Source: an uncultured Pseudomonadales bacterium (GTDB taxonomy: Bacteria; Pseudomonadota; Gammaproteobacteria; Pseudomonadales; Azotimanducaceae). From it: DNA of 64,000 bases. The first letter of the stretch is position 1, and each line of letters opens with the position of its first letter. The DNA lies in assembly GCA_937921865.1 (NCBI GenBank), contig CAKZWF010000006.1:124001-188000 (forward strand), read 5' to 3'. A model generated the notes under the pieces. It saw only the letters and a list, made by a program, of their open reading frames with translations. It was not told the DNA's origin and made no database searches. Below, in pieces: positions 1 to 64,000 of the stretch. A program made the translations under genes and the position numbers.

Positions 1-1604
1 AGCGCTTCATACTGCTTTTCGAAGGCGCTGCCATAGAGATCGTGCAGATCACCGGCATCACTTGGTGAGAACAGGGTCCACTGAGCATCCTGAGTGACCC
101 GTTTCATGAACAGGTCCGGAATCCAGTTGGCTGTATTCATGTCGTGGGTGCGGCGACGGTCGTCGCCAGTGTTTTTGCGCAGCTCCAGAAACTCTTCGAT
201 ATCCAGGTGCCAGGTTTCCAGATAGGCACAGACTGCACCTTTGCGCTTGCCGCCCTGATTCACAGCAACCGCGGTGTCGTTGACAACCTTCAGGAATGGC
301 ACAACTCCCTGGGATTTACCGTTGGTGCCTTTGATGTAGGAACCGAGCGCACGCACCGGGGTCCAGTCATTGCCGAGACCCCCGGCCCACTTCGACAGCA
401 TCGCGTTGTCGCGGATTGCGCCGTAAATGCCATCGAGATTGTCCGGTACCGTGGTCAGGAAACACGACGACAGCTGCGATCGCAGCGTGCCGGCGTTGAA
501 CAGAGTCGGCGTTGAACTCATATAGTCAAACGAACTCAACAGGTCGTAGAACTCGATCGCTCGGGCTGTGGGGTTGTCTTCTTCCAGCGCCAGGCCCATT
601 GCAACCCGCATGAAAAATACCTGCGGCAGTTCAATGCGGACTTCATCGGAGTGGATGAAGTAGCGGTCGTACAGCGTCTGCAGACCCAGATAGGTGAAGT
701 TGAGATCGCGTTCGGGTTTCAGTGCCGCGCCTAATGCATCCAGATCGAACCGGGCCAGCTCCGGTGACAGCAGCTCCAATTCGATGCCGCGGTTGATAAA
801 CGCCCGCAGCGTCGCCGGATACAGCTCAACCATTTCACTTTGAGTGGCTTTGAAGTTGGCGTTTTCACCGACATTGAGAAAGCGCAGCGCTTCGCTACGC
901 AGATCGTCGAGCAGCAGTCGGGAGCTGACAAACGTGTAGTTGGGCTCTTCTTCGACCAGGGTGCGGGCGGTGATCAGCAGCGAAGTGGCGACATCGCGTT
1001 CAGAGATGCCGTCATACATGTTGTTCATGGCTTCTTTGATGATGCGGTCAGCGTCCACGTCTTCCAAGCCGGTACAGGCTTCTTTCACCAGGGTGAGAAT
1101 CCGCTTCACGTCCAGGCGCTGGCGGCTACCGTTTTCGAGCACCACATGGATCACTGATGCTGGCGTTTCAGCGGTTTCTTCTTCGTTACGGGTGGCTCTC
1201 AGTCGGGCATGTTCTTCGCGATACAGCACATAATCGCGGGCTACCTTGTGTTCACCGGAGCGCATCAGCGACAGTTCAACCTGATCCTGTACTTCTTCAA
1301 TGTGAATGGTGCCGCCGGATGGGAAGCGACGTTTGAAAGTGCCTGACACCTGGGTGGTCAGGTGACCGACCAGCTCACGAATCCTGGGTGACGCGGCAGC
1401 TGTGCCGCCTTCTACAGCCAGAAACGCTTTGGTTAAGGCGACGGCGATTTTATCGTCGCTGTAGGGCACCACAGTGCCGTTGCGTTTGATGACTCTCAGC
1501 TGGCCGGGCGCTGTGGCGGTGAGCGCTGGTGACAACGGTTCGTTGGATGGCACCTGGGCCGATTCCCTGCTGGCCTCAGCGGTGGTTTCTAATTCTGTCT
1601 GCAT
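1..1604 (-). CDS. nrdA: Class Ia ribonucleoside-diphosphate reductase alpha subunit, 3'-truncated
   Basis: Reduces ribonucleoside diphosphates to deoxyribonucleotides together with the NrdB radical subunit in the cytoplasm. About 534 codons are visible. An N-terminal ATP-cone begins near residue 35 (RVIKRNGTVVPYSDDKI) and provides allosteric control by ATP/dATP. The catalytic barrel follows, with PTLFNAGTLRSQLSSCFLTT, which carries the first redox cysteine, and then WAGGLGNDWTPVRALGS. The reading frame leaves the window at GSAFEKQYEA, so the distal N-x-C-x-E active-site motif and the C-terminal cysteine pair lie outside. The ATG at 1604 is the first plausible start; a GGAG lies about 15 bases upstream. 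nrdB would be expected just beyond the left edge but cannot be seen. No NrdR box pair was found upstream. Confidence 0.95.
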   Translation of the reverse strand, partial: MQTELETTAEASRESAQVPSNEPLSPALTATAPGQLRVIKRNGTVVPYSDDKIAVALTKAFLAVEGGTAAASPRIRELVGHLTTQVSGTFKRRFPSGGTIHIEEVQDQVELSLMRSGEHKVARDYVLYREEHARLRATRNEEETAETPASVIHVVLENGSRQRLDVKRILTLVKEACTGLEDVDADRIIKEAMNNMYDGISERDVATSLLITARTLVEEEPNYTFVSSRLLLDDLRSEALRFLNVGENANFKATQSEMVELYPATLRAFINRGIELELLSPELARFDLDALGAALKPERDLNFTYLGLQTLYDRYFIHSDEVRIELPQVFFMRVAMGLALEEDNPTARAIEFYDLLSSFDYMSSTPTLFNAGTLRSQLSSCFLTTVPDNLDGIYGAIRDNAMLSKWAGGLGNDWTPVRALGSYIKGTNGKSQGVVPFLKVVNDTAVAVNQGGKRKGAVCAYLETWHLDIEEFLELRKNTGDDRRRTHDMNTANWIPDLFMKRVTQDAQWTLFSPSDAGDLHDLYGSAFEKQYEA

Positions 1605-1630
1605 GATTGGCGTTCTGCTCCGCACATTTA

Positions 1631-1660
1631 TTCTGTTGATATTTGTTCTGTTGATATTTG
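1631..1660. repeat. 15-bp tandem repeat, two perfect copies
   Basis: The unit ttctgttgatatttg is repeated head to tail and is followed by a diverging third start (ttctattta). It lies 27-56 bases upstream of the nrdA start, so it is in the probable leader or promoter of nrdA. Confidence 0.9.
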
Positions 1661-1782
1661 TTCTATTTAGTACTGGCTGATACAGGCCGTTTAAAGCTTT
1701 CTCAAAGCCGTTATTCTGAGCGCTGGCGGTGGATGGTTTGTATAGCTACTTGCCAGTCAGCCGAGAGCCAGGTTCTCTTGAC

Positions 1783-1814
1783 CCTGCGATCCTGCGATCC
1801 TGCGACCCTGCGAC
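1783..1814. repeat. 8-bp tandem repeat, four copies
   Basis: Two copies of cctgcgat are followed by two copies of cctgcgac in uninterrupted order. It lies in noncoding DNA between nrdA and glpK. Confidence 0.9.
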
Positions 1815-2056
1815 CCTTCTGCCCTTGTCTCTATATTGCTATTTTTTCTTTTCGCTGGTCTTGCTGGTTTCGCTATGAGCACAGCTTTCCGCCGTTTAGC
1901 AGTCAGCCAGTGCCTTCACCACTCACCAAAGCTGCCCCTCCGAACAGTTTTGAATTTCGAGTCTGTAGCTGCTGAGACCGCTGTCGTTCATCGACGGCGG
2001 AGAAAACGAATCGGGTCCCGAGGATCCGGGTACTCATGACATAGCTTTTATACTGA

Positions 2057-2095
2057 CTGTCTCTTCCAGCTGTCTCTTCCAGCTGTCTTTTCCAA
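2057..2095. repeat. 13-bp tandem repeat, three copies, the last diverged
   Basis: The unit ctgtctcttccag occurs twice perfectly and then once as ctgtcttttccaa. It is the third independent short tandem repeat in the nrdA-glpK gap. Confidence 0.85.
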
Positions 2096-2369
2096 CAGTC
2101 GGACTGCTTTTGACGCGCCGGCTGTTGTTAGACAGCCGGACCATCGTTAGACGACCGGAATATCTTGTCTGCCCTGTTTCAACTGTTGTGCCTGCAGGTG
2201 TCGGACCCGCAGGGTCAGAATTCGCTTAACAGCCGAAAATTGGTCAGATCTGCAGGAAATATCACTGCTATTTCTTGACTCAGTCAAAGTTATAAAACGC
2301 TACATCTTGGGTTTTGCTCTCAGCGCCACACAAGATAATGCGAATATCGGGTGCTTGCAAGGGAATAGC

Positions 2370-2378
2370 TGTGGATAA
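2370..2378 (-). promoter_or_regulatory. Candidate DnaA box
   Basis: The minus strand reads TTATCCACA, a perfect match to the strong E. coli DnaA box. A weaker related string (gtgtccaca on the minus strand) lies 3 bases away at 2381-2389. nrdAB is DnaA-regulated in E. coli, but this site is about 770 bases from nrdA and 127 from glpK. A single 9-mer match is only weak evidence in 64 kb. Confidence 0.3.
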
Positions 2379-2504
2379 CCTGTGGACACCCGGTGCAGCG
2401 TTTTCTGCAAGACGCCGGGCATGCTTCGAGAGCGCTGAAGGGCCTCGCCATGGGCCCTGAAATGGCTATATATTGCCCGCCGAAAGGCAAACCGAGGGTA
2501 GCGG

Positions 2505-3980
2505 ATGAGCCACATCATGGCCATCGACCAGGGGACTTCGAGTTCCCGGGTCATCATATTTGATCTCCAGGGACGCGAAATCAGCGTTGCGCAATACGAA
2601 TTCGATATGAGCTTTCCAGCAGATGGCTGGGTGGAGCAGGACCCGGAAGTGATCTGGCAGACGACGCTGCGGGCGGGCAGGGATGCGCTTCGCAAAGCCG
2701 GGCTCGAAGGGGTTGATATAGCCGCGATCGGTATAACCAATCAGCGTGAAACGACGCTGGTCTGGGATCGTCAAACTGGCCAGTGCCTGCACAACGCCAT
2801 CGTCTGGCAGGATCGACGTACTTCGCAACGTTGCGAGAACATGCGGGCAGACGGCATGCAACCGTTTGTCACACGGACCACCGGATTGGTGATAGATCCC
2901 TATTTTTCCGGCTCGAAACTGTCCTGGTTGCTCAATGAGGTCCCTGAAGTTGCACGTCGTGCGGTAAGTGGAGAACTGTGTTTCGGTACCGTTGACAGCT
3001 ATCTGATCTGGCGTCTGAGCAAGGGCCAAAAGCATGTCACTGATGCCAGCAATGCGTCGCGTACCATGTTATTCGATATCGGTTCACAATCATGGAACAC
3101 TGAGTTGTGCGAGTACTTTGCAGTGCCGCAGCATGTTCTGCCGGAGGTGCTGGACAGCGCTGCAGAGTTCGGCATCGCAGATCCAGAATGGTTTGGTGCC
3201 GCTATTCCGATTCTGGGCGTTGCCGGTGATCAGCAGGCAGCTCTGATCGGCCAGGCCTGTGTGCAATCGGGGATGGCCAAGAGCACCTATGGCACCGGCT
3301 GTTTCGCAATGCTCAACACAGGTGACGAACAGCTGGTCTCCACCCAGCAGCTGCTGACTACGGTGGCTTATCGAATTGATGGACAGGCTACCTATGCGCT
3401 GGAAGGCAGCATCTTTTCGGCAGGGATTGCGGTCAAGTGGTTACGCGATCAGCTTGGTCTGGTGGTGGACGCGAAAGACACCGAACTTGCCGCACGCAGG
3501 GTAGCCGGAGACACCGGTGGCGTTTATCTGGTACCAGCTTTCACTGGTCTGGGTGCGCCTCACTGGGCGGCACAGGCCCGCGCTCTGCTTACCGGCATGA
3601 CGCTGGATACCGGCCGTGATCAGATCATAACGGCGACTTTAGCAAGCGTTGCCTACCAGAGCGCAGAGCTGGTTGCCGCGATGCGTGCTGATGGAGCGGA
3701 TCTACATAATCTTCGCGTCGATGGTGGCATGGTCGGCAACGACTGGTTGTGTCAATTTCTTGCCGATGTCTGCAATCTGCCGATTGAGCGACCGCGTTAC
3801 ACGGAGACCACTGCGCTGGGCGCTGCGGTACTTGCAGCGCTGGGCGCCGGTGAGTTTGCCAATCTTGGGGCTGCAGCCGCGATGTGGGGTCTGGAGCAGG
3901 ATTTCCTGCCGATCATGTCGGATGACAATCGCGAGCGGCTGATGCAGGGCTGGCACAAGGCTGTGCAGCGCGCACTCTAG
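2505..3980 (+). CDS. glpK: Glycerol kinase
   Basis: Phosphorylates glycerol with ATP to glycerol-3-phosphate in the cytoplasm. The 491-residue protein is a full-length FGGY kinase. The N-terminal phosphate-binding start is MAIDQGTSSSRVIIFD; glycerol-site strings include WVEQDPEVIW and NQRETTLVWDR. The central GVAGDQQAALIGQ and YGTGCFAMLNTG and the C-terminal nucleotide-site string RVDGGMVGNDWLCQFLADV are all present. The ATG at 2505 aligns with the family N terminus, although the Shine-Dalgarno sequence is weak. It stands alone: no glpF, glpD or glpR is adjacent, so its place in a glycerol regulon cannot be judged from here. Confidence 0.96.
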   Translation: MSHIMAIDQGTSSSRVIIFDLQGREISVAQYEFDMSFPADGWVEQDPEVIWQTTLRAGRDALRKAGLEGVDIAAIGITNQRETTLVWDRQTGQCLHNAIVWQDRRTSQRCENMRADGMQPFVTRTTGLVIDPYFSGSKLSWLLNEVPEVARRAVSGELCFGTVDSYLIWRLSKGQKHVTDASNASRTMLFDIGSQSWNTELCEYFAVPQHVLPEVLDSAAEFGIADPEWFGAAIPILGVAGDQQAALIGQACVQSGMAKSTYGTGCFAMLNTGDEQLVSTQQLLTTVAYRIDGQATYALEGSIFSAGIAVKWLRDQLGLVVDAKDTELAARRVAGDTGGVYLVPAFTGLGAPHWAAQARALLTGMTLDTGRDQIITATLASVAYQSAELVAAMRADGADLHNLRVDGGMVGNDWLCQFLADVCNLPIERPRYTETTALGAAVLAALGAGEFANLGAAAAMWGLEQDFLPIMSDDNRERLMQGWHKAVQRAL

Positions 3981-4121
3981 CTGACTGTCTGGCGCGGGTC
4001 TGCCGTTGGCGCGGTAACAAGTTCATTACAACGCGTCACAGGATACCCTCATCCCTTGCCTAGAATGGCAGCTTGAATTCGTGACCCCGGAGGCAGGCTG
4101 ACGCTTACGCGCGCCGCCGCG

Positions 4122-5195
4122 ATGCTATATACCTTTCAATCAGTTAATCCTCGCACCTACCGTCTGCTGCTGATGGTCGGGGCGATTGCCCTGTTCTGCA
4201 TGTTATGTCTTGTGCTGTTGCGCAGCGGCTACCTGCAGATCACCATCTCGGCGGCTGCATTGCTGTTGGGGGTCTGGTCGGTCGGCCTGCTGGGGCTGCT
4301 CATCGCCGGTGACAATGAAGACTGGTTACGCAGCCGGGCGCTGACTTTTGGAAAAGCGGTGTGGTGCAATCTCGGTATTGTCACAACCGCGCTGCTCGTT
4401 CCCGATCCGATTCGTCTGCTGTTGCTGGTCGCGCCTCTGTTCGGTGTTTTGTTTACCGCGCTGCATCTGGACAGAAGCCAGATGCTCGTGGTGTCTGCTG
4501 TGACCTGGCTATCCTATCTGGCCGGTGTCCTGCTGCTGCTCCATTTTGGCGTTGCCGACGTTCGCTCCGAGCTGCTGATGGGACTCGCATTCACCGGCAT
4601 GCTCGCGATCATGGTGGTGATGGCTTCCGAGGTGACCGCGTTGAAGACAGCTTTTGAGCGGCGCCGCGACAGCCTCAATCAGGCGATGGAGCAGCTGGCT
4701 GAGTTGGCGATGCGCGATGAGCTCACCGGTCTATACAACCGCCGTTACATCATGGACGTGCTGGAACGGCAGAAAGCGCTGGCGGATCGTGGTCATGTGG
4801 GCTTTACGTTGTGCTATTGCGATCTGGATCACTTCAAGCGAATCAACGACCAGCACGGTCATCAGACGGGAGATCGGGCGCTGCGGGATTTTGCCGAAGT
4901 GGCCCGCAGTGTGGTGCGTTCGGTGGACTATGTTGCGCGGCTGGGTGGTGAGGAGTTTCTGCTCCTTTTAACAGGTGCCGATGCTGAAGCGGCTCACGCG
5001 GTCGCGCGGCGTCTGTGTGAACGCTCCAGGGCGCTGGAGGTGATCGGCGCAGACCCGGACTTTCGGCTCACTGCGTCGGTTGGAATTGCCAGCTATCGGT
5101 CCGGCGAGCGCGTAGAAGATGTGATCCACCGCGCAGATCAAGCACTTTATGCCGCCAAAGCGGCTGGCCGTGATCGAATTGTCATCGGGGAGTAA
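4122..5195 (+). CDS. Membrane-anchored diguanylate cyclase (GGEEF)
   Basis: Predicted to make cyclic di-GMP from two GTP at the inner membrane. Residues 1 to about 175 contain five or six hydrophobic segments with little else, followed by a short helical linker (about 175-195) and a GGDEF domain that begins at LAMRDELTGLYNRRYIMDVL. The active loop is RLGGEEF (GGEEF at 275-279), a catalytically competent form. The inhibitory I-site RxxD (RSVD, residues 266-269) has the standard five-residue spacing, so product inhibition is likely. The gene ends 9 bases before the PilZ-GGDEF-EAL gene, suggesting co-transcription. The membrane sensor does not match a named module that I recognise. Confidence 0.92.
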   Translation: MLYTFQSVNPRTYRLLLMVGAIALFCMLCLVLLRSGYLQITISAAALLLGVWSVGLLGLLIAGDNEDWLRSRALTFGKAVWCNLGIVTTALLVPDPIRLLLLVAPLFGVLFTALHLDRSQMLVVSAVTWLSYLAGVLLLLHFGVADVRSELLMGLAFTGMLAIMVVMASEVTALKTAFERRRDSLNQAMEQLAELAMRDELTGLYNRRYIMDVLERQKALADRGHVGFTLCYCDLDHFKRINDQHGHQTGDRALRDFAEVARSVVRSVDYVARLGGEEFLLLLTGADAEAAHAVARRLCERSRALEVIGADPDFRLTASVGIASYRSGERVEDVIHRADQALYAAKAAGRDRIVIGE

Positions 5196-5204
5196 CGCCT
5201 GCAG

Positions 5205-8200
5205 GTGACGTCTTCCACCAGATCGGGTAATGTCCAGGCGTTTTCGCAGACGGACCCTGCAAACGTGAATCGCCGGAAATTCCAGCGCCAGCCTATATCT
5301 CTTTCTGCTCTGGTGCACCCTAATCAGGGTCGCTCCTGGCTGTGCACAATTCGCGACTTCTGCCAGGAAGGCATGCTCCTTACCGGCACTGGTGGACCCA
5401 AATCTCTGTCTGCAACCGGCGCGCAACCCAAAGCGGGTGACGAGATCGCGCTGCACTTTTCGGTGGCGACCCCCAAGGGTCAGAAACACTACCGGACCCA
5501 GGCCTCGATTGCCCGGCTGACTGACGCCGGAAATGGGATGGGCGTGCTGTTCGATACAGGTATGCCGGATGACGCTTTCGGTTCGCTGATTGAGTTTGCG
5601 ATCGCCTCGGGCATGTTGTCGCGCTCAATCGCGCAAAGCGACACCATCGACAGCGAAGATGATGACGCGAACGGCGCTGTTGTCTCGACCCAGTCGCAGT
5701 CGGCGCCTGGCACCGCAGATGATACCGTGATACCGGAAGAGCTGTTCCGGGATCGGCGAATCAGCGACGAGGATGCGGTCGAAGTACGGGCCCGGATCAG
5801 CCGAGTAACGCAGCGTGCTCTGGATCGAGTCTGTACCCAGTTCTTCGGCATCCTCGATAACGAACTTCTGGTCAAAGCCCGTGATGCCGGTACTAATGCC
5901 GTGCAGATGATGTATTTCGAAGGCCTTGAGGTCCTCGAGAAAAACCGCGATCAGATCCGACACGATTTCATTGGCGAAGCGCTCAAACAGATTGACCAGG
6001 TCTCTGAGTTAGAGGATGTGCTGGAGCGTCGGCGGCGACAGGAAACCGGTAACGCCACCAAACTCGAACTTGTCGATACCGGGCAATTCGAAGAGTGGCT
6101 GGCGGTTGCGGAGATTATTTCCAAAGCGGAAAACCGCTATACCGACGAACTCCTCGATCTGCGGGCCCAGCTTGGCCTTGTTGCAAAACCCTGGACCCAT
6201 AATGACGTTATCCCGATTGGTCCCGCAGTGCTGGCCTGGTCGTTCGATGACGCGGTCAAGGACTTCGATTTCCGACGTGTTGTGAAACAGGATATTTACC
6301 ACTGTTTTGAAAACGCTCTGATCCCGGTGCTCGGCAATCTTTACGCAGCGCTGGCGAAACTGCTCGAAGACAGCAACGTTTTCCCATCGCTTGAAGAGCT
6401 GCGCAGTTCGCTGCAGCGGTCATCCGTGCGTCGTACGCCCTCCGGAGTCAGGGTTGAACCTGAGGCGTACCAGGAAATGGATGCGGCCGTTCGCGAGGCT
6501 ACGATGGCGGCTGAAGGCGTCGGCACAGCATCTAGAAAAGTCGATTTCAACCCGTTTGTACCGCGGGCTGGCGGCAGTCGTGACATGTACGGCACCGCCC
6601 GCAATCTGCTCAACCTTGAGCGGCAGACTCGCGAGCTGCTGGGGCAGGAGGCTGATGAGATCATCGCTGGTCCGGATACTCCACTGCAGGATACTTTCCG
6701 AACCGAAGACATCCTCTCCGCGCTTTCAGACATCGAAGGCGAACTGGGTGATACCACGCTGGGTGATGCACGCCTGAAACCCCGCCTTGTCGAGCTGCTG
6801 CAACAACATCACGGACAGCACAAGCGGATCTCGGAAGAAGACTACGACACGATTGACGTGATGGAGAACCTGGTGGGCTCCATGCGTGATGATGAGCTGC
6901 TCACCGAAGGTATCCGCGACTGGATTGAACGACTGCAGCTGACACTGGCCAAACTGGCGACTAAAGACCCGGCCTTTCTGCGCGAAGAGCAGGACAGCCC
7001 CCATGGCGCCGTGCAGATGCTCAATCAGCTGGCCCGTCTCGGTAACAGCAAAGACGTCCGTGACGGTATCGATAGAGAAGTCGGTAAGCGGGTTGATGAG
7101 CTGCTGCAGAAGGTGGTCAAAGAATATGATGAGAACCCCAGCGTCTTCGACGAAGTAGTCGATGAGCTGAATCCGCTGGTGGACAAGCAGACGCGTGCTT
7201 ATCGCGGCAACATCGAACGAACCATCCGCGCCAGTGAAGGCCAGCAGAAGCTGGCGAGGGCGCGTAAAGCCGTGGTCAGCGAAATAGAAGAGCGGGTTGA
7301 CGGGCGATCGATGCCTGATCTGCTGCTGGAGTTGCTCAACCCGGGCTGGCGCAATCTGATGGTTCACACACATCTGCGTCAGGGCCCCGAGAGTGCGGAG
7401 TGGCAGGACCAGCTGACTATGGTCGATCAGCTGTGGGGTCAGATGTCCGGAGACATCAGCCCGGACTCGGATGAATATGTTGATCCGGATAAGCTGCTGA
7501 AGAGAGTGGTTGAAGGGTTGAACAGCATCTCTTTTGACCCCAGCAAGCGCACCCCACTGATCATGAAACTGTCATCGGCGCTGGTGGGTGATACCACGGG
7601 TAAGAAAACGCCGGTGAACTTCAAGGACCTTCCGCCCGATCGTGTCGAATCCGCGCTGGGGCTGGAGGGTCTGCTGCCTGACAGCGAACCTGGTATTCAG
7701 ACTGAAAATCAGGATCTGCAGAAAAACTGGTCGCAGGCGGTTGCGAGGGCCAAGCGTATCCAGGTAGGCGAGTGGCTGGCGACCGGTGATAAAGATGGTC
7801 GACCGTTGATACTCTCTGTAGCGTTTGTTGGAGATGAAGCTGCCAGCTTCGTCCTGGTCAACCGCAAAGGCATCAAGAATCGCGAGATGATGCTGAAGGA
7901 AATGGCGGACGGTCTGCACGAGGGTCGGATCACGCTGCTGGAAGACTACGACCTGCCGCTTATGGAGCGCGCGTCGCAGCGTATGCTTGAGAATATGCAT
8001 GGTCAGCTGACCTATCAGGCCAGCCATGATGATCTTACTCAGCTGATCAACCGGAAAGAGTTCGAGCGTTTTGTTGAGCTCAGCATTGCCAATGCCAAAG
8101 CCAACCAGAATTCCCAGCACGGTCTGCTCTATCTGGATCTGGACCAGTTCAAGATCGTCAACAACACCAGTGGTCATACTGCTGGCGATGAGTGTCTCAA

Positions 8201-9329
8201 GCTGATTGCGGACACCCTGACCCGGGCCCTGTCTAATCGAGGCGCCACTATTGCCCGACTGGGTGGTGACGAGTTTGGTGTGCTTATCGAAGACATCGAG
8301 ACTCAGGATGCCCGCGACCTCGCGGAAGACCTGTTGAACGCGGTGCGCAAAGAACGCTTTGAGTGGGATGGTCGGGAGTACTCACTGTCTGCCAGTATGG
8401 GGCTGGTGTTCGTCGACCAGACCACCGAAAACGTCGATGCTGCAATGCAGTATGCGGATGAGGCCTGCTATACAGCGAAAGATGCGGGCCGAAACCGGCT
8501 TCAGGAATATGAGCTGGGTGATGCAACAATGATGCGTCGCCACGGTGTTATGGAGTGGGTGACCGAGCTTGACAAGGCGCTGAACGAGGACCGGTTGGTG
8601 CTAAACTGTCAGAAAATCGTGCCGGTGGATCGCAGCGGCGATGCTCACGATGAGCACTATGAGATTCTGCTGACAATGCGCGATGAACTTGGCGAAACCA
8701 TGCCGCCGACGGACTTTATCATCGCCGCCGAGACCTACAATCGCATGACTGCCATTGACCGGTGGGTCATCGAGCGGGTACTGGACTGGATGTCGGTCAA
8801 TCGCGATCAACTTGATCACTTCGGTGGATTTTCGATCAACGTATCCGGGCACTCGGTTAACGACGAAACTTTCCCGGACTTTGTGCTCGAACAGTTTTCC
8901 CGGACTCAGGCGCCAACCGGCAAAGTCTGTTTCGAAATCACCGAAACTGCTGCGATTGCCAACCTGGAAAACGCTGTCGACTTCATGAACAGGATGAAGA
9001 TCATCGGTTGCCAGTTCTCGCTGGATGATTTCGGTACGGGTCTGTCTTCCTATTCTTATCTGCGCAATCTGCCAGTGGACTTCGTGAAAATTGACGGTGT
9101 CTTCGTCAAAGATATCGCCAGCAACCCAGGCGACTATGCGGTGGTTCGCTCAATCAACGAGATTGGCCACTACATGGGTAAAAAGACGATTGCTGAATAT
9201 GTCGAAGACAAAGAAGTTCTGTCACGACTGCAGGAAATTGGTGTCGACTATGCTCAGGGCTGGGCAATTGAGCGACCGCAACCGTTGGAAGACCTGCGGA
9301 TCGTGAGCCCCAACGCGATCGCCGGCTGA
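5205..9329 (+). CDS. PilZ-DUF1631-GGDEF-EAL cyclic di-GMP protein
   Basis: A 1374-residue soluble multidomain c-di-GMP protein. Residues about 20-115 look like a PilZ domain (RRKFQRQ, then D-x-C-x-E-G in IRDFCQEGMLL). Residues about 180-800 match the character of DUF1631: long, acidic and helical. A GGDEF domain follows with an intact GGDEF at 1020-1024 but no RxxD I-site. The C-terminal EAL domain has EIL in place of EAL (E1153), and the other catalytic positions look intact (NVSG, EITET, the DDFGTG pair at 1274-1275, VKIDG, AEYVE). Phosphodiesterase activity is therefore possible. The start is a GTG 9 bases after the upstream diguanylate cyclase, with a poorly spaced ribosome site. Synthesis, degradation and binding of c-di-GMP may all be combined here; which dominates is unknown. 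Confidence 0.9.
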   Translation: MTSSTRSGNVQAFSQTDPANVNRRKFQRQPISLSALVHPNQGRSWLCTIRDFCQEGMLLTGTGGPKSLSATGAQPKAGDEIALHFSVATPKGQKHYRTQASIARLTDAGNGMGVLFDTGMPDDAFGSLIEFAIASGMLSRSIAQSDTIDSEDDDANGAVVSTQSQSAPGTADDTVIPEELFRDRRISDEDAVEVRARISRVTQRALDRVCTQFFGILDNELLVKARDAGTNAVQMMYFEGLEVLEKNRDQIRHDFIGEALKQIDQVSELEDVLERRRRQETGNATKLELVDTGQFEEWLAVAEIISKAENRYTDELLDLRAQLGLVAKPWTHNDVIPIGPAVLAWSFDDAVKDFDFRRVVKQDIYHCFENALIPVLGNLYAALAKLLEDSNVFPSLEELRSSLQRSSVRRTPSGVRVEPEAYQEMDAAVREATMAAEGVGTASRKVDFNPFVPRAGGSRDMYGTARNLLNLERQTRELLGQEADEIIAGPDTPLQDTFRTEDILSALSDIEGELGDTTLGDARLKPRLVELLQQHHGQHKRISEEDYDTIDVMENLVGSMRDDELLTEGIRDWIERLQLTLAKLATKDPAFLREEQDSPHGAVQMLNQLARLGNSKDVRDGIDREVGKRVDELLQKVVKEYDENPSVFDEVVDELNPLVDKQTRAYRGNIERTIRASEGQQKLARARKAVVSEIEERVDGRSMPDLLLELLNPGWRNLMVHTHLRQGPESAEWQDQLTMVDQLWGQMSGDISPDSDEYVDPDKLLKRVVEGLNSISFDPSKRTPLIMKLSSALVGDTTGKKTPVNFKDLPPDRVESALGLEGLLPDSEPGIQTENQDLQKNWSQAVARAKRIQVGEWLATGDKDGRPLILSVAFVGDEAASFVLVNRKGIKNREMMLKEMADGLHEGRITLLEDYDLPLMERASQRMLENMHGQLTYQASHDDLTQLINRKEFERFVELSIANAKANQNSQHGLLYLDLDQFKIVNNTSGHTAGDECLKLIADTLTRALSNRGATIARLGGDEFGVLIEDIETQDARDLAEDLLNAVRKERFEWDGREYSLSASMGLVFVDQTTENVDAAMQYADEACYTAKDAGRNRLQEYELGDATMMRRHGVMEWVTELDKALNEDRLVLNCQKIVPVDRSGDAHDEHYEILLTMRDELGETMPPTDFIIAAETYNRMTAIDRWVIERVLDWMSVNRDQLDHFGGFSINVSGHSVNDETFPDFVLEQFSRTQAPTGKVCFEITETAAIANLENAVDFMNRMKIIGCQFSLDDFGTGLSSYSYLRNLPVDFVKIDGVFVKDIASNPGDYAVVRSINEIGHYMGKKTIAEYVEDKEVLSRLQEIGVDYAQGWAIERPQPLEDLRIVSPNAIAG

Positions 9330-9401
9330 GCCGACCGCGGCTGAATCCGGTGGCTGGTTGAACTGATCAGCCAGAGATCAGGCTGGAGCGTCACGATGTG
9401 A

Positions 9402-10316
9402 CTACCAGCCTCCGTTAATCACAAATTCCAGCAGAGCTTTCTGGCTGTGCAGGCGATTGCCGGCTTCTTCGAAGACCACCGAGCGCGGATCATCGAGCAG
9501 GTCTTCGCTGATCTCTTCGCCGCGATGTGCAGGCAGGCAGTGCATGAGCAGTGTGTCGCGACTGGCCAGATCAAGCAGGTCGGCGGTGATCTGGTAGCCA
9601 TTAAACACTGATAACCGGGAATCTTGTTCACCTTCGTGGCCCATTGACGACCAGACATCAGTGACCACCAGGTCCGCCTTTTCCACAGCTTCTTGAGGTG
9701 TTTCCACCAGCTGAACGTTGTTGCAGCTCTTTACCAGCTCTGGATCCGGGCGGTAGCCTTCGGGAGATGCTACCTTCAGGTTGAAACCCCACTGTCGCGC
9801 CGCATTGATGTAGGAGTGGCACATATTGTAGCCGTCACCCACAAATGCGACGGTGGCTCCAGTGATCGAACCGCGCAGCTCTTCATAAGTCTGTACGTCT
9901 GCCAGCAGCTGGCAGGGGTGGTAGCGCGTGCTCATCGCGTTGATGACCGGAATACTGGCGGTTTCTGCCAGCTGTTCGATCTGTGCCTGATTGCCGGTGC
10001 GAATCACGATAACGTCCACCATGCCTGATAGAACCCGTGCCGTATCCTCGACGGGTTCGCCACGACCCAGCTGGCTGTCCTGATGGCTCAACATCACCAT
10101 GTGCCCCCCCAGTTGTGCCATGCCCGCTTCGAAAGCAACCCGGGTTCGGGTCGACTTCATCTCGAACATTGCCACGCCGGTTTTTCCGGTCAATGTCTTC
10201 GGGCTGGGGTCCTGCTTGAGTGAACGGGCCCGTTGCACAATGGCAGCGAGCTCTTCGGCTGAAAAATCCAGCAGGGTCAGAAAATCCCGTTTCCCGCAAT
10301 TCCTGGCGACTGTCAT
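9402..10316 (-). CDS. argF: Ornithine carbamoyltransferase
   Basis: Makes citrulline from ornithine and carbamoyl phosphate in arginine synthesis. All family motifs are present: the carbamoyl-phosphate loop STRTR, HPCQ (MSTRYHPCQLLAD) and HCLPAHRGEEI. A longer frame upstream exists, but the ATG at 10316 (MTVARNCGKRDFL) gives 304 residues, the usual length, and begins one base after the argD stop. The longer form would run deep into argD. argD-argF is therefore a tight operon. It converges with the PilZ-GGDEF-EAL gene, leaving 72 bases between the stops. Confidence 0.96.
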   Translation of the reverse strand: MTVARNCGKRDFLTLLDFSAEELAAIVQRARSLKQDPSPKTLTGKTGVAMFEMKSTRTRVAFEAGMAQLGGHMVMLSHQDSQLGRGEPVEDTARVLSGMVDVIVIRTGNQAQIEQLAETASIPVINAMSTRYHPCQLLADVQTYEELRGSITGATVAFVGDGYNMCHSYINAARQWGFNLKVASPEGYRPDPELVKSCNNVQLVETPQEAVEKADLVVTDVWSSMGHEGEQDSRLSVFNGYQITADLLDLASRDTLLMHCLPAHRGEEISEDLLDDPRSVVFEEAGNRLHSQKALLEFVINGGW

Positions 10317-10317
10317 T

Positions 10318-11487
10318 TCAGGAACCGTGGCTGTTGACGACGGCGACGACGCGGCTGATAAGTTCGTCTGCCTGTTCGTCGCTGAGCGTGAGTGGGGGAA
10401 GCAGTCTGACGATATTGTCCTGAGTGACATTCAATAAGACGCCATGGTCCAGACCGCGAACCACCAGTTCACCGCAGGGTTCGGAAAGCTCTACTGCGAT
10501 CATCAGACCTTTGCCGCGAACCTCTGTCACCAGGTTATTGCCTGCCAGTTCCCGCGCCAGGGCGTCGATTATGTAGTCGCCCAGATACGCGGCGCGAGCC
10601 AGCAGATCGTCTGCTTCGAGAGTTTCCAGTACAGCCAGCGCGGCAGAGCAGGCCAGAAGGTTGCCGCCGAAAGTTGAGCCGTGATTGCCGGGTTCGAAAA
10701 CTCTAGCGGCAGCGCCGCGCGCCAGGCATGCACCAATCGGCACACCGTTGCCAAGACCTTTGGCTGTGGTAACCAGATCGGGCAGGACGCCGGTATGCTG
10801 GTAGGCAAAGTATTGCCCGGTGCGACCATTGCCGGTCTGAACTTCATCGAGAATCATCAGCCAGCCATTGTCGTCGCAGATCTGACGAATGCCCTCCAGG
10901 TAACCGTCATCGGGAATGATAATCCCGCCTTCGCCGAGGATGGGCTCAAACATGACCGCCACTACATCCGGGTTGTTCCTGCCGATCAGCGCAATCGCGT
11001 CGAGATCGTTGAACGGTGCACGAACAAAGCCTGAGAGCAGCGGCTCGAAGCCTGCCTGCGCTTTGCGCGAACCGGTGGCGGTCAGGGTGGCCATGGTGCG
11101 ACCGTGAAAACTCGCTTCCATCACCACAATGGCGGGTTTCTGAATACCCTTCTTGTGACCGTGCAGGCGGGCTATTTTGATCGCAGCCTCGTTGGCTTCG
11201 GCACCGGAGTTGGCGAAGAACACCGCATCCATGCCGGACAGTTCACACAGTTGATCAGCAAGCTGAGATTGCAGCGGTATTTCGTAGAGGTTGGAGGTGT
11301 GCAGCAGGGTCTGAGCCTGTTCGCTCAGCGCGCGGCTTATGTTGGGATGGGCGTGTCCGAGACCGCAGACGGCGATGCCGGTCAGTCCGTCCAGGTAGCG
11401 TTTGCCATTGCTGTCTTCGAGGTAAACGCCATCACCGCGGCTGAAGGCAACGGGAAGACGTTTGTAGGTTTCCATCAGGTGTGTCAT
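10318..11487 (-). CDS. argD: Acetylornithine aminotransferase
   Basis: PLP-dependent class III aminotransferase that converts N-acetylglutamate semialdehyde to N-acetylornithine; many homologues also act in lysine synthesis on succinyl-diaminopimelate precursors. The 389-residue protein has the cofactor strings NSGAEANEAAIK and LDEVQTGNGRTG, and the Schiff-base lysine K243 in TTAKGLGNGVPIGA. The start is supported by AGGAAG five bases upstream on the minus strand. It is the first gene of the argD-argF pair. Confidence 0.95.
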   Translation of the reverse strand: MTHLMETYKRLPVAFSRGDGVYLEDSNGKRYLDGLTGIAVCGLGHAHPNISRALSEQAQTLLHTSNLYEIPLQSQLADQLCELSGMDAVFFANSGAEANEAAIKIARLHGHKKGIQKPAIVVMEASFHGRTMATLTATGSRKAQAGFEPLLSGFVRAPFNDLDAIALIGRNNPDVVAVMFEPILGEGGIIIPDDGYLEGIRQICDDNGWLMILDEVQTGNGRTGQYFAYQHTGVLPDLVTTAKGLGNGVPIGACLARGAAARVFEPGNHGSTFGGNLLACSAALAVLETLEADDLLARAAYLGDYIIDALARELAGNNLVTEVRGKGLMIAVELSEPCGELVVRGLDHGVLLNVTQDNIVRLLPPLTLSDEQADELISRVVAVVNSHGS

Positions 11488-11569
11488 CGCTGCTTCCTGA
11501 GCTGATTAACTACTTTCGGGCGGTTGCGTTTTATCACCCACATCCGCATTAAGTGGTTTTGGGACCCTG

Positions 11570-11600
11570 AAAAAACAACAGGCAGCGAATTAGCTGCCTG
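11570..11600 (-). terminator. Rho-independent terminator downstream of patB-like gene
   Basis: A perfect 8-bp stem (CAGGCAGC / GCTGCCTG, 11579-11600) with a GAATTA loop is followed on the minus strand by TTGTTTTTT. It lies 40 bases after the stop of the C-S lyase gene and before the argD leader. Confidence 0.85.
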
Positions 11601-11639
11601 CAGAGAAACGAGTGAGAATACGTCAGCTTACGATGGAGT

Positions 11640-12797
11640 TCAATCTCTGCTCAGCGCCGCCATTGCCGTTTCGAATCGCGTCAAGCCCTGCTCCAGAAAC
11701 GCCCTCGGGCAGGCAAAATTGAAGCGGACGAAACCTGGAGCGCCAAACGCAGCACCGTCCGAAAGACCCAGGCCGTGCGATTCAAAGAAATCTCCGGGTC
11801 GATCCGCGACCGCTGTATCGCGCATGTCGACCCAGGCGAGATAGGTGCCCTCAAGATGGGTCAGTCGTGGCCCGATTACCTCCCGAAGCCGCTTCAGGTT
11901 GCCGCGCAGATAATCTTTCAGTTCAGGCAGATAGCTGGATTCGTCAGCGAAGGCGGCCGTGGAGGCGGCAATTGCCAGCGGACCGACATCAGGCACCAGA
12001 TCTGCCTTCGCGGTGCGGAAGGCGGCTCGCAGATCAGCGTTCGGGATCACCGCCACCGCGCAGGGCAGGCCGGGAATATTGTAGGTTTTGGTTGCCGCAT
12101 AGAGACTGATGCTGCGTTGTGCTATTTCTGGCGACAGACTGGCCACCGGAATATGTCGGGCGTGCTCATCGAGCACCAGGGAGCAGTGAATCTCGTCTGA
12201 ACACAGGGTCAGGTTGTGCTCGATACAGAAGTCAGCCAGAGCGGTCAGCTCTGCTTTGCTGTAGACCCTGCCGGTGGGATTCTGCGGATTACAGAACATC
12301 AGCAGTCTGGTGCGCTCGGTGACGCTGGCCTGCAGCGCATCGACGTCCATGGTCCAGCGCCCATCGCTGCCGGGTTGCAGCGCAACTTTCTGAGCCTCTA
12401 GACCAGTGTTCCCGGGAACAGTCAGGAACGGATAGTACACCGGGGTGGGAATCAGTACGGCGCTATCAGGCTCGGCAACGGCTCGGGCAGCCAGGTTGAA
12501 ACCGGGCACCACACCGGGCACCCACACCAGCCATTCATCGGGTACCGTCCAGTTGCACGACCGCTGCAGCCAGCCCTGAAACGCCCGGTTTAAGGTATCA
12601 GGAACCCGCGTATAGCCGATGATCTCCTGGTCGAGACGTTCACGAATGGCGTCCAGAACAAACTTTGGCGCTGGAAATTCCATGTCCGCGATCCAGAAGG
12701 GCAGAATGTCTCGACCCGCATACTTCTCCCACTTGCTGCTGCTGGTGTTGCTTCTGTCGATGACGCGATCGAAGTCGCTGGCGAACGCCTGACTCAA
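11640..12797 (-). CDS. PatB/MalY-type aminotransferase, probable cystathionine beta-lyase
   Basis: PLP enzyme of fold type I. The N-terminal KWEKY...LPFWIADMEFPAP string is diagnostic of the PatB/MalY C-S lyase group, which cleaves cystathionine or other cysteine S-conjugates to pyruvate, ammonia and a thiol. The substrate-loop NPQNPTGRVY, CSDEIHCSLVLD and the PLP lysine in AATKTYNIPGL are intact. Length (385) is normal. MalY homologues can also act as regulators, and this cannot be excluded. The gene is monocistronic, diverges from grxD and has its own terminator. Confidence 0.85.
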   Translation of the reverse strand: MSQAFASDFDRVIDRSNTSSSKWEKYAGRDILPFWIADMEFPAPKFVLDAIRERLDQEIIGYTRVPDTLNRAFQGWLQRSCNWTVPDEWLVWVPGVVPGFNLAARAVAEPDSAVLIPTPVYYPFLTVPGNTGLEAQKVALQPGSDGRWTMDVDALQASVTERTRLLMFCNPQNPTGRVYSKAELTALADFCIEHNLTLCSDEIHCSLVLDEHARHIPVASLSPEIAQRSISLYAATKTYNIPGLPCAVAVIPNADLRAAFRTAKADLVPDVGPLAIAASTAAFADESSYLPELKDYLRGNLKRLREVIGPRLTHLEGTYLAWVDMRDTAVADRPGDFFESHGLGLSDGAAFGAPGFVRFNFACPRAFLEQGLTRFETAMAALSRD

Positions 12798-12948
12798 TGA
12801 ACTTCCTTATGCTCTCGCTTTCTAACGCTATTCCTATCCGCTGAACTGGTGGACTGTGAACAGCAGGGCTGATGTGGCTACAATTGCAGGCCTGTACCCA
12901 CAGTAAAACCAGCCGTGGGATCATTCAACACAATCACATGGTGTGCGC

Positions 12949-13293
12949 ATGAGCGAAGAAGTAATAGCGACAATCAAAGAACAGATCGACAGCAATCCGA
13001 TCCTGGTCTACATGAAAGGCTCTCCGGGTGCGCCTCAATGTGGCTTCTCTGCACAGACGGTGCAGTGTCTGATTTCCTGTGGTGAGCGGTTTGCCTATGT
13101 CGATATCCTCAGCAACCCTGACATTCGTGCAACGCTGCCGGGTTACGCTAACTGGCCAACGTTTCCTCAGCTGTATCTCGAAGGAGAGCTGGTTGGTGGC
13201 TGTGACATCATCACCGAGATGTTCGAAAGCGGCGAGCTGGAACCGTTGGTGAAGAAGGCGGCCGCTACAGTCGTTGAAGACTCTCAAGATTAA
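12949..13293 (+). CDS. grxD: Monothiol glutaredoxin
   Basis: CGFS-type monothiol glutaredoxin that binds and transfers [2Fe-2S] clusters with glutathione and BolA-like partners. It closely matches E. coli GrxD: NPILVYMKGSPGAPQCGFS carries the active cysteine, followed by WPTFPQLYLEGELVGGCDI. I start at the ATG at 12949 (MSEEVIATIKEQI, 114 residues) because it aligns with the family N terminus; a GTG two codons upstream is also possible. There is no clear Shine-Dalgarno sequence. The last eight codons, including the stop (VVEDSQD*), are the first unit of a tandem array that continues into the 3' region. The neighbour rnt is convergent. Confidence 0.95.
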   Translation: MSEEVIATIKEQIDSNPILVYMKGSPGAPQCGFSAQTVQCLISCGERFAYVDILSNPDIRATLPGYANWPTFPQLYLEGELVGGCDIITEMFESGELEPLVKKAAATVVEDSQD

Positions 13294-13407
13294 GTCGTTG
13301 AGGACTCTGATTAAGTCGTTGAAGACTCTGATTAAGTCGTTGAAGACTCTCAGCATTGAGTCGTTGAAGACTCTCAATATTGAGTCGTTGAAGACTCTCA
13401 GGATTGA
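13270..13407. repeat. Tandem array of six stop-codon-bearing units between grxD and rnt
   Basis: Six contiguous units (24, 21, 21, 24, 24 and 24 bp) each begin gtcgttgaagactct, with one base changed in unit 2, and end in TAA or TGA. Unit 1 is the end of grxD (VVEDSQD plus stop). The later units read VVEDSD, VVEDSD, VVEDSQH, VVEDSQY and VVEDSQD, each closed by a stop in the grxD frame. Unit 6 overlaps the last codons of the convergent rnt gene. Every unit length is a multiple of three. Confidence 0.97.
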
Positions 13408-14015
13408 GGTAGTTCCAGCAGCCCCCAGCGATTGACCACCTCGCAGAACAACTCTGCAGCGCGCTCGGCGTCGTAGAGGGCTGAGTGAGCGCGGGAATTG
13501 TCGAAATCGATCGCAGCCCGTTTGCAGGCCTCGCTGAGCACGGTATGACCAAAAGCCACCGCAGCCAGCGAGGCGGTGTCGATAAAGCTGAACGGGTGAA
13601 AGGGGCTGCGTTTCAGTGCGTTTCGCGCGACTGCCACCGTAAGAAACTGCTGATCGAACGCGGCATTATGGGCCACCAGAATAGCGCGCTGGCAATTCGC
13701 CTCTTTCATCGCCTGGCGAACATCGGTGAACATCTCCTGCAGCGCGATCTTTTCATCCACTGCGCCGCGTTCTGGATCGTCCGGATCGATGCCGGTCACT
13801 TTGAGCGAGGCCGGATCGACGCTGCTGCCGGGATACGCCTGAATGGCTTTGCGCCAGCCGCGGGTGGGTTCAAGGCGATCGCCATTGAATCCAACGTGAA
13901 CCATGCCAACTTCGAGCAGGGCATGATTCAGCGGATCGAATCCTCCAGTCTCGAAATCGACAACAACGGGCAGGTAGCCACGAAAACGCGTGGCCATATC
14001 GGGTTTGACTGACAT
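13398..14015 (-). CDS. rnt: Ribonuclease T
   Basis: DEDD-family 3'-5' exoribonuclease that trims tRNA and other stable RNA 3' ends. The 205-residue protein carries FRGYLPVVVDFETGGFD (DxE motif), GIDPDDPERGAV, VAHNAAFDQQF and AHSALYDAERAAELFCEVVNRW, all matching E. coli RNase T closely. The ATG at 14015 gives the standard length. Its stop lies inside the last unit of the tandem array shared with grxD. The rnt-grxD adjacency is common in gammaproteobacteria. Confidence 0.95.
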   Translation of the reverse strand: MSVKPDMATRFRGYLPVVVDFETGGFDPLNHALLEVGMVHVGFNGDRLEPTRGWRKAIQAYPGSSVDPASLKVTGIDPDDPERGAVDEKIALQEMFTDVRQAMKEANCQRAILVAHNAAFDQQFLTVAVARNALKRSPFHPFSFIDTASLAAVAFGHTVLSEACKRAAIDFDNSRAHSALYDAERAAELFCEVVNRWGLLELPQS

Positions 14016-14101
14016 GGACGCACCATAACACTGAACCCCAGGTCCGCTAAGCGATTACCGGGCGGGAGGCTGAAGTTATGCCGTTTTCGGCCGATAGCGT
14101 C

Positions 14102-14110
14102 TGTGGATAA
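14102..14110 (-). promoter_or_regulatory. Candidate DnaA box upstream of argG
   Basis: The minus strand reads TTATCCACA, a perfect 9-mer match in the gap between rnt and argG. About 0.5 such matches would be expected by chance in both strands of 64 kb, so this is weak evidence. Confidence 0.2.
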
Positions 14111-14418
14111 CTGAATATTGAGTGATCGTGCCGGGACGTTGCAGTCTGTTGGTATGGGCGATTATTGTCGGCACACTTGGTGCCGAAAGCGCCGGGCCGG
14201 GTGACACTGACCGGGTTGGTGCCGATCTGGAAATTTCTGCTGATCTGGACAGCCCCTGGCGATTTGTCAGTTCAGGTTCGGACTGTCGCTTGGACCAGCA
14301 GCTCGGCTCAGTTGGCACTGCGCGTTTTCTCGGCAGCAGCGGTCAGCCGCTGGCTTCAACCGAGACGATCGCCTACCATTCCCCGCCTTTTTCACGAGCG
14401 AATTCAGGAGGGAATGCG

Positions 14419-15663
14419 GTGTCTAGTTGCGCAAGTGACAGTCAATCTCCACAGAAAATAGTCTTGGCCTACTCCGGTGGTCTGGATACATCGGTGATCT
14501 GCCGGTGGCTGCAGGAAACCTACGATGCGGAAATCGTCACCTTCACCGCTGACATCGGTCAGGGCGAAGAGGTTGAACCCGCCAGGGCTAAAGCCACCGC
14601 AATGGGTGTGAAAGAAATTTACATCGAGGACCTCACCGAGGAGTTTGTTGCGGACTATGTTTTTCCCATGTTTCGTGCCAATACCCTGTATGAAGGGGAA
14701 TATCTGCTGGGAACGTCGATTGCCCGGCCGCTCATTGCCAAACGGCTGGTGGAAATCGCGCTAGAGACCGGTGCTCAGGCCATCAGTCACGGGGCCACCG
14801 GTAAAGGCAACGATCAGGTTCGCTTCGAGTTGGGTGCCTACGCCCTGAATCCGGATATCAAGGTGATCGCACCCTGGCGCGAATGGGATCTGAGTTCACG
14901 GGAGACCCTGATGGACTACTGCGAAAAACACCAGATTCCGGTGGATTTTCAGCGTGGTGCAAAGTCTCCCTATTCCATGGATGCCAACCTGCTGCATATC
15001 TCCTATGAAGGCGACAATCTGGAAGATCCCTGGGTTGGTCCCGATGAGGACATGTGGCGATGGAGTGTTGCCCCCGAGGTTGCCCCGGATGAAGCTGAGT
15101 TCATCGAAATCGAATTTGTCGGTGGCGATGCGGTAGCAATCAACGGCCAGCCGATGTCTCCGGCTGTGCTGCTCAAAGAGCTGAACCTGACAGGCGGGCG
15201 GCATGGCGTTGGCCGCAGCGATATTGTTGAAAACCGCTACGTCGGTATGAAAGCCCGTGGCTGTTATGAAACGCCGGGTGGCACCATTCTGCTGAAAGCC
15301 CACCGCGCTATTGAATCGATCACCCTGGATCGCGAAGTGGCTCATCTCAAAGACGAGCTGATGCCGCGTTACGCAACAATGATCTACAATGGCTACTGGT
15401 GGTCGCCTGAGCGGCGGGTATTGCAGGCGCTGATTGATGAGTCACAGAAGCCGGTCAATGGCAGTGTGCGGCTGAAACTCTACAAAGGTTCGGTCACGGT
15501 GGTGGGTCGCCAAGCGCCCGAAGACAGTTTGTATGATGCGAACGTCGTCACATTTGAAGACGATGGGGGGGCGTATCATCAGCAGGACGCGGCAGGCTTC
15601 ATACGCTTGAACGCGTTGCGATTGCGTCTAGGCGCAAAACGCGGAAGAAAGCTTCTCGAATGA
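14419..15663 (+). CDS. argG: Argininosuccinate synthase
   Basis: Joins citrulline and aspartate with ATP to form argininosuccinate. The ATP-pyrophosphatase P-loop AYSGGLDTS lies near the N terminus; [15 protein letters not shown] and [15 protein letters not shown] are also typical. The frame is open back to 14122, but that upstream part has no family match. The GTG at 14419 has AGGAGG seven bases before it and gives 414 residues, close to the family size. The three arginine genes in this window are on two strands and separated by unrelated genes, so they are not one operon. Confidence 0.95.
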
Positions 15664-15676
15664 CACAGGTTGTGAA

Positions 15677-16261
15677 ATGGGCAACTATCAGGTGCTGTTC
15701 AGCGGTGAGATTTCCCCGAACGTTAATGAAGAGACAGTTCGGGCAAATCTGGCTAGAGAGCTTGGCATTGATGAACGCAAAGCCAGGCAGTTGTTCAGTG
15801 GTCGCACAGTCGTAATTAAAAGTCAGCTCTCGCAGGCTGACGCATTGTCTGTGCAGACTCGTTTTTCCGATTTCGGCGCAATTTGCCGGGTTAAAGACTT
15901 CACGCCCAAAGTCGAAAAAGTCGACTATCGAATTGATCGGGCGGACCGTGAGAATTCTGATCAAACGTTGAAGGACATCACCGCCGCGCATCACGAATGC
16001 CCGCGCTGTGGTCATCTGCAGCTTGAAGCCAGTCACTGCGCGCGCTGCGGTATCGATATCGCAGCGGCGATAAAACAGCAGCGCAAAGAAGATCTGATCA
16101 TTCAGAAAAAGATCCGCGATCTGAAGCGTAAAGATAATCCCACGCCCAGTAGTCCCAGCGCTGAGAGTGGTGAGCAGGACCTCCACTGCGAAGCCGGCGC
16201 GCAGGACAGCGACGAGCCGAAAAAGCGTGGCGTCATGGGCTGGCTGCGTAAATCTTCCTGA
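15677..16261 (+). CDS. Hypothetical protein with N-terminal FSGRTVVIK domain and zinc ribbon
   Basis: A 194-residue protein of unknown function. Residues 1 to about 72 (YQVLFSGEISP...LFSGRTVVIKSQLSQADA) resemble a small domain that I recall at the N terminus of some proteobacterial membrane proteins. Residues about 110-128 form a CPRC...CARC zinc-ribbon, followed by a basic helical stretch with many K/R and a polar serine-rich tail that ends in a tryptophan-containing basic motif. No membrane segment or signal peptide is evident. It begins 13 bases after argG and may be co-transcribed with it. It converges with nth. Confidence 0.7.
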   Translation: MGNYQVLFSGEISPNVNEETVRANLARELGIDERKARQLFSGRTVVIKSQLSQADALSVQTRFSDFGAICRVKDFTPKVEKVDYRIDRADRENSDQTLKDITAAHHECPRCGHLQLEASHCARCGIDIAAAIKQQRKEDLIIQKKIRDLKRKDNPTPSSPSAESGEQDLHCEAGAQDSDEPKKRGVMGWLRKSS

Positions 16262-16278
16262 ATCGAAAACTCAGCGGC

Positions 16279-16917
16279 TCAGCTCAATTCAGTCTTCTCT
16301 CTGAATTCACAAAGATCTTCCAGCACGCATGATCCACAGCGTGGTTTGCGGGCAATACACACATAGCGTCCATGCAGAATCAGCCAGTGGTGGGCGTCGC
16401 GTTTAAACTCGCGCGGAACCACCTTCTCCAGTCTGTCTTCAACCTGGCGTACGGTTTTCCCGGTTGCCAGTCGAGTGCGATTGGAAACACGATAAATGTG
16501 GGTATCCACCGCAATCGTCGGGTGACCGAAAGCAGTATTCAATACGACATTTGCGGTCTTGCGGCCAACACCGGGTAGGGCTTCGAGGGCTTCCCGGGAT
16601 TCCGGAACTTCACCCGCATGTTGCTCAATGAGAATAAGACAGGTCTTACGCACATTCTCCGCTTTGGTGTTGAACAGCCCGATTGTTTTGATATACGACT
16701 TGAGCTTGGCTAAGCCCAGGGCGTGAATGGTTGCAGGTGTGTTCGCTGCTGCGAATAGAGGGCCGGTGGCTTTGTTGACGCTGACATCCGTTGCCTGTGC
16801 AGACAGCATCACCGCAATCAGTAACTCAAATGGGGAATCGAAGTTCAACTCTGTCGTCGGTGCGGGATTCGCGGCACGCAGCCGGGTAAATATCTCCTGG
16901 CGTTTGGATTTGTTCAT
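16279..16917 (-). CDS. nth: Endonuclease III
   Basis: DNA glycosylase/AP lyase that removes oxidised pyrimidines. The helix-hairpin-helix GVGRKTANVVL contains the catalytic lysine, and IAVDTHIYRVSNR contains the catalytic aspartate. The C-terminal iron-sulfur motif C-x6-C-x2-C-x5-C is complete (CIARKPRCGSCVLEDLC). Length (212) is standard. The ATG overlaps the rsxE stop as ATGA, so nth is the last gene of the rnf/rsx operon, a common arrangement. Confidence 0.96.
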   Translation of the reverse strand: MNKSKRQEIFTRLRAANPAPTTELNFDSPFELLIAVMLSAQATDVSVNKATGPLFAAANTPATIHALGLAKLKSYIKTIGLFNTKAENVRKTCLILIEQHAGEVPESREALEALPGVGRKTANVVLNTAFGHPTIAVDTHIYRVSNRTRLATGKTVRQVEDRLEKVVPREFKRDAHHWLILHGRYVCIARKPRCGSCVLEDLCEFREKTELS

Positions 16918-17612
16918 GTCTGCCCCTGGTTCTGTGGTGCGTCGTCGCCTGCGGATTCTGGTTGTTCTGTGCTGCTGCGTGAGATCCGATTGATTAACGC
17001 GTTGGCACCCGCGAGCAGTAGGCCGGCAGCGAGGAACGCGCCTGGCGGCAAGCTCAACAGCCGGATCTGCCAGTCCTCGGTCAGCAGGTCAAGCTGCCAC
17101 GCCTGCGCGCTGGGACCAAACAGCTGAGACATTCCGGCAAACAGTGTGCCGCTGCCGAGGAGTTCGCGAAACCCACCAAGCAGCAGCAGAGCAATTGCAA
17201 AGCCCAGCGCGGTACCAAGTGCATCGATTACGCTGGCGCCGAGGCTTTGTCGGCTGGCGAAGCTCTCAGCTCGTGACAGGATCATGCAGTTGGTAACGAT
17301 GATCTGCACGAAAAGCGCGATGCTCAGATAGAGCTCGAATGCAAAAGCCTGCAGCAGCAGCATTGCTGCGGTGGTGAAGGTCGCGATGATCAGCACAAAA
17401 CACGGCAGGCGGGCAAAATCCGGAATCCAGCGTCGCAGCATCGCAATGCTGCTGCTGGCACCCACCATCACCAGCGCGGTCGCCAGACTCAATCCCAGTG
17501 CATTGACCACGCTGGTGCTGACCGCGAGTAATGGACACAGCCCGAGTAGCTGAATCCAGGCGGGATTGTTGTGCAGCCAGGCGTTGCTGAAAATCTGTGT
17601 GCCGTGGCTCAT
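16914..17612 (-). CDS. rsxE: Electron transport complex subunit RnfE/RsxE
   Basis: Integral membrane subunit of the Rnf/Rsx complex, with about six hydrophobic helices. WIQLLGLCPLLAVSTS, IVTNCMILSRAE and GFRELLGSGTLF match RsxE well. The ATG at 17612 (MSHGTQIFSNAWLHNN, 232 residues) overlaps the rsxG stop as ATGA and aligns with the E. coli start; a codon three positions upstream (MPVMSHG) is less likely. It is followed immediately by nth. Confidence 0.93.
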   Translation of the reverse strand: MSHGTQIFSNAWLHNNPAWIQLLGLCPLLAVSTSVVNALGLSLATALVMVGASSSIAMLRRWIPDFARLPCFVLIIATFTTAAMLLLQAFAFELYLSIALFVQIIVTNCMILSRAESFASRQSLGASVIDALGTALGFAIALLLLGGFRELLGSGTLFAGMSQLFGPSAQAWQLDLLTEDWQIRLLSLPPGAFLAAGLLLAGANALINRISRSSTEQPESAGDDAPQNQGQT

Positions 17613-18136
17613 GACCGGCACCGGGTATTTGCCGGATCCGGCAGCTGTAGCGCTTGCGCAACGGCCTGTCTGACCGCGTTGCTGCTGATCGTCGCGCCGG
17701 TCACCGCATCGATGTGCCCGACGCCAGTCGCGGTGCTGGTGCGGAATTCATCGAGCCAGGAGCCTTGCTGATGGTCGTTGAGGAAATCCGCAATACCCGG
17801 TGTTTCCAGATGTCGCACCACGCTGACCCCGATGATTTCCCTTTGATCCGAGCGCCAGGCCAGCAACAGTTCAATAGGACCTGCATAGCCGTCTGCCTGC
17901 AGACGGGCTGCGACAATGCGCTGTGCACACCAGACTATCTGATCATCCTGCCAGGCTTCTGCTAGCAGGGCTGTGTCAGGCAGTGTCTCACCCAACAGAT
18001 CACGCAGCGCCCGCTGATCGTGCGCGCGCTGATTGTCGGCGATCTGGCCCGCAGTTGTCAGATGGGTAATCGACAACACCAGTGCGCAGAACGCGGCGAC
18101 CAGAACCGGTCCCAGCAGGTTGGTCCGCTCAGCCAT
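17609..18136 (-). CDS. rsxG: Electron transport complex subunit RnfG/RsxG
   Basis: Periplasm-facing flavoprotein subunit with one N-terminal membrane anchor (LLGPVLVAAFCALVLSITHL). The covalent FMN attachment motif is DAVTGATISS near the C terminus, and the preceding GYAGPIELLLAW and HLETPGIADF strings are typical. The ATG at 18136 (MAERTNL) overlaps rsxD by eight bases and gives 175 residues, shorter than E. coli RsxG (206), mainly in the middle of the protein. Longer frames that start inside rsxD lack family similarity. Confidence 0.9.
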   Translation of the reverse strand: MAERTNLLGPVLVAAFCALVLSITHLTTAGQIADNQRAHDQRALRDLLGETLPDTALLAEAWQDDQIVWCAQRIVAARLQADGYAGPIELLLAWRSDQREIIGVSVVRHLETPGIADFLNDHQQGSWLDEFRTSTATGVGHIDAVTGATISSNAVRQAVAQALQLPDPANTRCRS

Positions 18137-19043
18137 GGGCAGCATCCGCCTGCGCCAGTCGGCGATCCAGATAGGGCGTTGCTGCATTGGCCAGCAGTAC
18201 CGCAAAAGCGATCCCGTCGGGATGGCTGCCGAAAATCCGTATCAGCACGGTCAGCGAACCCACCAGCAGGCCAAACAACCATTGACCGCGGGCGCTGGCC
18301 GGGTGGGTGACTGGGTCGGTAACTACAAAAAAAGCGGCGAGCATAGTGCCGCCGGTGAACAGGTGATAGCTCGGAGAGCCAGAGCTTGCTGAGCTGCCGC
18401 TGTCATAACCCGCGGCCGCAACGATCACGATGCCAAGCAGCATGCCCGCAGATACCCGCCAGGCCCCCAGTCTCAGCAACAGTAAAACAATCCCGCCGCC
18501 CAGGAAGACCGCGTTAATCCATTCCGCCCCGGCGCCACCGAGTGAACCGAAACCATTTTCCGGATTCCAGATGTCGGCGACGGTCGCACCGCCACGAAAC
18601 TTGAATGCGGTCAGCGCGGTTGCCCCGGACAGCCCGTCGATCAGATCCGGCCAGGTGGAAAGTGCCAGCGGAAATGACAGCAGCGCGGCGGCATAGCCAA
18701 CCATCGCGGGGTTGAAAACGTTGTTGCCCAATCCCCCATAGGCGTACTTAGCCAGTCCGATCGCGGTAATGGTGGCAAACGCCAGTACGCTCAGGGGCAC
18801 GGCCGGTGGCATCGCGGCAGCGATGATCAGCGCGGTCACCAGGCTGCTGCCGTCGCTCAGTCGGTTTAAATCAAGCTGCCCCCTCAGCCGTTGACAGATT
18901 GCCTCGGTAGCAGTTGCAATCACCGCCGCAAACCCGGCATTCACCAATATCATCGGACTGGTCAACCAGGCGGTTACTACCAGTCCCGGAATCAGGCAGG
19001 CGGCCACCATCAGCATGATGCCGCGGGTATCGCGGGCTACCAT
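18129..19043 (-). CDS. rsxD: Electron transport complex subunit RnfD/RsxD
   Basis: Polytopic membrane subunit with covalent FMN. The flavinylation motif is DGLSGATALTAFK. YGGLGNNVFNPAMVGYAAAL, FTGGTMLAAFFVVTDPVT and GSHPDGIAFAVLLANAATPYLD are diagnostic. At 304 residues it is shorter than E. coli RsxD (352): the N-terminal leader before the first helix is trimmed and the loop before the FMN motif is shorter. The ATG overlaps the upstream stop by seven bases (ATGGTAG). Confidence 0.93.
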   Translation of the reverse strand: MVARDTRGIMLMVAACLIPGLVVTAWLTSPMILVNAGFAAVIATATEAICQRLRGQLDLNRLSDGSSLVTALIIAAAMPPAVPLSVLAFATITAIGLAKYAYGGLGNNVFNPAMVGYAAALLSFPLALSTWPDLIDGLSGATALTAFKFRGGATVADIWNPENGFGSLGGAGAEWINAVFLGGGIVLLLLRLGAWRVSAGMLLGIVIVAAAGYDSGSSASSGSPSYHLFTGGTMLAAFFVVTDPVTHPASARGQWLFGLLVGSLTVLIRIFGSHPDGIAFAVLLANAATPYLDRRLAQADAAHG

Positions 19044-19918
19044 TGCCGCGGGCCTGAACGCAGTCTGGCGGAGCGGCGATCGCTGGCAATGACTGCGGCC
19101 TGAGCCAGCCGCTCCTGGCGGCTTTCGAACAGGGCGCGGGCCCGTTTGGCTTCCTGTTCCACCGTGTCCCGGGTTTGAAGTTTGCTTTTTGCCACCGCGA
19201 AGGTTCCCGCCAGATCAAGGCCGCTGGGACAGACCTGATTGCACAGAGCGCACTCAATACAGTCATCAAGACCGTGTGCGATGGCACCGCTGGGTAGTTC
19301 GCTGCGGCTTGTCCACCACAGCAGATCCGGACTCAGATCTTCGGGGCACGCGGGTCGACACAGGCCGCAGCGTATACACGCATCCCCTGTAGCCGCTTGC
19401 GTGGTGGACGGCTGATTACCCGGCCAGGGTTTATCCTGCGCGGGAACCAGACTGATGCAGTCTACCGGGCAGGGGTCCAGGCACAGCTCGCAGCCTGTGC
19501 AGCGATCTTCGATCACCGTGTGCAGCCATTGTGGCGCACCGGCGATAGCGTCGACGGGGCAGGCTTCAATACACAGAAAACAGCCGATGCACTCAGACTC
19601 ATCAATGACCGCACGGACCGGAGCAGGTGTTGGCAGGCGGCCGCCGGACTCACGGCCAAGCAGGTTTTCCATGGCTGCCTGAACGGGTGCGCCGCCCGGT
19701 GGACACTGATCCAGTGGGGCACCTCCGATCACAGCTTCAGCATAGGGGCGGCAGCCCGGATAGCCGCACTGAGCGCACTGGGTTTGAGGCAGCAGCGCAT
19801 CGACAGCGTCGATGAGTTGCGTGTCATCGCTGGCCAGGCGACGCCTGGCCAGCTTCAGCAGCAGCACAACGCTGAACATCAACAGCGGTAACAGTAACAG
19901 TGGCGCGAGATCTCCCAT
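19037..19918 (-). CDS. RnfB fused to the C-terminal ferredoxin domain of RnfC
   Basis: A 293-residue iron-sulfur protein. Residues 1 to about 28 are a membrane anchor. The RnfB cluster domain has C48, C51, C56 and C72 (TQCAQCGYPGCRPYAE). Two [4Fe-4S] ferredoxin motifs follow (C110-C120 and C140-C150). This RnfB-like part ends near residue 165. Residues about 178-293 then match the end of RnfC rather than RnfB: CIRCGLCRPACPEDL, FDC-like DDCIECALCNQVCPSGL, and a charged helix EAKRARALFESRQERL. The roughly 350-residue N-terminal NADH/flavin part of RnfC is absent, and no other rnfC lies in the operon. The start codon overlaps the rsxA stop by one base. Electron input therefore cannot follow the textbook RnfC route unless another subunit supplies it. 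Confidence 0.88.
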   Translation of the reverse strand: MGDLAPLLLLPLLMFSVVLLLKLARRRLASDDTQLIDAVDALLPQTQCAQCGYPGCRPYAEAVIGGAPLDQCPPGGAPVQAAMENLLGRESGGRLPTPAPVRAVIDESECIGCFLCIEACPVDAIAGAPQWLHTVIEDRCTGCELCLDPCPVDCISLVPAQDKPWPGNQPSTTQAATGDACIRCGLCRPACPEDLSPDLLWWTSRSELPSGAIAHGLDDCIECALCNQVCPSGLDLAGTFAVAKSKLQTRDTVEQEAKRARALFESRQERLAQAAVIASDRRSARLRSGPRQW

Positions 19919-20496
19919 CAGACACCAAATCCGGCGAAACCCATAAATGCCATCGACAGAATTCCAGCGGTAATCAGGGTAATGGGTGTGCCAGAAAACG
20001 CTTCCGGAATTCGGGCATCCTGCAGCCGTTCGCGGATCGCAGCGAACAGAACCATGACCAGCGTAAAGCCCAGCGCTGCGCCGCTGGCGTAGGCGATGGT
20101 TGCGGCGAAGCTCAGCGACTGTTGCAGTGCCAGCAGCGCGACACCGAGTACAGCGCAGTTGGTGGTGATCAGAGGCAGATAGATGCCCAGCACCTGATGA
20201 AGCAGCGGGCTGGTGCTGCGCAGGTACAGCTCGGTTAGCTGGACCACGCTGGCGATGACCACTATGAAGACTATGATCCTGAGGAATTCCAGACCCAGAG
20301 GCACCAGCAGCTGATGATGCAGCACATAGGTTGCGACGGCGGATAACGTCAACACAAAGGTTGTTGCCAGTCCCATCGCAGCGGCGGTGTCATAACGCCC
20401 CGTCGAGCCGATGAACGGACACAACCCGAGAAATTGCGCGAGCACGAAGTTGTTGACCAGAAGAGCACCGAGAAGAATGAGCGCCAGATCGGCCAT
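19918..20496 (-). CDS. rsxA: Electron transport complex subunit RnfA/RsxA
   Basis: Integral membrane subunit with six hydrophobic helices, 192 residues, the standard length. LVNNFVLAQFLGLCPFIG, PLITTNCAVLGVALL and AAIRERLQDARIPEAF are highly typical of RnfA. It is the first gene of the rnf/rsx operon (A, B-C fusion, D, G, E, nth). It starts 8 bases after the metG stop, so transcription may continue from metG. Confidence 0.95.
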   Translation of the reverse strand: MADLALILLGALLVNNFVLAQFLGLCPFIGSTGRYDTAAAMGLATTFVLTLSAVATYVLHHQLLVPLGLEFLRIIVFIVVIASVVQLTELYLRSTSPLLHQVLGIYLPLITTNCAVLGVALLALQQSLSFAATIAYASGAALGFTLVMVLFAAIRERLQDARIPEAFSGTPITLITAGILSMAFMGFAGFGV

Positions 20497-20504
20497 CAGT
20501 TCAC

Positions 20505-22541
20505 TCAGCGCACAATCATTCCCGGCTGCGCACCGGTGTCGGGAGCGATCAGGAAGATGTCTTTGCCACCAGGTCCGGCCGCCAGGACCATGCCTTCAGA
20601 AACTCCAAAGCGCATCTTCCGGGGTGCCAGATTGCTTACCACTACGGTCAGCTTGCCGACCAGATCCGCCGGGTCGTAAGCCTCGCGGATGCCGGAAAAT
20701 ACCTGTCGCTGTTGATCACCCAGATCGAGAGTCAGCGCCAGCAGTTTGTCTGCACCCTCAACCAGTTCTGCGTTGACGATCTGGGCCACCTTGAGTTCGA
20801 CTTTGTTGAAGTCATCGATACTGATGAAGGGATTCTGCGTTGCGTTTGCTGCCACTTCGGGATCTGCTTCGTTGCTGGACTCAGCTGATGCGCCAGCATC
20901 GGGAACCTTGGATGCTTCGATCAGCTGATCCACCGTTTTTCGATCGAGTCGGGTGATCAACGATTCATAGCGGTTGATTTTATGAGACAGCAGCGGCGCT
21001 GCCGCATCCTCCCAGCGCAGAGGTTCGATGTTCAGGAGTTTTTCAGCCGCCTGCACCATCTTGGGCAGCACCGGTTTCAGGTACACGAGCAACGCCCGAA
21101 ACATGTTGACTGCCTGGCTGCAGACCAGCTGGACGCGTTCGCGTTGGTCTTCCTGTTTGACCAGTTTCCAGGGTTCGTGGCGGGCGATGTACTGATTAGC
21201 CAGGTCAGCCAGTGCGGATACCTCTCGTACCACCTTGCTGGTTTCACCTGCTTCGTAGTAGCCGGCGAGTTCACCTTCAGCTACCACGAACCTGTCCCAG
21301 AGTTCCGGGTCGTCGACACGATCGGCGAGCAATCCGTCGAACTGTTTGTTAATGAAGCCGGAGCAGCGGCTGGCTATGTTGACGATTTTACCGACAAGAT
21401 CCGAATTCACCCGCTGCACAAAGTCATCCAGGTTGATGTCGATGTCGTCGACACTGCCGTTGAGCTTGGTGGCGTAGTAGTAACGCAGGTATTCCGGCTC
21501 CAGGTGCGCCAGATAGGTGCTGGCGTTGATCGCGGTACCGCGGGACTTGGACATCTTGCGTCCTTCCACCGTGACAAAGCCATGAGTGTGGATCCGAGTG
21601 GGTTTGCGGAAACCCGCGCCATCGAGCACTGCGGGCCAGAACAGTGCGTGAAAGTTGATGATGTCTTTGCCGATGAAATGGTGCACTTCGCTTGAATTTT
21701 CCGGCAGCCAGTAATCGTCGAAGCTCAGGGTGTTGCCCTGATCAACCAGATTCTGAAAGCTGGCCATGTAGCCGATGGGTGCATCCATCCAGACGTAGAA
21801 ATACTTGTCTGTGGTTCCCGGAATCAGAAATCCGAAGTAAGGAGCGTCGCGGGAAATGTCCCAGGGTTTCAGACCGCTATCCAGCCACTCGGCGAGCTTG
21901 TTGGCTACCTGTGCCGACACTGCGCCGCTGGTTGTCCAGTCTTTGAGCATGTTTGTGTATTGCGGCAGATCGAAAAAGTAATGCTCGGATTTGCTCAGCG
22001 CGGGCGTGGCGCCGGAAATCAGCGACCGTGGATTACCCAGGTCGGTCGCATCGTAGGTGGCACCACAAGCCTCACAGTTGTCGCCGTATTGATCTGGCGT
22101 CTTGCAGCGCGGGCATTCGCCTTTGACAAAGCGGTCAGCGAGAAACATTTTGCGCTCAGGGTCGTACAGCTGCTGGACTTCGCGAGTGAAGATAAGCGAG
22201 CGGTCTTTTAGACGATTGAAAATCAGCTCGGCGAAATGTCGATTTTCCTCAGAATGGGTTGAGTAGTAGTTATCATGCTCGACCAGGAAGTGGCGAAAAT
22301 CTTCGGCGTGCTCGACCCGGATTTTTTCGATCAGTTGCTCTGGCGTAACGCCTTCTTCTTCTGCTTTCAGCATCGTCGCAGTGCCGTGGGTGTCGTCGGC
22401 ACACACATAGCTGACCTGATGGCCACGCATTCTCTGAAAACGTACCCAGATGTCGGTCTGAATGTGTTCCAGCAGGTGGCCGATGTGGATGGCGCCGTTG
22501 GCATTGGGCAAGGCGCTGGTCACGAGTATGCGTCTTGTCAT
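20505..22541 (-). CDS. metG: Methionyl-tRNA synthetase
   Basis: Charges tRNA-Met with methionine. The 678-residue protein has the HIGH motif ([14 protein letters not shown]), a zinc-binding insertion with CPRC and CEAC, the KMSKS loop ([11 protein letters not shown]) and the C-terminal dimerising tRNA-binding domain ([20 protein letters not shown]...[12 protein letters not shown]). The domain order is that of E. coli MetG. It is divergent from mrp, an arrangement common in gammaproteobacteria. Confidence 0.97.
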
Positions 22542-22600
22542 TGAAGCAGACTTCCGAGGCTAGGGTGGCGAGAAACCCGCGACTATAACCGCAACTCGCC

Positions 22601-22606
22601 TATAAT
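22601..22606 (+). promoter_or_regulatory. Candidate -10 element for mrp
   Basis: A perfect TATAAT lies 30 bases upstream of the mrp ATG in the 94-base metG-mrp divergent gap. No good -35 hexamer is present at the expected 16-18 base spacing, so this rests on the -10 alone. Confidence 0.4.
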
Positions 22607-22635
22607 GCGCGCTCTTTGAGGAACCCGTCGCTGAC

Positions 22636-23655
22636 ATGAAAGTTGAAGATTTTATCGATCCATATCTGCATAAAACCTGGGCTGAACTGGGTGCGAGAAT
22701 TCTTACCAGCGGCAACAGAGTTTCGGTGACGCTCGGCTATCCGGCGCAGGGTCTGGTCAGCGATTACCAGGCGAACCTGCGGCAGTTTCTGGCCACTGAA
22801 GACCTTGAGCTGGATCTTCGCTTTGCTGCGCCATCGAGGCGGGGTGGACCGCAGATCCGCAACATTATCGCGGTGGCGTCGGGGAAAGGTGGTGTTGGTA
22901 AGTCCACCACTGCGGTCAACCTGGCGTTGGCGTTGGACGCAGAAGGCGCCAAGGTTGGACTGCTCGACGCGGACATCTATGGCCCGAGCCAGGGCATGAT
23001 GTTGGGGGTTGAAGAGGGTCGGCGTCCGGAGATCAAAGACGGCAAGAGCTTTACGCCAATCAAAGCCCACGGCCTGCAGACCATGTCGATGAGTTTCATG
23101 GTGTCAGAGAACACCCCGATGGTCTGGCGTGGTCCGATGGCATCTGGAGCGCTGCAGCAACTGCTGTCACAGACCGCCTGGGATGACCTCGACTACCTGA
23201 TTGTCGATATGCCCCCCGGCACCGGTGACATTCAGTTGACGCTGTCTCAGCAGGTTCCCGTCGCCGGTGCGGTGATCGTCACGACTCCCCAGGACATTGC
23301 GCTGATGGATGCCCGCAAAGGCATAGAAATGTTCCGCAAGGTGGATATCCCAGTGCTGGGTGTGATCGAAAACATGAGCAGTTTCTGTTGTCCCAACTGC
23401 GGATTTGAGACTGCTCTGTTCGGCAGCGGTGGCGGCGCGCGGATCGCCGCAGATTTCGCAACCCCGCTGCTGGCGCAGCTGCCGCTGACAATGAGTATCC
23501 GTGAGCAGGCGGATGGTGGTGAGCCTTCGGTGATTGCAGAGCCTGACGGTGACATAGCCGGTCGTTATCGTGATGCCGCGCGCTTCATGGCGGCGCGACT
23601 GTGGGGGCTGCAGAGTCAGGCACCCGCACCCACCATCAGTGTTGCGGACGACTAG
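22636..23655 (+). CDS. apbC: Mrp/ApbC iron-sulfur cluster carrier ATPase
   Basis: P-loop NTPase of the ParA/MinD superfamily that carries [4Fe-4S] clusters. The deviant Walker A is VASGKGGVGKSTTAVNLA, followed by LLDADIYGPSQ and VDMPPGTGD. The conserved CPNC pair (SSFCCPNCGFET) that binds the cluster at the dimer interface is present. A short DUF59-like N-terminal segment (residues about 1-70) precedes the ATPase. Length (339) is normal. dcd follows 23 bases after the stop and is probably co-transcribed. Confidence 0.94.
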   Translation: MKVEDFIDPYLHKTWAELGARILTSGNRVSVTLGYPAQGLVSDYQANLRQFLATEDLELDLRFAAPSRRGGPQIRNIIAVASGKGGVGKSTTAVNLALALDAEGAKVGLLDADIYGPSQGMMLGVEEGRRPEIKDGKSFTPIKAHGLQTMSMSFMVSENTPMVWRGPMASGALQQLLSQTAWDDLDYLIVDMPPGTGDIQLTLSQQVPVAGAVIVTTPQDIALMDARKGIEMFRKVDIPVLGVIENMSSFCCPNCGFETALFGSGGGARIAADFATPLLAQLPLTMSIREQADGGEPSVIAEPDGDIAGRYRDAARFMAARLWGLQSQAPAPTISVADD

Positions 23656-23678
23656 CCCGGTAATTAGGAAAATACGTT

Positions 23679-24242
23679 ATGACGATCAAATCGGATCGAT
23701 GGATCCGCGAAATGGCCGGAAAAGGCATGATTGAACCCTTTGAGCCTAATCAGGTTCGATTCTCAGGGGGCGACAAGGTCATTTCATATGGCACCTCGAG
23801 TTATGGTTACGATGTGCGCTGTCAGGGACAGTTCAAGGTTTTCACCAACATCAACTCGGCTACTGTGGACCCGAAAGCGTTCGATGCGCGCAGCTTTGTC
23901 GACGTTGAGGGTGACGTCTGCGTGATTCCACCTAATTCTTTTGCACTGGCCAGCACCGTGGAGTACTTCCGGATACCGGCAGACGTGCTGACTATCTGTC
24001 TCGGCAAATCCACCTACGCGCGCTGTGGCATCATTGTTAATGTCACCCCGCTGGAACCCGAGTGGGAAGGTCACGTGACCCTGGAATTTTCCAATACCAC
24101 CACGCTGCCGGCAAAGATCTACGCCAATGAAGGGGTGGCGCAGATGCTGTTCTTTCAGTCGGATGAACGGTGCGAAACCACCTACAAGGATCGCGGTGGT
24201 AAATACCAGGGGCAGGTGGGTGTGACGCTGCCGAAACCTTAG
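23679..24242 (+). CDS. dcd: dCTP deaminase
   Basis: Deaminates dCTP to dUTP, the main route to dTMP in gammaproteobacteria. The 187-residue protein contains [24 protein letters not shown] (active-site region), [19 protein letters not shown] and the C-terminal [10 protein letters not shown]. The start is supported by the TTAGGAAAATACGTT leader and the family N terminus. It converges with purM. Confidence 0.96.
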
Positions 24243-24249
24243 TCAGGTA

Positions 24250-25287
24250 TCAGGAGATCAGGATCTGGCCGTTGCCAACGTCGGTGTCCGGAGCGGTCAG
24301 CTTGCCGATGACGGATGCCGTCTCACCTTGATCGCGCAGGGTCTGCAGAGTGTTTTCCACATCCGCTTCGGCCACACAAACCACAAAGCCGCAGCCGCAG
24401 TTGAAGGTGCGCAGCATCTCCGTTTCGTCGATATTGCCAGCCTGCTGCAGCCAGCTGAAGACCTCCGGCCGGCTCCAGGCATCAACATCGAGCAGTGCGG
24501 CGATATCGTCGCGGCCGCTCCACATCCGGGGCAGATTTTCCAGCAGTCCGCCGCCGGTGATGTGTGACATACCGAGCACGGTAACCGAGTCGCGCAGAGC
24601 CAGAATACTGCGGGCATAGATACGTGTGGGCGCCATGAGCTGGTCGAGCAGCTGGGCGCTGACGGTGGTACCCGAGCTTTCGATCACGCGACGAATCAGC
24701 GAGTAACCGTTGGAGTGCGGACCGGTGCTGGCCAGGCCAATCAGACGGGTACCCGGGATCAGGTCTGCGCCGCTGACAATCTCAGCTTTTTCGACCACGC
24801 CAACACAAAACCCTGCCAGATCGTAGTCGCCATCGCCGTAGAAACCCGGCATTTCTGCGGTTTCTCCACCAACCAGCGCGCAGCCGGCAAGCTCACAGCC
24901 AGCAGCGATGCCTTTGATTACCCGCTCGGCAGTATCCACATCGAGCTTGCCGGTCGCGTAGTAATCAAGGAACAGAAAGGGTTCGGCACCGGTCACCAGC
25001 ACATCGTTGGCGCACATGGCCACCAGATCCTGGCCAACCTGATCGTGGCGATTGAAATCGATCGCGAGTTTCAGCTTGGTGCCGACACCGTCGGTGCCTG
25101 TGACCAGGACCGGTTGGCGATAACCACTGGGCAGTTCTGCAAGGGCAGCAAATCCGCCGATACCGCCAAGCTGTTCGGGGCGTCGGGTGGCGCGAGCAGC
25201 CGGGGCAATTCGCTGCACCAGTTCATTGCCGGCATCGATGTTTACACCCGCGTCACGATAGGTAAGGCCTTTGCTCAAGACGACCAC
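24250..25287 (-). CDS. purM: Phosphoribosylformylglycinamidine cyclo-ligase
   Basis: Closes the imidazole ring to form AIR in purine synthesis. [48 protein letters not shown] and [13 protein letters not shown] are family hallmarks. The open frame extends far upstream (to 26109), but that part is antisense to another gene. The GTG at 25287 gives exactly 345 residues, the E. coli length; a TTG three codons later is an alternative. There is no evident Shine-Dalgarno sequence. purN, the frequent partner, is not downstream. It diverges from the DUF2066 gene. Confidence 0.94.
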
Positions 25288-25377
25288 TGCTATGGGATTT
25301 CGAGGGGCGCAGAGTCTACCAGACCTCGCCTGGCGATTTCGGTAAACTTCGGCACCGTTGTTGTTTGGAGGCGACCT

Positions 25378-26466
25378 TTGCCGAGACCGGGATTCCGATG
25401 GCTGACGCGGCTGACGCTCGGTGCGTGGCTGCTGTGCAGTGCCGCCGGCACTCACGCCGTCAGCGTGGTGCCGTGGCTGTATGAAGTAGCGGTTCCGGTA
25501 GACAGCCAGTCCACGGCCGACCGTCAGCGCGCGTCGAGTCAGGCGCTGCTGATCATGCTGGCTCGTGCCACCGGGCTTTCCTACGTACCGCGCAGTGAGC
25601 CGGTTCGGGAGGCGCTTGCGAACCCGGAGCGCTACTACAATGAATTCAGCTTCGCGAACCAGAGCGACGAGGGCCTCGACCTGCTGATTCAGTTCGATCC
25701 ACGCGCCGTGCTCGAGTTGCTCAAGCGTGCCGATCTGCCGATCTGGCGCTCGGCTCGTGATCGGGTGGTTGCCTGGCTGGTGCTGGAGCGTGGTGGTGAG
25801 CGAATTCTGGTCGGGGCTGCAACCACGGACGAAGCATCCGCGGAGCAAGCGAGGGCGGATGAAGTGAAGACTGCGCTGGTCGAAAGATCCCGGGATCGAG
25901 GCCTGGATCTCAGTCTGCCGTTGCTGGATCTGGAGGATCAGCTCAATGTCACTCCGGCCGCGGTCTGGGGCCGGCTGTCGCAGGTGCTGGAACCCGCCTC
26001 GCGCCGCTACGATGCGGATGTACTTCTGGTCGGTCGCCTGCAGGAGACTGCGCCTGACCAGTGGCTGGGTGAGTGGGAGTTCTGGCTGGATAATCAGGTG
26101 CTTACCCATCAGACCAGCGGACCTGATCTGCTGACCCAGGCTGCCCAGATGGTGGATCTGCTCACAGACGAACTGGCTGCGCGTAACGCGGTGCTAGGAC
26201 GTGAGTCCGGAGCGCTGCAGCTGTCCGTCAGCGGCGTCCGTAATCCTGCGGACTATGGCAGCCTGCTCAGCTATCTGCGCAGTCTGGAATTTATTGATGC
26301 AGTCGCCGTCAGCCGGCTGCAGGGGGATCGACTGTGGATCGATCTGCAGACCCGGGCCGATGCCGATCAGCTCGGGGATCTGTTTGAAGCTGACGGACAG
26401 ATGTTCAGGGATCGGTTGGCCCTGGTGGGCGCTGCTGATCTGCAACTGGTCTGGCGTCAGCAGTGA
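25378..26466 (+). CDS. DUF2066 family exported protein
   Basis: A 362-residue protein of unknown function in the DUF2066 family. An N-terminal signal peptide is evident (basic start, hydrophobic core [13 protein letters not shown], cleavage near THA), so it is probably periplasmic or outer-membrane associated. The frame stays open for 660 bases upstream, but the TTG at 25378 has GGAGG six bases before it and places the signal peptide at the N terminus. The genomic setting (divergent from purM, upstream of pgsA-like and hda) is that seen for this family in other gammaproteobacteria. Its stop overlaps the next start as GTGA. Confidence 0.85.
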
Positions 26467-27044
26467 TCGAACTTTCACCGCGGCAGATTCCCAACCTCAT
26501 CACCCTGCTGCGGATTGTGCTGGTGTTTCCGACGACCTGGCTGCTGTGGGAGTCGAGGTATGTTGAAGGTCTGATTCTGATGAGTGTGGCGGGTGCCAGC
26601 GATGCGCTCGACGGCTGGCTGGCCCGTCGTTTTCAGTGGGGCAGCCGGTTCGGTGCAGCCATGGATCCGGTGGCTGACAAGCTGCTGGTGGCGGCAATGT
26701 TCATCGTTTTCACCTGGCAGGGGCATATTGATCTGTGGCTCACGGCCATTGTCCTGACGCGGGATTTCATCATCCTGACCGGGGCTGCGAGTTATCGGCT
26801 GCTGTTCGAACCAATCGAATTTGCGCCGACCTTCATCAGTAAAGCCAACACGGCGATGCAGATTGTCACCGTGCTGTTGATGCTGCTGGCATTGTGTGAA
26901 TTTCCGCACGTCAGTCCGTTTGCCGGAATGTTAGCAGACCCCTACTGTTTCTATATTCTTGCGGTACTCGGTGTCAGTTCCGGCCTGGACTACGTTATCA
27001 CCTGGGGACAGCGGGCCTGGCGTCACGGCCGACGTTTTTCATGA
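26463..27044 (+). CDS. CDP-alcohol phosphatidyltransferase (PgsA-like)
   Basis: Membrane enzyme that transfers a phosphatidyl group from CDP-diacylglycerol to an alcohol, most likely glycerol-3-phosphate or phosphatidylglycerol. The signature D-G-x2-A-R-x8-G-x3-D-x3-D is complete in LDGWLARRFQWGSRFGAAMD plus PVAD. About five hydrophobic helices follow. Whether the product is PGP (PgsA) or cardiolipin-type lipid cannot be decided from motifs alone. The GTG start overlaps the DUF2066 stop (GTGA). Confidence 0.88.
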   Translation: MIELSPRQIPNLITLLRIVLVFPTTWLLWESRYVEGLILMSVAGASDALDGWLARRFQWGSRFGAAMDPVADKLLVAAMFIVFTWQGHIDLWLTAIVLTRDFIILTGAASYRLLFEPIEFAPTFISKANTAMQIVTVLLMLLALCEFPHVSPFAGMLADPYCFYILAVLGVSSGLDYVITWGQRAWRHGRRFS

Positions 27045-27054
27045 TTGTGCAGCC

Positions 27055-27744
27055 ATGACCGTACGGCAATTACCGATTCCTCTGGCGGTGAACGGTGCGT
27101 GTGATTTTGCCAGTTTCCGAACCGGTGACAACGCGGAACTGCTGGCTCAACTGCGAACACTGGCTCTGCTGCCTGATGGCATTGGTCTGTGGCTGTGGGG
27201 TGAAGGGGGTTCAGGGCGCAGTCACCTGCTGCAGGCGCTGTGTCAGGAGGCAACATCACACCAGTACCCGGCGATCTATCTGCCGCTGGCGACACTGGCC
27301 GCTGACCCGGAAGCGATAGACGGTCTCGAAGGAGGCGTGATAGCGATCGATGACGTGGAACTCTGGCTTGGTGATCGCAGGCTCGAAACCGCACTGATGG
27401 CCCTCTATCAGCGACAACTCACCAGCACCGGCGTGCTCGTAGTTGCAGCGGGCTCTGCAGCGGTCGGGGCCAACTTCGCGCTGCCGGATCTGGCATCGCG
27501 TCTGCGCGCTTTGCCTTCATTCCGGGTGCAGCCGCTTGGGGATGCTGATCTCGTGGCGGTGCTCAAAGCAGCCGCCCACCAACGCGGGCTGATTCTGAAC
27601 AAGATCACTGCTGATTTCTGGATTACCCGCTCTCGACGCAGTCTGCCAACCCTGCTGGCGGAGCTGGACGAACTGGATCGGGTGGCGCTGGCTGCGCAAC
27701 GGCGTCTTACCATACCTCTGCTGAAAGACGTGCTGAAACTGTGA
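27055..27744 (+). CDS. hda: DnaA regulatory inactivator Hda
   Basis: AAA+ protein that, with the DNA-loaded sliding clamp, stimulates ATP hydrolysis by DnaA and so limits re-initiation. The N-terminal clamp-binding motif is RQLPIPLAV. The nucleotide loop is LWGEGGSGRSHLLQA, with arginine where Walker A normally has lysine. Walker B is VIAIDDVELW. The C-terminal helical part ends LPTLLAELDELDRVALAAQRRLTIPLLKDVL. I chose the ATG at 27055 (229 residues); an upstream in-frame ATG lies inside the pgsA-like gene. The stop overlaps the next GTG. Confidence 0.92.
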   Translation: MTVRQLPIPLAVNGACDFASFRTGDNAELLAQLRTLALLPDGIGLWLWGEGGSGRSHLLQALCQEATSHQYPAIYLPLATLAADPEAIDGLEGGVIAIDDVELWLGDRRLETALMALYQRQLTSTGVLVVAAGSAAVGANFALPDLASRLRALPSFRVQPLGDADLVAVLKAAAHQRGLILNKITADFWITRSRRSLPTLLAELDELDRVALAAQRRLTIPLLKDVLKL

Positions 27745-28808
27745 GCCGGGTTCTGTTTACCGGAGGCGGAACCGCCGGACACGTCATTCCGGCGATTCCG
27801 GTGATGCGGAAACTGGCGCAGGCAGGCGTGGAAATAGCCTTTGTCGGCAGTCACAGTGGTCTCGAAGAGGATCTGCTGCGCGATGAGAAGCTCCGCTATT
27901 TCGGTATTTCGTCGGGCAAGTTGCGTCGCTATTTTTCGCTTCAGAACGTGTTGGATGTATTTCGTGTGCTGCTCGGCGTGGTCAATGCCCTGTCGGTCAT
28001 TGCCCGGTTTCGCCCGGATGTAGTGTTTTCCAAGGGGGGGTTTGTCAGCTTCCCGGTGGTCTTTGCTGCCTGGCTGTGGCGTATTCCGGTAGTCGCACAC
28101 GAATCCGATCTGACCCCGGGCCTGGCCAATCGCCTGGCACTGCCTTTTGTCCGGACCCTGTGCGTGAATTTCCCCATCACCCATCCGGCCAGCTTCGCCG
28201 GCAAAGTGCTCTATACCGGTACCCCGGTTCGACCGGCGCTTGTTAACGGTGATGCCAACGCCGGCAGACGACTGCTGGGGATCGAACCCTCAAAGCCCGT
28301 GCTGCTGGTGACCGGCGGCAGTCTTGGCGCCGATGCGATCAATGCCACGGTGAGGCGCTCGCTCCCGGAGCTCACTGCCCACTGGCATGTGGTTCACGTC
28401 TGCGGTTCCGGCAAACGCGCGGAAATCACCAACTCTCATTACACACAGTTCGAATATGTTCGCGATGAGTGGGGCGATCTGCTGGCTGCAGCTGATCTGG
28501 TGGTGTCACGCGCAGGTGCGAATACGCTTTATGAACTGCTGCTGCTCGGCAAAGCCAACCTGCTGGTGCCACTGTCGAAGCAGGCCAGTCGGGGTGATCA
28601 GATTGAAAACGCGGAATATGCCGCGTCGCTCGGCTTCAGTCGGGTGATTGCGGAAGAAGACCTGACCACCACCACGCTGGTCAGCACCGTCACGGAAATG
28701 GCGACGCAGCTCGATGGCTTGCACCGCGCGCTGGCAGCTTTTGTGGCACCGGATTCGGTTGAGCTGATCAGTGCGGAAATCTGCTCCCATCTGCCGAGCC
28801 ACGGTTAA
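27741..28808 (+). CDS. MurG-like UDP-GlcNAc glycosyltransferase, Firmicutes-type
   Basis: GT-B fold family 28 glycosyltransferase, 355 residues. TGGGTAGHVIPAIPVM, VVFSKGGFVSFPVV, VTGGSLGADAIN and VVSRAGANTLYELLLLGK give a MurG assignment. The detailed sequence (GISSGKLRRYFSLQN, HESDLTPGLANRLALPF, KQASRGDQIENA) is like the MurG of Bacillus/Clostridium rather than the E. coli form. The GTG start overlaps the hda stop (GTGA), outside any division/cell-wall cluster. It may be a second MurG-related transferase with another lipid acceptor, or the housekeeping enzyme itself. Confidence 0.8.
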   Translation: MSRVLFTGGGTAGHVIPAIPVMRKLAQAGVEIAFVGSHSGLEEDLLRDEKLRYFGISSGKLRRYFSLQNVLDVFRVLLGVVNALSVIARFRPDVVFSKGGFVSFPVVFAAWLWRIPVVAHESDLTPGLANRLALPFVRTLCVNFPITHPASFAGKVLYTGTPVRPALVNGDANAGRRLLGIEPSKPVLLVTGGSLGADAINATVRRSLPELTAHWHVVHVCGSGKRAEITNSHYTQFEYVRDEWGDLLAAADLVVSRAGANTLYELLLLGKANLLVPLSKQASRGDQIENAEYAASLGFSRVIAEEDLTTTTLVSTVTEMATQLDGLHRALAAFVAPDSVELISAEICSHLPSHG

Positions 28809-28896
28809 GCCATCATTTTGCTCGAAGGGTGACGGCAGCGGCGAATTAGCGTAGTTTCCCCGCGCTTGATTGCCGGGACCTGGGACGTGACGCCTG

Positions 28897-30072
28897 ATGT
28901 ATAAAATTCGTACCTTCAACAACATTGCCGCACGCGGGCTGGAACAATTCCCTCGCGAAAATTATGAAGTCAGTTCTGAGATAGGCGACCCACACGCGAT
29001 TCTTCTACGCAGCCATAAACTGGCGCCCTCCGACCTGTCCCCCAGTCTGCGTGCTGTCGCCAGAGCCGGTGCGGGTACGAATAATGTACCAGTGCAGGCC
29101 TGTACAGACGCCGGCGTGGTGGTGTTCAACACTCCGGGCGCTAATGCCAATGCGGTTAAAGAGCTGGTGCTCACTGCGCTGCTGCTGGCTTCACGGGATG
29201 TGGTAGGTGGCATCGCGTATGTAAAGAGCCTCGCCGGTATTGATGACGAAGCCGAACTCAACACCCTGGTGGAAGCCGAGAAAAAACGTTTCAAAGGTCG
29301 TGAGCTGGAGGGCAGATCGCTGGGTGTTGTCGGCCTGGGCGCAATTGGTTCGATGGTTGCCCGTGCTGCTCTTGACCTTGGCATGCACGTGCTCGGCTAC
29401 GACCCGGCAATTTCTGTGGATGCAGCCTGGCGACTGCCGAGCGAAGTACAGCGGATGGAAAACCTGCCCAGCCTGTTTTCTCGGGCGGATTTCGTGACGC
29501 TGCACGTGCCTCTGCTCGATGAAACTGAAGGTATGATCAATGAAGAGAGCCTGCGCTCGTTCCGCAGTGGCAGTGTGCTGTTGAATTTCGCCCGCCAGCC
29601 GATTGTCGATTCACAGGCGCTTGCCAGTGCGCTCGCTGATGGCCGGATCCGACTCTATGTTGCCGACTTTCCGGTGCCCGGCCTCACCAACCATCCCAAC
29701 GTGCTGCTGACCCCTCATCTTGGCGCAAGCACTGAAGAAGCAGAAGAAAACTGTGCAGTGATGGCTGCCGCACAGCTGGTCGAGTTCCTGCAGACGGGCA
29801 ACATCCGTAACTCGGTCAATTTCCCGGCTGTGCAGCTTGAACCCGCGGGTGGTTATCGTCTGGCGGTCACCAACCGCAATGTGCCCGGCGCGCTGGGGCA
29901 GATGACTTCAGTGCTGGCTGATCAGGGCATTAACGTGGTCGATATGCTCAATAAGAGTCGCGGTGATGTGGCCTACAATCTCATCGACGTGGCCGACGAA
30001 CCGCAGCAGACCCTGATCGACGATATCTGTGCGATCGAGTCGGTGATGAACGTCCGCGAATTTGAAATTTAG
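28897..30072 (+). CDS. serA: D-3-phosphoglycerate dehydrogenase
   Basis: First step of serine synthesis: oxidises 3-phosphoglycerate with NAD. The 391-residue protein has the substrate-domain start MYKIRTFNNIAARGLEQF, RAGAGTNNVPV, the Rossmann motif VVGLGAIGSMVARAALDLG, LLNFARQPIVD, the catalytic histidine region LTPHLGASTEEAEENCAVM, and a C-terminal ACT domain (about 320-391) of the kind that mediates feedback by serine. It is 88 bases after the murG-like gene and converges with mnmC. The next pathway gene, serC, is 20 kb away behind gyrA. Confidence 0.94.
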   Translation: MYKIRTFNNIAARGLEQFPRENYEVSSEIGDPHAILLRSHKLAPSDLSPSLRAVARAGAGTNNVPVQACTDAGVVVFNTPGANANAVKELVLTALLLASRDVVGGIAYVKSLAGIDDEAELNTLVEAEKKRFKGRELEGRSLGVVGLGAIGSMVARAALDLGMHVLGYDPAISVDAAWRLPSEVQRMENLPSLFSRADFVTLHVPLLDETEGMINEESLRSFRSGSVLLNFARQPIVDSQALASALADGRIRLYVADFPVPGLTNHPNVLLTPHLGASTEEAEENCAVMAAAQLVEFLQTGNIRNSVNFPAVQLEPAGGYRLAVTNRNVPGALGQMTSVLADQGINVVDMLNKSRGDVAYNLIDVADEPQQTLIDDICAIESVMNVREFEI

Positions 30073-30079
30073 TATCGTT

Positions 30080-31870
30080 TCAGTCTCTGGCGGCAAACTT
30101 GTAGCCGCGACGTGCCTGTCGGCTGCGAAACCGCAGCGGCGACAGCAATCGCTCGGCGCCGGCCAGCGGCAGAAAGTCTCCGAGGATGGCGGCGGTTAAC
30201 TGAACCGCGGCGGCGTGACTCATCACCGTGCCCATCGAGCCGTGTCCGCAGCTGACATAGCGATCGGCAATGGCCGCGCCGCTGCGATCATACAGCGCGC
30301 CGACAATGGGCAGCCGATCAGAGGACACACTGCGTGCTCCTCGGTACTGCCCCTGCCAGGAGACACTCTCGCGGCCCAGACCCGTCAGGCGATGCAGGTG
30401 TTCAGTGTTAGTGGCGGTGGCTTCGCGTTCCGGCCAGGGTTGGTATTCGTAACTGGCCCCCACCGCCAGGGTGTCCTGCATCGGTGCCACATAGCCGTTG
30501 CCGACCAGGGCAGCTTGAGGTGTTCGAGCGCCATCCAGTGTAAAGACATCAATCTGCCCGGCCACTTCAGCTACTTCCAGATACTCTGCGCCCGGCAGAG
30601 ACTGACTTGCCGTACCGCAGGCGGCAATGCACGGCGTGTCCGGCCAAGCGGCGAGTTGGCCGACGCTGAATTGAATATTCGGGTGGTCCAGCAGTTTCCG
30701 GCACAGCAGCGGCGTCTGCACGATCCAGGCATCGTGGAAGTGCAGCACCGGGGTATCTACAGTCAATCCAGCGATTGTGCTGGCGGTGTCCGCATCCGCC
30801 AGGCTCAGCCAGTTGCCACCTGTTGAATACTGCTCTGCAACGGTCTGCAGACGCTCGAGGGGATAAGTCTCTGAAGGTACCTGCAGCACGCTGGTGCAGT
30901 GCAGCGCATCGCTCGGGTGATAATTGTCGAAGCTGGCGCAGTAGGCGCGCGCATACAGGTAAGCGTGCGCGCGCAGCAGGCCTTCAGGTTCCTGGTTGCC
31001 CAGCAGTCTGCCGTGCATAACGGTCGCTGGAATTGCGCTGGCTCCCGCCGCGATTGCGGCGCGGTCAAATACCTTTACTGATACACCAGCCTCGGCAAGG
31101 TGTCGCGCCGCGCTGGCGCCAGCGATGCCAGCGCCGATGATCTGAACTTCGCTTGGCGGGTTGAACGGCGGCAGTGTCGATGCGGTCAAAGTCCCGGCGA
31201 GACTCTCGCGCTTGTGGGGTCGCTGATCAACGCGCCGCATCGTGAAACCGGCGGCTTGCAGCGCGCGGCGTACCCGGCCAGCAGAAGTGAAAGTAGCTAC
31301 GCCAGCGCCGGTGCGGCTGACTGTGGCCAGATTGCTCAGCAGTTCCTGGTCCCACATATCGGCATTACGGTCGGGCGCAAATCCGTCGAGCAACCACAGT
31401 GCAAAGGGCCGTCGCTGTTCAGCAACCAGCTGTGCTATCCCATCGGCAGCCTCTCCCCAGAATAATGACAGGGTTATCTGACCGCCTGCGAGGCTGCGTT
31501 GATGCCAACCCGGCAGCAACGGTGGGTAGACGTGCTCCAGTTCCTGATAAACGGGAAAGTCAGATTGCCGCAGCCGGGCAATGTGGCGAAAGTCGTCTGA
31601 GGACAGCGGTGCGCGGTCGACACTGACGAAGTGCAGGCGCTGTCCTCTGGCAACGCAGGCCGCGGCGATCACGGCGAAATTCAGTCCGGTACCAAAGCCG
31701 AGTTCACCCACAAGCAGAGTCCGGTCAGCGCCGAGCAGTTCGTCAAAGCCGGTGGGTTCCAGAAACACCCGTCGGACTTCGGCCGGACCATCAGGGGCGT
31801 GATAAATATCCTGGTAGTCCTCGGCATAAGGCTGTCCGTCTCGCCAGCTCAGCCGGGCAGGATTGATCAT
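30080..31870 (-). CDS. mnmC: Bifunctional tRNA modification enzyme MnmC
   Basis: Completes mnm5s2U34 of tRNA. The N-terminal SAM methyltransferase (residues about 1-230, with VGELGFGTGLNFAV and LWLLDGFAPDRNADMWDQ) corresponds to MnmC2. The C-terminal FAD-dependent oxidase (from about 240, IIGAGIAGASAARHLAEAGVSV, ending SSDRLPIVGALY...CGHGSMGTVMSHAAA) corresponds to MnmC1. Length (596) is slightly under the E. coli protein. The start overlaps the sulfurtransferase stop (ATGA). Confidence 0.94.
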   Translation of the reverse strand: MINPARLSWRDGQPYAEDYQDIYHAPDGPAEVRRVFLEPTGFDELLGADRTLLVGELGFGTGLNFAVIAAACVARGQRLHFVSVDRAPLSSDDFRHIARLRQSDFPVYQELEHVYPPLLPGWHQRSLAGGQITLSLFWGEAADGIAQLVAEQRRPFALWLLDGFAPDRNADMWDQELLSNLATVSRTGAGVATFTSAGRVRRALQAAGFTMRRVDQRPHKRESLAGTLTASTLPPFNPPSEVQIIGAGIAGASAARHLAEAGVSVKVFDRAAIAAGASAIPATVMHGRLLGNQEPEGLLRAHAYLYARAYCASFDNYHPSDALHCTSVLQVPSETYPLERLQTVAEQYSTGGNWLSLADADTASTIAGLTVDTPVLHFHDAWIVQTPLLCRKLLDHPNIQFSVGQLAAWPDTPCIAACGTASQSLPGAEYLEVAEVAGQIDVFTLDGARTPQAALVGNGYVAPMQDTLAVGASYEYQPWPEREATATNTEHLHRLTGLGRESVSWQGQYRGARSVSSDRLPIVGALYDRSGAAIADRYVSCGHGSMGTVMSHAAAVQLTAAILGDFLPLAGAERLLSPLRFRSRQARRGYKFAARD

Positions 31871-32688
31871 TCACCCTCCGGATCACCGACGGCGACCGGT
31901 CGGGCGGGATCTCGAATCCACTCACTCCAGGATCCGGGGTAGAGCGCGGGTTCGGGAAAACCGGCAACATTGAGCGCCAGAATGTTGTGGGCGGCAGTGA
32001 CACCTGAACCGCAATAACACACCAGGTCAGCGTCTTCGAACTGGCTGAAACGCGCCTTGAGCCGCGCTGCGCTGAGGAAACGACCATCTGTTCCCAGGTT
32101 GCCCTGGAAGGGCAGACAGCTTGCCCCCGGGATGTGTCCGGCGACCGGGTCAATGGGCTCTTCGACTCCGGCAAAACGGGGCTGGCTGCGGGCGTCGATC
32201 AGATGGAAAGTGTTCAACCCGGCACACAGCTGATCGACCTCGATGCTTCTGGTCAGCGCAGCTGCGATGGTGAAGTCTCCTGGCGGGTTGGATTGGGTAG
32301 CGGTTTCCAGTTCGCCATCCCAGACTGCTAAACCACCATCTAAAACCGCGACCGCGGCATGGCCCAGCCAGCGGATGCACCACCAGGCACGGGCAGCGAA
32401 CGCTCCGCCGGCATCGTCGTAGACGACCACCTGAGAGTCGTTGCTGATGCCAAGTTGCCGCAGACGACCCGCCAGTGCCTCGGCGTTGGGCAATGGGTGG
32501 CGGCCACCTGCGCCGGGCGGGGCGGCCAGATCATCGTCGAGCGACAGGTAGACTGCGCCAGGTAGGTGGCCTTCAGCATAGAGCCGTTGACCATGCTCGC
32601 GATCGCCGAGTGCAGCCCTACAGTCTAGTATCTTTACGTTATTTGCGGTTTTAAGCTCAGCGAGCGTAATCAGGTTGGTATAACTCAT
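31867..32688 (-). CDS. Sulfurtransferase, two rhodanese domains (mercaptopyruvate type)
   Basis: A 273-residue tandem rhodanese protein. The inactive N-terminal domain includes ILDCRAALGD and AEGHLPGAVYLSLDDDLA; the catalytic C-terminal domain includes LIDARSQPRF and the active loop CYCGSGVTAAHN. The CGSGVT loop is typical of 3-mercaptopyruvate sulfurtransferase, in contrast to the CRKGVT loop of thiosulfate:cyanide enzymes. AGGAA lies before the ATG on the minus strand. It forms a two-gene unit with mnmC, whose substrate tRNA carries a 2-thio group; a functional link is only a guess. Confidence 0.88.
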   Translation of the reverse strand: MSYTNLITLAELKTANNVKILDCRAALGDREHGQRLYAEGHLPGAVYLSLDDDLAAPPGAGGRHPLPNAEALAGRLRQLGISNDSQVVVYDDAGGAFAARAWWCIRWLGHAAVAVLDGGLAVWDGELETATQSNPPGDFTIAAALTRSIEVDQLCAGLNTFHLIDARSQPRFAGVEEPIDPVAGHIPGASCLPFQGNLGTDGRFLSAARLKARFSQFEDADLVCYCGSGVTAAHNILALNVAGFPEPALYPGSWSEWIRDPARPVAVGDPEGE

Positions 32689-32834
32689 TGGCGATTCCTG
32701 GCGGCTTTGTCAAAACGGCTTCGAGCAGGAGGCCAGTGTTTATCTGGGCTCCAGAGCGTTGCCGGTAGACATTTACACGTTGATGGAGTTCTCAGGCGTA
32801 ACCGTTGTCTAACACTTTAGATAGTAATTGCTCC

Positions 32835-32840
32835 TATAAT
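32835..32840 (+). promoter_or_regulatory. Candidate -10 element for the desaturase gene
   Basis: A perfect TATAAT within an AT-rich stretch lies 90 bases upstream of the chosen GTG. No strong -35 hexamer has the right spacing (TTGTCT at 32805-32810 is too far). Confidence 0.4.
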
Positions 32841-32929
32841 TTAGGGGTAACCCGAGGTAGAAGTTTTCAAGCGGTATTGTCACAATGCCGCCCAATTCCT
32901 ACCCCATTTTTCAGCGGAGGCTCGCATTA

Positions 32930-34117
32930 GTGAACGCCTTATTGGACCTGCTTAGCAACGGACTTCTCAACCTCTCCTGGGTCGGTATCGTTATCTACAC
33001 CCTCGTGGTGACTCACATCACCATCGTCGGTGTCACTGTTTATTTACATCGCCACTCGGCTCACCGCTCTGTGGATCTGCATCCTGCTCTGCAGCATTTT
33101 TTCCGGTTCTGGCTGTATATGACAACCGGTATGGTCACCAAAGAGTGGACGGCTATCCATCGCAAACATCACGCCGTCTGTGAGACTGAAGAAGATCCGC
33201 ACAGTCCGCAGGTGCGTGGCCTCAACGAGATCCTCTGGCGCGGCGCAGAAGCCTACCGGGAGTCTTCCAAGCAACCAGAGATTATGGAACGCTACGGTTC
33301 CGGGTGCCCCGATGACTGGATGGAGCGCAACGTCTACACCGGCCGCAGCGCGTGGGGTGTTTCCGCGTTGCTGGTGATTAACATCGTGATGTTTGGCGCC
33401 ATTGGCGCAACTATCTGGGCCATCCAGATGGTCTGGATTCCGTTCTTTGCGGCGGGTGTTGTCAACGGCATCGGTCACTGGTGGGGCTACCGTAATTTCG
33501 AGTGTCCGGACGCGGCGACCAATATCTCGCCCTGGGGCATCATCATCGGCGGTGAAGAACTGCACAATAATCACCACACCTATCCTAATTCGGCCAAGCT
33601 GTCGCAGAAGCCCTGGGAGTTCGACATCGGCTGGTTCTGGATTCGTCTGTTCGAAACCTTCGGCCTGGCCAAAGCGAAAAGCACCGGTCCCGTCGCTCAT
33701 AAAGTGCCCGGCAAACAAACCCTGGATATTGATACTGCCTGGGCAGTACTAAACGATCGCTTCAGAGTAATGGCCAACTATGCGGAGAGTGTGGTCAAGC
33801 CGCTGGTGGCTCAAGAAATCAAAACCGGCAGCGTGCGGGAAGCCAAGGCGACATTGTGTCGCGAGCCCTCTCTGATAGCGCCGCTGGATAAGAGCCGCAT
33901 CGATGAACTGGTGTCGTCGAGTCCAAAGATCAAACAGGCCTACGAACTGCGGCTGCGACTTCAGGATGTCTGGAGCAAGCGCGGCGGTAATGCGGAAGAA
34001 ATGCTCCAGGCGCTCAAGCAGTGGTGTGTGGATGCGGAAGCTACCGGCATACAGGCTCTGCGGGACTTTGTAGAAGAGCTTCGCTCGTATACAACGTTGA
34101 AGTCGGTTTCCGGATAA
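32930..34117 (+). CDS. Acyl-CoA delta-9 type fatty acid desaturase
   Basis: Di-iron membrane desaturase that introduces a cis double bond into acyl chains aerobically. The three histidine boxes are HRHSAHR, HRKHH and HNNHH (in GGEELHNNHHTYPNSAKLSQ). Two pairs of hydrophobic segments flank the boxes. The C-terminal part (about 280-395) is an extra helical tail of unknown role. I chose the GTG at 32930 because GGAGG lies nine bases upstream; the ATG at 32885 would add 15 residues and has no ribosome site. A strong terminator follows. Confidence 0.9.
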   Translation: MNALLDLLSNGLLNLSWVGIVIYTLVVTHITIVGVTVYLHRHSAHRSVDLHPALQHFFRFWLYMTTGMVTKEWTAIHRKHHAVCETEEDPHSPQVRGLNEILWRGAEAYRESSKQPEIMERYGSGCPDDWMERNVYTGRSAWGVSALLVINIVMFGAIGATIWAIQMVWIPFFAAGVVNGIGHWWGYRNFECPDAATNISPWGIIIGGEELHNNHHTYPNSAKLSQKPWEFDIGWFWIRLFETFGLAKAKSTGPVAHKVPGKQTLDIDTAWAVLNDRFRVMANYAESVVKPLVAQEIKTGSVREAKATLCREPSLIAPLDKSRIDELVSSSPKIKQAYELRLRLQDVWSKRGGNAEEMLQALKQWCVDAEATGIQALRDFVEELRSYTTLKSVSG

Positions 34118-34135
34118 ACTGAGCAGCTTGAGTTC

Positions 34136-34167
34136 AAACGGCGGGCATGGCCCGCCGTTTTTGTTTG
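34136..34167 (+). terminator. Rho-independent terminator after the desaturase
   Basis: An 11-bp perfect stem (aaacggcgggc / gcccgccgttt) with a three-base atg loop is followed by ttgttt on the plus strand. It begins 18 bases after the desaturase stop. Confidence 0.92.
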
Positions 34168-34171
34168 AGCG

Positions 34172-34226
34172 TTTATCCGCTCCGGCGTTTTTTACATCCG
34201 CTCCGGCTTTTTACATCCGCTCCGGC
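34172..34226. repeat. Tandem repeat of the argS 3' end
   Basis: Three copies of (ttaca)tccgctccggc lie at 34172-34186, 34192-34207 and 34211-34226, with periods of 21 and 19 bp. On the minus strand the gene-internal copy encodes the last codons of argS (PERM plus TAA). The two further copies lie downstream of the stop, between argS and the terminator of the convergent desaturase. Confidence 0.9.
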
Positions 34227-35917
34227 GTCTCGATACCCAGCAGTTCCAGGCCTTTTTTCAGGGTGATTGCGGTGCGATCCGCCAGCAGCAATCGGCTGGT
34301 TTTTACATCGTCCGCTTCGCTGAGTATCGGGCAGGCTTCGTAAAAGCGCATGAAGACACTGGCCAGGTCGTAGAGATAGCTGCACAGATGGTGCGGGTAA
34401 ACGTCTCCGGCTACCTGCTCGAGCACTTCCTGGAAACGACTCAGGGACAGACACAGGGCACGTTCTGGGGGTGTCTGGATGGTGATCACACCTTCCAGTT
34501 CAGCGGCCGTAGTATTGGCACGGCGGAAGATGCTGCGGATTCGAGTATAGGCATACTGCAGATAGGGTGCGGTGTTGCCTTCAAACGACAACATCTGGTC
34601 CCAGTCGAAAATGTAGTTGCTGGTCCGATTCTTTGACAGGTCTGCATACTTCACAGCACCAATGCCAACCATGCGGGCCAGGCTTTCCCGCTGCGAAGCC
34701 TGCAGTTCGGGATCTTTCTCGGTGATCAGCTTGAGTGCTTTGGCGACCGCTTCATCGAGAAGTTCGTTCAGTTTGATCAGACCCCCTTCACGGGATTTGA
34801 ATGGCCGTCCGTCTTTGCCGAGCATGTTGCCGAAAGGCTGATGTTCGAGCACCGCTGCCTCACGGCTGAAACCCGCCCTGCGGCTTATCAGGAAAATCTG
34901 TGCGAAGTGCTGGCTCTGTCTGGCATCCGTCAGGTAGATGACACGGTCTGCGTTCAGCGTGATGGTGCGGTGACGGACTGCAGCCAGATCGGTGGTCGAA
35001 TACAGATAGCCGCCGTCAGACTTCTGCACGATCACACCCATCGGCGAACCGTCTTTGGCCTGGTATTCGTCGAGGAAGACACACTGCGCACCTTCCGATT
35101 CGCTGAGCAGACCCTTTTCTGCCAGGTCACTGATGATGCCGGGAAGGGCGTCGTTATAGGCGCTCTCTGCCATCACATCGGCCATCGTCAGCGTGGTGCC
35201 GAGACGGTCATAGATGGCCTGGCAGTGAGACAGAGAAATCCGAATGAACTTCTGCCATTGCGCCAGCGCTGCGGGATCGCCGGACTGCAGAGCCACCACC
35301 GCCTGGCGGGCTCGATCAGCAAACTGGGCATCAGCATCGAAGCGGGCTTTGGCTGAGCGGTAGAACTCCTCGATGTCTGCCAGTTCGTCCGAACGATCAC
35401 TGGTTTCAGCAAGGTAAGTCAGCAGCATACCGAACTGCGTGCCCCAGTCGCCGACGTGGTTCTGGCGGATTACCCGGTGGCCGAGTGCTTCCAGAATTCT
35501 GGCGATGGCATCACCGATGATCGTGCTGCGCAGATGGCCAACGTGCATCTCTTTGGCCAGATTGGGCGCTGAGTAGTCGACCACCACGGTTTCACTGTGG
35601 CTGGCTGGTGTGATCAATGCGGCGTCTGGAGCAACGCTTTCAATAAGAACCGAGTTGGCCAGAGTCACATTGATGAAACCGGGCCCGGCGATTTCCAGCT
35701 TCTCCACCAGATCCTGCGCATCGACTGCAGCAATTATCTGCTGGGCGAGATCACGCGGTTTGCTGCCGGCCCGTTTTGCGGCCGCCATCACGCCGTTGAC
35801 CTGGTAGTCACCAAATTCGGGTTTACCGGCGGGTTGCACTAATGGCGCAGCGTCCGGAACACCGGCAGCGGCGAACGCTGCCTGGAATCGTTCGGTGAGT
35901 TGTTGTCTGACGTTCAC
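34211..35917 (-). CDS. argS: Arginyl-tRNA synthetase
   Basis: Class I synthetase for tRNA-Arg, 568 residues. The N-terminal tRNA D-loop recognition domain (about 1-100) precedes the HIGH motif (SAPNLAKEMHVGHLRSTIIGD). VGDWGTQFGMLL and the KMSKS-like region KDGRPFKSREGG are present, and the C-terminal anticodon-binding helices carry YAYTRIRSIFRRA. Its last codons and stop are duplicated downstream. It is the first gene of a minus-strand group that continues into the cold-shock membrane protein in reverse order: that gene ends 9 bases before the argS ATG. Confidence 0.96.
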   Translation of the reverse strand: MNVRQQLTERFQAAFAAAGVPDAAPLVQPAGKPEFGDYQVNGVMAAAKRAGSKPRDLAQQIIAAVDAQDLVEKLEIAGPGFINVTLANSVLIESVAPDAALITPASHSETVVVDYSAPNLAKEMHVGHLRSTIIGDAIARILEALGHRVIRQNHVGDWGTQFGMLLTYLAETSDRSDELADIEEFYRSAKARFDADAQFADRARQAVVALQSGDPAALAQWQKFIRISLSHCQAIYDRLGTTLTMADVMAESAYNDALPGIISDLAEKGLLSESEGAQCVFLDEYQAKDGSPMGVIVQKSDGGYLYSTTDLAAVRHRTITLNADRVIYLTDARQSQHFAQIFLISRRAGFSREAAVLEHQPFGNMLGKDGRPFKSREGGLIKLNELLDEAVAKALKLITEKDPELQASQRESLARMVGIGAVKYADLSKNRTSNYIFDWDQMLSFEGNTAPYLQYAYTRIRSIFRRANTTAAELEGVITIQTPPERALCLSLSRFQEVLEQVAGDVYPHHLCSYLYDLASVFMRFYEACPILSEADDVKTSRLLLADRTAITLKKGLELLGIETPERM

Positions 35918-35926
35918 GGCAGGTTG

Positions 35927-36448
35927 CTAGGATTCCGGCGTGACGTCTTCAGCCTGATTGCCTTTGTCGCGCTCGACCACTACGAAGCTGACAGCCTGAC
36001 CGTCGCGCAGGCTGGGACGTCGCTGCTCGCCGCCTTCACCATCACTGCGGATAGAGCGCTGATGGACAAAAATCTCATCGCCTGACTCCCGGACGATGAA
36101 ACCGAAACCTTTGCTGCGGTTGAACCACTTAACAGTCCCTGATTCCCTCGGCCCGCTGACGGCTTGCGGTTCCCGGGCTGGACGCGCCTTGTCTTCTTTG
36201 CGTGGCTGGCGAGGCTCAGACTTGCTGGTCTTTTTCTGTTTATTCGCTGCGGGCTTGCGGTTATTCCGCTTGGCTTGCTGGGTCTGTCCGCTCAGTAGGC
36301 GGCTGCCAAGCCAGCCCTGGGCAAACAGTGCGATGAAGGCGACCAGCAGCAGGGCCAGGTGGCTATCGGGCCACAAACGGGATGGGATTTCGACAATAGC
36401 AGCGGCCAGCAGGAGAGCGCCGGCGGCCAGGATGACAATGGTACGCAT
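35927..36448 (-). CDS. Membrane-anchored cold-shock-domain protein
   Basis: A 173-residue protein with two hydrophobic segments at the N terminus (about 3-20 and 30-47), a very basic linker (about 55-100, rich in K, R, Q and P) and a C-terminal cold-shock domain. The RNA-binding motifs are intact: SGTVKWFNRSKGFGFI (RNP1) and DEIFVHQRSI (RNP2). This would hold a nucleic-acid-binding OB fold on the cytoplasmic face of the inner membrane. It sits immediately upstream of argS on the same strand and is probably co-transcribed with it. Its targets are unknown. Confidence 0.85.
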   Translation of the reverse strand: MRTIVILAAGALLLAAAIVEIPSRLWPDSHLALLLVAFIALFAQGWLGSRLLSGQTQQAKRNNRKPAANKQKKTSKSEPRQPRKEDKARPAREPQAVSGPRESGTVKWFNRSKGFGFIVRESGDEIFVHQRSIRSDGEGGEQRRPSLRDGQAVSFVVVERDKGNQAEDVTPES

Positions 36449-36517
36449 GAATTAGACCGGTCCGAAAAACGCAGCATCATACCGAAGACGCTGCGCCACC
36501 GTGAGTGCTATTGCGTA

Positions 36518-37108
36518 TTACAGCCTTTTGGCGCTTTTGATGACGACGGCTTCCACCGGTACATCGGCCATGCCGTTGCGCCGCTGGGTGGGTGTATTTT
36601 CGATCTCCACGACCACGTCCATGCCGCTGATCACGCGGCCGAATACTGTATATCCGGGCCTTCCAGGCTTCGGGTCCAGGCTCGGGTTGCTGCGGACATT
36701 GATATAAAACTGGCTGGTGGCCGAATCCGGGTCGTTCTTTCTGGCCATCGCGACAAAGCCGCGCAGATTTTTCAGCACATTGTCAGATTCGTTCGGCACC
36801 TGGCGGGGCGGATCGCTGAAGTTCAGCTTGGCGTCGTAGCCGCCTGTCTGAATCATGAAACCCGGGATGACCCGATGAAAAATGAGATCGGTGTAGAAGC
36901 CGGAGTCCACCAGGCGCAGGAAGTTCTTAACGGTTTCCGGAGCCTGGTCGGCATAGAGCTCGATGACAATGTCACCTTTGCTGGTTTTCAGCAGGACCTG
37001 CTCTCGGCCATCGGCCGCCTGCAGCATCGGGCTTGCGAGCGCCAAAGTGAGTAGGGTCGTTAGCAGACTGAACAGGGTAAACGGGCGACGACGGATCAGC
37101 GTGGACAT
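36518..37108 (-). CDS. Exported peptidyl-prolyl cis-trans isomerase, cyclophilin type
   Basis: Cyclophilin (PpiA-like) that speeds proline isomerisation in the periplasm. The signal peptide is clear: a basic start, then LFSLLTTLLTLALASPMLQA with cleavage before ADG. The catalytic core includes FHRVIPGFMIQTGGY, GFVAMARKNDPDSATSQFYIN and YTVFGRVISGMDVV. Length (196) fits the small periplasmic cyclophilins. Confidence 0.93.
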   Translation of the reverse strand: MSTLIRRRPFTLFSLLTTLLTLALASPMLQAADGREQVLLKTSKGDIVIELYADQAPETVKNFLRLVDSGFYTDLIFHRVIPGFMIQTGGYDAKLNFSDPPRQVPNESDNVLKNLRGFVAMARKNDPDSATSQFYINVRSNPSLDPKPGRPGYTVFGRVISGMDVVVEIENTPTQRRNGMADVPVEAVVIKSAKRL

Positions 37109-37127
37109 GGAGCTTCCAATTGAGCCA

Positions 37128-37913
37128 TTAGGGTGATTTCAAAGCTGCCAGATAAGCCCCAACGGCGGCCGTCAGGCCCATCATCAGTGCATCTTTGATC
37201 AGTGCATGACCAATGGAGACTTCGACAACTTCGCGGATCTGAGCAAACAACGGCAGATTGTGCAGATCGAGGTCGTGGCCCGCGTTGACCCCGAGACCAA
37301 TTTCAGCGGCATGACTCGCTGCCGCCTGATAGCGATCGAACAGCGCCTGGGTATCCGGGTGCTCCAGACCCTGGCGATTGGCTGCATCAGCAAAGGGTCC
37401 CGTATACAGCTCAATGCGCTGCGCACCAAGGTCCCTGACCCGGCTGATCTGATCTTTGTCCGGGTCCATGAACAGGCTGACGCGGGCGCCGGCGCGCTGA
37501 TAGCGGGCAATGGCGGCGGCAAGCTCCCGGCTGTCCTGGCGCAGATCGAAACCGTGATCTGAGGTGAGCTGGTTGTCGGTGTCAGGCACCAGCGTTGCCT
37601 GATGTGGTCGGGCAGTTTCAATCAGAGCGTCAAAACCCGGATAGCCATTGTCGCGTGGGCCGGCAAACGGGTTGCCTTCGATATTGAACTCAACGGTTTC
37701 AGCATCGGTGGGACGATTGTGGAGCAGCTGCGCCAGCGTTGCGACATCGTCCGGGCGGATATGCCGCTGGTCGGGGCGCGGGTGTACCGTGATGCCCTTG
37801 GCACCGGCGGCTATCACGGTTTCAGCAGCGCCACTGACGCTGGGTGTAGTGCCTTCTCGGGAATTGCGCAGCAGCGCAATCTTGTTCAGATTGACGGAAA
37901 GAAGTGCGGTCAT
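37128..37913 (-). CDS. pdxJ: Pyridoxine 5'-phosphate synthase
   Basis: Condenses 1-deoxy-xylulose-5-phosphate with 3-amino-2-oxopropyl phosphate to form pyridoxine phosphate. The TIM-barrel protein (261 residues) begins [17 protein letters not shown], the variant N terminus seen in a minority of PdxJ proteins in place of the E. coli LLGVNIDHIATLRNARG form. [44 protein letters not shown] and [16 protein letters not shown] are conserved. It starts two bases after the SH3 gene stop. The more usual pdxJ neighbours (recO, era, acpS) are not here. Confidence 0.93.
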
Positions 37914-37915
37914 GA

Positions 37916-38596
37916 TCAGTTCCAGGCGCTGCGCCGAGGCCGGGATTTTATCGCGAAGCCCAGTGCCAGCCCGACCAATACCAGACCGCCGCCGATCATC
38001 AGCCAGCGTTGTTCGGCATTGGCTTCCAGCAGATTGAGGTTGCTGACCAGATCGTCGACCTCGGCGCGTAGCCGGGCGTTGAGCTCTTTCAGCTCGAGGT
38101 TGCTCTCGCTGAGTTCCAGCGCGCTCGCGGAGATCCGCGTGATCTCGGCCAGCTCCTGTTCAAGGCTCGCCACCTGGCGCTGCAGGCTGGTATTGCTGCT
38201 ATCCGCCTCGGACTTACCCTGGTTCAGGCTCGACAGCTGCTGGCGTTGTCGTTCAACAGTTTTATTGAGTTCAGCAACCTTCCGGTTGGCGACGACCAGC
38301 TGGTCGCGGGCGATGGGCTGGGATACCAGATACTGGCTCGGCAGCCAGCCTTCGGTGCCTCGAGACGTGCGGATCTGCACAAAATCGCTGTCAGCATCGC
38401 GGCTCAAAATGGTCAGCTGGGTGCCACTCGGCAGGCCGCGATGCAGAATTCGATGACCTGTCGTCGGACCACTGCGCAATGGCACAGTCAGGTTGTCGGA
38501 AATCCAGGCGGATTCGGCGGCAGACGCCGGGGCAGCAACGGTCGCTGCAATGAGCATCAGCAGCGTGATCAGGCAATCCTTGGTCTTCAAAATCAT
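37916..38596 (-). CDS. SH3-domain protein with coiled coil and C-terminal membrane anchor (YgiM-like)
   Basis: Envelope protein of unknown function, 226 residues. The signal peptide ([18 protein letters not shown]) is followed by a bacterial SH3 domain (about 30-92, [17 protein letters not shown]...[16 protein letters not shown]), a long coiled coil (about 95-195, heptad-rich with SLEQELAEI) and a single C-terminal membrane helix ([19 protein letters not shown]) ending in a basic tail. This is the architecture of the YgiM/TIGR04211 family. It ends two bases before pdxJ. Confidence 0.88.
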
Positions 38597-38681
38597 GTCC
38601 AGTTAGCTCAGGTCAGACGGGTCGAGTTGACGTTTGATGCTTCAGGAGCCTCTTTTCGCCGCTTGTCCAGATGAAACAGTG

Positions 38682-39299
38682 TCAATTTGGCTCCACGGGC
38701 TTCTCAGCCGGGTTGCCGGACGTCGCAGGTCCGATATCCGGGGCGGTCGCAGATGGTGCCATCGCTTTGTCGTTCATGAAACCTTTGCTGGCCAGATAAG
38801 CCAGGGTGATGACGATATAGAGCAGGGTCAATCCGAATCCGCCGATCAGCTTGTAGCTGACCCAGATTTCCATTGAGAAATTGAACGCCACCCAGAGGTT
38901 CAGAGCGCCGGCGAAAAAGAAGCCGAAAGCCCAGCCGAAATTCAATTTGACCCAGATTTCTTCAGTGAGGCTGAGCTGATGACCCAGCAGCCGTTGCAGC
39001 AGATTCTGCTGGCCCACGAAGTGACTGCCGATCAGCGACAGACAGAACAGCCAGTTGACGATGGTTGGTTTCCACTGAATGAAGGTTTCATTGCGGAAAA
39101 TCAGGGTCAGGCTGCCGAACAGGATGCTCGCCCAGAAGGTGATCATCAGTTCTTTGCTGATCTTTTTACCGAGCAGCTTGTAGACGACCACCTGTGCGGT
39201 GACACCCACCATCAGCGCGGCGGTGGCGTAGAAGATGTCGCTGAGAAAAAAGACTGCGACGAAGAGCGCGATTGGTAGAAAATCGAACAGCTGATTCAT
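38682..39299 (-). CDS. yciB: Inner-membrane septation protein A family (YciB)
   Basis: Polytopic inner-membrane protein with five hydrophobic helices. FDFLPIALFVAVFFLSDIFYATAAL, GSLTLIFRNETFIQWKPTIVNWLF, LNFGWAFGFFFAGALNLWVAF and YKLIGGFGLTLLYIV are characteristic. YciB has been linked to cell-envelope synthesis and septation. The last 25 or so residues are a proline/alanine-rich tail. It is divergent from the yciO-like gene. Confidence 0.93.
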   Translation of the reverse strand: MNQLFDFLPIALFVAVFFLSDIFYATAALMVGVTAQVVVYKLLGKKISKELMITFWASILFGSLTLIFRNETFIQWKPTIVNWLFCLSLIGSHFVGQQNLLQRLLGHQLSLTEEIWVKLNFGWAFGFFFAGALNLWVAFNFSMEIWVSYKLIGGFGLTLLYIVITLAYLASKGFMNDKAMAPSATAPDIGPATSGNPAEKPVEPN

Positions 39300-39400
39300 T
39301 ATTTTTAGCGCGTCTGCGGGAATAATGCTGCGATAATAGTGAATCGTGCCGGGGCAATGCCAGTCATCCCCAGATTAAGGGCAGTTTTTCAGGGACTTCT

Positions 39401-40012
39401 GTGAGCCAGTTTTTTGCCGTACATCCGTCGCACCCTCAGGCGCGGCTGCTGAAGAGGGCTGCCGAAATCGTCGCCGGCGGCGGTTTGGTGGTTTTTCCGA
39501 CGGACACTACTTACGCGCTCGGCTGCCACATTGGCGACAAACAGGCGCTGGAGCGCGTTCGGACAGTACGCCAGCTCAACAAAAATCACCTGCTGACGCT
39601 GATGTGCCGGGATCTGACTGAAATTTCGCTGTATGCCCGAGTCGAAAACTACAACTACCGGCTCCTTAAAAAGCTCACTCCGGGGCCGTATACCTTCATC
39701 CTGCCAGCCACCAGGGAAGTTCCAAGGCGCCTGGTACATCCGAAACGCAAGACTATTGGTTTGCGGGTGCCTGACTGTCCGGTCGCACTGGGCCTGCTGG
39801 AGGTGCTGGGTGAACCGATGATGACCACGACCCTGAGACTGCCCGGCCAGGAGCTGCCGCCCGTAGATGCTGAAGATCTGCGCGGCCAACTTGAGCATCA
39901 GGTGGATCTGATCATCGATGGCGGCCACTGTGGCATCGAGCAGAGCACTGTTTTAGACCTCACCAGCAGCGAACCGGAAGTTATTCGTCAGGGTCAGGGT
40001 GAGTTTGCCTGA
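39401..40012 (+). CDS. yciO: YciO/Sua5 family protein
   Basis: YrdC-fold protein related to threonylcarbamoyl-AMP synthases for t6A tRNA modification, here of the YciO subgroup. AAEIVAGGGLVVFPTDTTYALGC, RQLNKNHLLTLMCRDLTEIS, LTPGPYTFILPATREVPRR and KTIGLRVPDCPV are conserved. YciO is not the main t6A enzyme in E. coli, so its exact substrate is uncertain. GTG start, preceded by AGGGA. It is followed 44 bases later by trpS. Confidence 0.88.
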   Translation: MSQFFAVHPSHPQARLLKRAAEIVAGGGLVVFPTDTTYALGCHIGDKQALERVRTVRQLNKNHLLTLMCRDLTEISLYARVENYNYRLLKKLTPGPYTFILPATREVPRRLVHPKRKTIGLRVPDCPVALGLLEVLGEPMMTTTLRLPGQELPPVDAEDLRGQLEHQVDLIIDGGHCGIEQSTVLDLTSSEPEVIRQGQGEFA

Positions 40013-40021
40013 AGCCGCCCC

Positions 40022-40027
40022 TATAAT
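40022..40027 (+). promoter_or_regulatory. Candidate -10 element for trpS
   Basis: TATAAT followed by gcg lies 30 bases before the trpS TTG, the same arrangement as upstream of mrp. The -35 position is poor. Confidence 0.4.
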
Positions 40028-40056
40028 GCGTCGGTGTTTATCCTCAAGGTACTGCA

Positions 40057-41271
40057 TTGAGCAGTAGTGACTCGAGCCAACGGGTGCTGTCCGGCATGCG
40101 ACCCACCGGGCGTCTGCATCTGGGCCACTATCACGGTGTGTTAAAAAACTGGGTTCAGTTGCAGCATGAGTACGAGTGCTATTTTTTTGTTGCCGATTGG
40201 CACGCACTGACCACCGACTACGAATCCACTCAGTTCATCCAACAGCATATTTTTGATACCGCCGTCGACTGGCTGGCAGCCGGGGTGAATCCAGGCGCTG
40301 CGACCATGTTTGTGCAATCGCGGGTGCCCGAGCATGCTGAGCTGCATCTGCTGCTGTCGATGATTACTCCGCTGTCCTGGCTGGAGCGGGTGCCTAGCTA
40401 CAAAGATCAGCAGGCCAAACTCAACGATCGGGACCTGGCTACCTATGGTTTTCTCGGCTACCCGCTGCTGCAGGCCGCGGATATCCTTGTATACCGGGCG
40501 GGTAACGTGCCGGTAGGCGCAGACCAGGTGGCCCACGTGGAGCTGACCCGGGAGGTTGCCCGGCGGTTTAATCATATTTACGGCCGCGAACCCGGTTTCG
40601 AAGAACAGGCTGAAGCTGCCGTTGGCAAGATGGGTAAGAAGGCTGGGCGCCTCTACAGCCAGCTGCGCCGCAGCTATCAGGAACAGGGTGACGCGGAAGC
40701 ACTCGAGCGCGCTCAGGCACTGCTCGGGGAACAGCAGAACCTGTCGATTGGCGATAGGGAAAGGCTGTTCGGGTATCTGGAAGGCAGTGGCCGCATAATT
40801 CTGCCGGAACCCCAGGCGTTACTCACCGAACAGCCCAAGGTACCCGGGCTCGACGGTGAGAAGATGTCCAAGTCCTACCAGAACACGATCCAGCTGCGTG
40901 AGCACGCGGACGAAATTGAGCAGAAGATCCGGACCATGAAAACCGATCCGGCGCGGGTGCGTCGCACCGATCCCGGTGAACCTGAAAACTGCCCGGTGTT
41001 TTCCCTGCATCAGATTTATTCCGACGAAGCCACCTGCAGCTGGGCTGCCCAGGGCTGTCGCAGCGCGGGTATCGGCTGTCTGGACTGCAAAGCGCCGTTG
41101 ATTGAAGCTGTGGTCGCTGAGCAGAATGAAATGCGTGAGCGGGCAAAACAGTTTGAAGACGATCCAGGGCTGGTTCAGTCCATTCTTCTGGAAGGCTCAG
41201 AAAAAGCCCGCGACGTGGCACGCGAAACCCTGGAAGATGTTCGCGCAGCCATCGGCCTGTCACATAAATAG
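40057..41271 (+). CDS. trpS: Tryptophanyl-tRNA synthetase, cysteine-rich form
   Basis: Charges tRNA-Trp. The 404-residue protein has the HIGH variant RPTGRLHLGHYHGVL and the KMSKS loop LDGEKMSKSYQN. Compared with E. coli TrpRS (334) it has an insertion (about 185-260) and a cysteine-rich segment (ENCPVF..., GCRSAGIGCLDCK), C-x21-C-x6-C-x2-C, close to the motif of iron-sulfur TrpRS enzymes. The start is a TTG with AAGG seven bases upstream. It is followed by scpA. Confidence 0.94.
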   Translation: MSSSDSSQRVLSGMRPTGRLHLGHYHGVLKNWVQLQHEYECYFFVADWHALTTDYESTQFIQQHIFDTAVDWLAAGVNPGAATMFVQSRVPEHAELHLLLSMITPLSWLERVPSYKDQQAKLNDRDLATYGFLGYPLLQAADILVYRAGNVPVGADQVAHVELTREVARRFNHIYGREPGFEEQAEAAVGKMGKKAGRLYSQLRRSYQEQGDAEALERAQALLGEQQNLSIGDRERLFGYLEGSGRIILPEPQALLTEQPKVPGLDGEKMSKSYQNTIQLREHADEIEQKIRTMKTDPARVRRTDPGEPENCPVFSLHQIYSDEATCSWAAQGCRSAGIGCLDCKAPLIEAVVAEQNEMRERAKQFEDDPGLVQSILLEGSEKARDVARETLEDVRAAIGLSHK

Positions 41272-41283
41272 GAGCGTGCATTG

Positions 41284-42108
41284 ATGAGTGATTCGCCTGA
41301 GGAAGTGACCGCGGATCCGCCGCCAAGGCTGGCTGTGGTTGCCGGGCAGATGCTCCTTGAGCTGCCAACCGATCTTTACATACCACCAGATGCGCTGGAG
41401 GTCTTCCTCGAGACCTTCGAAGGCCCGCTGGATCTGCTCCTCTATCTGATCAGACGGGAAAACCTCGATATCCTCGATGTTCAGGTGGCCGAGATTACCG
41501 CCCAGTACATGGGTTACATCGATGTGATGCAGGCCATGAAGCTGGAGCTGGCAGCAGAATACCTGCTGATGGCGGCGACGCTTGCTGAAATCAAATCCAG
41601 GATGCTGCTGCCACGACCGGTCAGCGCCGAAGATGATGAAGACGATCCCCGGGCGGAATTGATCCGGCGCCTGCAGGAGTATGAACAGTTCAAATCCGCC
41701 GCTGAGTCGATTGAAGAAATGCCGCGCATGGAGCGCGATATTTTTCTGGCGCGCGCAGCCAAACCGGAACTGGTGCGCGAGCACGCTGATCCGGAAGTGG
41801 ATCTCAAGGATGTGCTGATGGCGCTCGCGCAGGTGCTGCGGCGGGTAGAAGTGAACCAGCACCATCAGGTGCACATGGAACCGCTGTCCGTTCGAGAACG
41901 GATGAGCAGTGTCCTCGAGCGGTTGAGTTCAGGGCATCAGTTTCTGCCGTTTGCATCGATGTTCATCGCAGAAGAAGGTCGTCAGGGCGTAATTGTCACG
42001 TTCCTGGCGTTGATGGAACTGGTTCGGGAAGCGCTGGTGGAGTTCCAGCAGAACGAGCCGTTTGGACCGATATACCTGCGTGCAGCAGGGGATTCACGAG
42101 AAGGTTAG
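41284..42108 (+). CDS. scpA: Segregation and condensation protein A
   Basis: Kleisin subunit of the SMC-ScpAB condensin that compacts and segregates chromosomes. EVFLETFEGPLDLLLYLIRRENLDILDV is the conserved N-terminal SMC-neck-binding segment. LAAEYLLMAATLAEIKSRMLLPR and the C-terminal winged-helix (QGVIVTFLALMELVREALVEFQQNE) complete the family pattern. I chose the ATG at 41284, with AGGAG nine bases upstream; the TTG directly before it is the alternative. No SMC gene lies in the window. Confidence 0.94.
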   Translation: MSDSPEEVTADPPPRLAVVAGQMLLELPTDLYIPPDALEVFLETFEGPLDLLLYLIRRENLDILDVQVAEITAQYMGYIDVMQAMKLELAAEYLLMAATLAEIKSRMLLPRPVSAEDDEDDPRAELIRRLQEYEQFKSAAESIEEMPRMERDIFLARAAKPELVREHADPEVDLKDVLMALAQVLRRVEVNQHHQVHMEPLSVRERMSSVLERLSSGHQFLPFASMFIAEEGRQGVIVTFLALMELVREALVEFQQNEPFGPIYLRAAGDSREG

Positions 42109-42112
42109 CCAG

Positions 42113-43117
42113 GTGATAGACGCAGACAAACTCAAACAGATTCTCGAAGCAGCTCTGCTGGCGGCAGATGAGCCGCTGACGGTAGATCAGTTTGTTAAGC
42201 TTTTCCGGGAAGGCGAAGTGGAACCGGAAACCATCCGTGCAGACATTCGCGAGGCTCTGGCAGAACTTGAAACACAAACCGCGGATCGTGGCTACGAGCT
42301 GATTCGGGTGGCTTCTGGTTATCGCTACCAGGTGCGTCAGGAACTTTCTGCCTGGGTCAGTCGGCTGTGGGAAGAAAAACCACCGCGCTATTCCCGCGCG
42401 CTGCTGGAGACACTCGCGCTGGTCGCCTACAAACAACCGGTAACCCGCGGGGATATCGAAGAGGTCCGAGGGGTCAGCGTTTCTCAGAGCATCATGCGCA
42501 CGCTGGTCGAACGAGGTTGGATCCGCGTGGTCGGTCAGCGGGAAGTGCCCGGACACCCGGCCATGTATGGCACCACCCGAGCCTTTCTCGACTACTTCAA
42601 CCTGAAGAGCCTCGATCAGCTGCCACCTCTGCCCGAGATCAGAGAACTGATTGAGCCTGTGATTGTTGCGGAAAATCTCGAGGCAGACGCGGCGCGCACT
42701 GACAACCCGATGCAACTGGCGGCAGACCAGCCCACAGATCTGGATGCTGCTGAGCTGGAAGAAACAGCCGCGGATGTCGACGCTGCCGATACTGTGACCG
42801 ATCACAGCGCCGCGTCTTATGACAGTGCGTCCGATGACAGTGCTGCGGCGTCTTATGACAGTGCGGCTGATGATCACATTACAGCGCTTGAGTCGACCAT
42901 CATCGTCGGGACCGCTGAAACAACGGACGCAGAAGATACATCTGAAGCGCAGGACGCAGACGTCGACACAGACGATGAGGTGAAAGAGTCAGAAGCGGCA
43001 GAAACAACAGTGGCGCAGGCCACCGCGAAAGACGCGACAGAACCAACCGAAGCCACGCCAGCAGCCGAAGTTCGGGAAATTGCCGAAGTCGTCCAGCTGC
43101 CGAGCGCGAAACGCTGA
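42113..43117 (+). CDS. scpB: Segregation and condensation protein B
   Basis: Dimeric winged-helix partner of ScpA. Residues about 1-170 are the conserved part: ILEAALLAADEPLTVDQFVKLF, YRYQVRQELSAWVSRLWEEK, SRALLETLALVAYKQPVTRGDIEEVRG and MYGTTRAFLDYFNLKSLDQLP. The remaining 160 residues form an acidic, alanine-rich, probably disordered tail that contains a 12-codon repeat. The GTG at 42113 lies four bases after scpA with AAGG upstream; a longer frame into scpA lacks similarity. Confidence 0.93.
   Translation: MIDADKLKQILEAALLAADEPLTVDQFVKLFREGEVEPETIRADIREALAELETQTADRGYELIRVASGYRYQVRQELSAWVSRLWEEKPPRYSRALLETLALVAYKQPVTRGDIEEVRGVSVSQSIMRTLVERGWIRVVGQREVPGHPAMYGTTRAFLDYFNLKSLDQLPPLPEIRELIEPVIVAENLEADAARTDNPMQLAADQPTDLDAAELEETAADVDAADTVTDHSAASYDSASDDSAAASYDSAADDHITALESTIIVGTAETTDAEDTSEAQDADVDTDDEVKESEAAETTVAQATAKDATEPTEATPAAEVREIAEVVQLPSAKR
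42812..42875. repeat. 36-bp in-frame direct repeat in the scpB tail
   Basis: gcgtcttatgacagtgcg occurs at 42812-42829 and 42848-42865, a 36-bp (12-codon) period, encoding A-A-S-Y-D-S-A twice. The intervening gatgacagtgct is a partial third copy. Confidence 0.85.
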
Positions 43118-43118
43118 T

Positions 43119-44006
43119 ATGAACAAGCGTCCGCCCAAGTCCAAGCGCCCGATTCGCCGGGTCAGCACTGCAGAGGCGGAAGTTGTAACGCCGGTTAAAC
43201 TCCAGAAGGTCCTTGCGGAGCAGGGGCTCGGCTCCCGCCGTGAGATGGAAAAGTGGATTGAAGCGGGTCGCATCGAAGTCAACGGCGAGATGGCGCACCT
43301 GGGGCAGCGCGTTGTGCCGGAAGACAAGCTTCGCGTTGACGGCAGGGCAATAGGCCGAAGCGTCAGCCATGCTCCCAGAGTCTTGCTTTATAACAAGCCT
43401 GCAGGGGTGGTCTGCACCCGTCGCGATCCCGATGGTAGACCCACCGTCTTCGATAAACTGCCGGAACTCAACAAAGGCCGCTGGATTTCGATTGGCCGCC
43501 TGGACATCGCCAGCTCTGGACTGCTGCTCCTGACCAACGATGGCGCCCTGGCTAATCTGATGATGCATCCTTCGACAGGGCTTGATCGCGAATATGCGGT
43601 TCGCATCAACGGTCAGCTCAGCCGGGAAGACGTTGCGCGGGCAGTTGCCGGTGTCGAGGACGAAGGTGAAAAGCTGGCGTTCAGCGATATCCGGCACTAT
43701 GCGGGCAGCGGCACCAATCACTGGTATCACGTCGCGTTGCTGGAAGGCAAAAATCGGGAAATTCGTAGATTGTTTGAGCAGCTGGGTTATTCAGTCAGTC
43801 GCTTGAAGCGCGTGCGGTTTGGTCCTGTGGTACTGCCGTCGCGTTTGAGTCGGGGTCGTTCTGCTGATCTCGAACCTGACGATCTCAAGGCGCTCTATAA
43901 GCTGTTGAAACTGCCACGGCCTGAGAGTTCGTCGCGAACCCGGCAGCGTGGCAAGCCAGCGCCGTCGGTGCTGATCCCATACCCGGAGTTAGCTCAGCGG
44001 TCTTGA
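43119..44006 (+). CDS. rluB: 23S rRNA pseudouridine 2605 synthase
   Basis: RsuA-family pseudouridine synthase. After a basic N-terminal stretch, an S4 RNA-binding domain (KLQKVLAEQGLGSRREMEKWIEAGRIEVNG) leads into the catalytic domain with KPAGVVCTRRDPDGRPTVFD, the catalytic aspartate in IGRLDIASSGLLLLTNDG, and GKNREIRRLFEQLGYSVSRLKRVRFGP. The assignment to RluB rather than RluE/RluF rests on the S4 domain and the scpB neighbour. The ATG at 43119 is one base after the scpB stop. Confidence 0.92.
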   Translation: MNKRPPKSKRPIRRVSTAEAEVVTPVKLQKVLAEQGLGSRREMEKWIEAGRIEVNGEMAHLGQRVVPEDKLRVDGRAIGRSVSHAPRVLLYNKPAGVVCTRRDPDGRPTVFDKLPELNKGRWISIGRLDIASSGLLLLTNDGALANLMMHPSTGLDREYAVRINGQLSREDVARAVAGVEDEGEKLAFSDIRHYAGSGTNHWYHVALLEGKNREIRRLFEQLGYSVSRLKRVRFGPVVLPSRLSRGRSADLEPDDLKALYKLLKLPRPESSSRTRQRGKPAPSVLIPYPELAQRS

Positions 44007-44228
44007 ACGCGGATTGATGACCGTGTTGGGGCCGTGGGCGTGCGCTGCTGCCACTGCCTGCCTAGCCGCATCCAGAACAGTTTCCGCATCGGTTGTATAC
44101 CGGGGGCCGGCATTGCCCATACAGGCAGCCAATTGCTGAGTCACGGTTTTCACCAGCAACAGACTGTCGTCATTGCCGGGCGTCCGGGCCGCGTCTTCAC
44201 CGGCCGGCTGGGGCTGTCTGTTAGCCGC
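43989..44228 (-). pseudogene. 79-codon open frame downstream of yciK, in the yciK reading phase
   Basis: After the last repeat-borne TGA (44229-44231) the minus strand stays open for 79 codons in the same phase as yciK and ends in TAA, overlapping the 3' end of rluB by 18 bases. It reads from ANRQPQPAGEDAARTPGND through LLLVKTVTQQLAACMGNAG to AARQAVAAAHAHGPNTVI and RSRPLS. By my count about two thirds of third positions are G or C. The segment ETVLDAARQAVAAAHAHGPNTVI loosely resembles the end of a GGDEF domain, but the match is weak. No ATG occurs before codon 37 (44120), and no ribosome site is visible. It may be a former C-terminal extension of yciK, a gene remnant, or chance. Confidence 0.35.
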
Positions 44229-44355
44229 TCAAGGCTGTTTATTAGTCGCTCAGGGCTGTCTATTAGCCGCTCAAGGCTGTCTATTAGCCGCTCAAGGCTG
44301 TTTATTAGTCGCTCAAGGCTGTTTATTAGTCGCTCAAGGCTGTTTATCCGCTCAA
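44212..44355. repeat. Tandem array of 21-bp stop-codon-bearing units after yciK
   Basis: Seven contiguous units (six of 21 bp and one of 18 bp) of the form ggctgtttattagtcgctcaa lie between yciK and the downstream open frame. On the minus strand each carries CAG CCT TGA (Gln-Pro-stop), the same codons that end yciK, and each stays in the yciK reading frame. The distal unit (44212-44232) is followed by CAGCCCCAG without a stop, after which the frame stays open. Two unit subtypes differ at two positions (TAATAAA/GACT and TAATAGA/GGCT on minus). Confidence 0.97.
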
Positions 44356-45152
44356 GGCTGTTGCCAGGTGCGGGCGTCGAACTGTTGGCCGGTCACGCCG
44401 ATGGACTGATCGCTCAACAGGTAGAGATAGAGATCCATGTGGGTCTCCGGGGTTGGCACGCTTTGGGGGTCTTCGCCGGGATAAGCAGCGCTGCGCATAG
44501 CCGTTCGGGTACCACCCGGGTTTAAGCTGTTGACCCGGATTTTACCGGCGTTTTCGTATTCGTCAGCAAGCACCTGAGTCAGACCTTCCACCGCAAATTT
44601 AGACACTGCATAGGCACCCCAGTAGGCGCGCCCCTGACGACCGACACTTGACGAAGTCATCACAATGGAGGCCCGCTCGCTGTGTTCCATGACCGGCAGC
44701 AGGGCGTGGGTAAGCATGAACACCGCCTGAGTGTTGACTGCGAAGACCTTCTGCCATTCGCCCGGTGGATAGTGGGCAATGGGTACCTTTGGCCCCAGCA
44801 GGGAGGCGTTGTGGACGAGTCCATCAAGTCGACCGAACGCATCGTTGGTTGCGTCGGCCAGTGCCTGGGCATTGTCTTCACCCAGCACCGCCAGATCGCT
44901 CGGCACAATCACAGGTTCAGTGGTGGTGTTGCTGGTGATCCAGTCAGACACGGTCTCGAGTTTGCTGCGGGTGCGGCCCAGCAGAATTACCGTGGCGCCA
45001 TAACAGGCAAAACAGCGGGCGGCAGCACAACCGATGCCGTCACCAGCGCCAGTTACCAGGATGACTTTGCCGTCCAGGCAGCCAGCGGGCGGTTGCCAGC
45101 GCCAGTCAGTTCGGGCGGCTTCGAGTTCGGGATAATCAGGGTTTGCGGGCAT
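44352..45152 (-). CDS. yciK: Short-chain dehydrogenase, YciK family
   Basis: Classical SDR oxidoreductase, 266 residues. The cofactor motif is ILVTGAGDGIGCAAARCF, followed by HNASLLGP, the catalytic serine in IVMTSSSVGRQG and YAVSK. VNSLNPGGTRTAMRSAAYPGEDP is typical of YciK. The physiological substrate is unknown. It begins inside the end of ubiG (17-base overlap). It ends in TWQQP plus TGA, and these last codons are repeated seven times downstream. In Pseudomonas mupP normally separates ubiG and this gene; here it is missing. Confidence 0.9.
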   Translation of the reverse strand: MPANPDYPELEAARTDWRWQPPAGCLDGKVILVTGAGDGIGCAAARCFACYGATVILLGRTRSKLETVSDWITSNTTTEPVIVPSDLAVLGEDNAQALADATNDAFGRLDGLVHNASLLGPKVPIAHYPPGEWQKVFAVNTQAVFMLTHALLPVMEHSERASIVMTSSSVGRQGRAYWGAYAVSKFAVEGLTQVLADEYENAGKIRVNSLNPGGTRTAMRSAAYPGEDPQSVPTPETHMDLYLYLLSDQSIGVTGQQFDARTWQQP

Positions 45153-45834
45153 AGAGCAGGTAGTTCACGTCAACGTCTTTGCCAAGTGAGCAGTTGCGGG
45201 TGAATGGGTTGTAGCGCATGCCGATGATTTCTACGACTTCCAGACCGGCGTCTCTAACCGCACCTGCCAGCTCCGCGGGAGTAATGAACTTCTGGTAATC
45301 GTGGGTGCCTTTCGGCAGCAGTCCGAGTACGTATTCAGCGCCTACTACGGCCAGCAGATAGGATTTCGGATTTCGGTTGATGGTCGAAAACATTAGATGT
45401 CCGCCACTGCGGGCAAGATCTGCACAGGCCGCAATTGTCGATGCCGGTTCCGGCACGTGTTCGAGCATTTCCAGACAGGTCACCAGATCGAATTCTCCGG
45501 CGCGCTGAGCTGCAAAGTCTTCAGCCGTGCTGGCCAGATAGTCGACTTCAGCACCGCTATCCAGAGCATGCAGTCGGGCGACCGCCAATGGGCTTTCGGC
45601 CATGTCCAAGCCAGTGACCCTGGCACCCGCCATGGCCATGGCTTCTGCAAGAATTCCGCCGCCACAACCCACATCGACTGCGGTTACCCCAGCGAGCGGC
45701 AATTTGTCCACTATGTAGTCAAGCCGCACCGGGTTGATGTCATGGAGTGGGCGGAAATCGCCCTCCGGATCCCACCAGCGATGGGCGAGGGCTTCGAATT
45801 TGCTGATTTCCTGACTGTCGACGTTCATATTCAT
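45136..45834 (-). CDS. ubiG: Ubiquinone biosynthesis O-methyltransferase
   Basis: SAM-dependent methyltransferase for both O-methylation steps of ubiquinone synthesis. EISKFEALAHRWWDPEGDFRPLHDINPVRLDYI is the diagnostic N terminus. The SAM motif is VDVGCGGGILAEAMAMAG, and HDYQKFITPAEL and YNPFTRNCSLGKDVDVNYLLYARKP close the protein. I chose the ATG at 45834 (MNMNVDSQEI, 232 residues); the longer frame adds a basic stretch without similarity. It is probably co-transcribed with mtaD (125 bases upstream) and yciK. Confidence 0.94.
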   Translation of the reverse strand: MNMNVDSQEISKFEALAHRWWDPEGDFRPLHDINPVRLDYIVDKLPLAGVTAVDVGCGGGILAEAMAMAGARVTGLDMAESPLAVARLHALDSGAEVDYLASTAEDFAAQRAGEFDLVTCLEMLEHVPEPASTIAACADLARSGGHLMFSTINRNPKSYLLAVVGAEYVLGLLPKGTHDYQKFITPAELAGAVRDAGLEVVEIIGMRYNPFTRNCSLGKDVDVNYLLYARKP

Positions 45835-45959
45835 GGTTTTCTTGGATTGACGTTTCCGGGTTGCAGGGTGTCCTGTTGACCGGCGACGTCGGTATTGGTT
45901 CTTTAACGGGTCCGACAACCGCTCGCTTCAACACTCGACTCGCCGACGGGCCCTGCGGC

Positions 45960-47279
45960 TCAGGCGGTGCGGATCTGGCCATGCCATCGGTCAACATTGG
46001 CCAGTATCGCAGCTTCATCGACACGAGTAGCCGTGCCGGCATCCAGCAGGCACTCGCCAGCGACCCAGACATGACTGACATGGCTGTCGGCAGCGGTATG
46101 GATCAACGTAGCGATGGGATCATACAAGGGTTGCAGTTCAGGTGCGCGGGTGTCCACCGCAATCAGATCTGCCCATTTGCCGGATTCCAGTGAACCCAGT
46201 TCAGTTTCCAGACCCAGGGCTCTGGCGCCGTTGATGGTTGCCATGTTGAGGGCCGTACTGGCTGTCAGCGCTGCAGCATCCTGGCGATCGAGTTTGGCCA
46301 TCAGAGTCGCCAGATGGGCCTCGGCGATAATGCTCAGCCTATTGTTGGAAGCTGCCGAGTCCGTGCCCAGAGCGACGTTGATGCCGCTTGCCAGCATCTG
46401 TGAGACCGGGCAGGTGCCGCTCGCGAGCTTGGCGTTGGAGGTCGGGCAATGGACAACGTGAACATTAGCCGCCCGCAGCAGCTCCATCTCCTCTGCGGTG
46501 ATCTCGGTGACATGGACCGCCTGGAGATTTGGCCCCAGCAGGCCGAGCCGATTGAGGTGCTCAATGCCGCTGACCCCCAGTTGCCGTCGGTTTTCTGCCA
46601 CTTCGGCGGCGTTTTCGTGCAGGTGAATCTGAATTTTCAGGTCCAGCTCTTCTGAAAACATCAGTATTTTGGTCAGCGCCTCGGTATTTACCGTGCCGAC
46701 GGAATGGGGTCCAAATGCAACCTGCAGTTTTTCATCGTGACGATATCGATCAGCCAGTGCCAGGCCTTTGTGGATCGCATCTTCAGCATTTCGACTCCAG
46801 ATATTGGCCATATCCAGCACCGGGAAGGCCAGCTGTGCCCGCAGGCCGACACTGGCCACTTCGGCGGCTACCACCTCCGGGTGGAAGTACATGTCGGAAA
46901 AACAGGTAATGCCGGCGCGCAACATTTCCAGCATCGCCAGCTGGACCCCATCGCGGACAAAATCAGCGTCGACGTGCCGGGCTTCCAGGGGCCAGATGTG
47001 GTCAGCGAGCCAGACCTGCAGCGGCAGGTCCTCGGCTGTGCCCCGGAGCAGATTCATCGCCAGATGTCCGTGGCTGTTGATCAGGCCGGGTGCCAGCAGA
47101 TGATTCGGCAGGCAATGGCTGTCAGCTGGCTGATAGCGCTCGGTCATTGCCGCAATATTGCCGGTGTCGAGTATGCGTCCGTCGGCGATGACCACCGCAC
47201 CTCGTTCTATGGTTTCAGCGCCGTTCCCGGTGATCAGCCAGGCGCTTTCGATGAGTAGATCAGCAGGGAGTTTGGACAT
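45960..47279 (-). CDS. mtaD: Amidohydrolase, methylthioadenosine/S-adenosylhomocysteine deaminase type
   Basis: Metal-dependent TIM-barrel hydrolase of the TRZ/ATZ family, which deaminates MTA or SAH (or related adenosines). The metal site is NSHGHLAMNLLRGTAED (HxH), with QIHLHENAAEV, VHVTEIT, HCPTSNAKLASG and the aspartate in LGTDSAASNN. The ATG at 47279 gives 439 residues, the family size. The position beside ubiG and gyrA matches Pseudomonas, where MTA isomerase (mtnA) usually lies between this gene and gyrA; mtnA is absent here. The true substrate is inferred from synteny. Confidence 0.85.
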   Translation of the reverse strand: MSKLPADLLIESAWLITGNGAETIERGAVVIADGRILDTGNIAAMTERYQPADSHCLPNHLLAPGLINSHGHLAMNLLRGTAEDLPLQVWLADHIWPLEARHVDADFVRDGVQLAMLEMLRAGITCFSDMYFHPEVVAAEVASVGLRAQLAFPVLDMANIWSRNAEDAIHKGLALADRYRHDEKLQVAFGPHSVGTVNTEALTKILMFSEELDLKIQIHLHENAAEVAENRRQLGVSGIEHLNRLGLLGPNLQAVHVTEITAEEMELLRAANVHVVHCPTSNAKLASGTCPVSQMLASGINVALGTDSAASNNRLSIIAEAHLATLMAKLDRQDAAALTASTALNMATINGARALGLETELGSLESGKWADLIAVDTRAPELQPLYDPIATLIHTAADSHVSHVWVAGECLLDAGTATRVDEAAILANVDRWHGQIRTA

Positions 47280-47458
47280 GGCGCGAGTATACCCATAGCC
47301 CCGGCGCAACGCTCTGCCTGGCCCGGATTAATCGCCGGATATGCAGGCTTTTAGTGTCTGCTTTGTGCTAAAATTCGGCGCTTTTTCCGGCTTGGTACGG
47401 ACACAGCATTGTTCCGGTATCAACCGCCTTTCAATCGAGAGTTAATAGCTAATTACCT

Positions 47459-50041
47459 ATGTCTGATTTGGGCTCTGACCAGGGTCGGGAAATTCTCCCG
47501 GTAAATATCGAAGACGAGTTGCGCCAGTCGTATCTGGACTATGCAATGAGCGTCATTGTCGGCAGGGCGCTGCCAGATGTACGGGACGGGCTCAAGCCCG
47601 TGCACCGGCGTGTTCTGTTCACGATGAACGAGCTGAACAACACGTTCAACCGGCCGTATATGAAGTCCGCCCGGGTAGTGGGTGACGTGATGGGTAAATA
47701 CCACCCTCATGGAGACGTTGCCCTCTACGATGCCGTTGTGCGTATGGCGCAGGACTTCTCGATGCGTTACATGCTCGTGCAGGGTCAGGGCAATTTCGGC
47801 TCTGTCGACGGTGATCCACCGGCGGCGATGCGTTACACCGAAGTCCGGATGAGCAAACTCGCCTCGGAAATGCTCGCTGACCTGGACAAAGAAACCGTCG
47901 AGTTCGTGCAGAACTACGATGAAACCCTGACCATGCCGTCGGTGCTGCCAACCCGGCTGCCGAACCTGCTGATCAATGGCTCATCGGGTATCGCCGTTGG
48001 CATGGCGACCAACATTCCGCCGCACAATCTCACCGAAGTGGTCAACGGCTGTCTGGCCCTGCTGGAAGAACCGGATCTCACCATCGACGATCTGATGGAG
48101 CACATCCCGGGCCCGGATTTCCCCACTGCGGCGATCATCAATGGCCGTGCCGGCATCGTGCAGGCTTACCGCACCGGGCGGGGGCGGATTCATGTACGTG
48201 CCCGCGCAGAAGTCATCAGCAACGACAAGACCAACAAAGACACCATCATCATTCATGAGATTCCCTATCAGCTGAACAAAGCCAGGCTGATCGAGAAGAT
48301 TGCCGAACTGGTGAAAGAGAAGAAGATCGAAGGGATCACAGAGCTTCGCGATGAATCCGACAAAGACGGCATGCGGATCGTGATCGAACTGCGCCGTGGT
48401 GAGATGGGTGAGGTGGTATTGAACAATCTCTATGCCCAGACCCAGCTGCAGTCAGTGTTCGGGATCAACTGCGTAGCTCTGGTGGACGACCAGCCGCGGG
48501 TGCTGAATCTGAAGCAGATGCTCGAGGCGTTTCTACTGCATCGACGCGAAGTCATCACCCGGCGCACCATTTATCTGCTGCGCAGTGCCCGTCAGCGTGG
48601 CCATCGTCTTGAAGGCCTGGCGGTGGCGCTGGCCAACATCGATACCGTGATCGAGCTGATCAAGAATTCGCCCGCCACGGCAGAGGCTCGCGAAGCGCTG
48701 ATGGCCAGAGGCTGGTCAGCAGGTGGCGTGCAGGAACTGCTCGAGCGGGTGGGCAGCAAAGCCTGTCGACCAGATGACCTCGGCGAGGAATTCGGCTTCC
48801 GGGACGGGATGTACTATCTCAGTGAAGAACAGGCTCAGGCGATTCTGGAAATGCGCCTCAACCGTCTGACCGCGCTGGAGCAGGACAAGCTGATCGAGGA
48901 CTATCAGACCATTCTCGATGAGATTGTCGATCTCGAAGAGATTCTGGCTTCACCCGAGCGGCTGCAGAGCGTACTGCGTGAAGAACTGGTCGAAATCAGA
49001 GAAACCTACGGTGATGAGCGCCGCACCGAGATCCGCAGCTCTCACGAAGATCTGTCTGCAGAAGACCTGATTACTCAGGAAGACCTGGTGGTTACCATCT
49101 CTCATCAGGGTTATGCCAAGACGCAGCCACTGGATTCCTATCAGGCTCAGCGACGCGGCGGTCGTGGTCGTGCGGCCACGTCAGTGAAAGACGAAGACTT
49201 CATCGAACACCTGCTGATTGCCCACAGCCATGACACCCTGCTGTGCTTTTCTGACCTCGGTAAAGTCTTCTGGTTGCGGGTGTTCCAGATTCCTCAGGCC
49301 AGTCGCGGTGCCAAAGGCCGGCCGCTGGTGAACATGCTGGCGCTGGATGGTGATGAGCGGATTACCGCGATTCTTCCGATCAGCGATTTCAGCGAAGACC
49401 GGTTTGTGTTCATGGCGACCTCCAACGGCACCGTGAAGAAGACACCGCTGGAGCAGTTTTCCCGACAACGGACCTCGGGTCTGATTGCGCTTGAGCTTGA
49501 AGAGGGTAATACCCTGATGGGCACAGCTCTCACGGACGGGCACAGCGACGTGCTGCTGATTGCCAGCTCCGGCAAAGCGGTGCGATTCAAGGAATCCGAC
49601 GTTCGGGCGATGGGGCGAACGGCTCGCGGGGTTCGCGGCATCCGACTCAGTGGTGATCAGCAGATTATTTCTCTGATCATTCCCGCAGTGGACGGCTATG
49701 TGCTCACAGCCAGTGAGCGTGGGTTCGGCAAACGCACCCCGGTCACCGAATTCCCGGTCAAAGGTCGCGGCACCCAGGGGGTTATCGCAATGCAGTCCAG
49801 TGACCGCAACGGTGGCGTTGTCGGTGGCGTGCAGATTTTTGCCGGTGATGAACTGATGTTGATCAGTGATCTCGGCACCCTGGTACGTACCCCGGGCGAT
49901 GAAGTCTCTATTCAGGGACGCAACACCCAGGGAGTGCGGCTGATCAATCTGCGTGACGATGAGAAGCTGGTCAGTGTTGCCCGGATCGCCGAACAGGACG
50001 ATGACGATGCGGCACCTGAAGATGCCGAAAGCGCAGACTGA
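47459..50041 (+). CDS. gyrA: DNA gyrase subunit A
   Basis: Type II topoisomerase subunit that introduces negative supercoils with GyrB. The 860-residue protein has the breakage-reunion domain with the catalytic tyrosine in [12 protein letters not shown] (Y126 here, Y122 in E. coli). The C-terminal DNA-wrapping domain carries the GyrA box QRRGGRG, which separates it from ParC. In the quinolone-resistance region the sequence is [13 protein letters not shown]: residue 87, equivalent to E. coli Ser83, is valine (codon gtt), while the Asp87 equivalent is retained. The stop overlaps the serC ATG (TGATG). Confidence 0.97.
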
Positions 50042-51120
50042 TGGCCAGAGTATTTAACTTTTCTGCGGGTCCCGCGGCGTTGCCCGTTGAAGTTCTGCAG
50101 CAGGCTCAGGCAGAAATGCTCGACTATCAGGGCGCTGGCATGTCGGTGATGGAGATGAGTCACCGCAGCAAAGAGTTTGTCGCCATTGCTGAAGCGGCTA
50201 CCAGCGATCTTGCGCAGCTGCTTGATGTGCCCGACGACTACCAGATCCTGTTTCTGCAGGGCGGGGCAACCCTGCAGTTTTCGATGGTGCCGCTGAATCT
50301 GCTGGGTGATAGAACCTCAGCCGATTATCTGCATACCGGTGCCTGGTCGATTAAAGCCATCAAAGAAGCCGGCAAGTTCTGTGATGTGAATGTCGTGGCC
50401 AGCTCCGAAAGCAGCAATTTTGGGCATGTGCCCCCACTCGATACCTGGCAGTTGAATGCTCAGGCTGCGTATCTGCATGTCTGTTCCAACGAAACGATTG
50501 GTGGCGTCCAGCTCAATGCGCTGCCCGACGTTGCCTGCCCGCTGGTCGCTGACATGTCCTCGGACATCCTGTCCCGACCCATTGATGTCAGCCGCTACGG
50601 GTTGATCTACGCGGGCGCTCAGAAGAATATCGGTCCGGCGGGTCTTACTGTTGTGATCGTTCAGCGGGATCTGCTGGGTAACGCCCGCAGCTCTACCCCG
50701 GGGATGCTCGACTATGCTGTTCATGCCAACGGCGACTCCATGTCCAACACCCCGCCAACCTATGCCTGGTATCTGGCGGGGCTGGTATTCAAATGGTTGA
50801 AAGCGCAGGGCGGGCTCGATGCAATCGCGCAGGTCAATGCGCGTAAAGCGGCCAAACTCTATGGCGCTGTGGATCAGAGCAATTTCTACGCATCACCTGT
50901 GGCTACCGCTGATCGTTCCCAGATGAATGTTCCGTTCACCCTGCCTGACCCGGAGCTGGACGGAGAATTTCTTAAGGGCGCTGAGGCGGCTGGACTCACC
51001 AATCTGAAAGGGCATCGCAGCGTTGGTGGCATGCGCGCGAGTCTCTATAACGCGGTACCGGAAGCGGCCGTGGATGCGCTGGTCAGCTATATGGCGCAAT
51101 TCGAGAAAGACCGTGGCTGA
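50041..51120 (+). CDS. serC: Phosphoserine aminotransferase
   Basis: Second step of serine synthesis; also transaminates 3-hydroxy-4-phosphohydroxythreonine in vitamin B6 synthesis. FNFSAGPAALPVEVLQQAQAEM, LFLQGGATLQFSMVPLNLL, CSNETIGGVQ, the PLP lysine in YAGAQKNIGPAGL, and GHRSVGGMRASLYNA are conserved. Length (359) is standard. Translational overlaps with gyrA and pheA indicate one transcription unit. Confidence 0.96.
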   Translation: MARVFNFSAGPAALPVEVLQQAQAEMLDYQGAGMSVMEMSHRSKEFVAIAEAATSDLAQLLDVPDDYQILFLQGGATLQFSMVPLNLLGDRTSADYLHTGAWSIKAIKEAGKFCDVNVVASSESSNFGHVPPLDTWQLNAQAAYLHVCSNETIGGVQLNALPDVACPLVADMSSDILSRPIDVSRYGLIYAGAQKNIGPAGLTVVIVQRDLLGNARSSTPGMLDYAVHANGDSMSNTPPTYAWYLAGLVFKWLKAQGGLDAIAQVNARKAAKLYGAVDQSNFYASPVATADRSQMNVPFTLPDPELDGEFLKGAEAAGLTNLKGHRSVGGMRASLYNAVPEAAVDALVSYMAQFEKDRG

Positions 51121-52207
51121 GCTGCCCGATCTGGATTCGGTACGCGCGCGTATCGACACCATCGATGGTGAACTGCAGCGTTTGCTCAACGAACGCGCCA
51201 GTTGCGCCCTGCGGGTCGGGGAAATTAAACAGGCCGCACCGGGTGACGAACCGCCCGTCTACTACCGACCCGAACGGGAAGCCCAGATCCTGGCGCGGCT
51301 GAAGCGGGAAAACACCGGGCCCCTGTCCGACGAAGACATGGCACGGCTGTTTCGTGAGGTTATTTCCTGCTGTCTTAATCTCGAACAGCCGTTGATGATT
51401 GCCTATCTGGGGCCAACGGGTACCTACACCGAAGCGGCAGCGATTAAACAGTTCGGGCATTTTGCTGGCACTCGGGCGATGACCTCCATCGATGAGGTGT
51501 TCCGGGAAGTTGAGTCAGGCGGCGTCCACTATGGGGTGGTACCGGTAGAAAACTCTACCGAAGGTATGGTCAACCACACGCTGGACTGTTTCATGGAAAG
51601 CGGACTGAAAATCTGCGCTGAAGTGGAACTGCCGATCCACCACGCGCTGATGGTGGATGCCGATGCAGGCGATGTGCCGATCACGGAGATTTACTCTCAC
51701 GCTCAATCGCTGGCTCAGTGTCGCAGCTGGATTGATGCCCACTATCCGGGGGTCCGGCGTACACCGGTAGAGAGTAATGCCGATGCTGCACGTCGGGTCT
51801 CAGGCGTTGCCGGTACCGCTGCAATTGCCGGGGATATGGCGGCAGAGCGTTACGGACTGCGCATTCTGGCGAGTAACATCGAAGACCGGGCCGACAACAA
51901 GACCCGGTTTCTGGTGATTGGCAAACAGAAAGTGGGTCCGAGCGGTCACGACAAAACATCGATCCTGGTCTCTACCCGTAATGAACCGGGCGCGCTGTAT
52001 AAAATTCTCGAGCCCTTTCATCGCCATGACATCAGCCTGACCCGTATTGAAACCCGACCGGCGCGATCCGGGTCCTGGTCCTATGTGTTTTTCATCGACT
52101 TCGATGGTCATCAGATCCAGGACAACATTCAGCTGGTGATAAAGGAAGTTGAAGAGGTGGCGATGGAAGTGCGCTCTCTTGGGTCCTATCCGCAGGCGGT
52201 TATCTGA
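51113..52207 (+). CDS. pheA: Bifunctional chorismate mutase / prephenate dehydratase
   Basis: Converts chorismate to prephenate and then to phenylpyruvate. An AroQ mutase domain lies at residues about 4-90 (DLDSVRARIDTIDGELQRLLNERA). The prephenate dehydratase domain (about 95-275) has YLGPTGTYTEAA, VVPVENSTEGMVNHTLD and TRFLVIG. The C-terminal ACT domain (GALYKILEPFHRHDISLTRIETRP) serves phenylalanine feedback. The GTG at 51113 overlaps the end of serC by eight bases and gives 364 residues. The stop overlaps hisC (TGATG). Confidence 0.95.
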   Translation: MAELPDLDSVRARIDTIDGELQRLLNERASCALRVGEIKQAAPGDEPPVYYRPEREAQILARLKRENTGPLSDEDMARLFREVISCCLNLEQPLMIAYLGPTGTYTEAAAIKQFGHFAGTRAMTSIDEVFREVESGGVHYGVVPVENSTEGMVNHTLDCFMESGLKICAEVELPIHHALMVDADAGDVPITEIYSHAQSLAQCRSWIDAHYPGVRRTPVESNADAARRVSGVAGTAAIAGDMAAERYGLRILASNIEDRADNKTRFLVIGKQKVGPSGHDKTSILVSTRNEPGALYKILEPFHRHDISLTRIETRPARSGSWSYVFFIDFDGHQIQDNIQLVIKEVEEVAMEVRSLGSYPQAVI

Positions 52208-53301
52208 TGCTGCCGGGTAAAGTCGCGCCGGGAATTGCGTCGCTGAAACCCTATCAGCCGGGTAAGCCGATCGAGGAACTGACCCGCGAACTCGGTATCA
52301 GCGATGCGATCAAGCTGGCCAGCAATGAGAATCCACGCGGTCCAGGGCCTCTGACCCTGCAGGCACTGCAGGGGGCGCTTGGCGCGCTGTCGCGATATCC
52401 CGATGGCGGCGGGTTCAGACTGAAACAGGCACTGGCAGAATATCTCGGGGTCAACGAGGATCAGTTAACCCTCGGTAACGGGTCAAACGACGTGCTCGAT
52501 CTTGCCGCACGGATCACCCTGATCGCGGGTAGCGAAGCCATCGTTTCTGAACACGCGTTTGTGGTTTATCGGCTCGCGGTGGCCAGCTGTGGCTGCAAGC
52601 TGGTCGAGGTTCCGGCATTGGACTTTGGCGCTGATCTGGATGGAATTCTGCATGCAGTCACCGAGCAGACAGCGATCATCTTCCTGGCCAATCCAAATAA
52701 TCCAACCGGCACCTGGGTAGATGAATCCCGTCTGACTGAATTTCTGGATACGCTGCCGCAGCGGGTCTGGGTGGTACTGGATGAAGCCTACGCTGAGTAT
52801 GTCGATGCACCCGGCTATCCGGATGGCCTGGCGTTACAGCGCAGATATCCGAATCTGATCGTGACCCGGACCTTTTCCAAGATCCACGCACTCGCGGCGC
52901 TGCGAATCGGCTATTCAGTCTCCACCCCCGAAGTGGCCGATCTGCTCAATCGGGCCAGGCAACCGTTCAATATCAATGCACTGGCATTGGCTGGCGCTGA
53001 AGCCGCAATTGCCGACCAGGAATTTGTCAGCACCAGCCGGCAGATGAATCGGGACGGTATGCGGCAACTGGTTGCCGGCATCGATGGGCTTGGCCTCGCG
53101 CATATTCCGTCTGTGGCGAATTTCGTCACGGTGGAGATGCCTTCGGATGCAGGTGCTATTTATCAGCGCCTTCTGCATGAAGGGGTGATTGTCCGGCCGG
53201 TGGCCGAATACGGGCTGCCTCGTCACCTGCGCATCAGCGTCGGTTTGCCGGAAGAAAATCAGCGTTTTCTGGAGTCGGTGACTCGAGTCCTCGAAGGCTG
53301 A
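52207..53301 (+). CDS. hisC: Histidinol-phosphate / aromatic aminotransferase
   Basis: PLP aminotransferase of fold type I, 364 residues. LASNENPRGPGP, LGNGSNDVLDLAAR, FLANPNNPTGTW, LDEAYAEYV and the PLP lysine in TFSKIHALAALRIGYS match HisC. Its position between pheA and tyrA, as for HisC2 of Pseudomonas, suggests a role in aromatic amino acid transamination in addition to or instead of histidine synthesis; sequence alone does not decide this. Confidence 0.92.
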   Translation: MLPGKVAPGIASLKPYQPGKPIEELTRELGISDAIKLASNENPRGPGPLTLQALQGALGALSRYPDGGGFRLKQALAEYLGVNEDQLTLGNGSNDVLDLAARITLIAGSEAIVSEHAFVVYRLAVASCGCKLVEVPALDFGADLDGILHAVTEQTAIIFLANPNNPTGTWVDESRLTEFLDTLPQRVWVVLDEAYAEYVDAPGYPDGLALQRRYPNLIVTRTFSKIHALAALRIGYSVSTPEVADLLNRARQPFNINALALAGAEAAIADQEFVSTSRQMNRDGMRQLVAGIDGLGLAHIPSVANFVTVEMPSDAGAIYQRLLHEGVIVRPVAEYGLPRHLRISVGLPEENQRFLESVTRVLEG

Positions 53302-53308
53302 ACGCATC

Positions 53309-54133
53309 GTGTCGCAACTGATTATCGTTGGCGCCGGTCTGATCGGCTGTTCCTTTGCGGCAGGAGCTCGGGCGGCAGGGCTTTTCAGTGAAATCCACGC
53401 TCTGGAGCCGGATGTCTCGGCAGCCACCAGAGCCTGCGAGCTTGGCCACGTGGATGGCACTGTCACCGAAATCCCCGCAAGCGCTGCGGTGCTTCTGGCC
53501 TGTCCGAGTCATGCGGTCGTTGGCTGGTTGAATAAACTGGCTGATCATAAAGGCCCCGTAATTGATGTCGCCAGTGTCAAAGGTGCGCTGTTGCAGCAGC
53601 TGGCTGCGACCGGGGATCTGGCGCCGACCGGCTATGTGCCCTGTCATCCGATTGCCGGTCGGGAAACCAGTGGCCCGGATGCGGCGGCAGCAACCCTGTT
53701 TTTGGATAAGCTGGTGATTGTGACGCCCACTGCTGCAACCCATGCTGAGCAGTTAGCGCTGGTGAAGTCCTGGTGGCGAGCGCTGGGCGCCCGGGTTGAG
53801 GAAATGGATGCGGATGAACACGATCGGGTCTACGCGTCGACCAGCCATCTGCCGCATCTGCTGGCCTTTGCCTATCTACTGGGTGTAGATCCTGAACATC
53901 TGCATCACTCAGGCGGCGGATTTCGAGATTTCAGCCGGATTGGTGCTTCTGATCCGGATATGTGGTCGGCGATTTTTGATCTGAACTCTGAAGCGCTGTT
54001 GCTGGCGGTGGAGGATTTTCGCGGCCATCTTGATGAATTTGTTGACGCAATTGCGGCCCAGGATTCGAATCGGTTGCATGAGCTGATCGCACAGGCGCGG
54101 GTCCGTCGCCTGGGGCTGGGAGACCTGACATAG
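53309..54133 (+). CDS. tyrA: Prephenate/arogenate dehydrogenase
   Basis: NAD(P)-dependent oxidative decarboxylation of prephenate (or arogenate) towards tyrosine. LIIVGAGLIGCSFAAGARAAGL binds the nucleotide. IDVASVKGALL, PCHPIAGRETSG and the catalytic histidine in HDRVYASTSHLPHLLAFAYL are intact. The 274-residue protein ends after the dehydrogenase domain. In Pseudomonas the same locus encodes a TyrA-AroA fusion; here the EPSP synthase part is absent and cmk follows with a one-base overlap. GTG start. Confidence 0.94.
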   Translation: MSQLIIVGAGLIGCSFAAGARAAGLFSEIHALEPDVSAATRACELGHVDGTVTEIPASAAVLLACPSHAVVGWLNKLADHKGPVIDVASVKGALLQQLAATGDLAPTGYVPCHPIAGRETSGPDAAAATLFLDKLVIVTPTAATHAEQLALVKSWWRALGARVEEMDADEHDRVYASTSHLPHLLAFAYLLGVDPEHLHHSGGGFRDFSRIGASDPDMWSAIFDLNSEALLLAVEDFRGHLDEFVDAIAAQDSNRLHELIAQARVRRLGLGDLT

Positions 54134-54831
54134 TGAAAGTATCCCACCCTGAGGGAAATGAAATCGCACCGGTCATCACCATTGATGGTCCCAGTGGTTC
54201 AGGCAAAGGAACTATCGCCGGCCTGCTGGCAAAAAACCTTGGCTGGCACCTGCTGGACAGTGGCGCTCTGTACCGGATCGTCGCCGCCAGAGCCCTGGAT
54301 CTGGATATTGCGCTCGACGACGCGGCGGCACTGGCCGCGATGGCCGGCAGTCTGTCGATCAGGTTTGCAGAAGATCTGGTGGAGGTGGATGGCCAGGACC
54401 TGACACTGGTGATTCGCACCGAAGCGGTGAGTGCCGCCGCCTCTGAAGTCGCGGCACTGCCGGAAGTTCGCGACGCGATCCTGCAGGCCCAGCGGGCGAT
54501 GTGTCAGCCTCCTGGACTGGTGGCCGATGGCAGGGATATGGGTACGGTGGTCTTTCCCGGAGCCCGGCTCAAAATCTACCTTGATGCCAGTGCTGAGGTC
54601 CGCGCTGAGCGGCGCTATAATCAGTTGAAAAACAAGGGTTTGAGTGTTAGTCTCCGCGCCCTTCTCACGAGCCTGCAGGAGCGGGACGCGAGAGATAAAG
54701 GTCGCGCTGTTTCACCGCTCGAACCTGCCAAAGATGCTCTGGTCATCGACAGTACTGATTTGTCTATCGACGAAGTGCTGGCTCGAATCCACACCGAAGC
54801 ACTGAAGCGGGATCTGGTGGACGGCGTTTAA
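54133..54831 (+). CDS. cmk: Cytidylate kinase
   Basis: Phosphorylates CMP and dCMP with ATP. The P-loop is ITIDGPSGSGKGTIAGLLAKNL; LDSGALYR, VADGRDMGTVVFPGARLKIYLDAS, AERRYNQL and the C-terminal DALVIDSTDLSIDEV are characteristic. Length (232) is slightly above the E. coli protein. GTG start overlapping the tyrA stop by one base. It is followed by the rpsA leader, the conserved cmk-rpsA-ihfB order. Confidence 0.96.
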   Translation: MKVSHPEGNEIAPVITIDGPSGSGKGTIAGLLAKNLGWHLLDSGALYRIVAARALDLDIALDDAAALAAMAGSLSIRFAEDLVEVDGQDLTLVIRTEAVSAAASEVAALPEVRDAILQAQRAMCQPPGLVADGRDMGTVVFPGARLKIYLDASAEVRAERRYNQLKNKGLSVSLRALLTSLQERDARDKGRAVSPLEPAKDALVIDSTDLSIDEVLARIHTEALKRDLVDGV

Positions 54832-55027
54832 TTTAACCAACGTCGGCATCCGGATAGTTCCATCCGCTGCCAACACAACCGGAGCGCTATTCCCCCGAAG
54901 GTCCCGCGATTGCTGTCCTTTTCAACAGTTAGTTGCTGTTTGGGGACCACGATCACAGGAGACACCCGCCAGTTGGTCAACCACACCGAGGCGTTGAAGA
55001 AACCGGGATACAGCGTAAATAAACTAT

Positions 55028-56710
55028 ATGAGCGAATCTTTTGCCGATCTTTTTGAAGAAAGTCTTACAACCATCGAGATGGCGCCTGGGTCCATCGTTA
55101 CCGGCACGGTGGTGGATATCGATAACGACTGGGTAGTCGTCCATGCGGGCTTGAAGTCCGAAGGTGTAATTCCCAAGGCTCAGTTTTTCGATGAAAACGG
55201 TCAGCTGAACCTCAGCATTGGGGATCAGGTCAAAGTTGCTATGGAAGTCGTCGACGACGGCTTCGGAGAGACCCGGCTCTCCCGTGAAAAAGCCCGTCGG
55301 GCTGAGTCCTGGATGATGCTGGATGATGCGTTCCAGAAGAACGAAGTCATCATCGGCATCATCAACGGCAAAGTGAAAGGTGGATTTACCGTGGATGTCA
55401 GCGACATCCGTGCGTTCCTGCCGGGTTCTCTGGTCGACATCCGGCCGTTGCGTGAGACCGCGCACCTGGAAGGCAAGCCGCTGGAATTCAAAGTTATCAA
55501 GCTGGACCAGAAGCGTAACAACGTGGTGGTTTCCCGGCGTGCGGTGCTGGAAGAAGAGAACAGTGTTGAGCGTGAGCAGTTGCTCGCCTCGCTGCAGGAA
55601 GGTCAGGAAGTCAAAGGTATCGTCAAAAACCTCACCGATTACGGTGCGTTTGTCGATCTCGGCGGCGTTGACGGACTGCTGCATATTACCGACATGGCCT
55701 GGCGGCGTATCCGCCATCCAAGCGAGATGGTCAATGTAGGTGATGAAGTTCCGGTCAAAATTCTGAAGTTCGACCGCGAAAAGAATCGTGTCAGCCTGGG
55801 TATGAAGCAGCTGGGCGAAGATCCATGGGTCGACATCACCCGTCGCTATCCGGAAGGCGCGCGAGTTTCGGCTACGGTCACCAACCTCACCGACTACGGC
55901 TGCTTTGCTGAGATCGAAGAAGGTGTTGAAGGTCTGGTGCACGTTTCTGAAATGGACTGGACCAACAAGAACATTCATCCCTCCAAGGTCGTGAATGTGG
56001 GTGATGCGGTTGAAGTCATGGTGTTGGATATCGACGAAGAGCGTCGTCGCATCTCTCTTGGTATCAAACAGTGTCGTTCGAATCCCTGGGAAGACTTTGG
56101 CATTCACCATGCCAAGACCGACCGGATCAGCGGCAAGATCAAGTCGATCACCGATTTCGGTATCTTCATTGGTCTTGACGGTGGCATCGACGGCCTGGTG
56201 CATCTGTCTGATATCTCCTGGAACGAGCCAGGTGAATCGGCGGTACGGCGCTATTCCAAGGGTGAAGAAATCGAAACCGTCATCCTGTCTGTGGATCCCG
56301 ACCGTGAGCGCATCTCGCTCGGTATCAAGCAGTTGGATGAAGATCCGTTCACCGATTACACCGCAGTCAATGACCGGGGTACCGTCGTGAAAGGCGTGAT
56401 CAAGGAAATTGAGCCCAAAGAAGCCGTTCTTGAACTGGCTGACGACGTGATGGGAATCCTCAAGGCATCTGAAATCAGCATTGATCGGGTTGAAGACGCC
56501 CGCAATGTGCTGACTGTTGGCGAAGAGATCGAAGTCAAGATCATCAGCGTAGACCGGAAGAATCGCGTGATCGGGCTTTCCATCAAGTCGAAAGACATTG
56601 AAGAAGAGCGCACAGCGGTTCGTGAGCATCGCAGCCGCGAAAGCGATCGGCCTGGTGCAACCACGCTGGGTGATCTGATCAAAGCCCAGATGGATCAGAA
56701 CGAAGACTGA
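55028..56710 (+). CDS. rpsA: 30S ribosomal protein S1
   Basis: Binds mRNA on the small subunit and helps initiate translation of structured or leader-weak messages. The 560-residue protein contains six S1 OB-fold repeats, the first two ribosome-binding and degenerate and the later ones with [26 protein letters not shown]-type sequence. The ATG has no Shine-Dalgarno sequence (it follows a taaataaactat string), in keeping with the autogenous control known for E. coli rpsA. The 196-base leader between cmk and the start carries no gene. A strong terminator follows the stop. Confidence 0.97.
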
Positions 56711-56739
56711 TTATCAGGCTCAGGTCCTGCAGCTGTAAC

Positions 56740-56767
56740 GAGCCGGCGTATGAGCCGGCTCTTTTTT
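56740..56767 (+). terminator. Rho-independent terminator after rpsA
   Basis: An 8-bp perfect stem (GAGCCGGC / GCCGGCTC) with loop GTATGA is followed by six T residues. It lies 30 bases after the rpsA stop. Confidence 0.93.
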
Positions 56768-56906
56768 GCAGAATCGGGGAAAAGTCGGCAAAAAGTCGGT
56801 TTTTTCGTCCTCTGAAGGCCGATAACCTGGGTGATATTGGTCCTGCCATACAAAAGATGGCAAAAAAGCTATAAAAATCAAAGACAAAAGCTTTTAATAT
56901 CCGCCT

Positions 56907-57269
56907 ATGACCAAGTCCGAGCTAATCGACATTATTGCTGCGAAGCAGAACCAGCTGTCCGCGAAGGACGTGGAGCTGGCGGTGAAAACTCTGATAGAGC
57001 TGATGTCAGAAACGCTGGCTACAGGAGAGCGGATCGAGATCCGCGGCTTCGGCAGTTTTTCGCTGCACTATCGTGCACCCCGTATCGGCCGCAATCCAAA
57101 GACCGGCGAGTCGGTGGGATTGGCCGGAAAATATGTTCCTCACTTCAAACCGGGTAAAGAGCTGCGTGACAAAGTGAATCAGGGATTGCAGCAGGAACTC
57201 GCTGACGCCAATCAGGCACCAGCTGCAGTTGCAGTGCCGACTCCGATTACCGGCACCTCACTGGATTAG
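56907..57269 (+). CDS. ihfB: Integration host factor subunit beta
   Basis: DNA-bending HU/IHF family protein, partner of Ihf[51 protein letters not shown] (the DNA-intercalating proline arm) and [15 protein letters not shown] are conserved. The last 25 residues form an alanine/proline tail beyond the usual IhfB end. The 139-base upstream region is AT-rich near the gene, with a near-repeat aaaagtcggc/aaaaagtcggt, and probably holds its own promoter after the rpsA terminator. Confidence 0.95.
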
Positions 57270-57273
57270 TCCT

Positions 57274-57567
57274 ATGAGCTGGCTCGGCAGATTATTCTGG
57301 GCAGTACTTGCGCTGCTGGTATTCCTGTTTGCAGCGCTTGCCGTCAATCAGGATCAGATCGCCCTGCAGTTTGTCACCTGGCGTACTCCGCAGTGGAGTG
57401 TGTTCTGGTGGTTGCTGCTGGCATTTTCTCTCGGCTTGCTGGTGGGTCTGATTGGCCTGGTCTGGTCGACCACTCGATTGTCTCTGCGTAACCGTCGACT
57501 GACCAAACGCCTGGCAACGGCGGAGCAGGAACTTGGCAAACTGCGAGCTCTGGGCGTCGCAGACTGA
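57274..57567 (+). CDS. lapA: Lipopolysaccharide assembly protein A
   Basis: Small inner-membrane protein of the LapA/DUF1049 (YciS) family, partner of LapB. Two hydrophobic helices (LFWAVLALLVFLFAALAV and WSVFWWLLLAFSLGLLVGLIGLVW) flank a short loop with NQDQIALQFVTW, and a basic coiled C terminus follows. The ATG at 57274 (97 residues) begins four bases after the ihfB stop; a longer frame into ihfB is spurious. The lapA-lapB pair is conserved in proteobacteria. Confidence 0.93.
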   Translation: MSWLGRLFWAVLALLVFLFAALAVNQDQIALQFVTWRTPQWSVFWWLLLAFSLGLLVGLIGLVWSTTRLSLRNRRLTKRLATAEQELGKLRALGVAD

Positions 57568-57596
57568 CGACACCGCTATCAGGGAAATAAACGCGG

Positions 57597-58766
57597 ATGC
57601 CTGAGAATTTCCTCCTCTATGGTCTGCTGGTGGTAGCCCTGGCGGTGGGTTATCTGCTTGGACGTCGGGAGCGTGCCCGCCGCCGTAAGAACATGGGACT
57701 CGGCGTCGAGGATTACATCCAGGGTCTCAATCATCTGCTCAACGAACGCCATGATCTCGCCATTGATACCTTTGTCGAGCGAATGGCCGTGGATGGCGGC
57801 ACGGTGGACACTCATCTGGCGCTGGGTGCATTAGTCCGCCGTCGTGGTGAAACTGATAAAGCCATACGTATTCACCAGAACCTACTGGCTCGACCGGCGC
57901 TCTCCCAACGCCATCGACACCAGTGTGAACTGGAACTCGCACGCGATTATCTGGCCGCCGGATTGCTGGATCGCGCCGAGAACCTGCTGCTGGAGCTGGC
58001 GGGAAAAAACTCCGAGCATGAGCACGTCGCGCGCGAATTGCTGCTGGAGATCTACCAGCAGGAAAAAGACTGGAGCAAAGCGGCGGACGTTGGTCGTGAA
58101 CTGGCACGCCAGGATCGAACGGTGCGATCGCGGGTCGCCCACTTCGAGTGTGAACTTGCGCAGCAGATGATTGATGACCAGGAGCTGCGAGCAGCTCGAG
58201 ATGCGCTGAAGCGAGCCGCCCGGCTGGACAGTCAATGTGCACGGGTGCCGCTGCTGCTGGCGCACATCGATAGGTGTGAGCAGAACTATAAAGATGTCTG
58301 TCGGCAGTTGCGCAAAGCCTGCGAGCTGGATCCTGGACTCATCGTGCCGTGTCTTGATCTGTTTGATCAGGCTTGTCGCAAGCTTGGTCAGGAGACGCAA
58401 TACCTGAGCTTTCTTCGCGAGGCGTTGAAGACTTCTGGTGACCAGGCGGTGATAGATCGACTGGCCTCGGAGTTAGAGCGCACAGACGGTGCGGATGCGG
58501 CCATAGAATTCCGACTCCGCGAACTCGAAGCGCGCCCAAGCCTTGGCACTTGTGTGGGCCTGCTTGAAGCGTTGGAAACGCATCACAAAACTCTGCAGCA
58601 CAATCAGTTGCAGCCGGTGCTTGCCCTGACGCGCTCACTGCTGGAGCGGCAAGCTCAGTACCGGTGCAGCCAGTGTGGGTTCCGCAGCAGTACATTGATG
58701 TGGCAGTGCCCGAGTTGCCGGCAGTGGTCGGTGATGAAACCGGCAGGGCCGCTGGACCTTCACTGA
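57597..58766 (+). CDS. lapB: Lipopolysaccharide assembly protein B
   Basis: TPR-repeat inner-membrane protein that tunes LPS synthesis by promoting FtsH-dependent turnover of LpxC. The single N-terminal membrane helix (FLLYGLLVVALAVGYLLGRRER) is followed by DYIQGLNHLLNERHDLAIDTFVE, a series of TPR helices to about residue 350, and a C-terminal rubredoxin-like metal site (YRCSQCGFRSSTLMWQCPSC). All elements known to matter in E. coli LapB are present. Length (389) is normal. Confidence 0.95.
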   Translation: MPENFLLYGLLVVALAVGYLLGRRERARRRKNMGLGVEDYIQGLNHLLNERHDLAIDTFVERMAVDGGTVDTHLALGALVRRRGETDKAIRIHQNLLARPALSQRHRHQCELELARDYLAAGLLDRAENLLLELAGKNSEHEHVARELLLEIYQQEKDWSKAADVGRELARQDRTVRSRVAHFECELAQQMIDDQELRAARDALKRAARLDSQCARVPLLLAHIDRCEQNYKDVCRQLRKACELDPGLIVPCLDLFDQACRKLGQETQYLSFLREALKTSGDQAVIDRLASELERTDGADAAIEFRLRELEARPSLGTCVGLLEALETHHKTLQHNQLQPVLALTRSLLERQAQYRCSQCGFRSSTLMWQCPSCRQWSVMKPAGPLDLH

Positions 58767-58894
58767 ATAGTATTCGGCTACAGTCTCACCCATCGTCGCG
58801 CTGTGTCCTCACAGCATTCCAGGCAGATGCTTCTGCTACCGATTCTTTTAAAACCATACGCTTGTTTCCCCTTAATCAGGAAAGAGAGAAGAGT

Positions 58895-59251
58895 ATGGTT
58901 GCGACCATTGAAACATACCGTTCCACCAGCCTGTTGACTGGCATCAGTCGAACCGCGAAGACCCTGGCTGCACCGCGGCAGTTGTTGTTAAAGCTGCTTG
59001 CTGGTCTGGTCTGTGTGGCATTGTATTCGACCGCTGCTGTTGCAGAGCCGGCTACCGTTAACGTCAATTCCGCGGATGCTACGACTATCGCCGAAGTGCT
59101 GGACGGCGTCGGCACAAGTCGAGCCCAGGCGATTGTTGAATATCGCCAGCAGCATGGAACCTTTGCGGATGCGTACGACCTTGCCAACGTTAAAGGCATT
59201 GGCGATCGCACCATTGAATTGAACGAAGATCGAATCCGCCTCACCGATTGA
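58895..59251 (+). CDS. ComEA-like helix-hairpin-helix exported protein
   Basis: A 118-residue protein with a long N-terminal region ending in a signal-like hydrophobic core (KLLAGLVCVALYSTAAVAE) and a C-terminal pair of HhH motifs (VNVNSADATTIAEVLDGVGTSRAQAIVEYR and YDLANVKGIGDRTIELNEDRI). This is the ComEA-type DNA-binding fold. It may bind DNA in the periplasm, for uptake or otherwise. The ATG at 58895 has a purine-rich GGAAAGAGAGAAGAG leader. A ComEA-like gene also borders the O-antigen locus of Pseudomonas aeruginosa, near wbpM. Confidence 0.85.
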   Translation: MVATIETYRSTSLLTGISRTAKTLAAPRQLLLKLLAGLVCVALYSTAAVAEPATVNVNSADATTIAEVLDGVGTSRAQAIVEYRQQHGTFADAYDLANVKGIGDRTIELNEDRIRLTD

Positions 59252-59270
59252 GCTTCCAGTTGCTCGCTGG

Positions 59271-59308
59271 TCAGGCGCCTGTTGCGATACCTCGCTGCAG
59301 GCGCCTGA
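59271..59308. repeat. Paired palindromes forming an 11-bp inverted repeat
   Basis: TCAGGCGCCTG (59271-59281) and CAGGCGCCTGA (59298-59308) are perfect inverted copies separated by 16 bases, and each contains the 10-bp self-complementary CAGGCGCCTG. It begins 20 bases after the comEA-like stop. There is no T-run after it, so a classical terminator is not supported. Confidence 0.8.
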
Positions 59309-59413
59309 TATTCTGCTGCTTTCCGGGTCGATCAACGGTATCCTCGGCCCCGCAAAACATCGCCTCCGGGCCTCGTTTGCCCGGTTTCTGCAGAAAAGGA
59401 TGATCCAGCACTT

Positions 59414-60535
59414 TTGAAACTCGTCTACGTCGTCAACGAGGCCAGTTTTTTTCTTTCTCATCGGCTACCGCTGGCTGCGGAAGCATTAGCCCGTGGTGAC
59501 GAGGTGGTGGTTGCCTGTGGCGAAGGCACTGGTGAAGCTCGCCTGAGTGCAGCCGGTATTCGCTGTCGACCGTTTCCTCTATCGCGTAGTGGTTTCAATC
59601 CGCTCGCAGAACTGCGCAGTTTCTACTTGCTGTGGCGCATCTATCAGGATGAACGCCCCGACCTGGTGCACCACGTTACGATCAAGCCGGTGATCTACGG
59701 AACTCCGGCAGCACGTTGGAGCGGGGTGCCCGCGGTTGTGAACGCGGTACCTGGTCTTGGCTTTGTGTTCACCCGTCGAGGCCAGCTGGCGAAGCTGCGC
59801 CGTGCATTTGTCTACCTGATGTACCGCCTTGCGCTGTCGCATCCAAACATGAGCGTGATCTTTCAGAATATAGACGACATGCAGATGTTCATCGACAGCG
59901 GCGTGGTTGATCGTCGCGCAGCCACGCTGATTCGAGGCTCAGGCGTGGATCTGGAGGAATTTCGCTACCTGGCTGAACCACCGCCGCCGATCACATTTCT
60001 GCTGGTCGGCCGGATGCTGCGGCACAAAGGTGTGGTCGAATATGTGCAGGCAGCCAGGGAGGTCAAAGCCCAACATCCGGACTGGTGTTTTCAGCTGCTG
60101 GGGGACGTAGACCCGGGCAACCCCGCGTCACTGACCCAGGACCAGCTGCGTGACTGGGCCCAAGAAGGCATCGTCAAATGGCTCGGTCAGCGCAGCGATG
60201 TGGCCGACCTCATGGCCAACGCGCATGTGGTGGTGTTGCCTTCTTATCGAGAGGGGTTACCGAAAACCCTGCTTGAAGCCGCCGCCAGCGGCAGGGCGAT
60301 GATTGCGTCTGACATTTCTGGCTGTCGCGAAGTGGTGCGGAGCGAAGTCACCGGTCTGCTGGTGCCGATCCGCACTCACGAAGAGCTTGCCAGCGCGATG
60401 ATTCGGTTGGGCAACAATGACGAACTGCGTCAGCGCTTCGGCCGTGCGGCCAGAGAAAAAGCTGAGGCGGTCTTTTCCGCTGAAGATGTGGTGCGCGATA
60501 CCTTTCTGTTGTACGACCAGCTGCAGCGGCAATGA
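59414..60535 (+). CDS. Glycosyltransferase, GT4-like
   Basis: GT-B fold glycosyltransferase, 373 residues, likely to add a sugar to the lipid-linked O-antigen or another surface glycan at the cytoplasmic face. YVVNEASFFLSHRLPLAAEALARG is the acceptor-domain start, and HHVTIKPVIYGTPAARWSGVPAVVNAVPGLGFVF is typical of this subgroup. LLVGRMLRHKGVVEYVQAAR and the nucleotide-sugar loop VLPSYREGLPKTLLEAAASGRAMI complete it. The likely start is the TTG at 59414. The best ribosome site (AAAAGG) actually precedes a five-codon frame MIQHF whose TGA overlaps this TTG. The stop overlaps the epimerase ATG (ATGA). Confidence 0.88.
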   Translation: MKLVYVVNEASFFLSHRLPLAAEALARGDEVVVACGEGTGEARLSAAGIRCRPFPLSRSGFNPLAELRSFYLLWRIYQDERPDLVHHVTIKPVIYGTPAARWSGVPAVVNAVPGLGFVFTRRGQLAKLRRAFVYLMYRLALSHPNMSVIFQNIDDMQMFIDSGVVDRRAATLIRGSGVDLEEFRYLAEPPPPITFLLVGRMLRHKGVVEYVQAAREVKAQHPDWCFQLLGDVDPGNPASLTQDQLRDWAQEGIVKWLGQRSDVADLMANAHVVVLPSYREGLPKTLLEAAASGRAMIASDISGCREVVRSEVTGLLVPIRTHEELASAMIRLGNNDELRQRFGRAAREKAEAVFSAEDVVRDTFLLYDQLQRQ

Positions 60536-61461
60536 AGACGGCCCTGGTGACCGGTGCCACAGGTTTCGTTGGCAGTCATCTGATTGCCCATCTCCTCGAA
60601 GCCGGATGGCAGTTGAAGGTACTTCAACGCGATGCCGAGCGATTGCCGAGGACAACGCCCGTGACTGCTGTGGAGCCAACCCTGCACAGCTCCGCAGCGC
60701 AATGGGCACCAGTATTGGAAGGTGTTGATGTGGTCTTCCACCTGGCGGGAGTTGCCCATCGGCAGGCAACTGAAGACGAGCTCGAGAGGGTGAACGCGCA
60801 GTCGCCAGCACTGTTGGCAGGTGCGGCAGAAGCTGCGGGCGTTGAGTCTTTTGTCTGGTTGAGTTCAGTGAAAGTCCTGGGTGAAACCAGCGCCGAACCC
60901 CTGTCGGAAGCCGCGGTCTATGCGCCAGCCGACCCGTATGCCCTCAGCAAAACCCGAGGTGAGCAGAACCTGCGTGAACTGTCCGTTCACTCGAGTTTCC
61001 GGTTGAGTATTGTCCGTCCACCCTTGATTTATGGGGTGGGTGTGAAGGCTAACTTTCTCGCCTTGCTGTCCCTGGCCAGACTGGCTCAGCGGGGGCTGCC
61101 GCTGCCGCTGGGTGCCGCGCAGGCACCGAGAAGCCTTCTGGCAGTAGCCAATCTTTGCGACTTTCTGACACTTGCGGCAACCCGGGGGGATGGGTTGCTG
61201 CATGTTGCAGATCCCCGGGACCTGTCGGTTGTTCAGTTGCTGGAGCGCCTGTGCCAGGGTCAGCATTTACGTTTGTGGTCAGTGCCGGAGGCGGCGATGC
61301 GTCGATTGTTGCGGTTGGCCGGTCGGGAAGGCATCTACCGCCGTCTGTTTGAGCCGCTGCAGCTGGACTGTCGCGACAGCTTTCGCAGGCTCGATTTCCA
61401 TCCTGCTCTAGACAGCGGTCCGTTTCTCGATGAGATGATGACATGGTTTCTGCAGCGCTAA
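60532..61461 (+). CDS. NAD-dependent epimerase/dehydratase (extended SDR, nucleotide-sugar)
   Basis: Extended SDR acting on a nucleotide sugar, 309 residues. ALVTGATGFVGSHLIAHLLEAGW binds NAD; VFHLAGVAH, the serine in VWLSSVKVLGE and the YALSK catalytic pair are present. RPPLIYGVGVKANFLALLSLARLAQRGLPLPLG resembles the C4-epimerase/reductase proteins of O-antigen clusters. The exact sugar is unknown. The start overlaps the upstream glycosyltransferase (ATGA); the end overlaps the next gene by 19 bases. Confidence 0.87.
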   Translation: MKTALVTGATGFVGSHLIAHLLEAGWQLKVLQRDAERLPRTTPVTAVEPTLHSSAAQWAPVLEGVDVVFHLAGVAHRQATEDELERVNAQSPALLAGAAEAAGVESFVWLSSVKVLGETSAEPLSEAAVYAPADPYALSKTRGEQNLRELSVHSSFRLSIVRPPLIYGVGVKANFLALLSLARLAQRGLPLPLGAAQAPRSLLAVANLCDFLTLAATRGDGLLHVADPRDLSVVQLLERLCQGQHLRLWSVPEAAMRRLLRLAGREGIYRRLFEPLQLDCRDSFRRLDFHPALDSGPFLDEMMTWFLQR

Positions 61462-62432
61462 CTTTCCTGGTTGGTGGCTTTGCTGTGACCGTGGTTCTTG
61501 AGTGGCTGGTGCTGCGGGTGACCCAGCGTCTGCAATTAGTGGCTATCGCGAATGCCCGTAGTTCCCATGTCGAACCGACACCGACCATGGGTGGTCTGGC
61601 CATCGTCTTCACTGTCAGCGGCTTTCTGTTGCTGCAGGCGATGGCTGGGGTGGACGCTTCGCTGGGTTTGCTGGCGGGTGGCGGACTGCTGGCGCTGGTC
61701 GGGTTGCGCGATGATATCAGCGACATAAGCGCGGTATTACGTCTGATCTGTCACGTGGTTGCCGTCTGCCTGATGCTTTACACGCTGGATCTGGCGTGGC
61801 CGACGCTGTGGTTGGCGGGGCTTACGATTCTGCTGGTCTGGCAGGTGAATCTGTTTAATTTCATGGACGGCATCGATGGTATTGCCGGGACCCAGCTGCT
61901 GCTGTTCTGCGTGGGTGTGATTGTCATCAGCGGTGGAGTGCCTGGCTGGCTGGGGGAACTGCTGTGGCTGCTGTCGGGCTCAGCGCTTGCCTTTCTGGCA
62001 TTCAACTGGCCGCCAGCGAAAATTTTCATGGGCGATGTCGGCAGCGGTTTTCTGGGGCTGGTGCTGGGTTTTCTGGTTGTTGCGCTGGCTCAGGCGGGTT
62101 TTGTGCCGTTCATCGCCTCGCTGATACTTCTGGCCGGATTCTGGTTTGACGCCAGCTATACCCTTTGTGTGAGAATACTAACAGGTCAGCAATTCGCCAG
62201 CGCCCATCGCAGTCACCTGTATCAGATTCTGGCTGCACGGCACGGTCATCGCTGGACAACGCTGATGTTCGGTGGCTTCTGTGTCAGCTGGTTGATGCCG
62301 TTGGCCTGGTTGTCGACCCAGTTTCCGGAGCGTGCGCTGTTGTGTCTGATCGCAGCGCCAGTGCCCTGTGCAGTTCTCGCACTGAGAAATCGCGTCGGAT
62401 TGCCGCCAGTAGGTCCGTATCAAAATGTATGA
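61443..62432 (+). CDS. WecA/WbpL-type polyprenyl-phosphate sugar-1-phosphate transferase
   Basis: Polytopic membrane enzyme that starts O-antigen or related glycan synthesis by moving a HexNAc-1-phosphate to undecaprenyl phosphate. About ten hydrophobic helices. PTPTMGGLAIVF, GLRDDISDISAVLRL, NLFNFMDGIDGIAG (metal/catalytic aspartates), KIFMGDVGSGFLGL and the HRSHLYQ basic loop are all typical. Length (329) fits WbpL/WecA. Overlap with the upstream epimerase indicates coupled translation. Confidence 0.91.
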   Translation: MVSAALTFLVGGFAVTVVLEWLVLRVTQRLQLVAIANARSSHVEPTPTMGGLAIVFTVSGFLLLQAMAGVDASLGLLAGGGLLALVGLRDDISDISAVLRLICHVVAVCLMLYTLDLAWPTLWLAGLTILLVWQVNLFNFMDGIDGIAGTQLLLFCVGVIVISGGVPGWLGELLWLLSGSALAFLAFNWPPAKIFMGDVGSGFLGLVLGFLVVALAQAGFVPFIASLILLAGFWFDASYTLCVRILTGQQFASAHRSHLYQILAARHGHRWTTLMFGGFCVSWLMPLAWLSTQFPERALLCLIAAPVPCAVLALRNRVGLPPVGPYQNV

Positions 62433-62512
62433 GACACCGCGCGGTGAATGAACGAAAATGGCGGTTTAAGATCCCAGTTTCAGTGCCAGTAGCGTAAGGA
62501 AGACATATAGCC

Positions 62513-64000
62513 ATGCAGGAAAGCAGGCAGCACAATAAGCCAGGCAGCGTTGCTGTCACGCGCTCAGGATTCATTGAAGAATTTCTGAACCAGCTGCCGC
62601 GTCGAAAAAAACAAGCCATCGCATTGCTGGCTGATTGCATTGCGCTGCCGGTCGCGTTGTGGACCGCAATTGCGCTGCGCCTGGGCGAATGGACGCCTGA
62701 AGTCAGCCAGTTCTGGCCGGCGTTTGTTGTCAGCGCACTGGTCTGTATTCCTGTGTTTGGCGGTCTCGGGCTCTATCGTCATGTGGTCCGGCATATGGGC
62801 AATCACGCAATGTGGGCGGTCGTCCAGGGTGCGACGATTACTGCCATTGCTATTGCCACCGTGGCCTATATGGTGCCGCTGCGTGGCTTCCCCCGTTCCG
62901 TGCCGATCATTTTCTGGTTGTTGACGCTGGTTTATGTCAGCGGCTCACGATATGCGATCCGAAGTTATTTTCAGTGGTTGCAGGACCGTCTGCATATCCG
63001 CTATTCGGTCATTATTTATGGCGCTGGCAGCAAAGGCGTGGAACTGGCGAAACTGCTGATGCAGCAGGGCGAATATGTGCCGGTAGCTTTTGTCGATGAT
63101 GCTAAAACGCTGCACAAGCGCATGATTCACGGGCTGTATGTCTATGCGCCCCGGGATATGGAAAAGTTGCTGCGCGACACCGATGCCCGGCAGGTCCTCG
63201 TGGCCGTAGACGCCAGTGCAGCAGATGATCGCAGACGCATTTTAGAATTCCTCGAACCGATGGGTGTGCGGGTGCGGCTGATCCCGGATTTTGCCGAGCT
63301 GGTTTCTGGTCAGGAGATGCTGACCAACATTCGTGATGTGGAAATCGAAGACTTGATCGGGCGTCATCAGGTAGCACCGTTGCCGCATCTGCTCGCGGGT
63401 TCGGTGAAAGGTCGCAATGTGATGGTGACCGGGGCAGGCGGATCGATAGGTTCGGAACTGTGCCGGCAGATCATTCGCCAGCAGCCGGGTCTGATCGTGC
63501 TGCTCGATCAGTCGGAGTTCGGGCTGTTTCAGATCCAGCGTGAACTGCTGGCGCTGTGCTCTGCCGAGTCGCTGGAAGTACCTGTTGTGTCGGTGCTCGG
63601 CTCGGTGACCAACTCAACGCTGATGTTGCGAACCCTGACCAGCAACAAAGTTCAGACCCTCTACCATGCGGCGGCCTACAAACACGTGGACCTCGTCGAG
63701 CATAACGTCATCCAGGGTTTGAAAAATAACACCTTCGGCACTCTGCATGCAGCAGAGGCGGCGATGGATGCCGGTGTTACAGACTTTATTCTGATATCCA
63801 CCGACAAAGCCGTCCGAACCTCCAGTGTGATGGGTGCCAGCAAACGACTGGCGGAAATGACCCTGCAGGCACTCCAGGACGTGTCAGAAAATACCCGCTT
63901 TTCGATGGTCCGGTTTGGCAACGTCCTGGGCTCTTCCGGGTCTGTCGTGCCGCTGTTTCTGGATCAGATCAGCCACGGCGGGCCTGTCACCGTCACCCAC
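62513..64000 (+). CDS. WbpM/PglF-type nucleotide-sugar 4,6-dehydratase, 3'-truncated
   Basis: Membrane-bound 4,6-dehydratase that converts UDP-GlcNAc to the 4-keto-6-deoxy sugar, a precursor of many O-antigen and glycoprotein sugars. The 496 visible codons include four N-terminal membrane helices (about 40-145), a CoA-binding-like Rossmann region (IIYGAGSKGVELAKLLMQQG) and the catalytic SDR domain starting at MVTGAGGSIGSELCRQI (about 304-320). YHAAAYKHVDLVE and ISTDKAVRTSSVMGASKR follow; the active site is M-x3-K, the form typical of this family instead of Y-x3-K. The frame runs off the window at SHGGPVTVTH. The start is the ATG at 62513, 80 bases after the WecA-like gene. Confidence 0.93.
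   Translation, partial: MQESRQHNKPGSVAVTRSGFIEEFLNQLPRRKKQAIALLADCIALPVALWTAIALRLGEWTPEVSQFWPAFVVSALVCIPVFGGLGLYRHVVRHMGNHAMWAVVQGATITAIAIATVAYMVPLRGFPRSVPIIFWLLTLVYVSGSRYAIRSYFQWLQDRLHIRYSVIIYGAGSKGVELAKLLMQQGEYVPVAFVDDAKTLHKRMIHGLYVYAPRDMEKLLRDTDARQVLVAVDASAADDRRRILEFLEPMGVRVRLIPDFAELVSGQEMLTNIRDVEIEDLIGRHQVAPLPHLLAGSVKGRNVMVTGAGGSIGSELCRQIIRQQPGLIVLLDQSEFGLFQIQRELLALCSAESLEVPVVSVLGSVTNSTLMLRTLTSNKVQTLYHAAAYKHVDLVEHNVIQGLKNNTFGTLHAAEAAMDAGVTDFILISTDKAVRTSSVMGASKRLAEMTLQALQDVSENTRFSMVRFGNVLGSSGSVVPLFLDQISHGGPVTVTH

Follow-up and report, generated by a model that had tools for sequence, protein, structure and literature searches.

Rnf complexes are defined as ferredoxin:NAD oxidoreductases. 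What could such a complex do if its operon encodes no part that handles NAD? This question is raised by a gene cluster on the minus strand of the window, by which we mean the whole 64,000-nucleotide stretch of DNA that was analysed.

The operon and its fused subunit

Gene coordinates and NCBIfam matches bore out an earlier sequence-only reading, in which A, B-C', D, G, E and nth follow one another as contiguous, overlapping genes; from rnfA through nth, adjacent genes overlap by 1-13 bases. All lie on the minus strand, as does metG (20505-22541; PRK00133, 921 bits), an upstream neighbour conserved by synteny. The cluster continues with rnfA (19918-20496, 192 aa; PRK05151, 254 bits against a cut-off of 240), the rnfB-C' fusion gene (19037-19918, 293 aa), rnfD (18129-19043; TIGR01946, 263 bits, cut-off 207), rnfG (17609-18136; Pfam FMN_bind over its cut-off, TIGR01947 at 82.5 bits, below the cut-off of 102) and rnfE (16914-17621, 235 aa; PRK12405, 252 bits, cut-off 184; TIGR01948 at 205.6 bits, just below the cut-off of 213.4). 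The rnfG coordinates assume an ATG start, and the list of open reading frames holds a longer TTG start. As in related loci, the last gene is nth, for endonuclease III (16279-16917; TIGR01083, 280 bits). The subunits A, B, D, G and E and their order are those of RsxABCDGE/RnfABCDGE (E. coli Rsx, A. vinelandii Rnf1), and metG and nth flank many related loci (100 and 89, respectively, of the 131 loci in the FastTree analysis). The gene list and the NCBIfam profiles of the cluster revealed no rnfC in the operon and no NqrF or NqrA gene in the cluster.

Inspecting the second gene revealed RnfB, the RnfC ferredoxin domain and the RnfC C-terminal helix joined in frame. The rnfB profile TIGR01944 covers residues 12-164 (186.6 bits, cut-off 68.7), while for residues 173-279 the RsxC match is confined to positions 361-467 of 556 in the model, and for residues 175-250 the match to the RnfC model TIGR01945 is confined to positions 359-434 of 435. 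These NCBIfam matches to both parts, together with profile matches to the RnfB and the RnfC tail of A. vinelandii Rnf1, support the fusion as it was first described. Since the ferredoxin domain of C. tetanomorphum RnfC comprises residues 359-435 (PMC9588780, in the part available), the joint falls on a domain boundary. Compared with E. coli Rsx and A. vinelandii Rnf1, the locus is missing the RnfC barrel, FMN and NADH domains, and about 110 residues, the last of RnfC, remain within the RnfB gene; the loss of the N-terminal NADH- and flavin-binding part, claimed from the sequence, was thus confirmed by profiles that cover the RnfC tail only.

The RnfB part (residues 1-154; 19457-19918) contains a membrane helix, an FeS domain with C48, C51, C56 and C72, and two [4Fe-4S] ferredoxin motifs (Pfam FeS at 43-74, Fer4_21 at 103-157). 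A linker of 26 residues (19379-19456) separates its last cysteine, C154, from the first cysteine of the tail, C181. The RnfC ferredoxin domain (residues 175-250; 19169-19396) carries two further [4Fe-4S] motifs, C181/184/187/191 and C220/223/226/230, so that the predicted C48/C51/C56/C72 set followed by four CxxCxxCxxxCP motifs is indeed present. For this domain, a profile of the fused family also matched residues 362-482 of 8ahx_C (E 9e-24). A long charged C-terminal helix (residues 236-287; 19058-19213) was modelled by AlphaFold as H236-287, and a profile alignment places it against the final part of RnfC from A. vinelandii, as the sequence-only reading had proposed. The AlphaFold model was poor overall (mean pLDDT 66.8, pTM 0.37) and uninformative on the placement of C', but its block means over residues 241-290 reached 79-98.

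These features are conserved among fused proteins. All 20 ligand cysteines, forming five [4Fe-4S] sets, are invariant in 24 of 24 aligned proteins, namely the window protein and 23 fused homologues selected from those fetched, which are 39-57% identical to it. Four CxxCxxCxxxCP motifs occur in 35 of the 36 fused loci listed (L061 has three), and a second set of 39 fused loci shows at least four in 38. The linker spans 20-92 residues in the 38 measured of 39 fused loci; the remaining one, L155, contains a run of N.

The partner subunits retain their cofactor motifs. The cysteines of the window RnfA lie in LGLCPF and TTNC motifs, and these two residues would help to hold the membrane [2Fe-2S] cluster, whose role in RnfA/E is described in the available text of PMC11889175. 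RnfD carries SGAT (in DGLSGAT) and RnfG carries TGAT, the putative flavinylation motifs that had been reported as kept, and elsewhere the genome has two genes for the flavin transferase ApbE. Fused loci retain the cysteines of RnfA/E and most of the flavin motifs; exceptions are the RnfE of L269, without both cysteine patterns, and the RnfD of L112, L120 and L125, where TAAT replaces SGAT.

Distribution and apparent repeated origin

In the window's family, we found the RnfB-C' fusion in at least 109 of 206 genomes. A single match across both parts identified 99 of these, four are cut by a contig end, and the other six show either a long linker or a stretch of N. The contig profile scan kept 80 of 593 stretches. 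One of the 99 single-match fusions, in G014, has an internal stop call. In certain relatives (for example, G016), no rnf gene was detected among the matches listed. The openly available part of PubMed Central yielded neither an RnfC-less Rnf nor a fusion of RnfB with the RnfC tail; in PMC4014512, as far as its available text goes, fused or chimeric sequences were discarded before the alignments.

The fused state required nine changes on the IQ-TREE tree, at least seven of them on starred branches; an earlier FastTree run gave seven changes, five of them on starred branches. RnfC shrinks stepwise across the family. A graded series leads from the full protein through forms without most of the barrel, an RnfB-51K-tail open frame (G226, with all three in one frame) and a free tail with a small gene of its own (G211, G223, G013 and G108) to the fused tail. 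In several of the family's separate RnfC proteins much of the barrel is still there. A clean in-frame deletion of about 1.1 kb, with a similar joint, distinguishes two close relatives in another family. The NADH module thus appears to have been lost repeatedly, while the iron-sulfur tail of RnfC was retained, usually fused to RnfB.

These data bear on whether the locus is a decaying remnant, or an assembly from which about 1 kb is missing, an error that the sequence-only reading had itself considered. The stepwise shrinkage and the relatives without an rnf match would fit decay, but the same kind of joint recurs in at least 109 genomes, the cluster ligands are invariant in the aligned set, the partner genes are intact, and the deletion between close relatives is clean and in frame. 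We therefore regard this explanation as highly unlikely. Assembly error in particular is ruled out, because the fusion is conserved family-wide and the deletion separates close relatives, the rest of the operon is intact, and decay is unlikely, as the sequence-only reading held.

A further explanation is that NAD is still used because an NADH module acts in trans, either the RnfC of a second operon or a different flavoprotein, NuoF for instance. The window's own genome gives it some ground: on contig C65 there is another, complete rnf operon, in the order rnfB, a pyruvate:ferredoxin oxidoreductase-like gene, rnfC, D, G, E and A, with a 455-aa RnfC (442 bits, cut-off 246). The expectation that no full-length rnfC would be found elsewhere in this genome consequently failed, and the claim that no NADH module is present stands for the window operon, where RnfC has lost its barrel and its FMN and NADH domains, and not for the organism as a whole. 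Encoded in its own operon, the RnfC on C65 need not serve the window complex, and its own ferredoxin domain would presumably clash with C'.

The family-wide counts were more telling. For rnfC we used TIGR01945, with up to seven candidates scored per genome, rather than PF13375 (RnfC_N), which was rejected as a marker since it also matches frames of about 450 aa that are NqrA-like, as read from their lengths, and much longer frames. Among the matches listed, a full rnfC was found in three of the 109 fused genomes and in none of the other 106. Some Complex1_51K protein is present in 61 of the 109, which would favour a module in trans; none appears among the matches listed in the other 48, nor in 25 of the 68 fused genomes with completeness of 90% or more and contamination of 5% or less. 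One genome of the window's genus, G002, listed as 100% complete, is fused and has neither a full rnfC nor a Complex1_51K protein among the matches listed. By these RnfC and Complex1_51K counts, RnfC in trans was rejected for most carriers, and we consider a borrowed NADH module improbable. The absence of an NADH module therefore holds for the variant as a whole, though not for the window's own genome.

A proposed electron path without NAD

In solved Rnf complexes, the U path leads from ferredoxin through RnfB, the RnfA/E [2Fe-2S] cluster, RnfG and RnfD to two RnfC [4Fe-4S] clusters, the RnfC FMN and NAD+, and direct transfer between RnfB and RnfC is excluded across more than 30 Å (PMC11889175, available text). 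By sequence, all stations through the RnfC clusters are present in the window, and only the final two-electron step to NAD is gone. The path up to these clusters maps station by station onto the solved RNF structures of C. tetanomorphum and A. woodii, whereas those complexes, as described in the accessible text, reduce NAD+, have more clusters in RnfB and keep RnfC as a separate subunit.

On balance, we favour a working, NADH-independent Rnf/Rsx variant, in which the FMN/NADH module has been removed, the RnfC ferredoxin domain is kept on RnfB and one-electron exchange probably takes place there; the partner would probably be something other than NADH. The C' domain may still sit under RnfD with its outer cluster exposed, where it could exchange electrons one at a time with a soluble carrier of single electrons, such as ferredoxin, flavodoxin or some flavoprotein. 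Electron transfer between two soluble carriers would then be coupled to ion movement. More tentatively, the variant might be an Rnf that dispenses with both nicotinamide and quinone and acts as an ion-coupled one-electron transformer, linking two soluble carriers such as ferredoxins of different potential; it would have arisen several times independently.

The placement of C' matters for an alternative, in which the moved tail only extends the RnfB ferredoxin chain at the input and electrons leave at RnfG (periplasm) or RnfD (membrane) to a quinone or periplasmic acceptor, making the complex a one-way ferredoxin oxidase. The covalent link of C' to RnfB through the 20-92 residue linker is in keeping with it, as is the proposal, in the available part of PMC8238504, of one-way flavinylated NQR/RNF-like systems. 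So is RnfD, whose N-terminal arm is buried in RnfC in the C. tetanomorphum complex (PMC9588780, available part): the window RnfD is missing the SPH/Y arm of canonical RnfD, and with it the docking site for RnfC. Of the 61 canonical loci that lie outside the window's family, 57 have the [SA]P[HYF] motif of this arm; none of the fused loci has it, neither the 32 of the family (or grouped with it) nor the five elsewhere, a pattern that also speaks for the favoured NADH-independent variant. The motif is also missing, however, from all 26 loci of the family where RnfC is separate, from the only family locus whose RnfC is full, and from the two unfused f15 loci, in which RnfC is apparently intact. 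Loss of the arm is thus not strictly tied to loss of the NADH module. A mere extension of the input chain is also hard to square with the repeated keeping of exactly this RnfC domain (at least seven starred-branch changes), even as a separate small gene, and with its retained RnfC-type cysteines and C-terminal helix. We judge the moved-tail alternative unlikely.

The sequence-only reading had also named SoxR-like targets. In E. coli, SoxR reduction is attributed to RsxABCDGE together with RseC (PMC12174285, available text), and a Rsx-type system that keeps SoxR reduced could be fed by ferredoxin in place of NAD(P)H. RseC_MucC is indeed encoded in the window's genome, at 28.9 bits against a cut-off of 24.4, and 51 of the 109 fused genomes have it too, but RseC is uninformative, being found in 98 of the 206 family genomes. 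SoxR itself exceeds the cut-off, among the matches listed, in 12 of the 109 by hand count, and the best match in the window's genome (G000, 89.7% complete) reaches 43.2 bits against a cut-off of 116.9. Across the family genomes, neither of the two genes tested, SoxR and RseC, showed co-occurrence with the fusion. SoxR was accordingly rejected as the target for most carriers, and SoxR reduction by this complex seems very improbable.

Any role of RnfC E222 is putative, because its alignment with the nucleotide loop of NuoF sits two residues off the RGE glutamate. That glutamate binds NADH in NuoF.

Relation to other reduced Rnf and NQR systems

More than 100 species keep an Rnf without the NAD module, apparently arisen repeatedly, which suggests that the membrane core together with the RnfC clusters is useful without NAD. 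The variant permits a direct test of the function of this core and of the purpose of gammaproteobacterial Rsx. The NQR/RNF-like systems of PMC8238504 are likewise reduced Rnf relatives and thought to run one way; according to the text available, they are fusions of RnfD with an NqrF domain that includes an NAD site, whereas the window keeps A, B, D, G and E and has lost the NAD site. In the window RnfD, PF03116 is the sole Pfam domain and PF00175 is absent.

Na+-NQR shares a homologous membrane core with the window complex and has an NqrF domain, of which there is none at the window locus. NqrA is described as a homologue of RnfC whose cofactors have been lost (PMC4014512 and PMC11889175, available parts). 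Na+-NQR thus kept the RnfC fold and lost the cofactors, whereas the window variant lost the FMN/NADH fold and kept two iron-sulfur clusters. The graded RnfC series parallels this known turn of RnfC into a cofactor-free NqrA, but with the opposite half of the protein kept.

A fused rnf locus and a second operon in one genome

The window's genome, G000, is a 4.27-Mb draft assembly in 103 contigs with 89.7% completeness. On the minus strand of the window, metG, rnfA, a gene of 293 aa (19037-19918), rnfD, rnfG, rnfE and nth are consecutive, and from rnfA through nth neighbors overlap by a few bases. In profile searches, residues 12-164 of the 293-aa protein matched RnfB, and the rest matched the terminal part of RnfC alone (TIGR01945 positions 359-434 of 435, or positions 361-467 of 556 in the RsxC model). 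Since the accessible excerpt of PMC9588780 places the RnfC ferredoxin domain of C. tetanomorphum at residues 359-435, the joint lies on a domain boundary. The protein lacks the barrel, FMN and NADH domains entirely, in agreement with the sequence-only reading that this operon lacks the NADH- and flavin-binding part of RnfC.

That reading had named a full-length rnfC elsewhere in the genome as its refuter, and for G000, this one organism, such a gene was found. Searching G000 for the 51K domain (PF01512, the FMN/NADH part of RnfC, also present in NuoF) matched a single protein, on contig C65: an RnfC of 455 aa that scores 442 bits (cut-off 246). It belongs to a second rnf operon (4021-15074, minus strand, of locus L032, which is G000:C65:17000-36000), ordered long-type rnfB, a gene for a pyruvate:ferredoxin oxidoreductase-like protein of 1641 aa, rnfC, rnfD, rnfG, rnfE and rnfA, and also holding a ferredoxin-NADP-reductase/BoxA-like protein. 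The GC content of this operon is 64%, higher than the 58% of the window. A binning error could possibly have brought it into G000, yet this explanation is unneeded, because operons of like order (rnfB...rnfC-D-G-E-A) occur in other members of the same family, namely G032 and one of the two operons of G005. That a 2-oxoacid oxidoreductase is encoded between rnfB and rnfC suggests that the C65 Rnf is fed directly by pyruvate-type oxidation.

Spread of the fusion

To the family of G000 (the home family) belong 206 surveyed genomes in 37 genera, and at least 109 of the 206 carry the fusion: 99 with a single match across both parts, 4 interrupted by contig ends and 6 with either an extended linker or a stretch of N. 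Tabulating rnfC in the other carriers, as the sequence-only reading had proposed, showed it to be rare: in a hand-read TIGR01945 search of the 206 genomes, a full rnfC was found, among the matches listed, in only three of the 109 (G000, G032 and G088). The best listed match in the remaining fused genomes did not exceed 88.8 bits, which agrees with a tail only. Among the matches listed for PF01512, there were none in 48 of the 109 fused genomes, a result that leaves both RnfC and NuoF undetected there; the same was true of 25 of the 68 fused genomes with at least 90% completeness and at most 5% contamination. One of the 48 is G002, a genome of the same genus as G000 listed as 100% complete. Separately, G016 (family f1, listed as 99% complete) had neither a fusion-protein nor an rnfC match among those listed, and may have lost Rnf altogether.

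Outside the home family, an order-wide draw of 390 genomes, with matches listed down to about E 1e-45, yielded at least five fused genomes among those matches (G451, G497, G547, G367 and G338), none of the five with a full rnfC (best 78.4 bits). The fusion in G451, which falls inside the home family on the IQ-TREE tree, may reflect contamination or transfer. The fusions at L269 (G338, family f44) and L172 (Chromatiales MAG Ww634), away from the home family, look like separate events.

Conserved features and proposed working

Fused loci keep their redox motifs. All 20 cluster cysteines are present in 24 of 24 aligned fused proteins. Four CxxCxxCxxxCP motifs were found in 35 of 36 fused loci of one listing (L061 has three), and 38 of the 39 loci in a second set have at least four; in that set L155, with its N run, lacks a linker measurement. 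Both RnfA cysteines and both RnfE cysteine patterns occur in 38 of 39 fused loci, the exception each time being L269, which is interrupted by a contig end in RnfA. By pattern, RnfD retains [ST]GAT in 30 of 37 fused loci (TAAT in L112, L120 and L125; the other four cut or unclear), and the RnfG motif is present in 33 of 35. Such conservation suggests purifying selection acting on a functional redox chain.

In A. woodii, the electron path is described, in the available part of PMC11889175, as RnfB, A/E, G, D, RnfC clusters, FMN and NAD, with the RnfB and RnfC clusters more than 30 Å apart, so that direct transfer is unlikely. Excerpts of two further reports give 11.7 Å from riboflavin to the first RnfC cluster in C. 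tetanomorphum (PMC9588780) and a long C-terminal RnfC helix contacting RnfB and RnfH in A. vinelandii (PMC12174285). The fused protein retains this helix stretch (profile alignment, 8ahx_C 362-482). The anatomy, its conservation and the losses of the module are direct observations; on the simplest reading, the covalent link would take the place of the former contact, the RnfC part (C') would remain under RnfD, and its outer cluster, uncovered without the FMN domain, would meet a putative soluble one-electron carrier. Any electron direction or ion coupling assigned to the fused complex would likewise be conjectural. In the open PubMed Central literature, as far as its texts were accessible, we found neither a report of RnfB fused to the RnfC tail nor one of an Rnf lacking its NADH module. 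Because testing showed that the fused form lacks the NAD site by which Rnf/Rsx is defined, we regard it as a new variant rather than an ordinary member.

Graded forms and losses of the NADH module

Related loci can be arranged in steps: an RnfC complete with barrel, 51K and tail (in the outgroups and, within the home family, in G096); an RnfC from which the barrel is largely or wholly missing (G069 and congeners, among others); a single 764-codon open frame that encodes RnfB, 51K and tail (G226, L145 1303-3594), possibly an intermediate of fusion; the tail encoded by a small gene of its own (G211, G223, G013, G108 and Pseudohongiella L235); and the tail fused to RnfB. We built a quick IQ-TREE tree (LG+G4, SH-aLRT) from MetG, RnfA, RnfD, RnfE and Nth in 87 rows, L158 having been removed from 88 for too little sequence; the outgroup did not form one side of a branch, three rows lying on the wrong side. 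The fused label changes 9 times on this tree, at least 7 of them on starred branches, and 7 times, 5 on starred branches, on a 131-row FastTree tree, counts that do not distinguish gain from loss. Most of these changes should be independent losses, because a lost 51K domain is unlikely to return at the same place. G096 is positioned differently on the two trees; L170, named a K189A clade MAG, groups within the home family on both. NCBI assigns HTCC2089 to the K189A clade, and the home family is probably the one that GTDB calls HTCC2089.

In family f15, G049 encodes a full RnfC (492-aa frame) with barrel (60.6 bits) and conserved glutamate kept, whereas in G367, G497 and G547 RnfB runs directly into the RnfC tail. 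G367 is 80% identical to G049 over 195 RnfB residues and 71% over 135 tail residues; its joint corresponds to residue 358 of the G049 frame, and between flanking DNA matches (73.6% and 72.4%) lie 1,106 bases in G049 versus 22 in G367. In f15, unlike in the home family, the module appears to have been lost from an RnfC that still looked intact.

We aligned 27 rows of separate RnfC (its own gene, barrel reduced to varying degree) or part-reduced RnfC, L130 and L179 being one contig. In C65 numbering, the FMN-core residues G154, G156, G157, K165, N179, D190 and G253 are kept in all 27, whereas E222, which all 62 canonical rows have (including L163 of the home family), is kept in one. Of the residues fixed in canonical RnfC, the mean fraction retained was 0.32 for the barrel, 0.80 for 51K, 0.64 for the domain that follows and 0.86 for the tail. 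E222 aligns two residues away from the NuoF RGE glutamate, so its nucleotide-binding role is only putative.

The N-terminal arm of RnfD is buried in RnfC in C. tetanomorphum (PMC9588780, in part). Its [SA]P[HYF] motif, anchored by BLAST in loci with an RnfD hit (a few anchors, L148 and L152 among them, are poor), occurs in 57 of the 61 canonical loci that lie outside the home family and in 2 of 3 others from outside. The motif was missing from all 32 fused loci that belong to the home family or group with it, and likewise from 5 fused loci elsewhere, 26 separate-RnfC home family loci, 5 free-tail loci, 5 odd rows, 2 unfused f15 loci and 1 full-RnfC home family locus. As the motif is absent also from loci with RnfC, loss of the arm was early and by itself does not mark module loss.

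Two further arrangements were observed. At L160 (G029; 1602-3296, minus strand), RnfD is fused to an RnfG-like FMN_bind domain with TGAT (564 aa), beside an RnfB in which no tail was detected and a membrane protein that does not match RnfA, a relative of Rnf reduced still further. L156 (G108) and L157 (G013) carry the RnfC tail as a free gene; the proteins at the rnfA and rnfE positions of L157 matched nothing in Pfam even with E allowed up to 1, and the Rnf core may be drifting in this genus.
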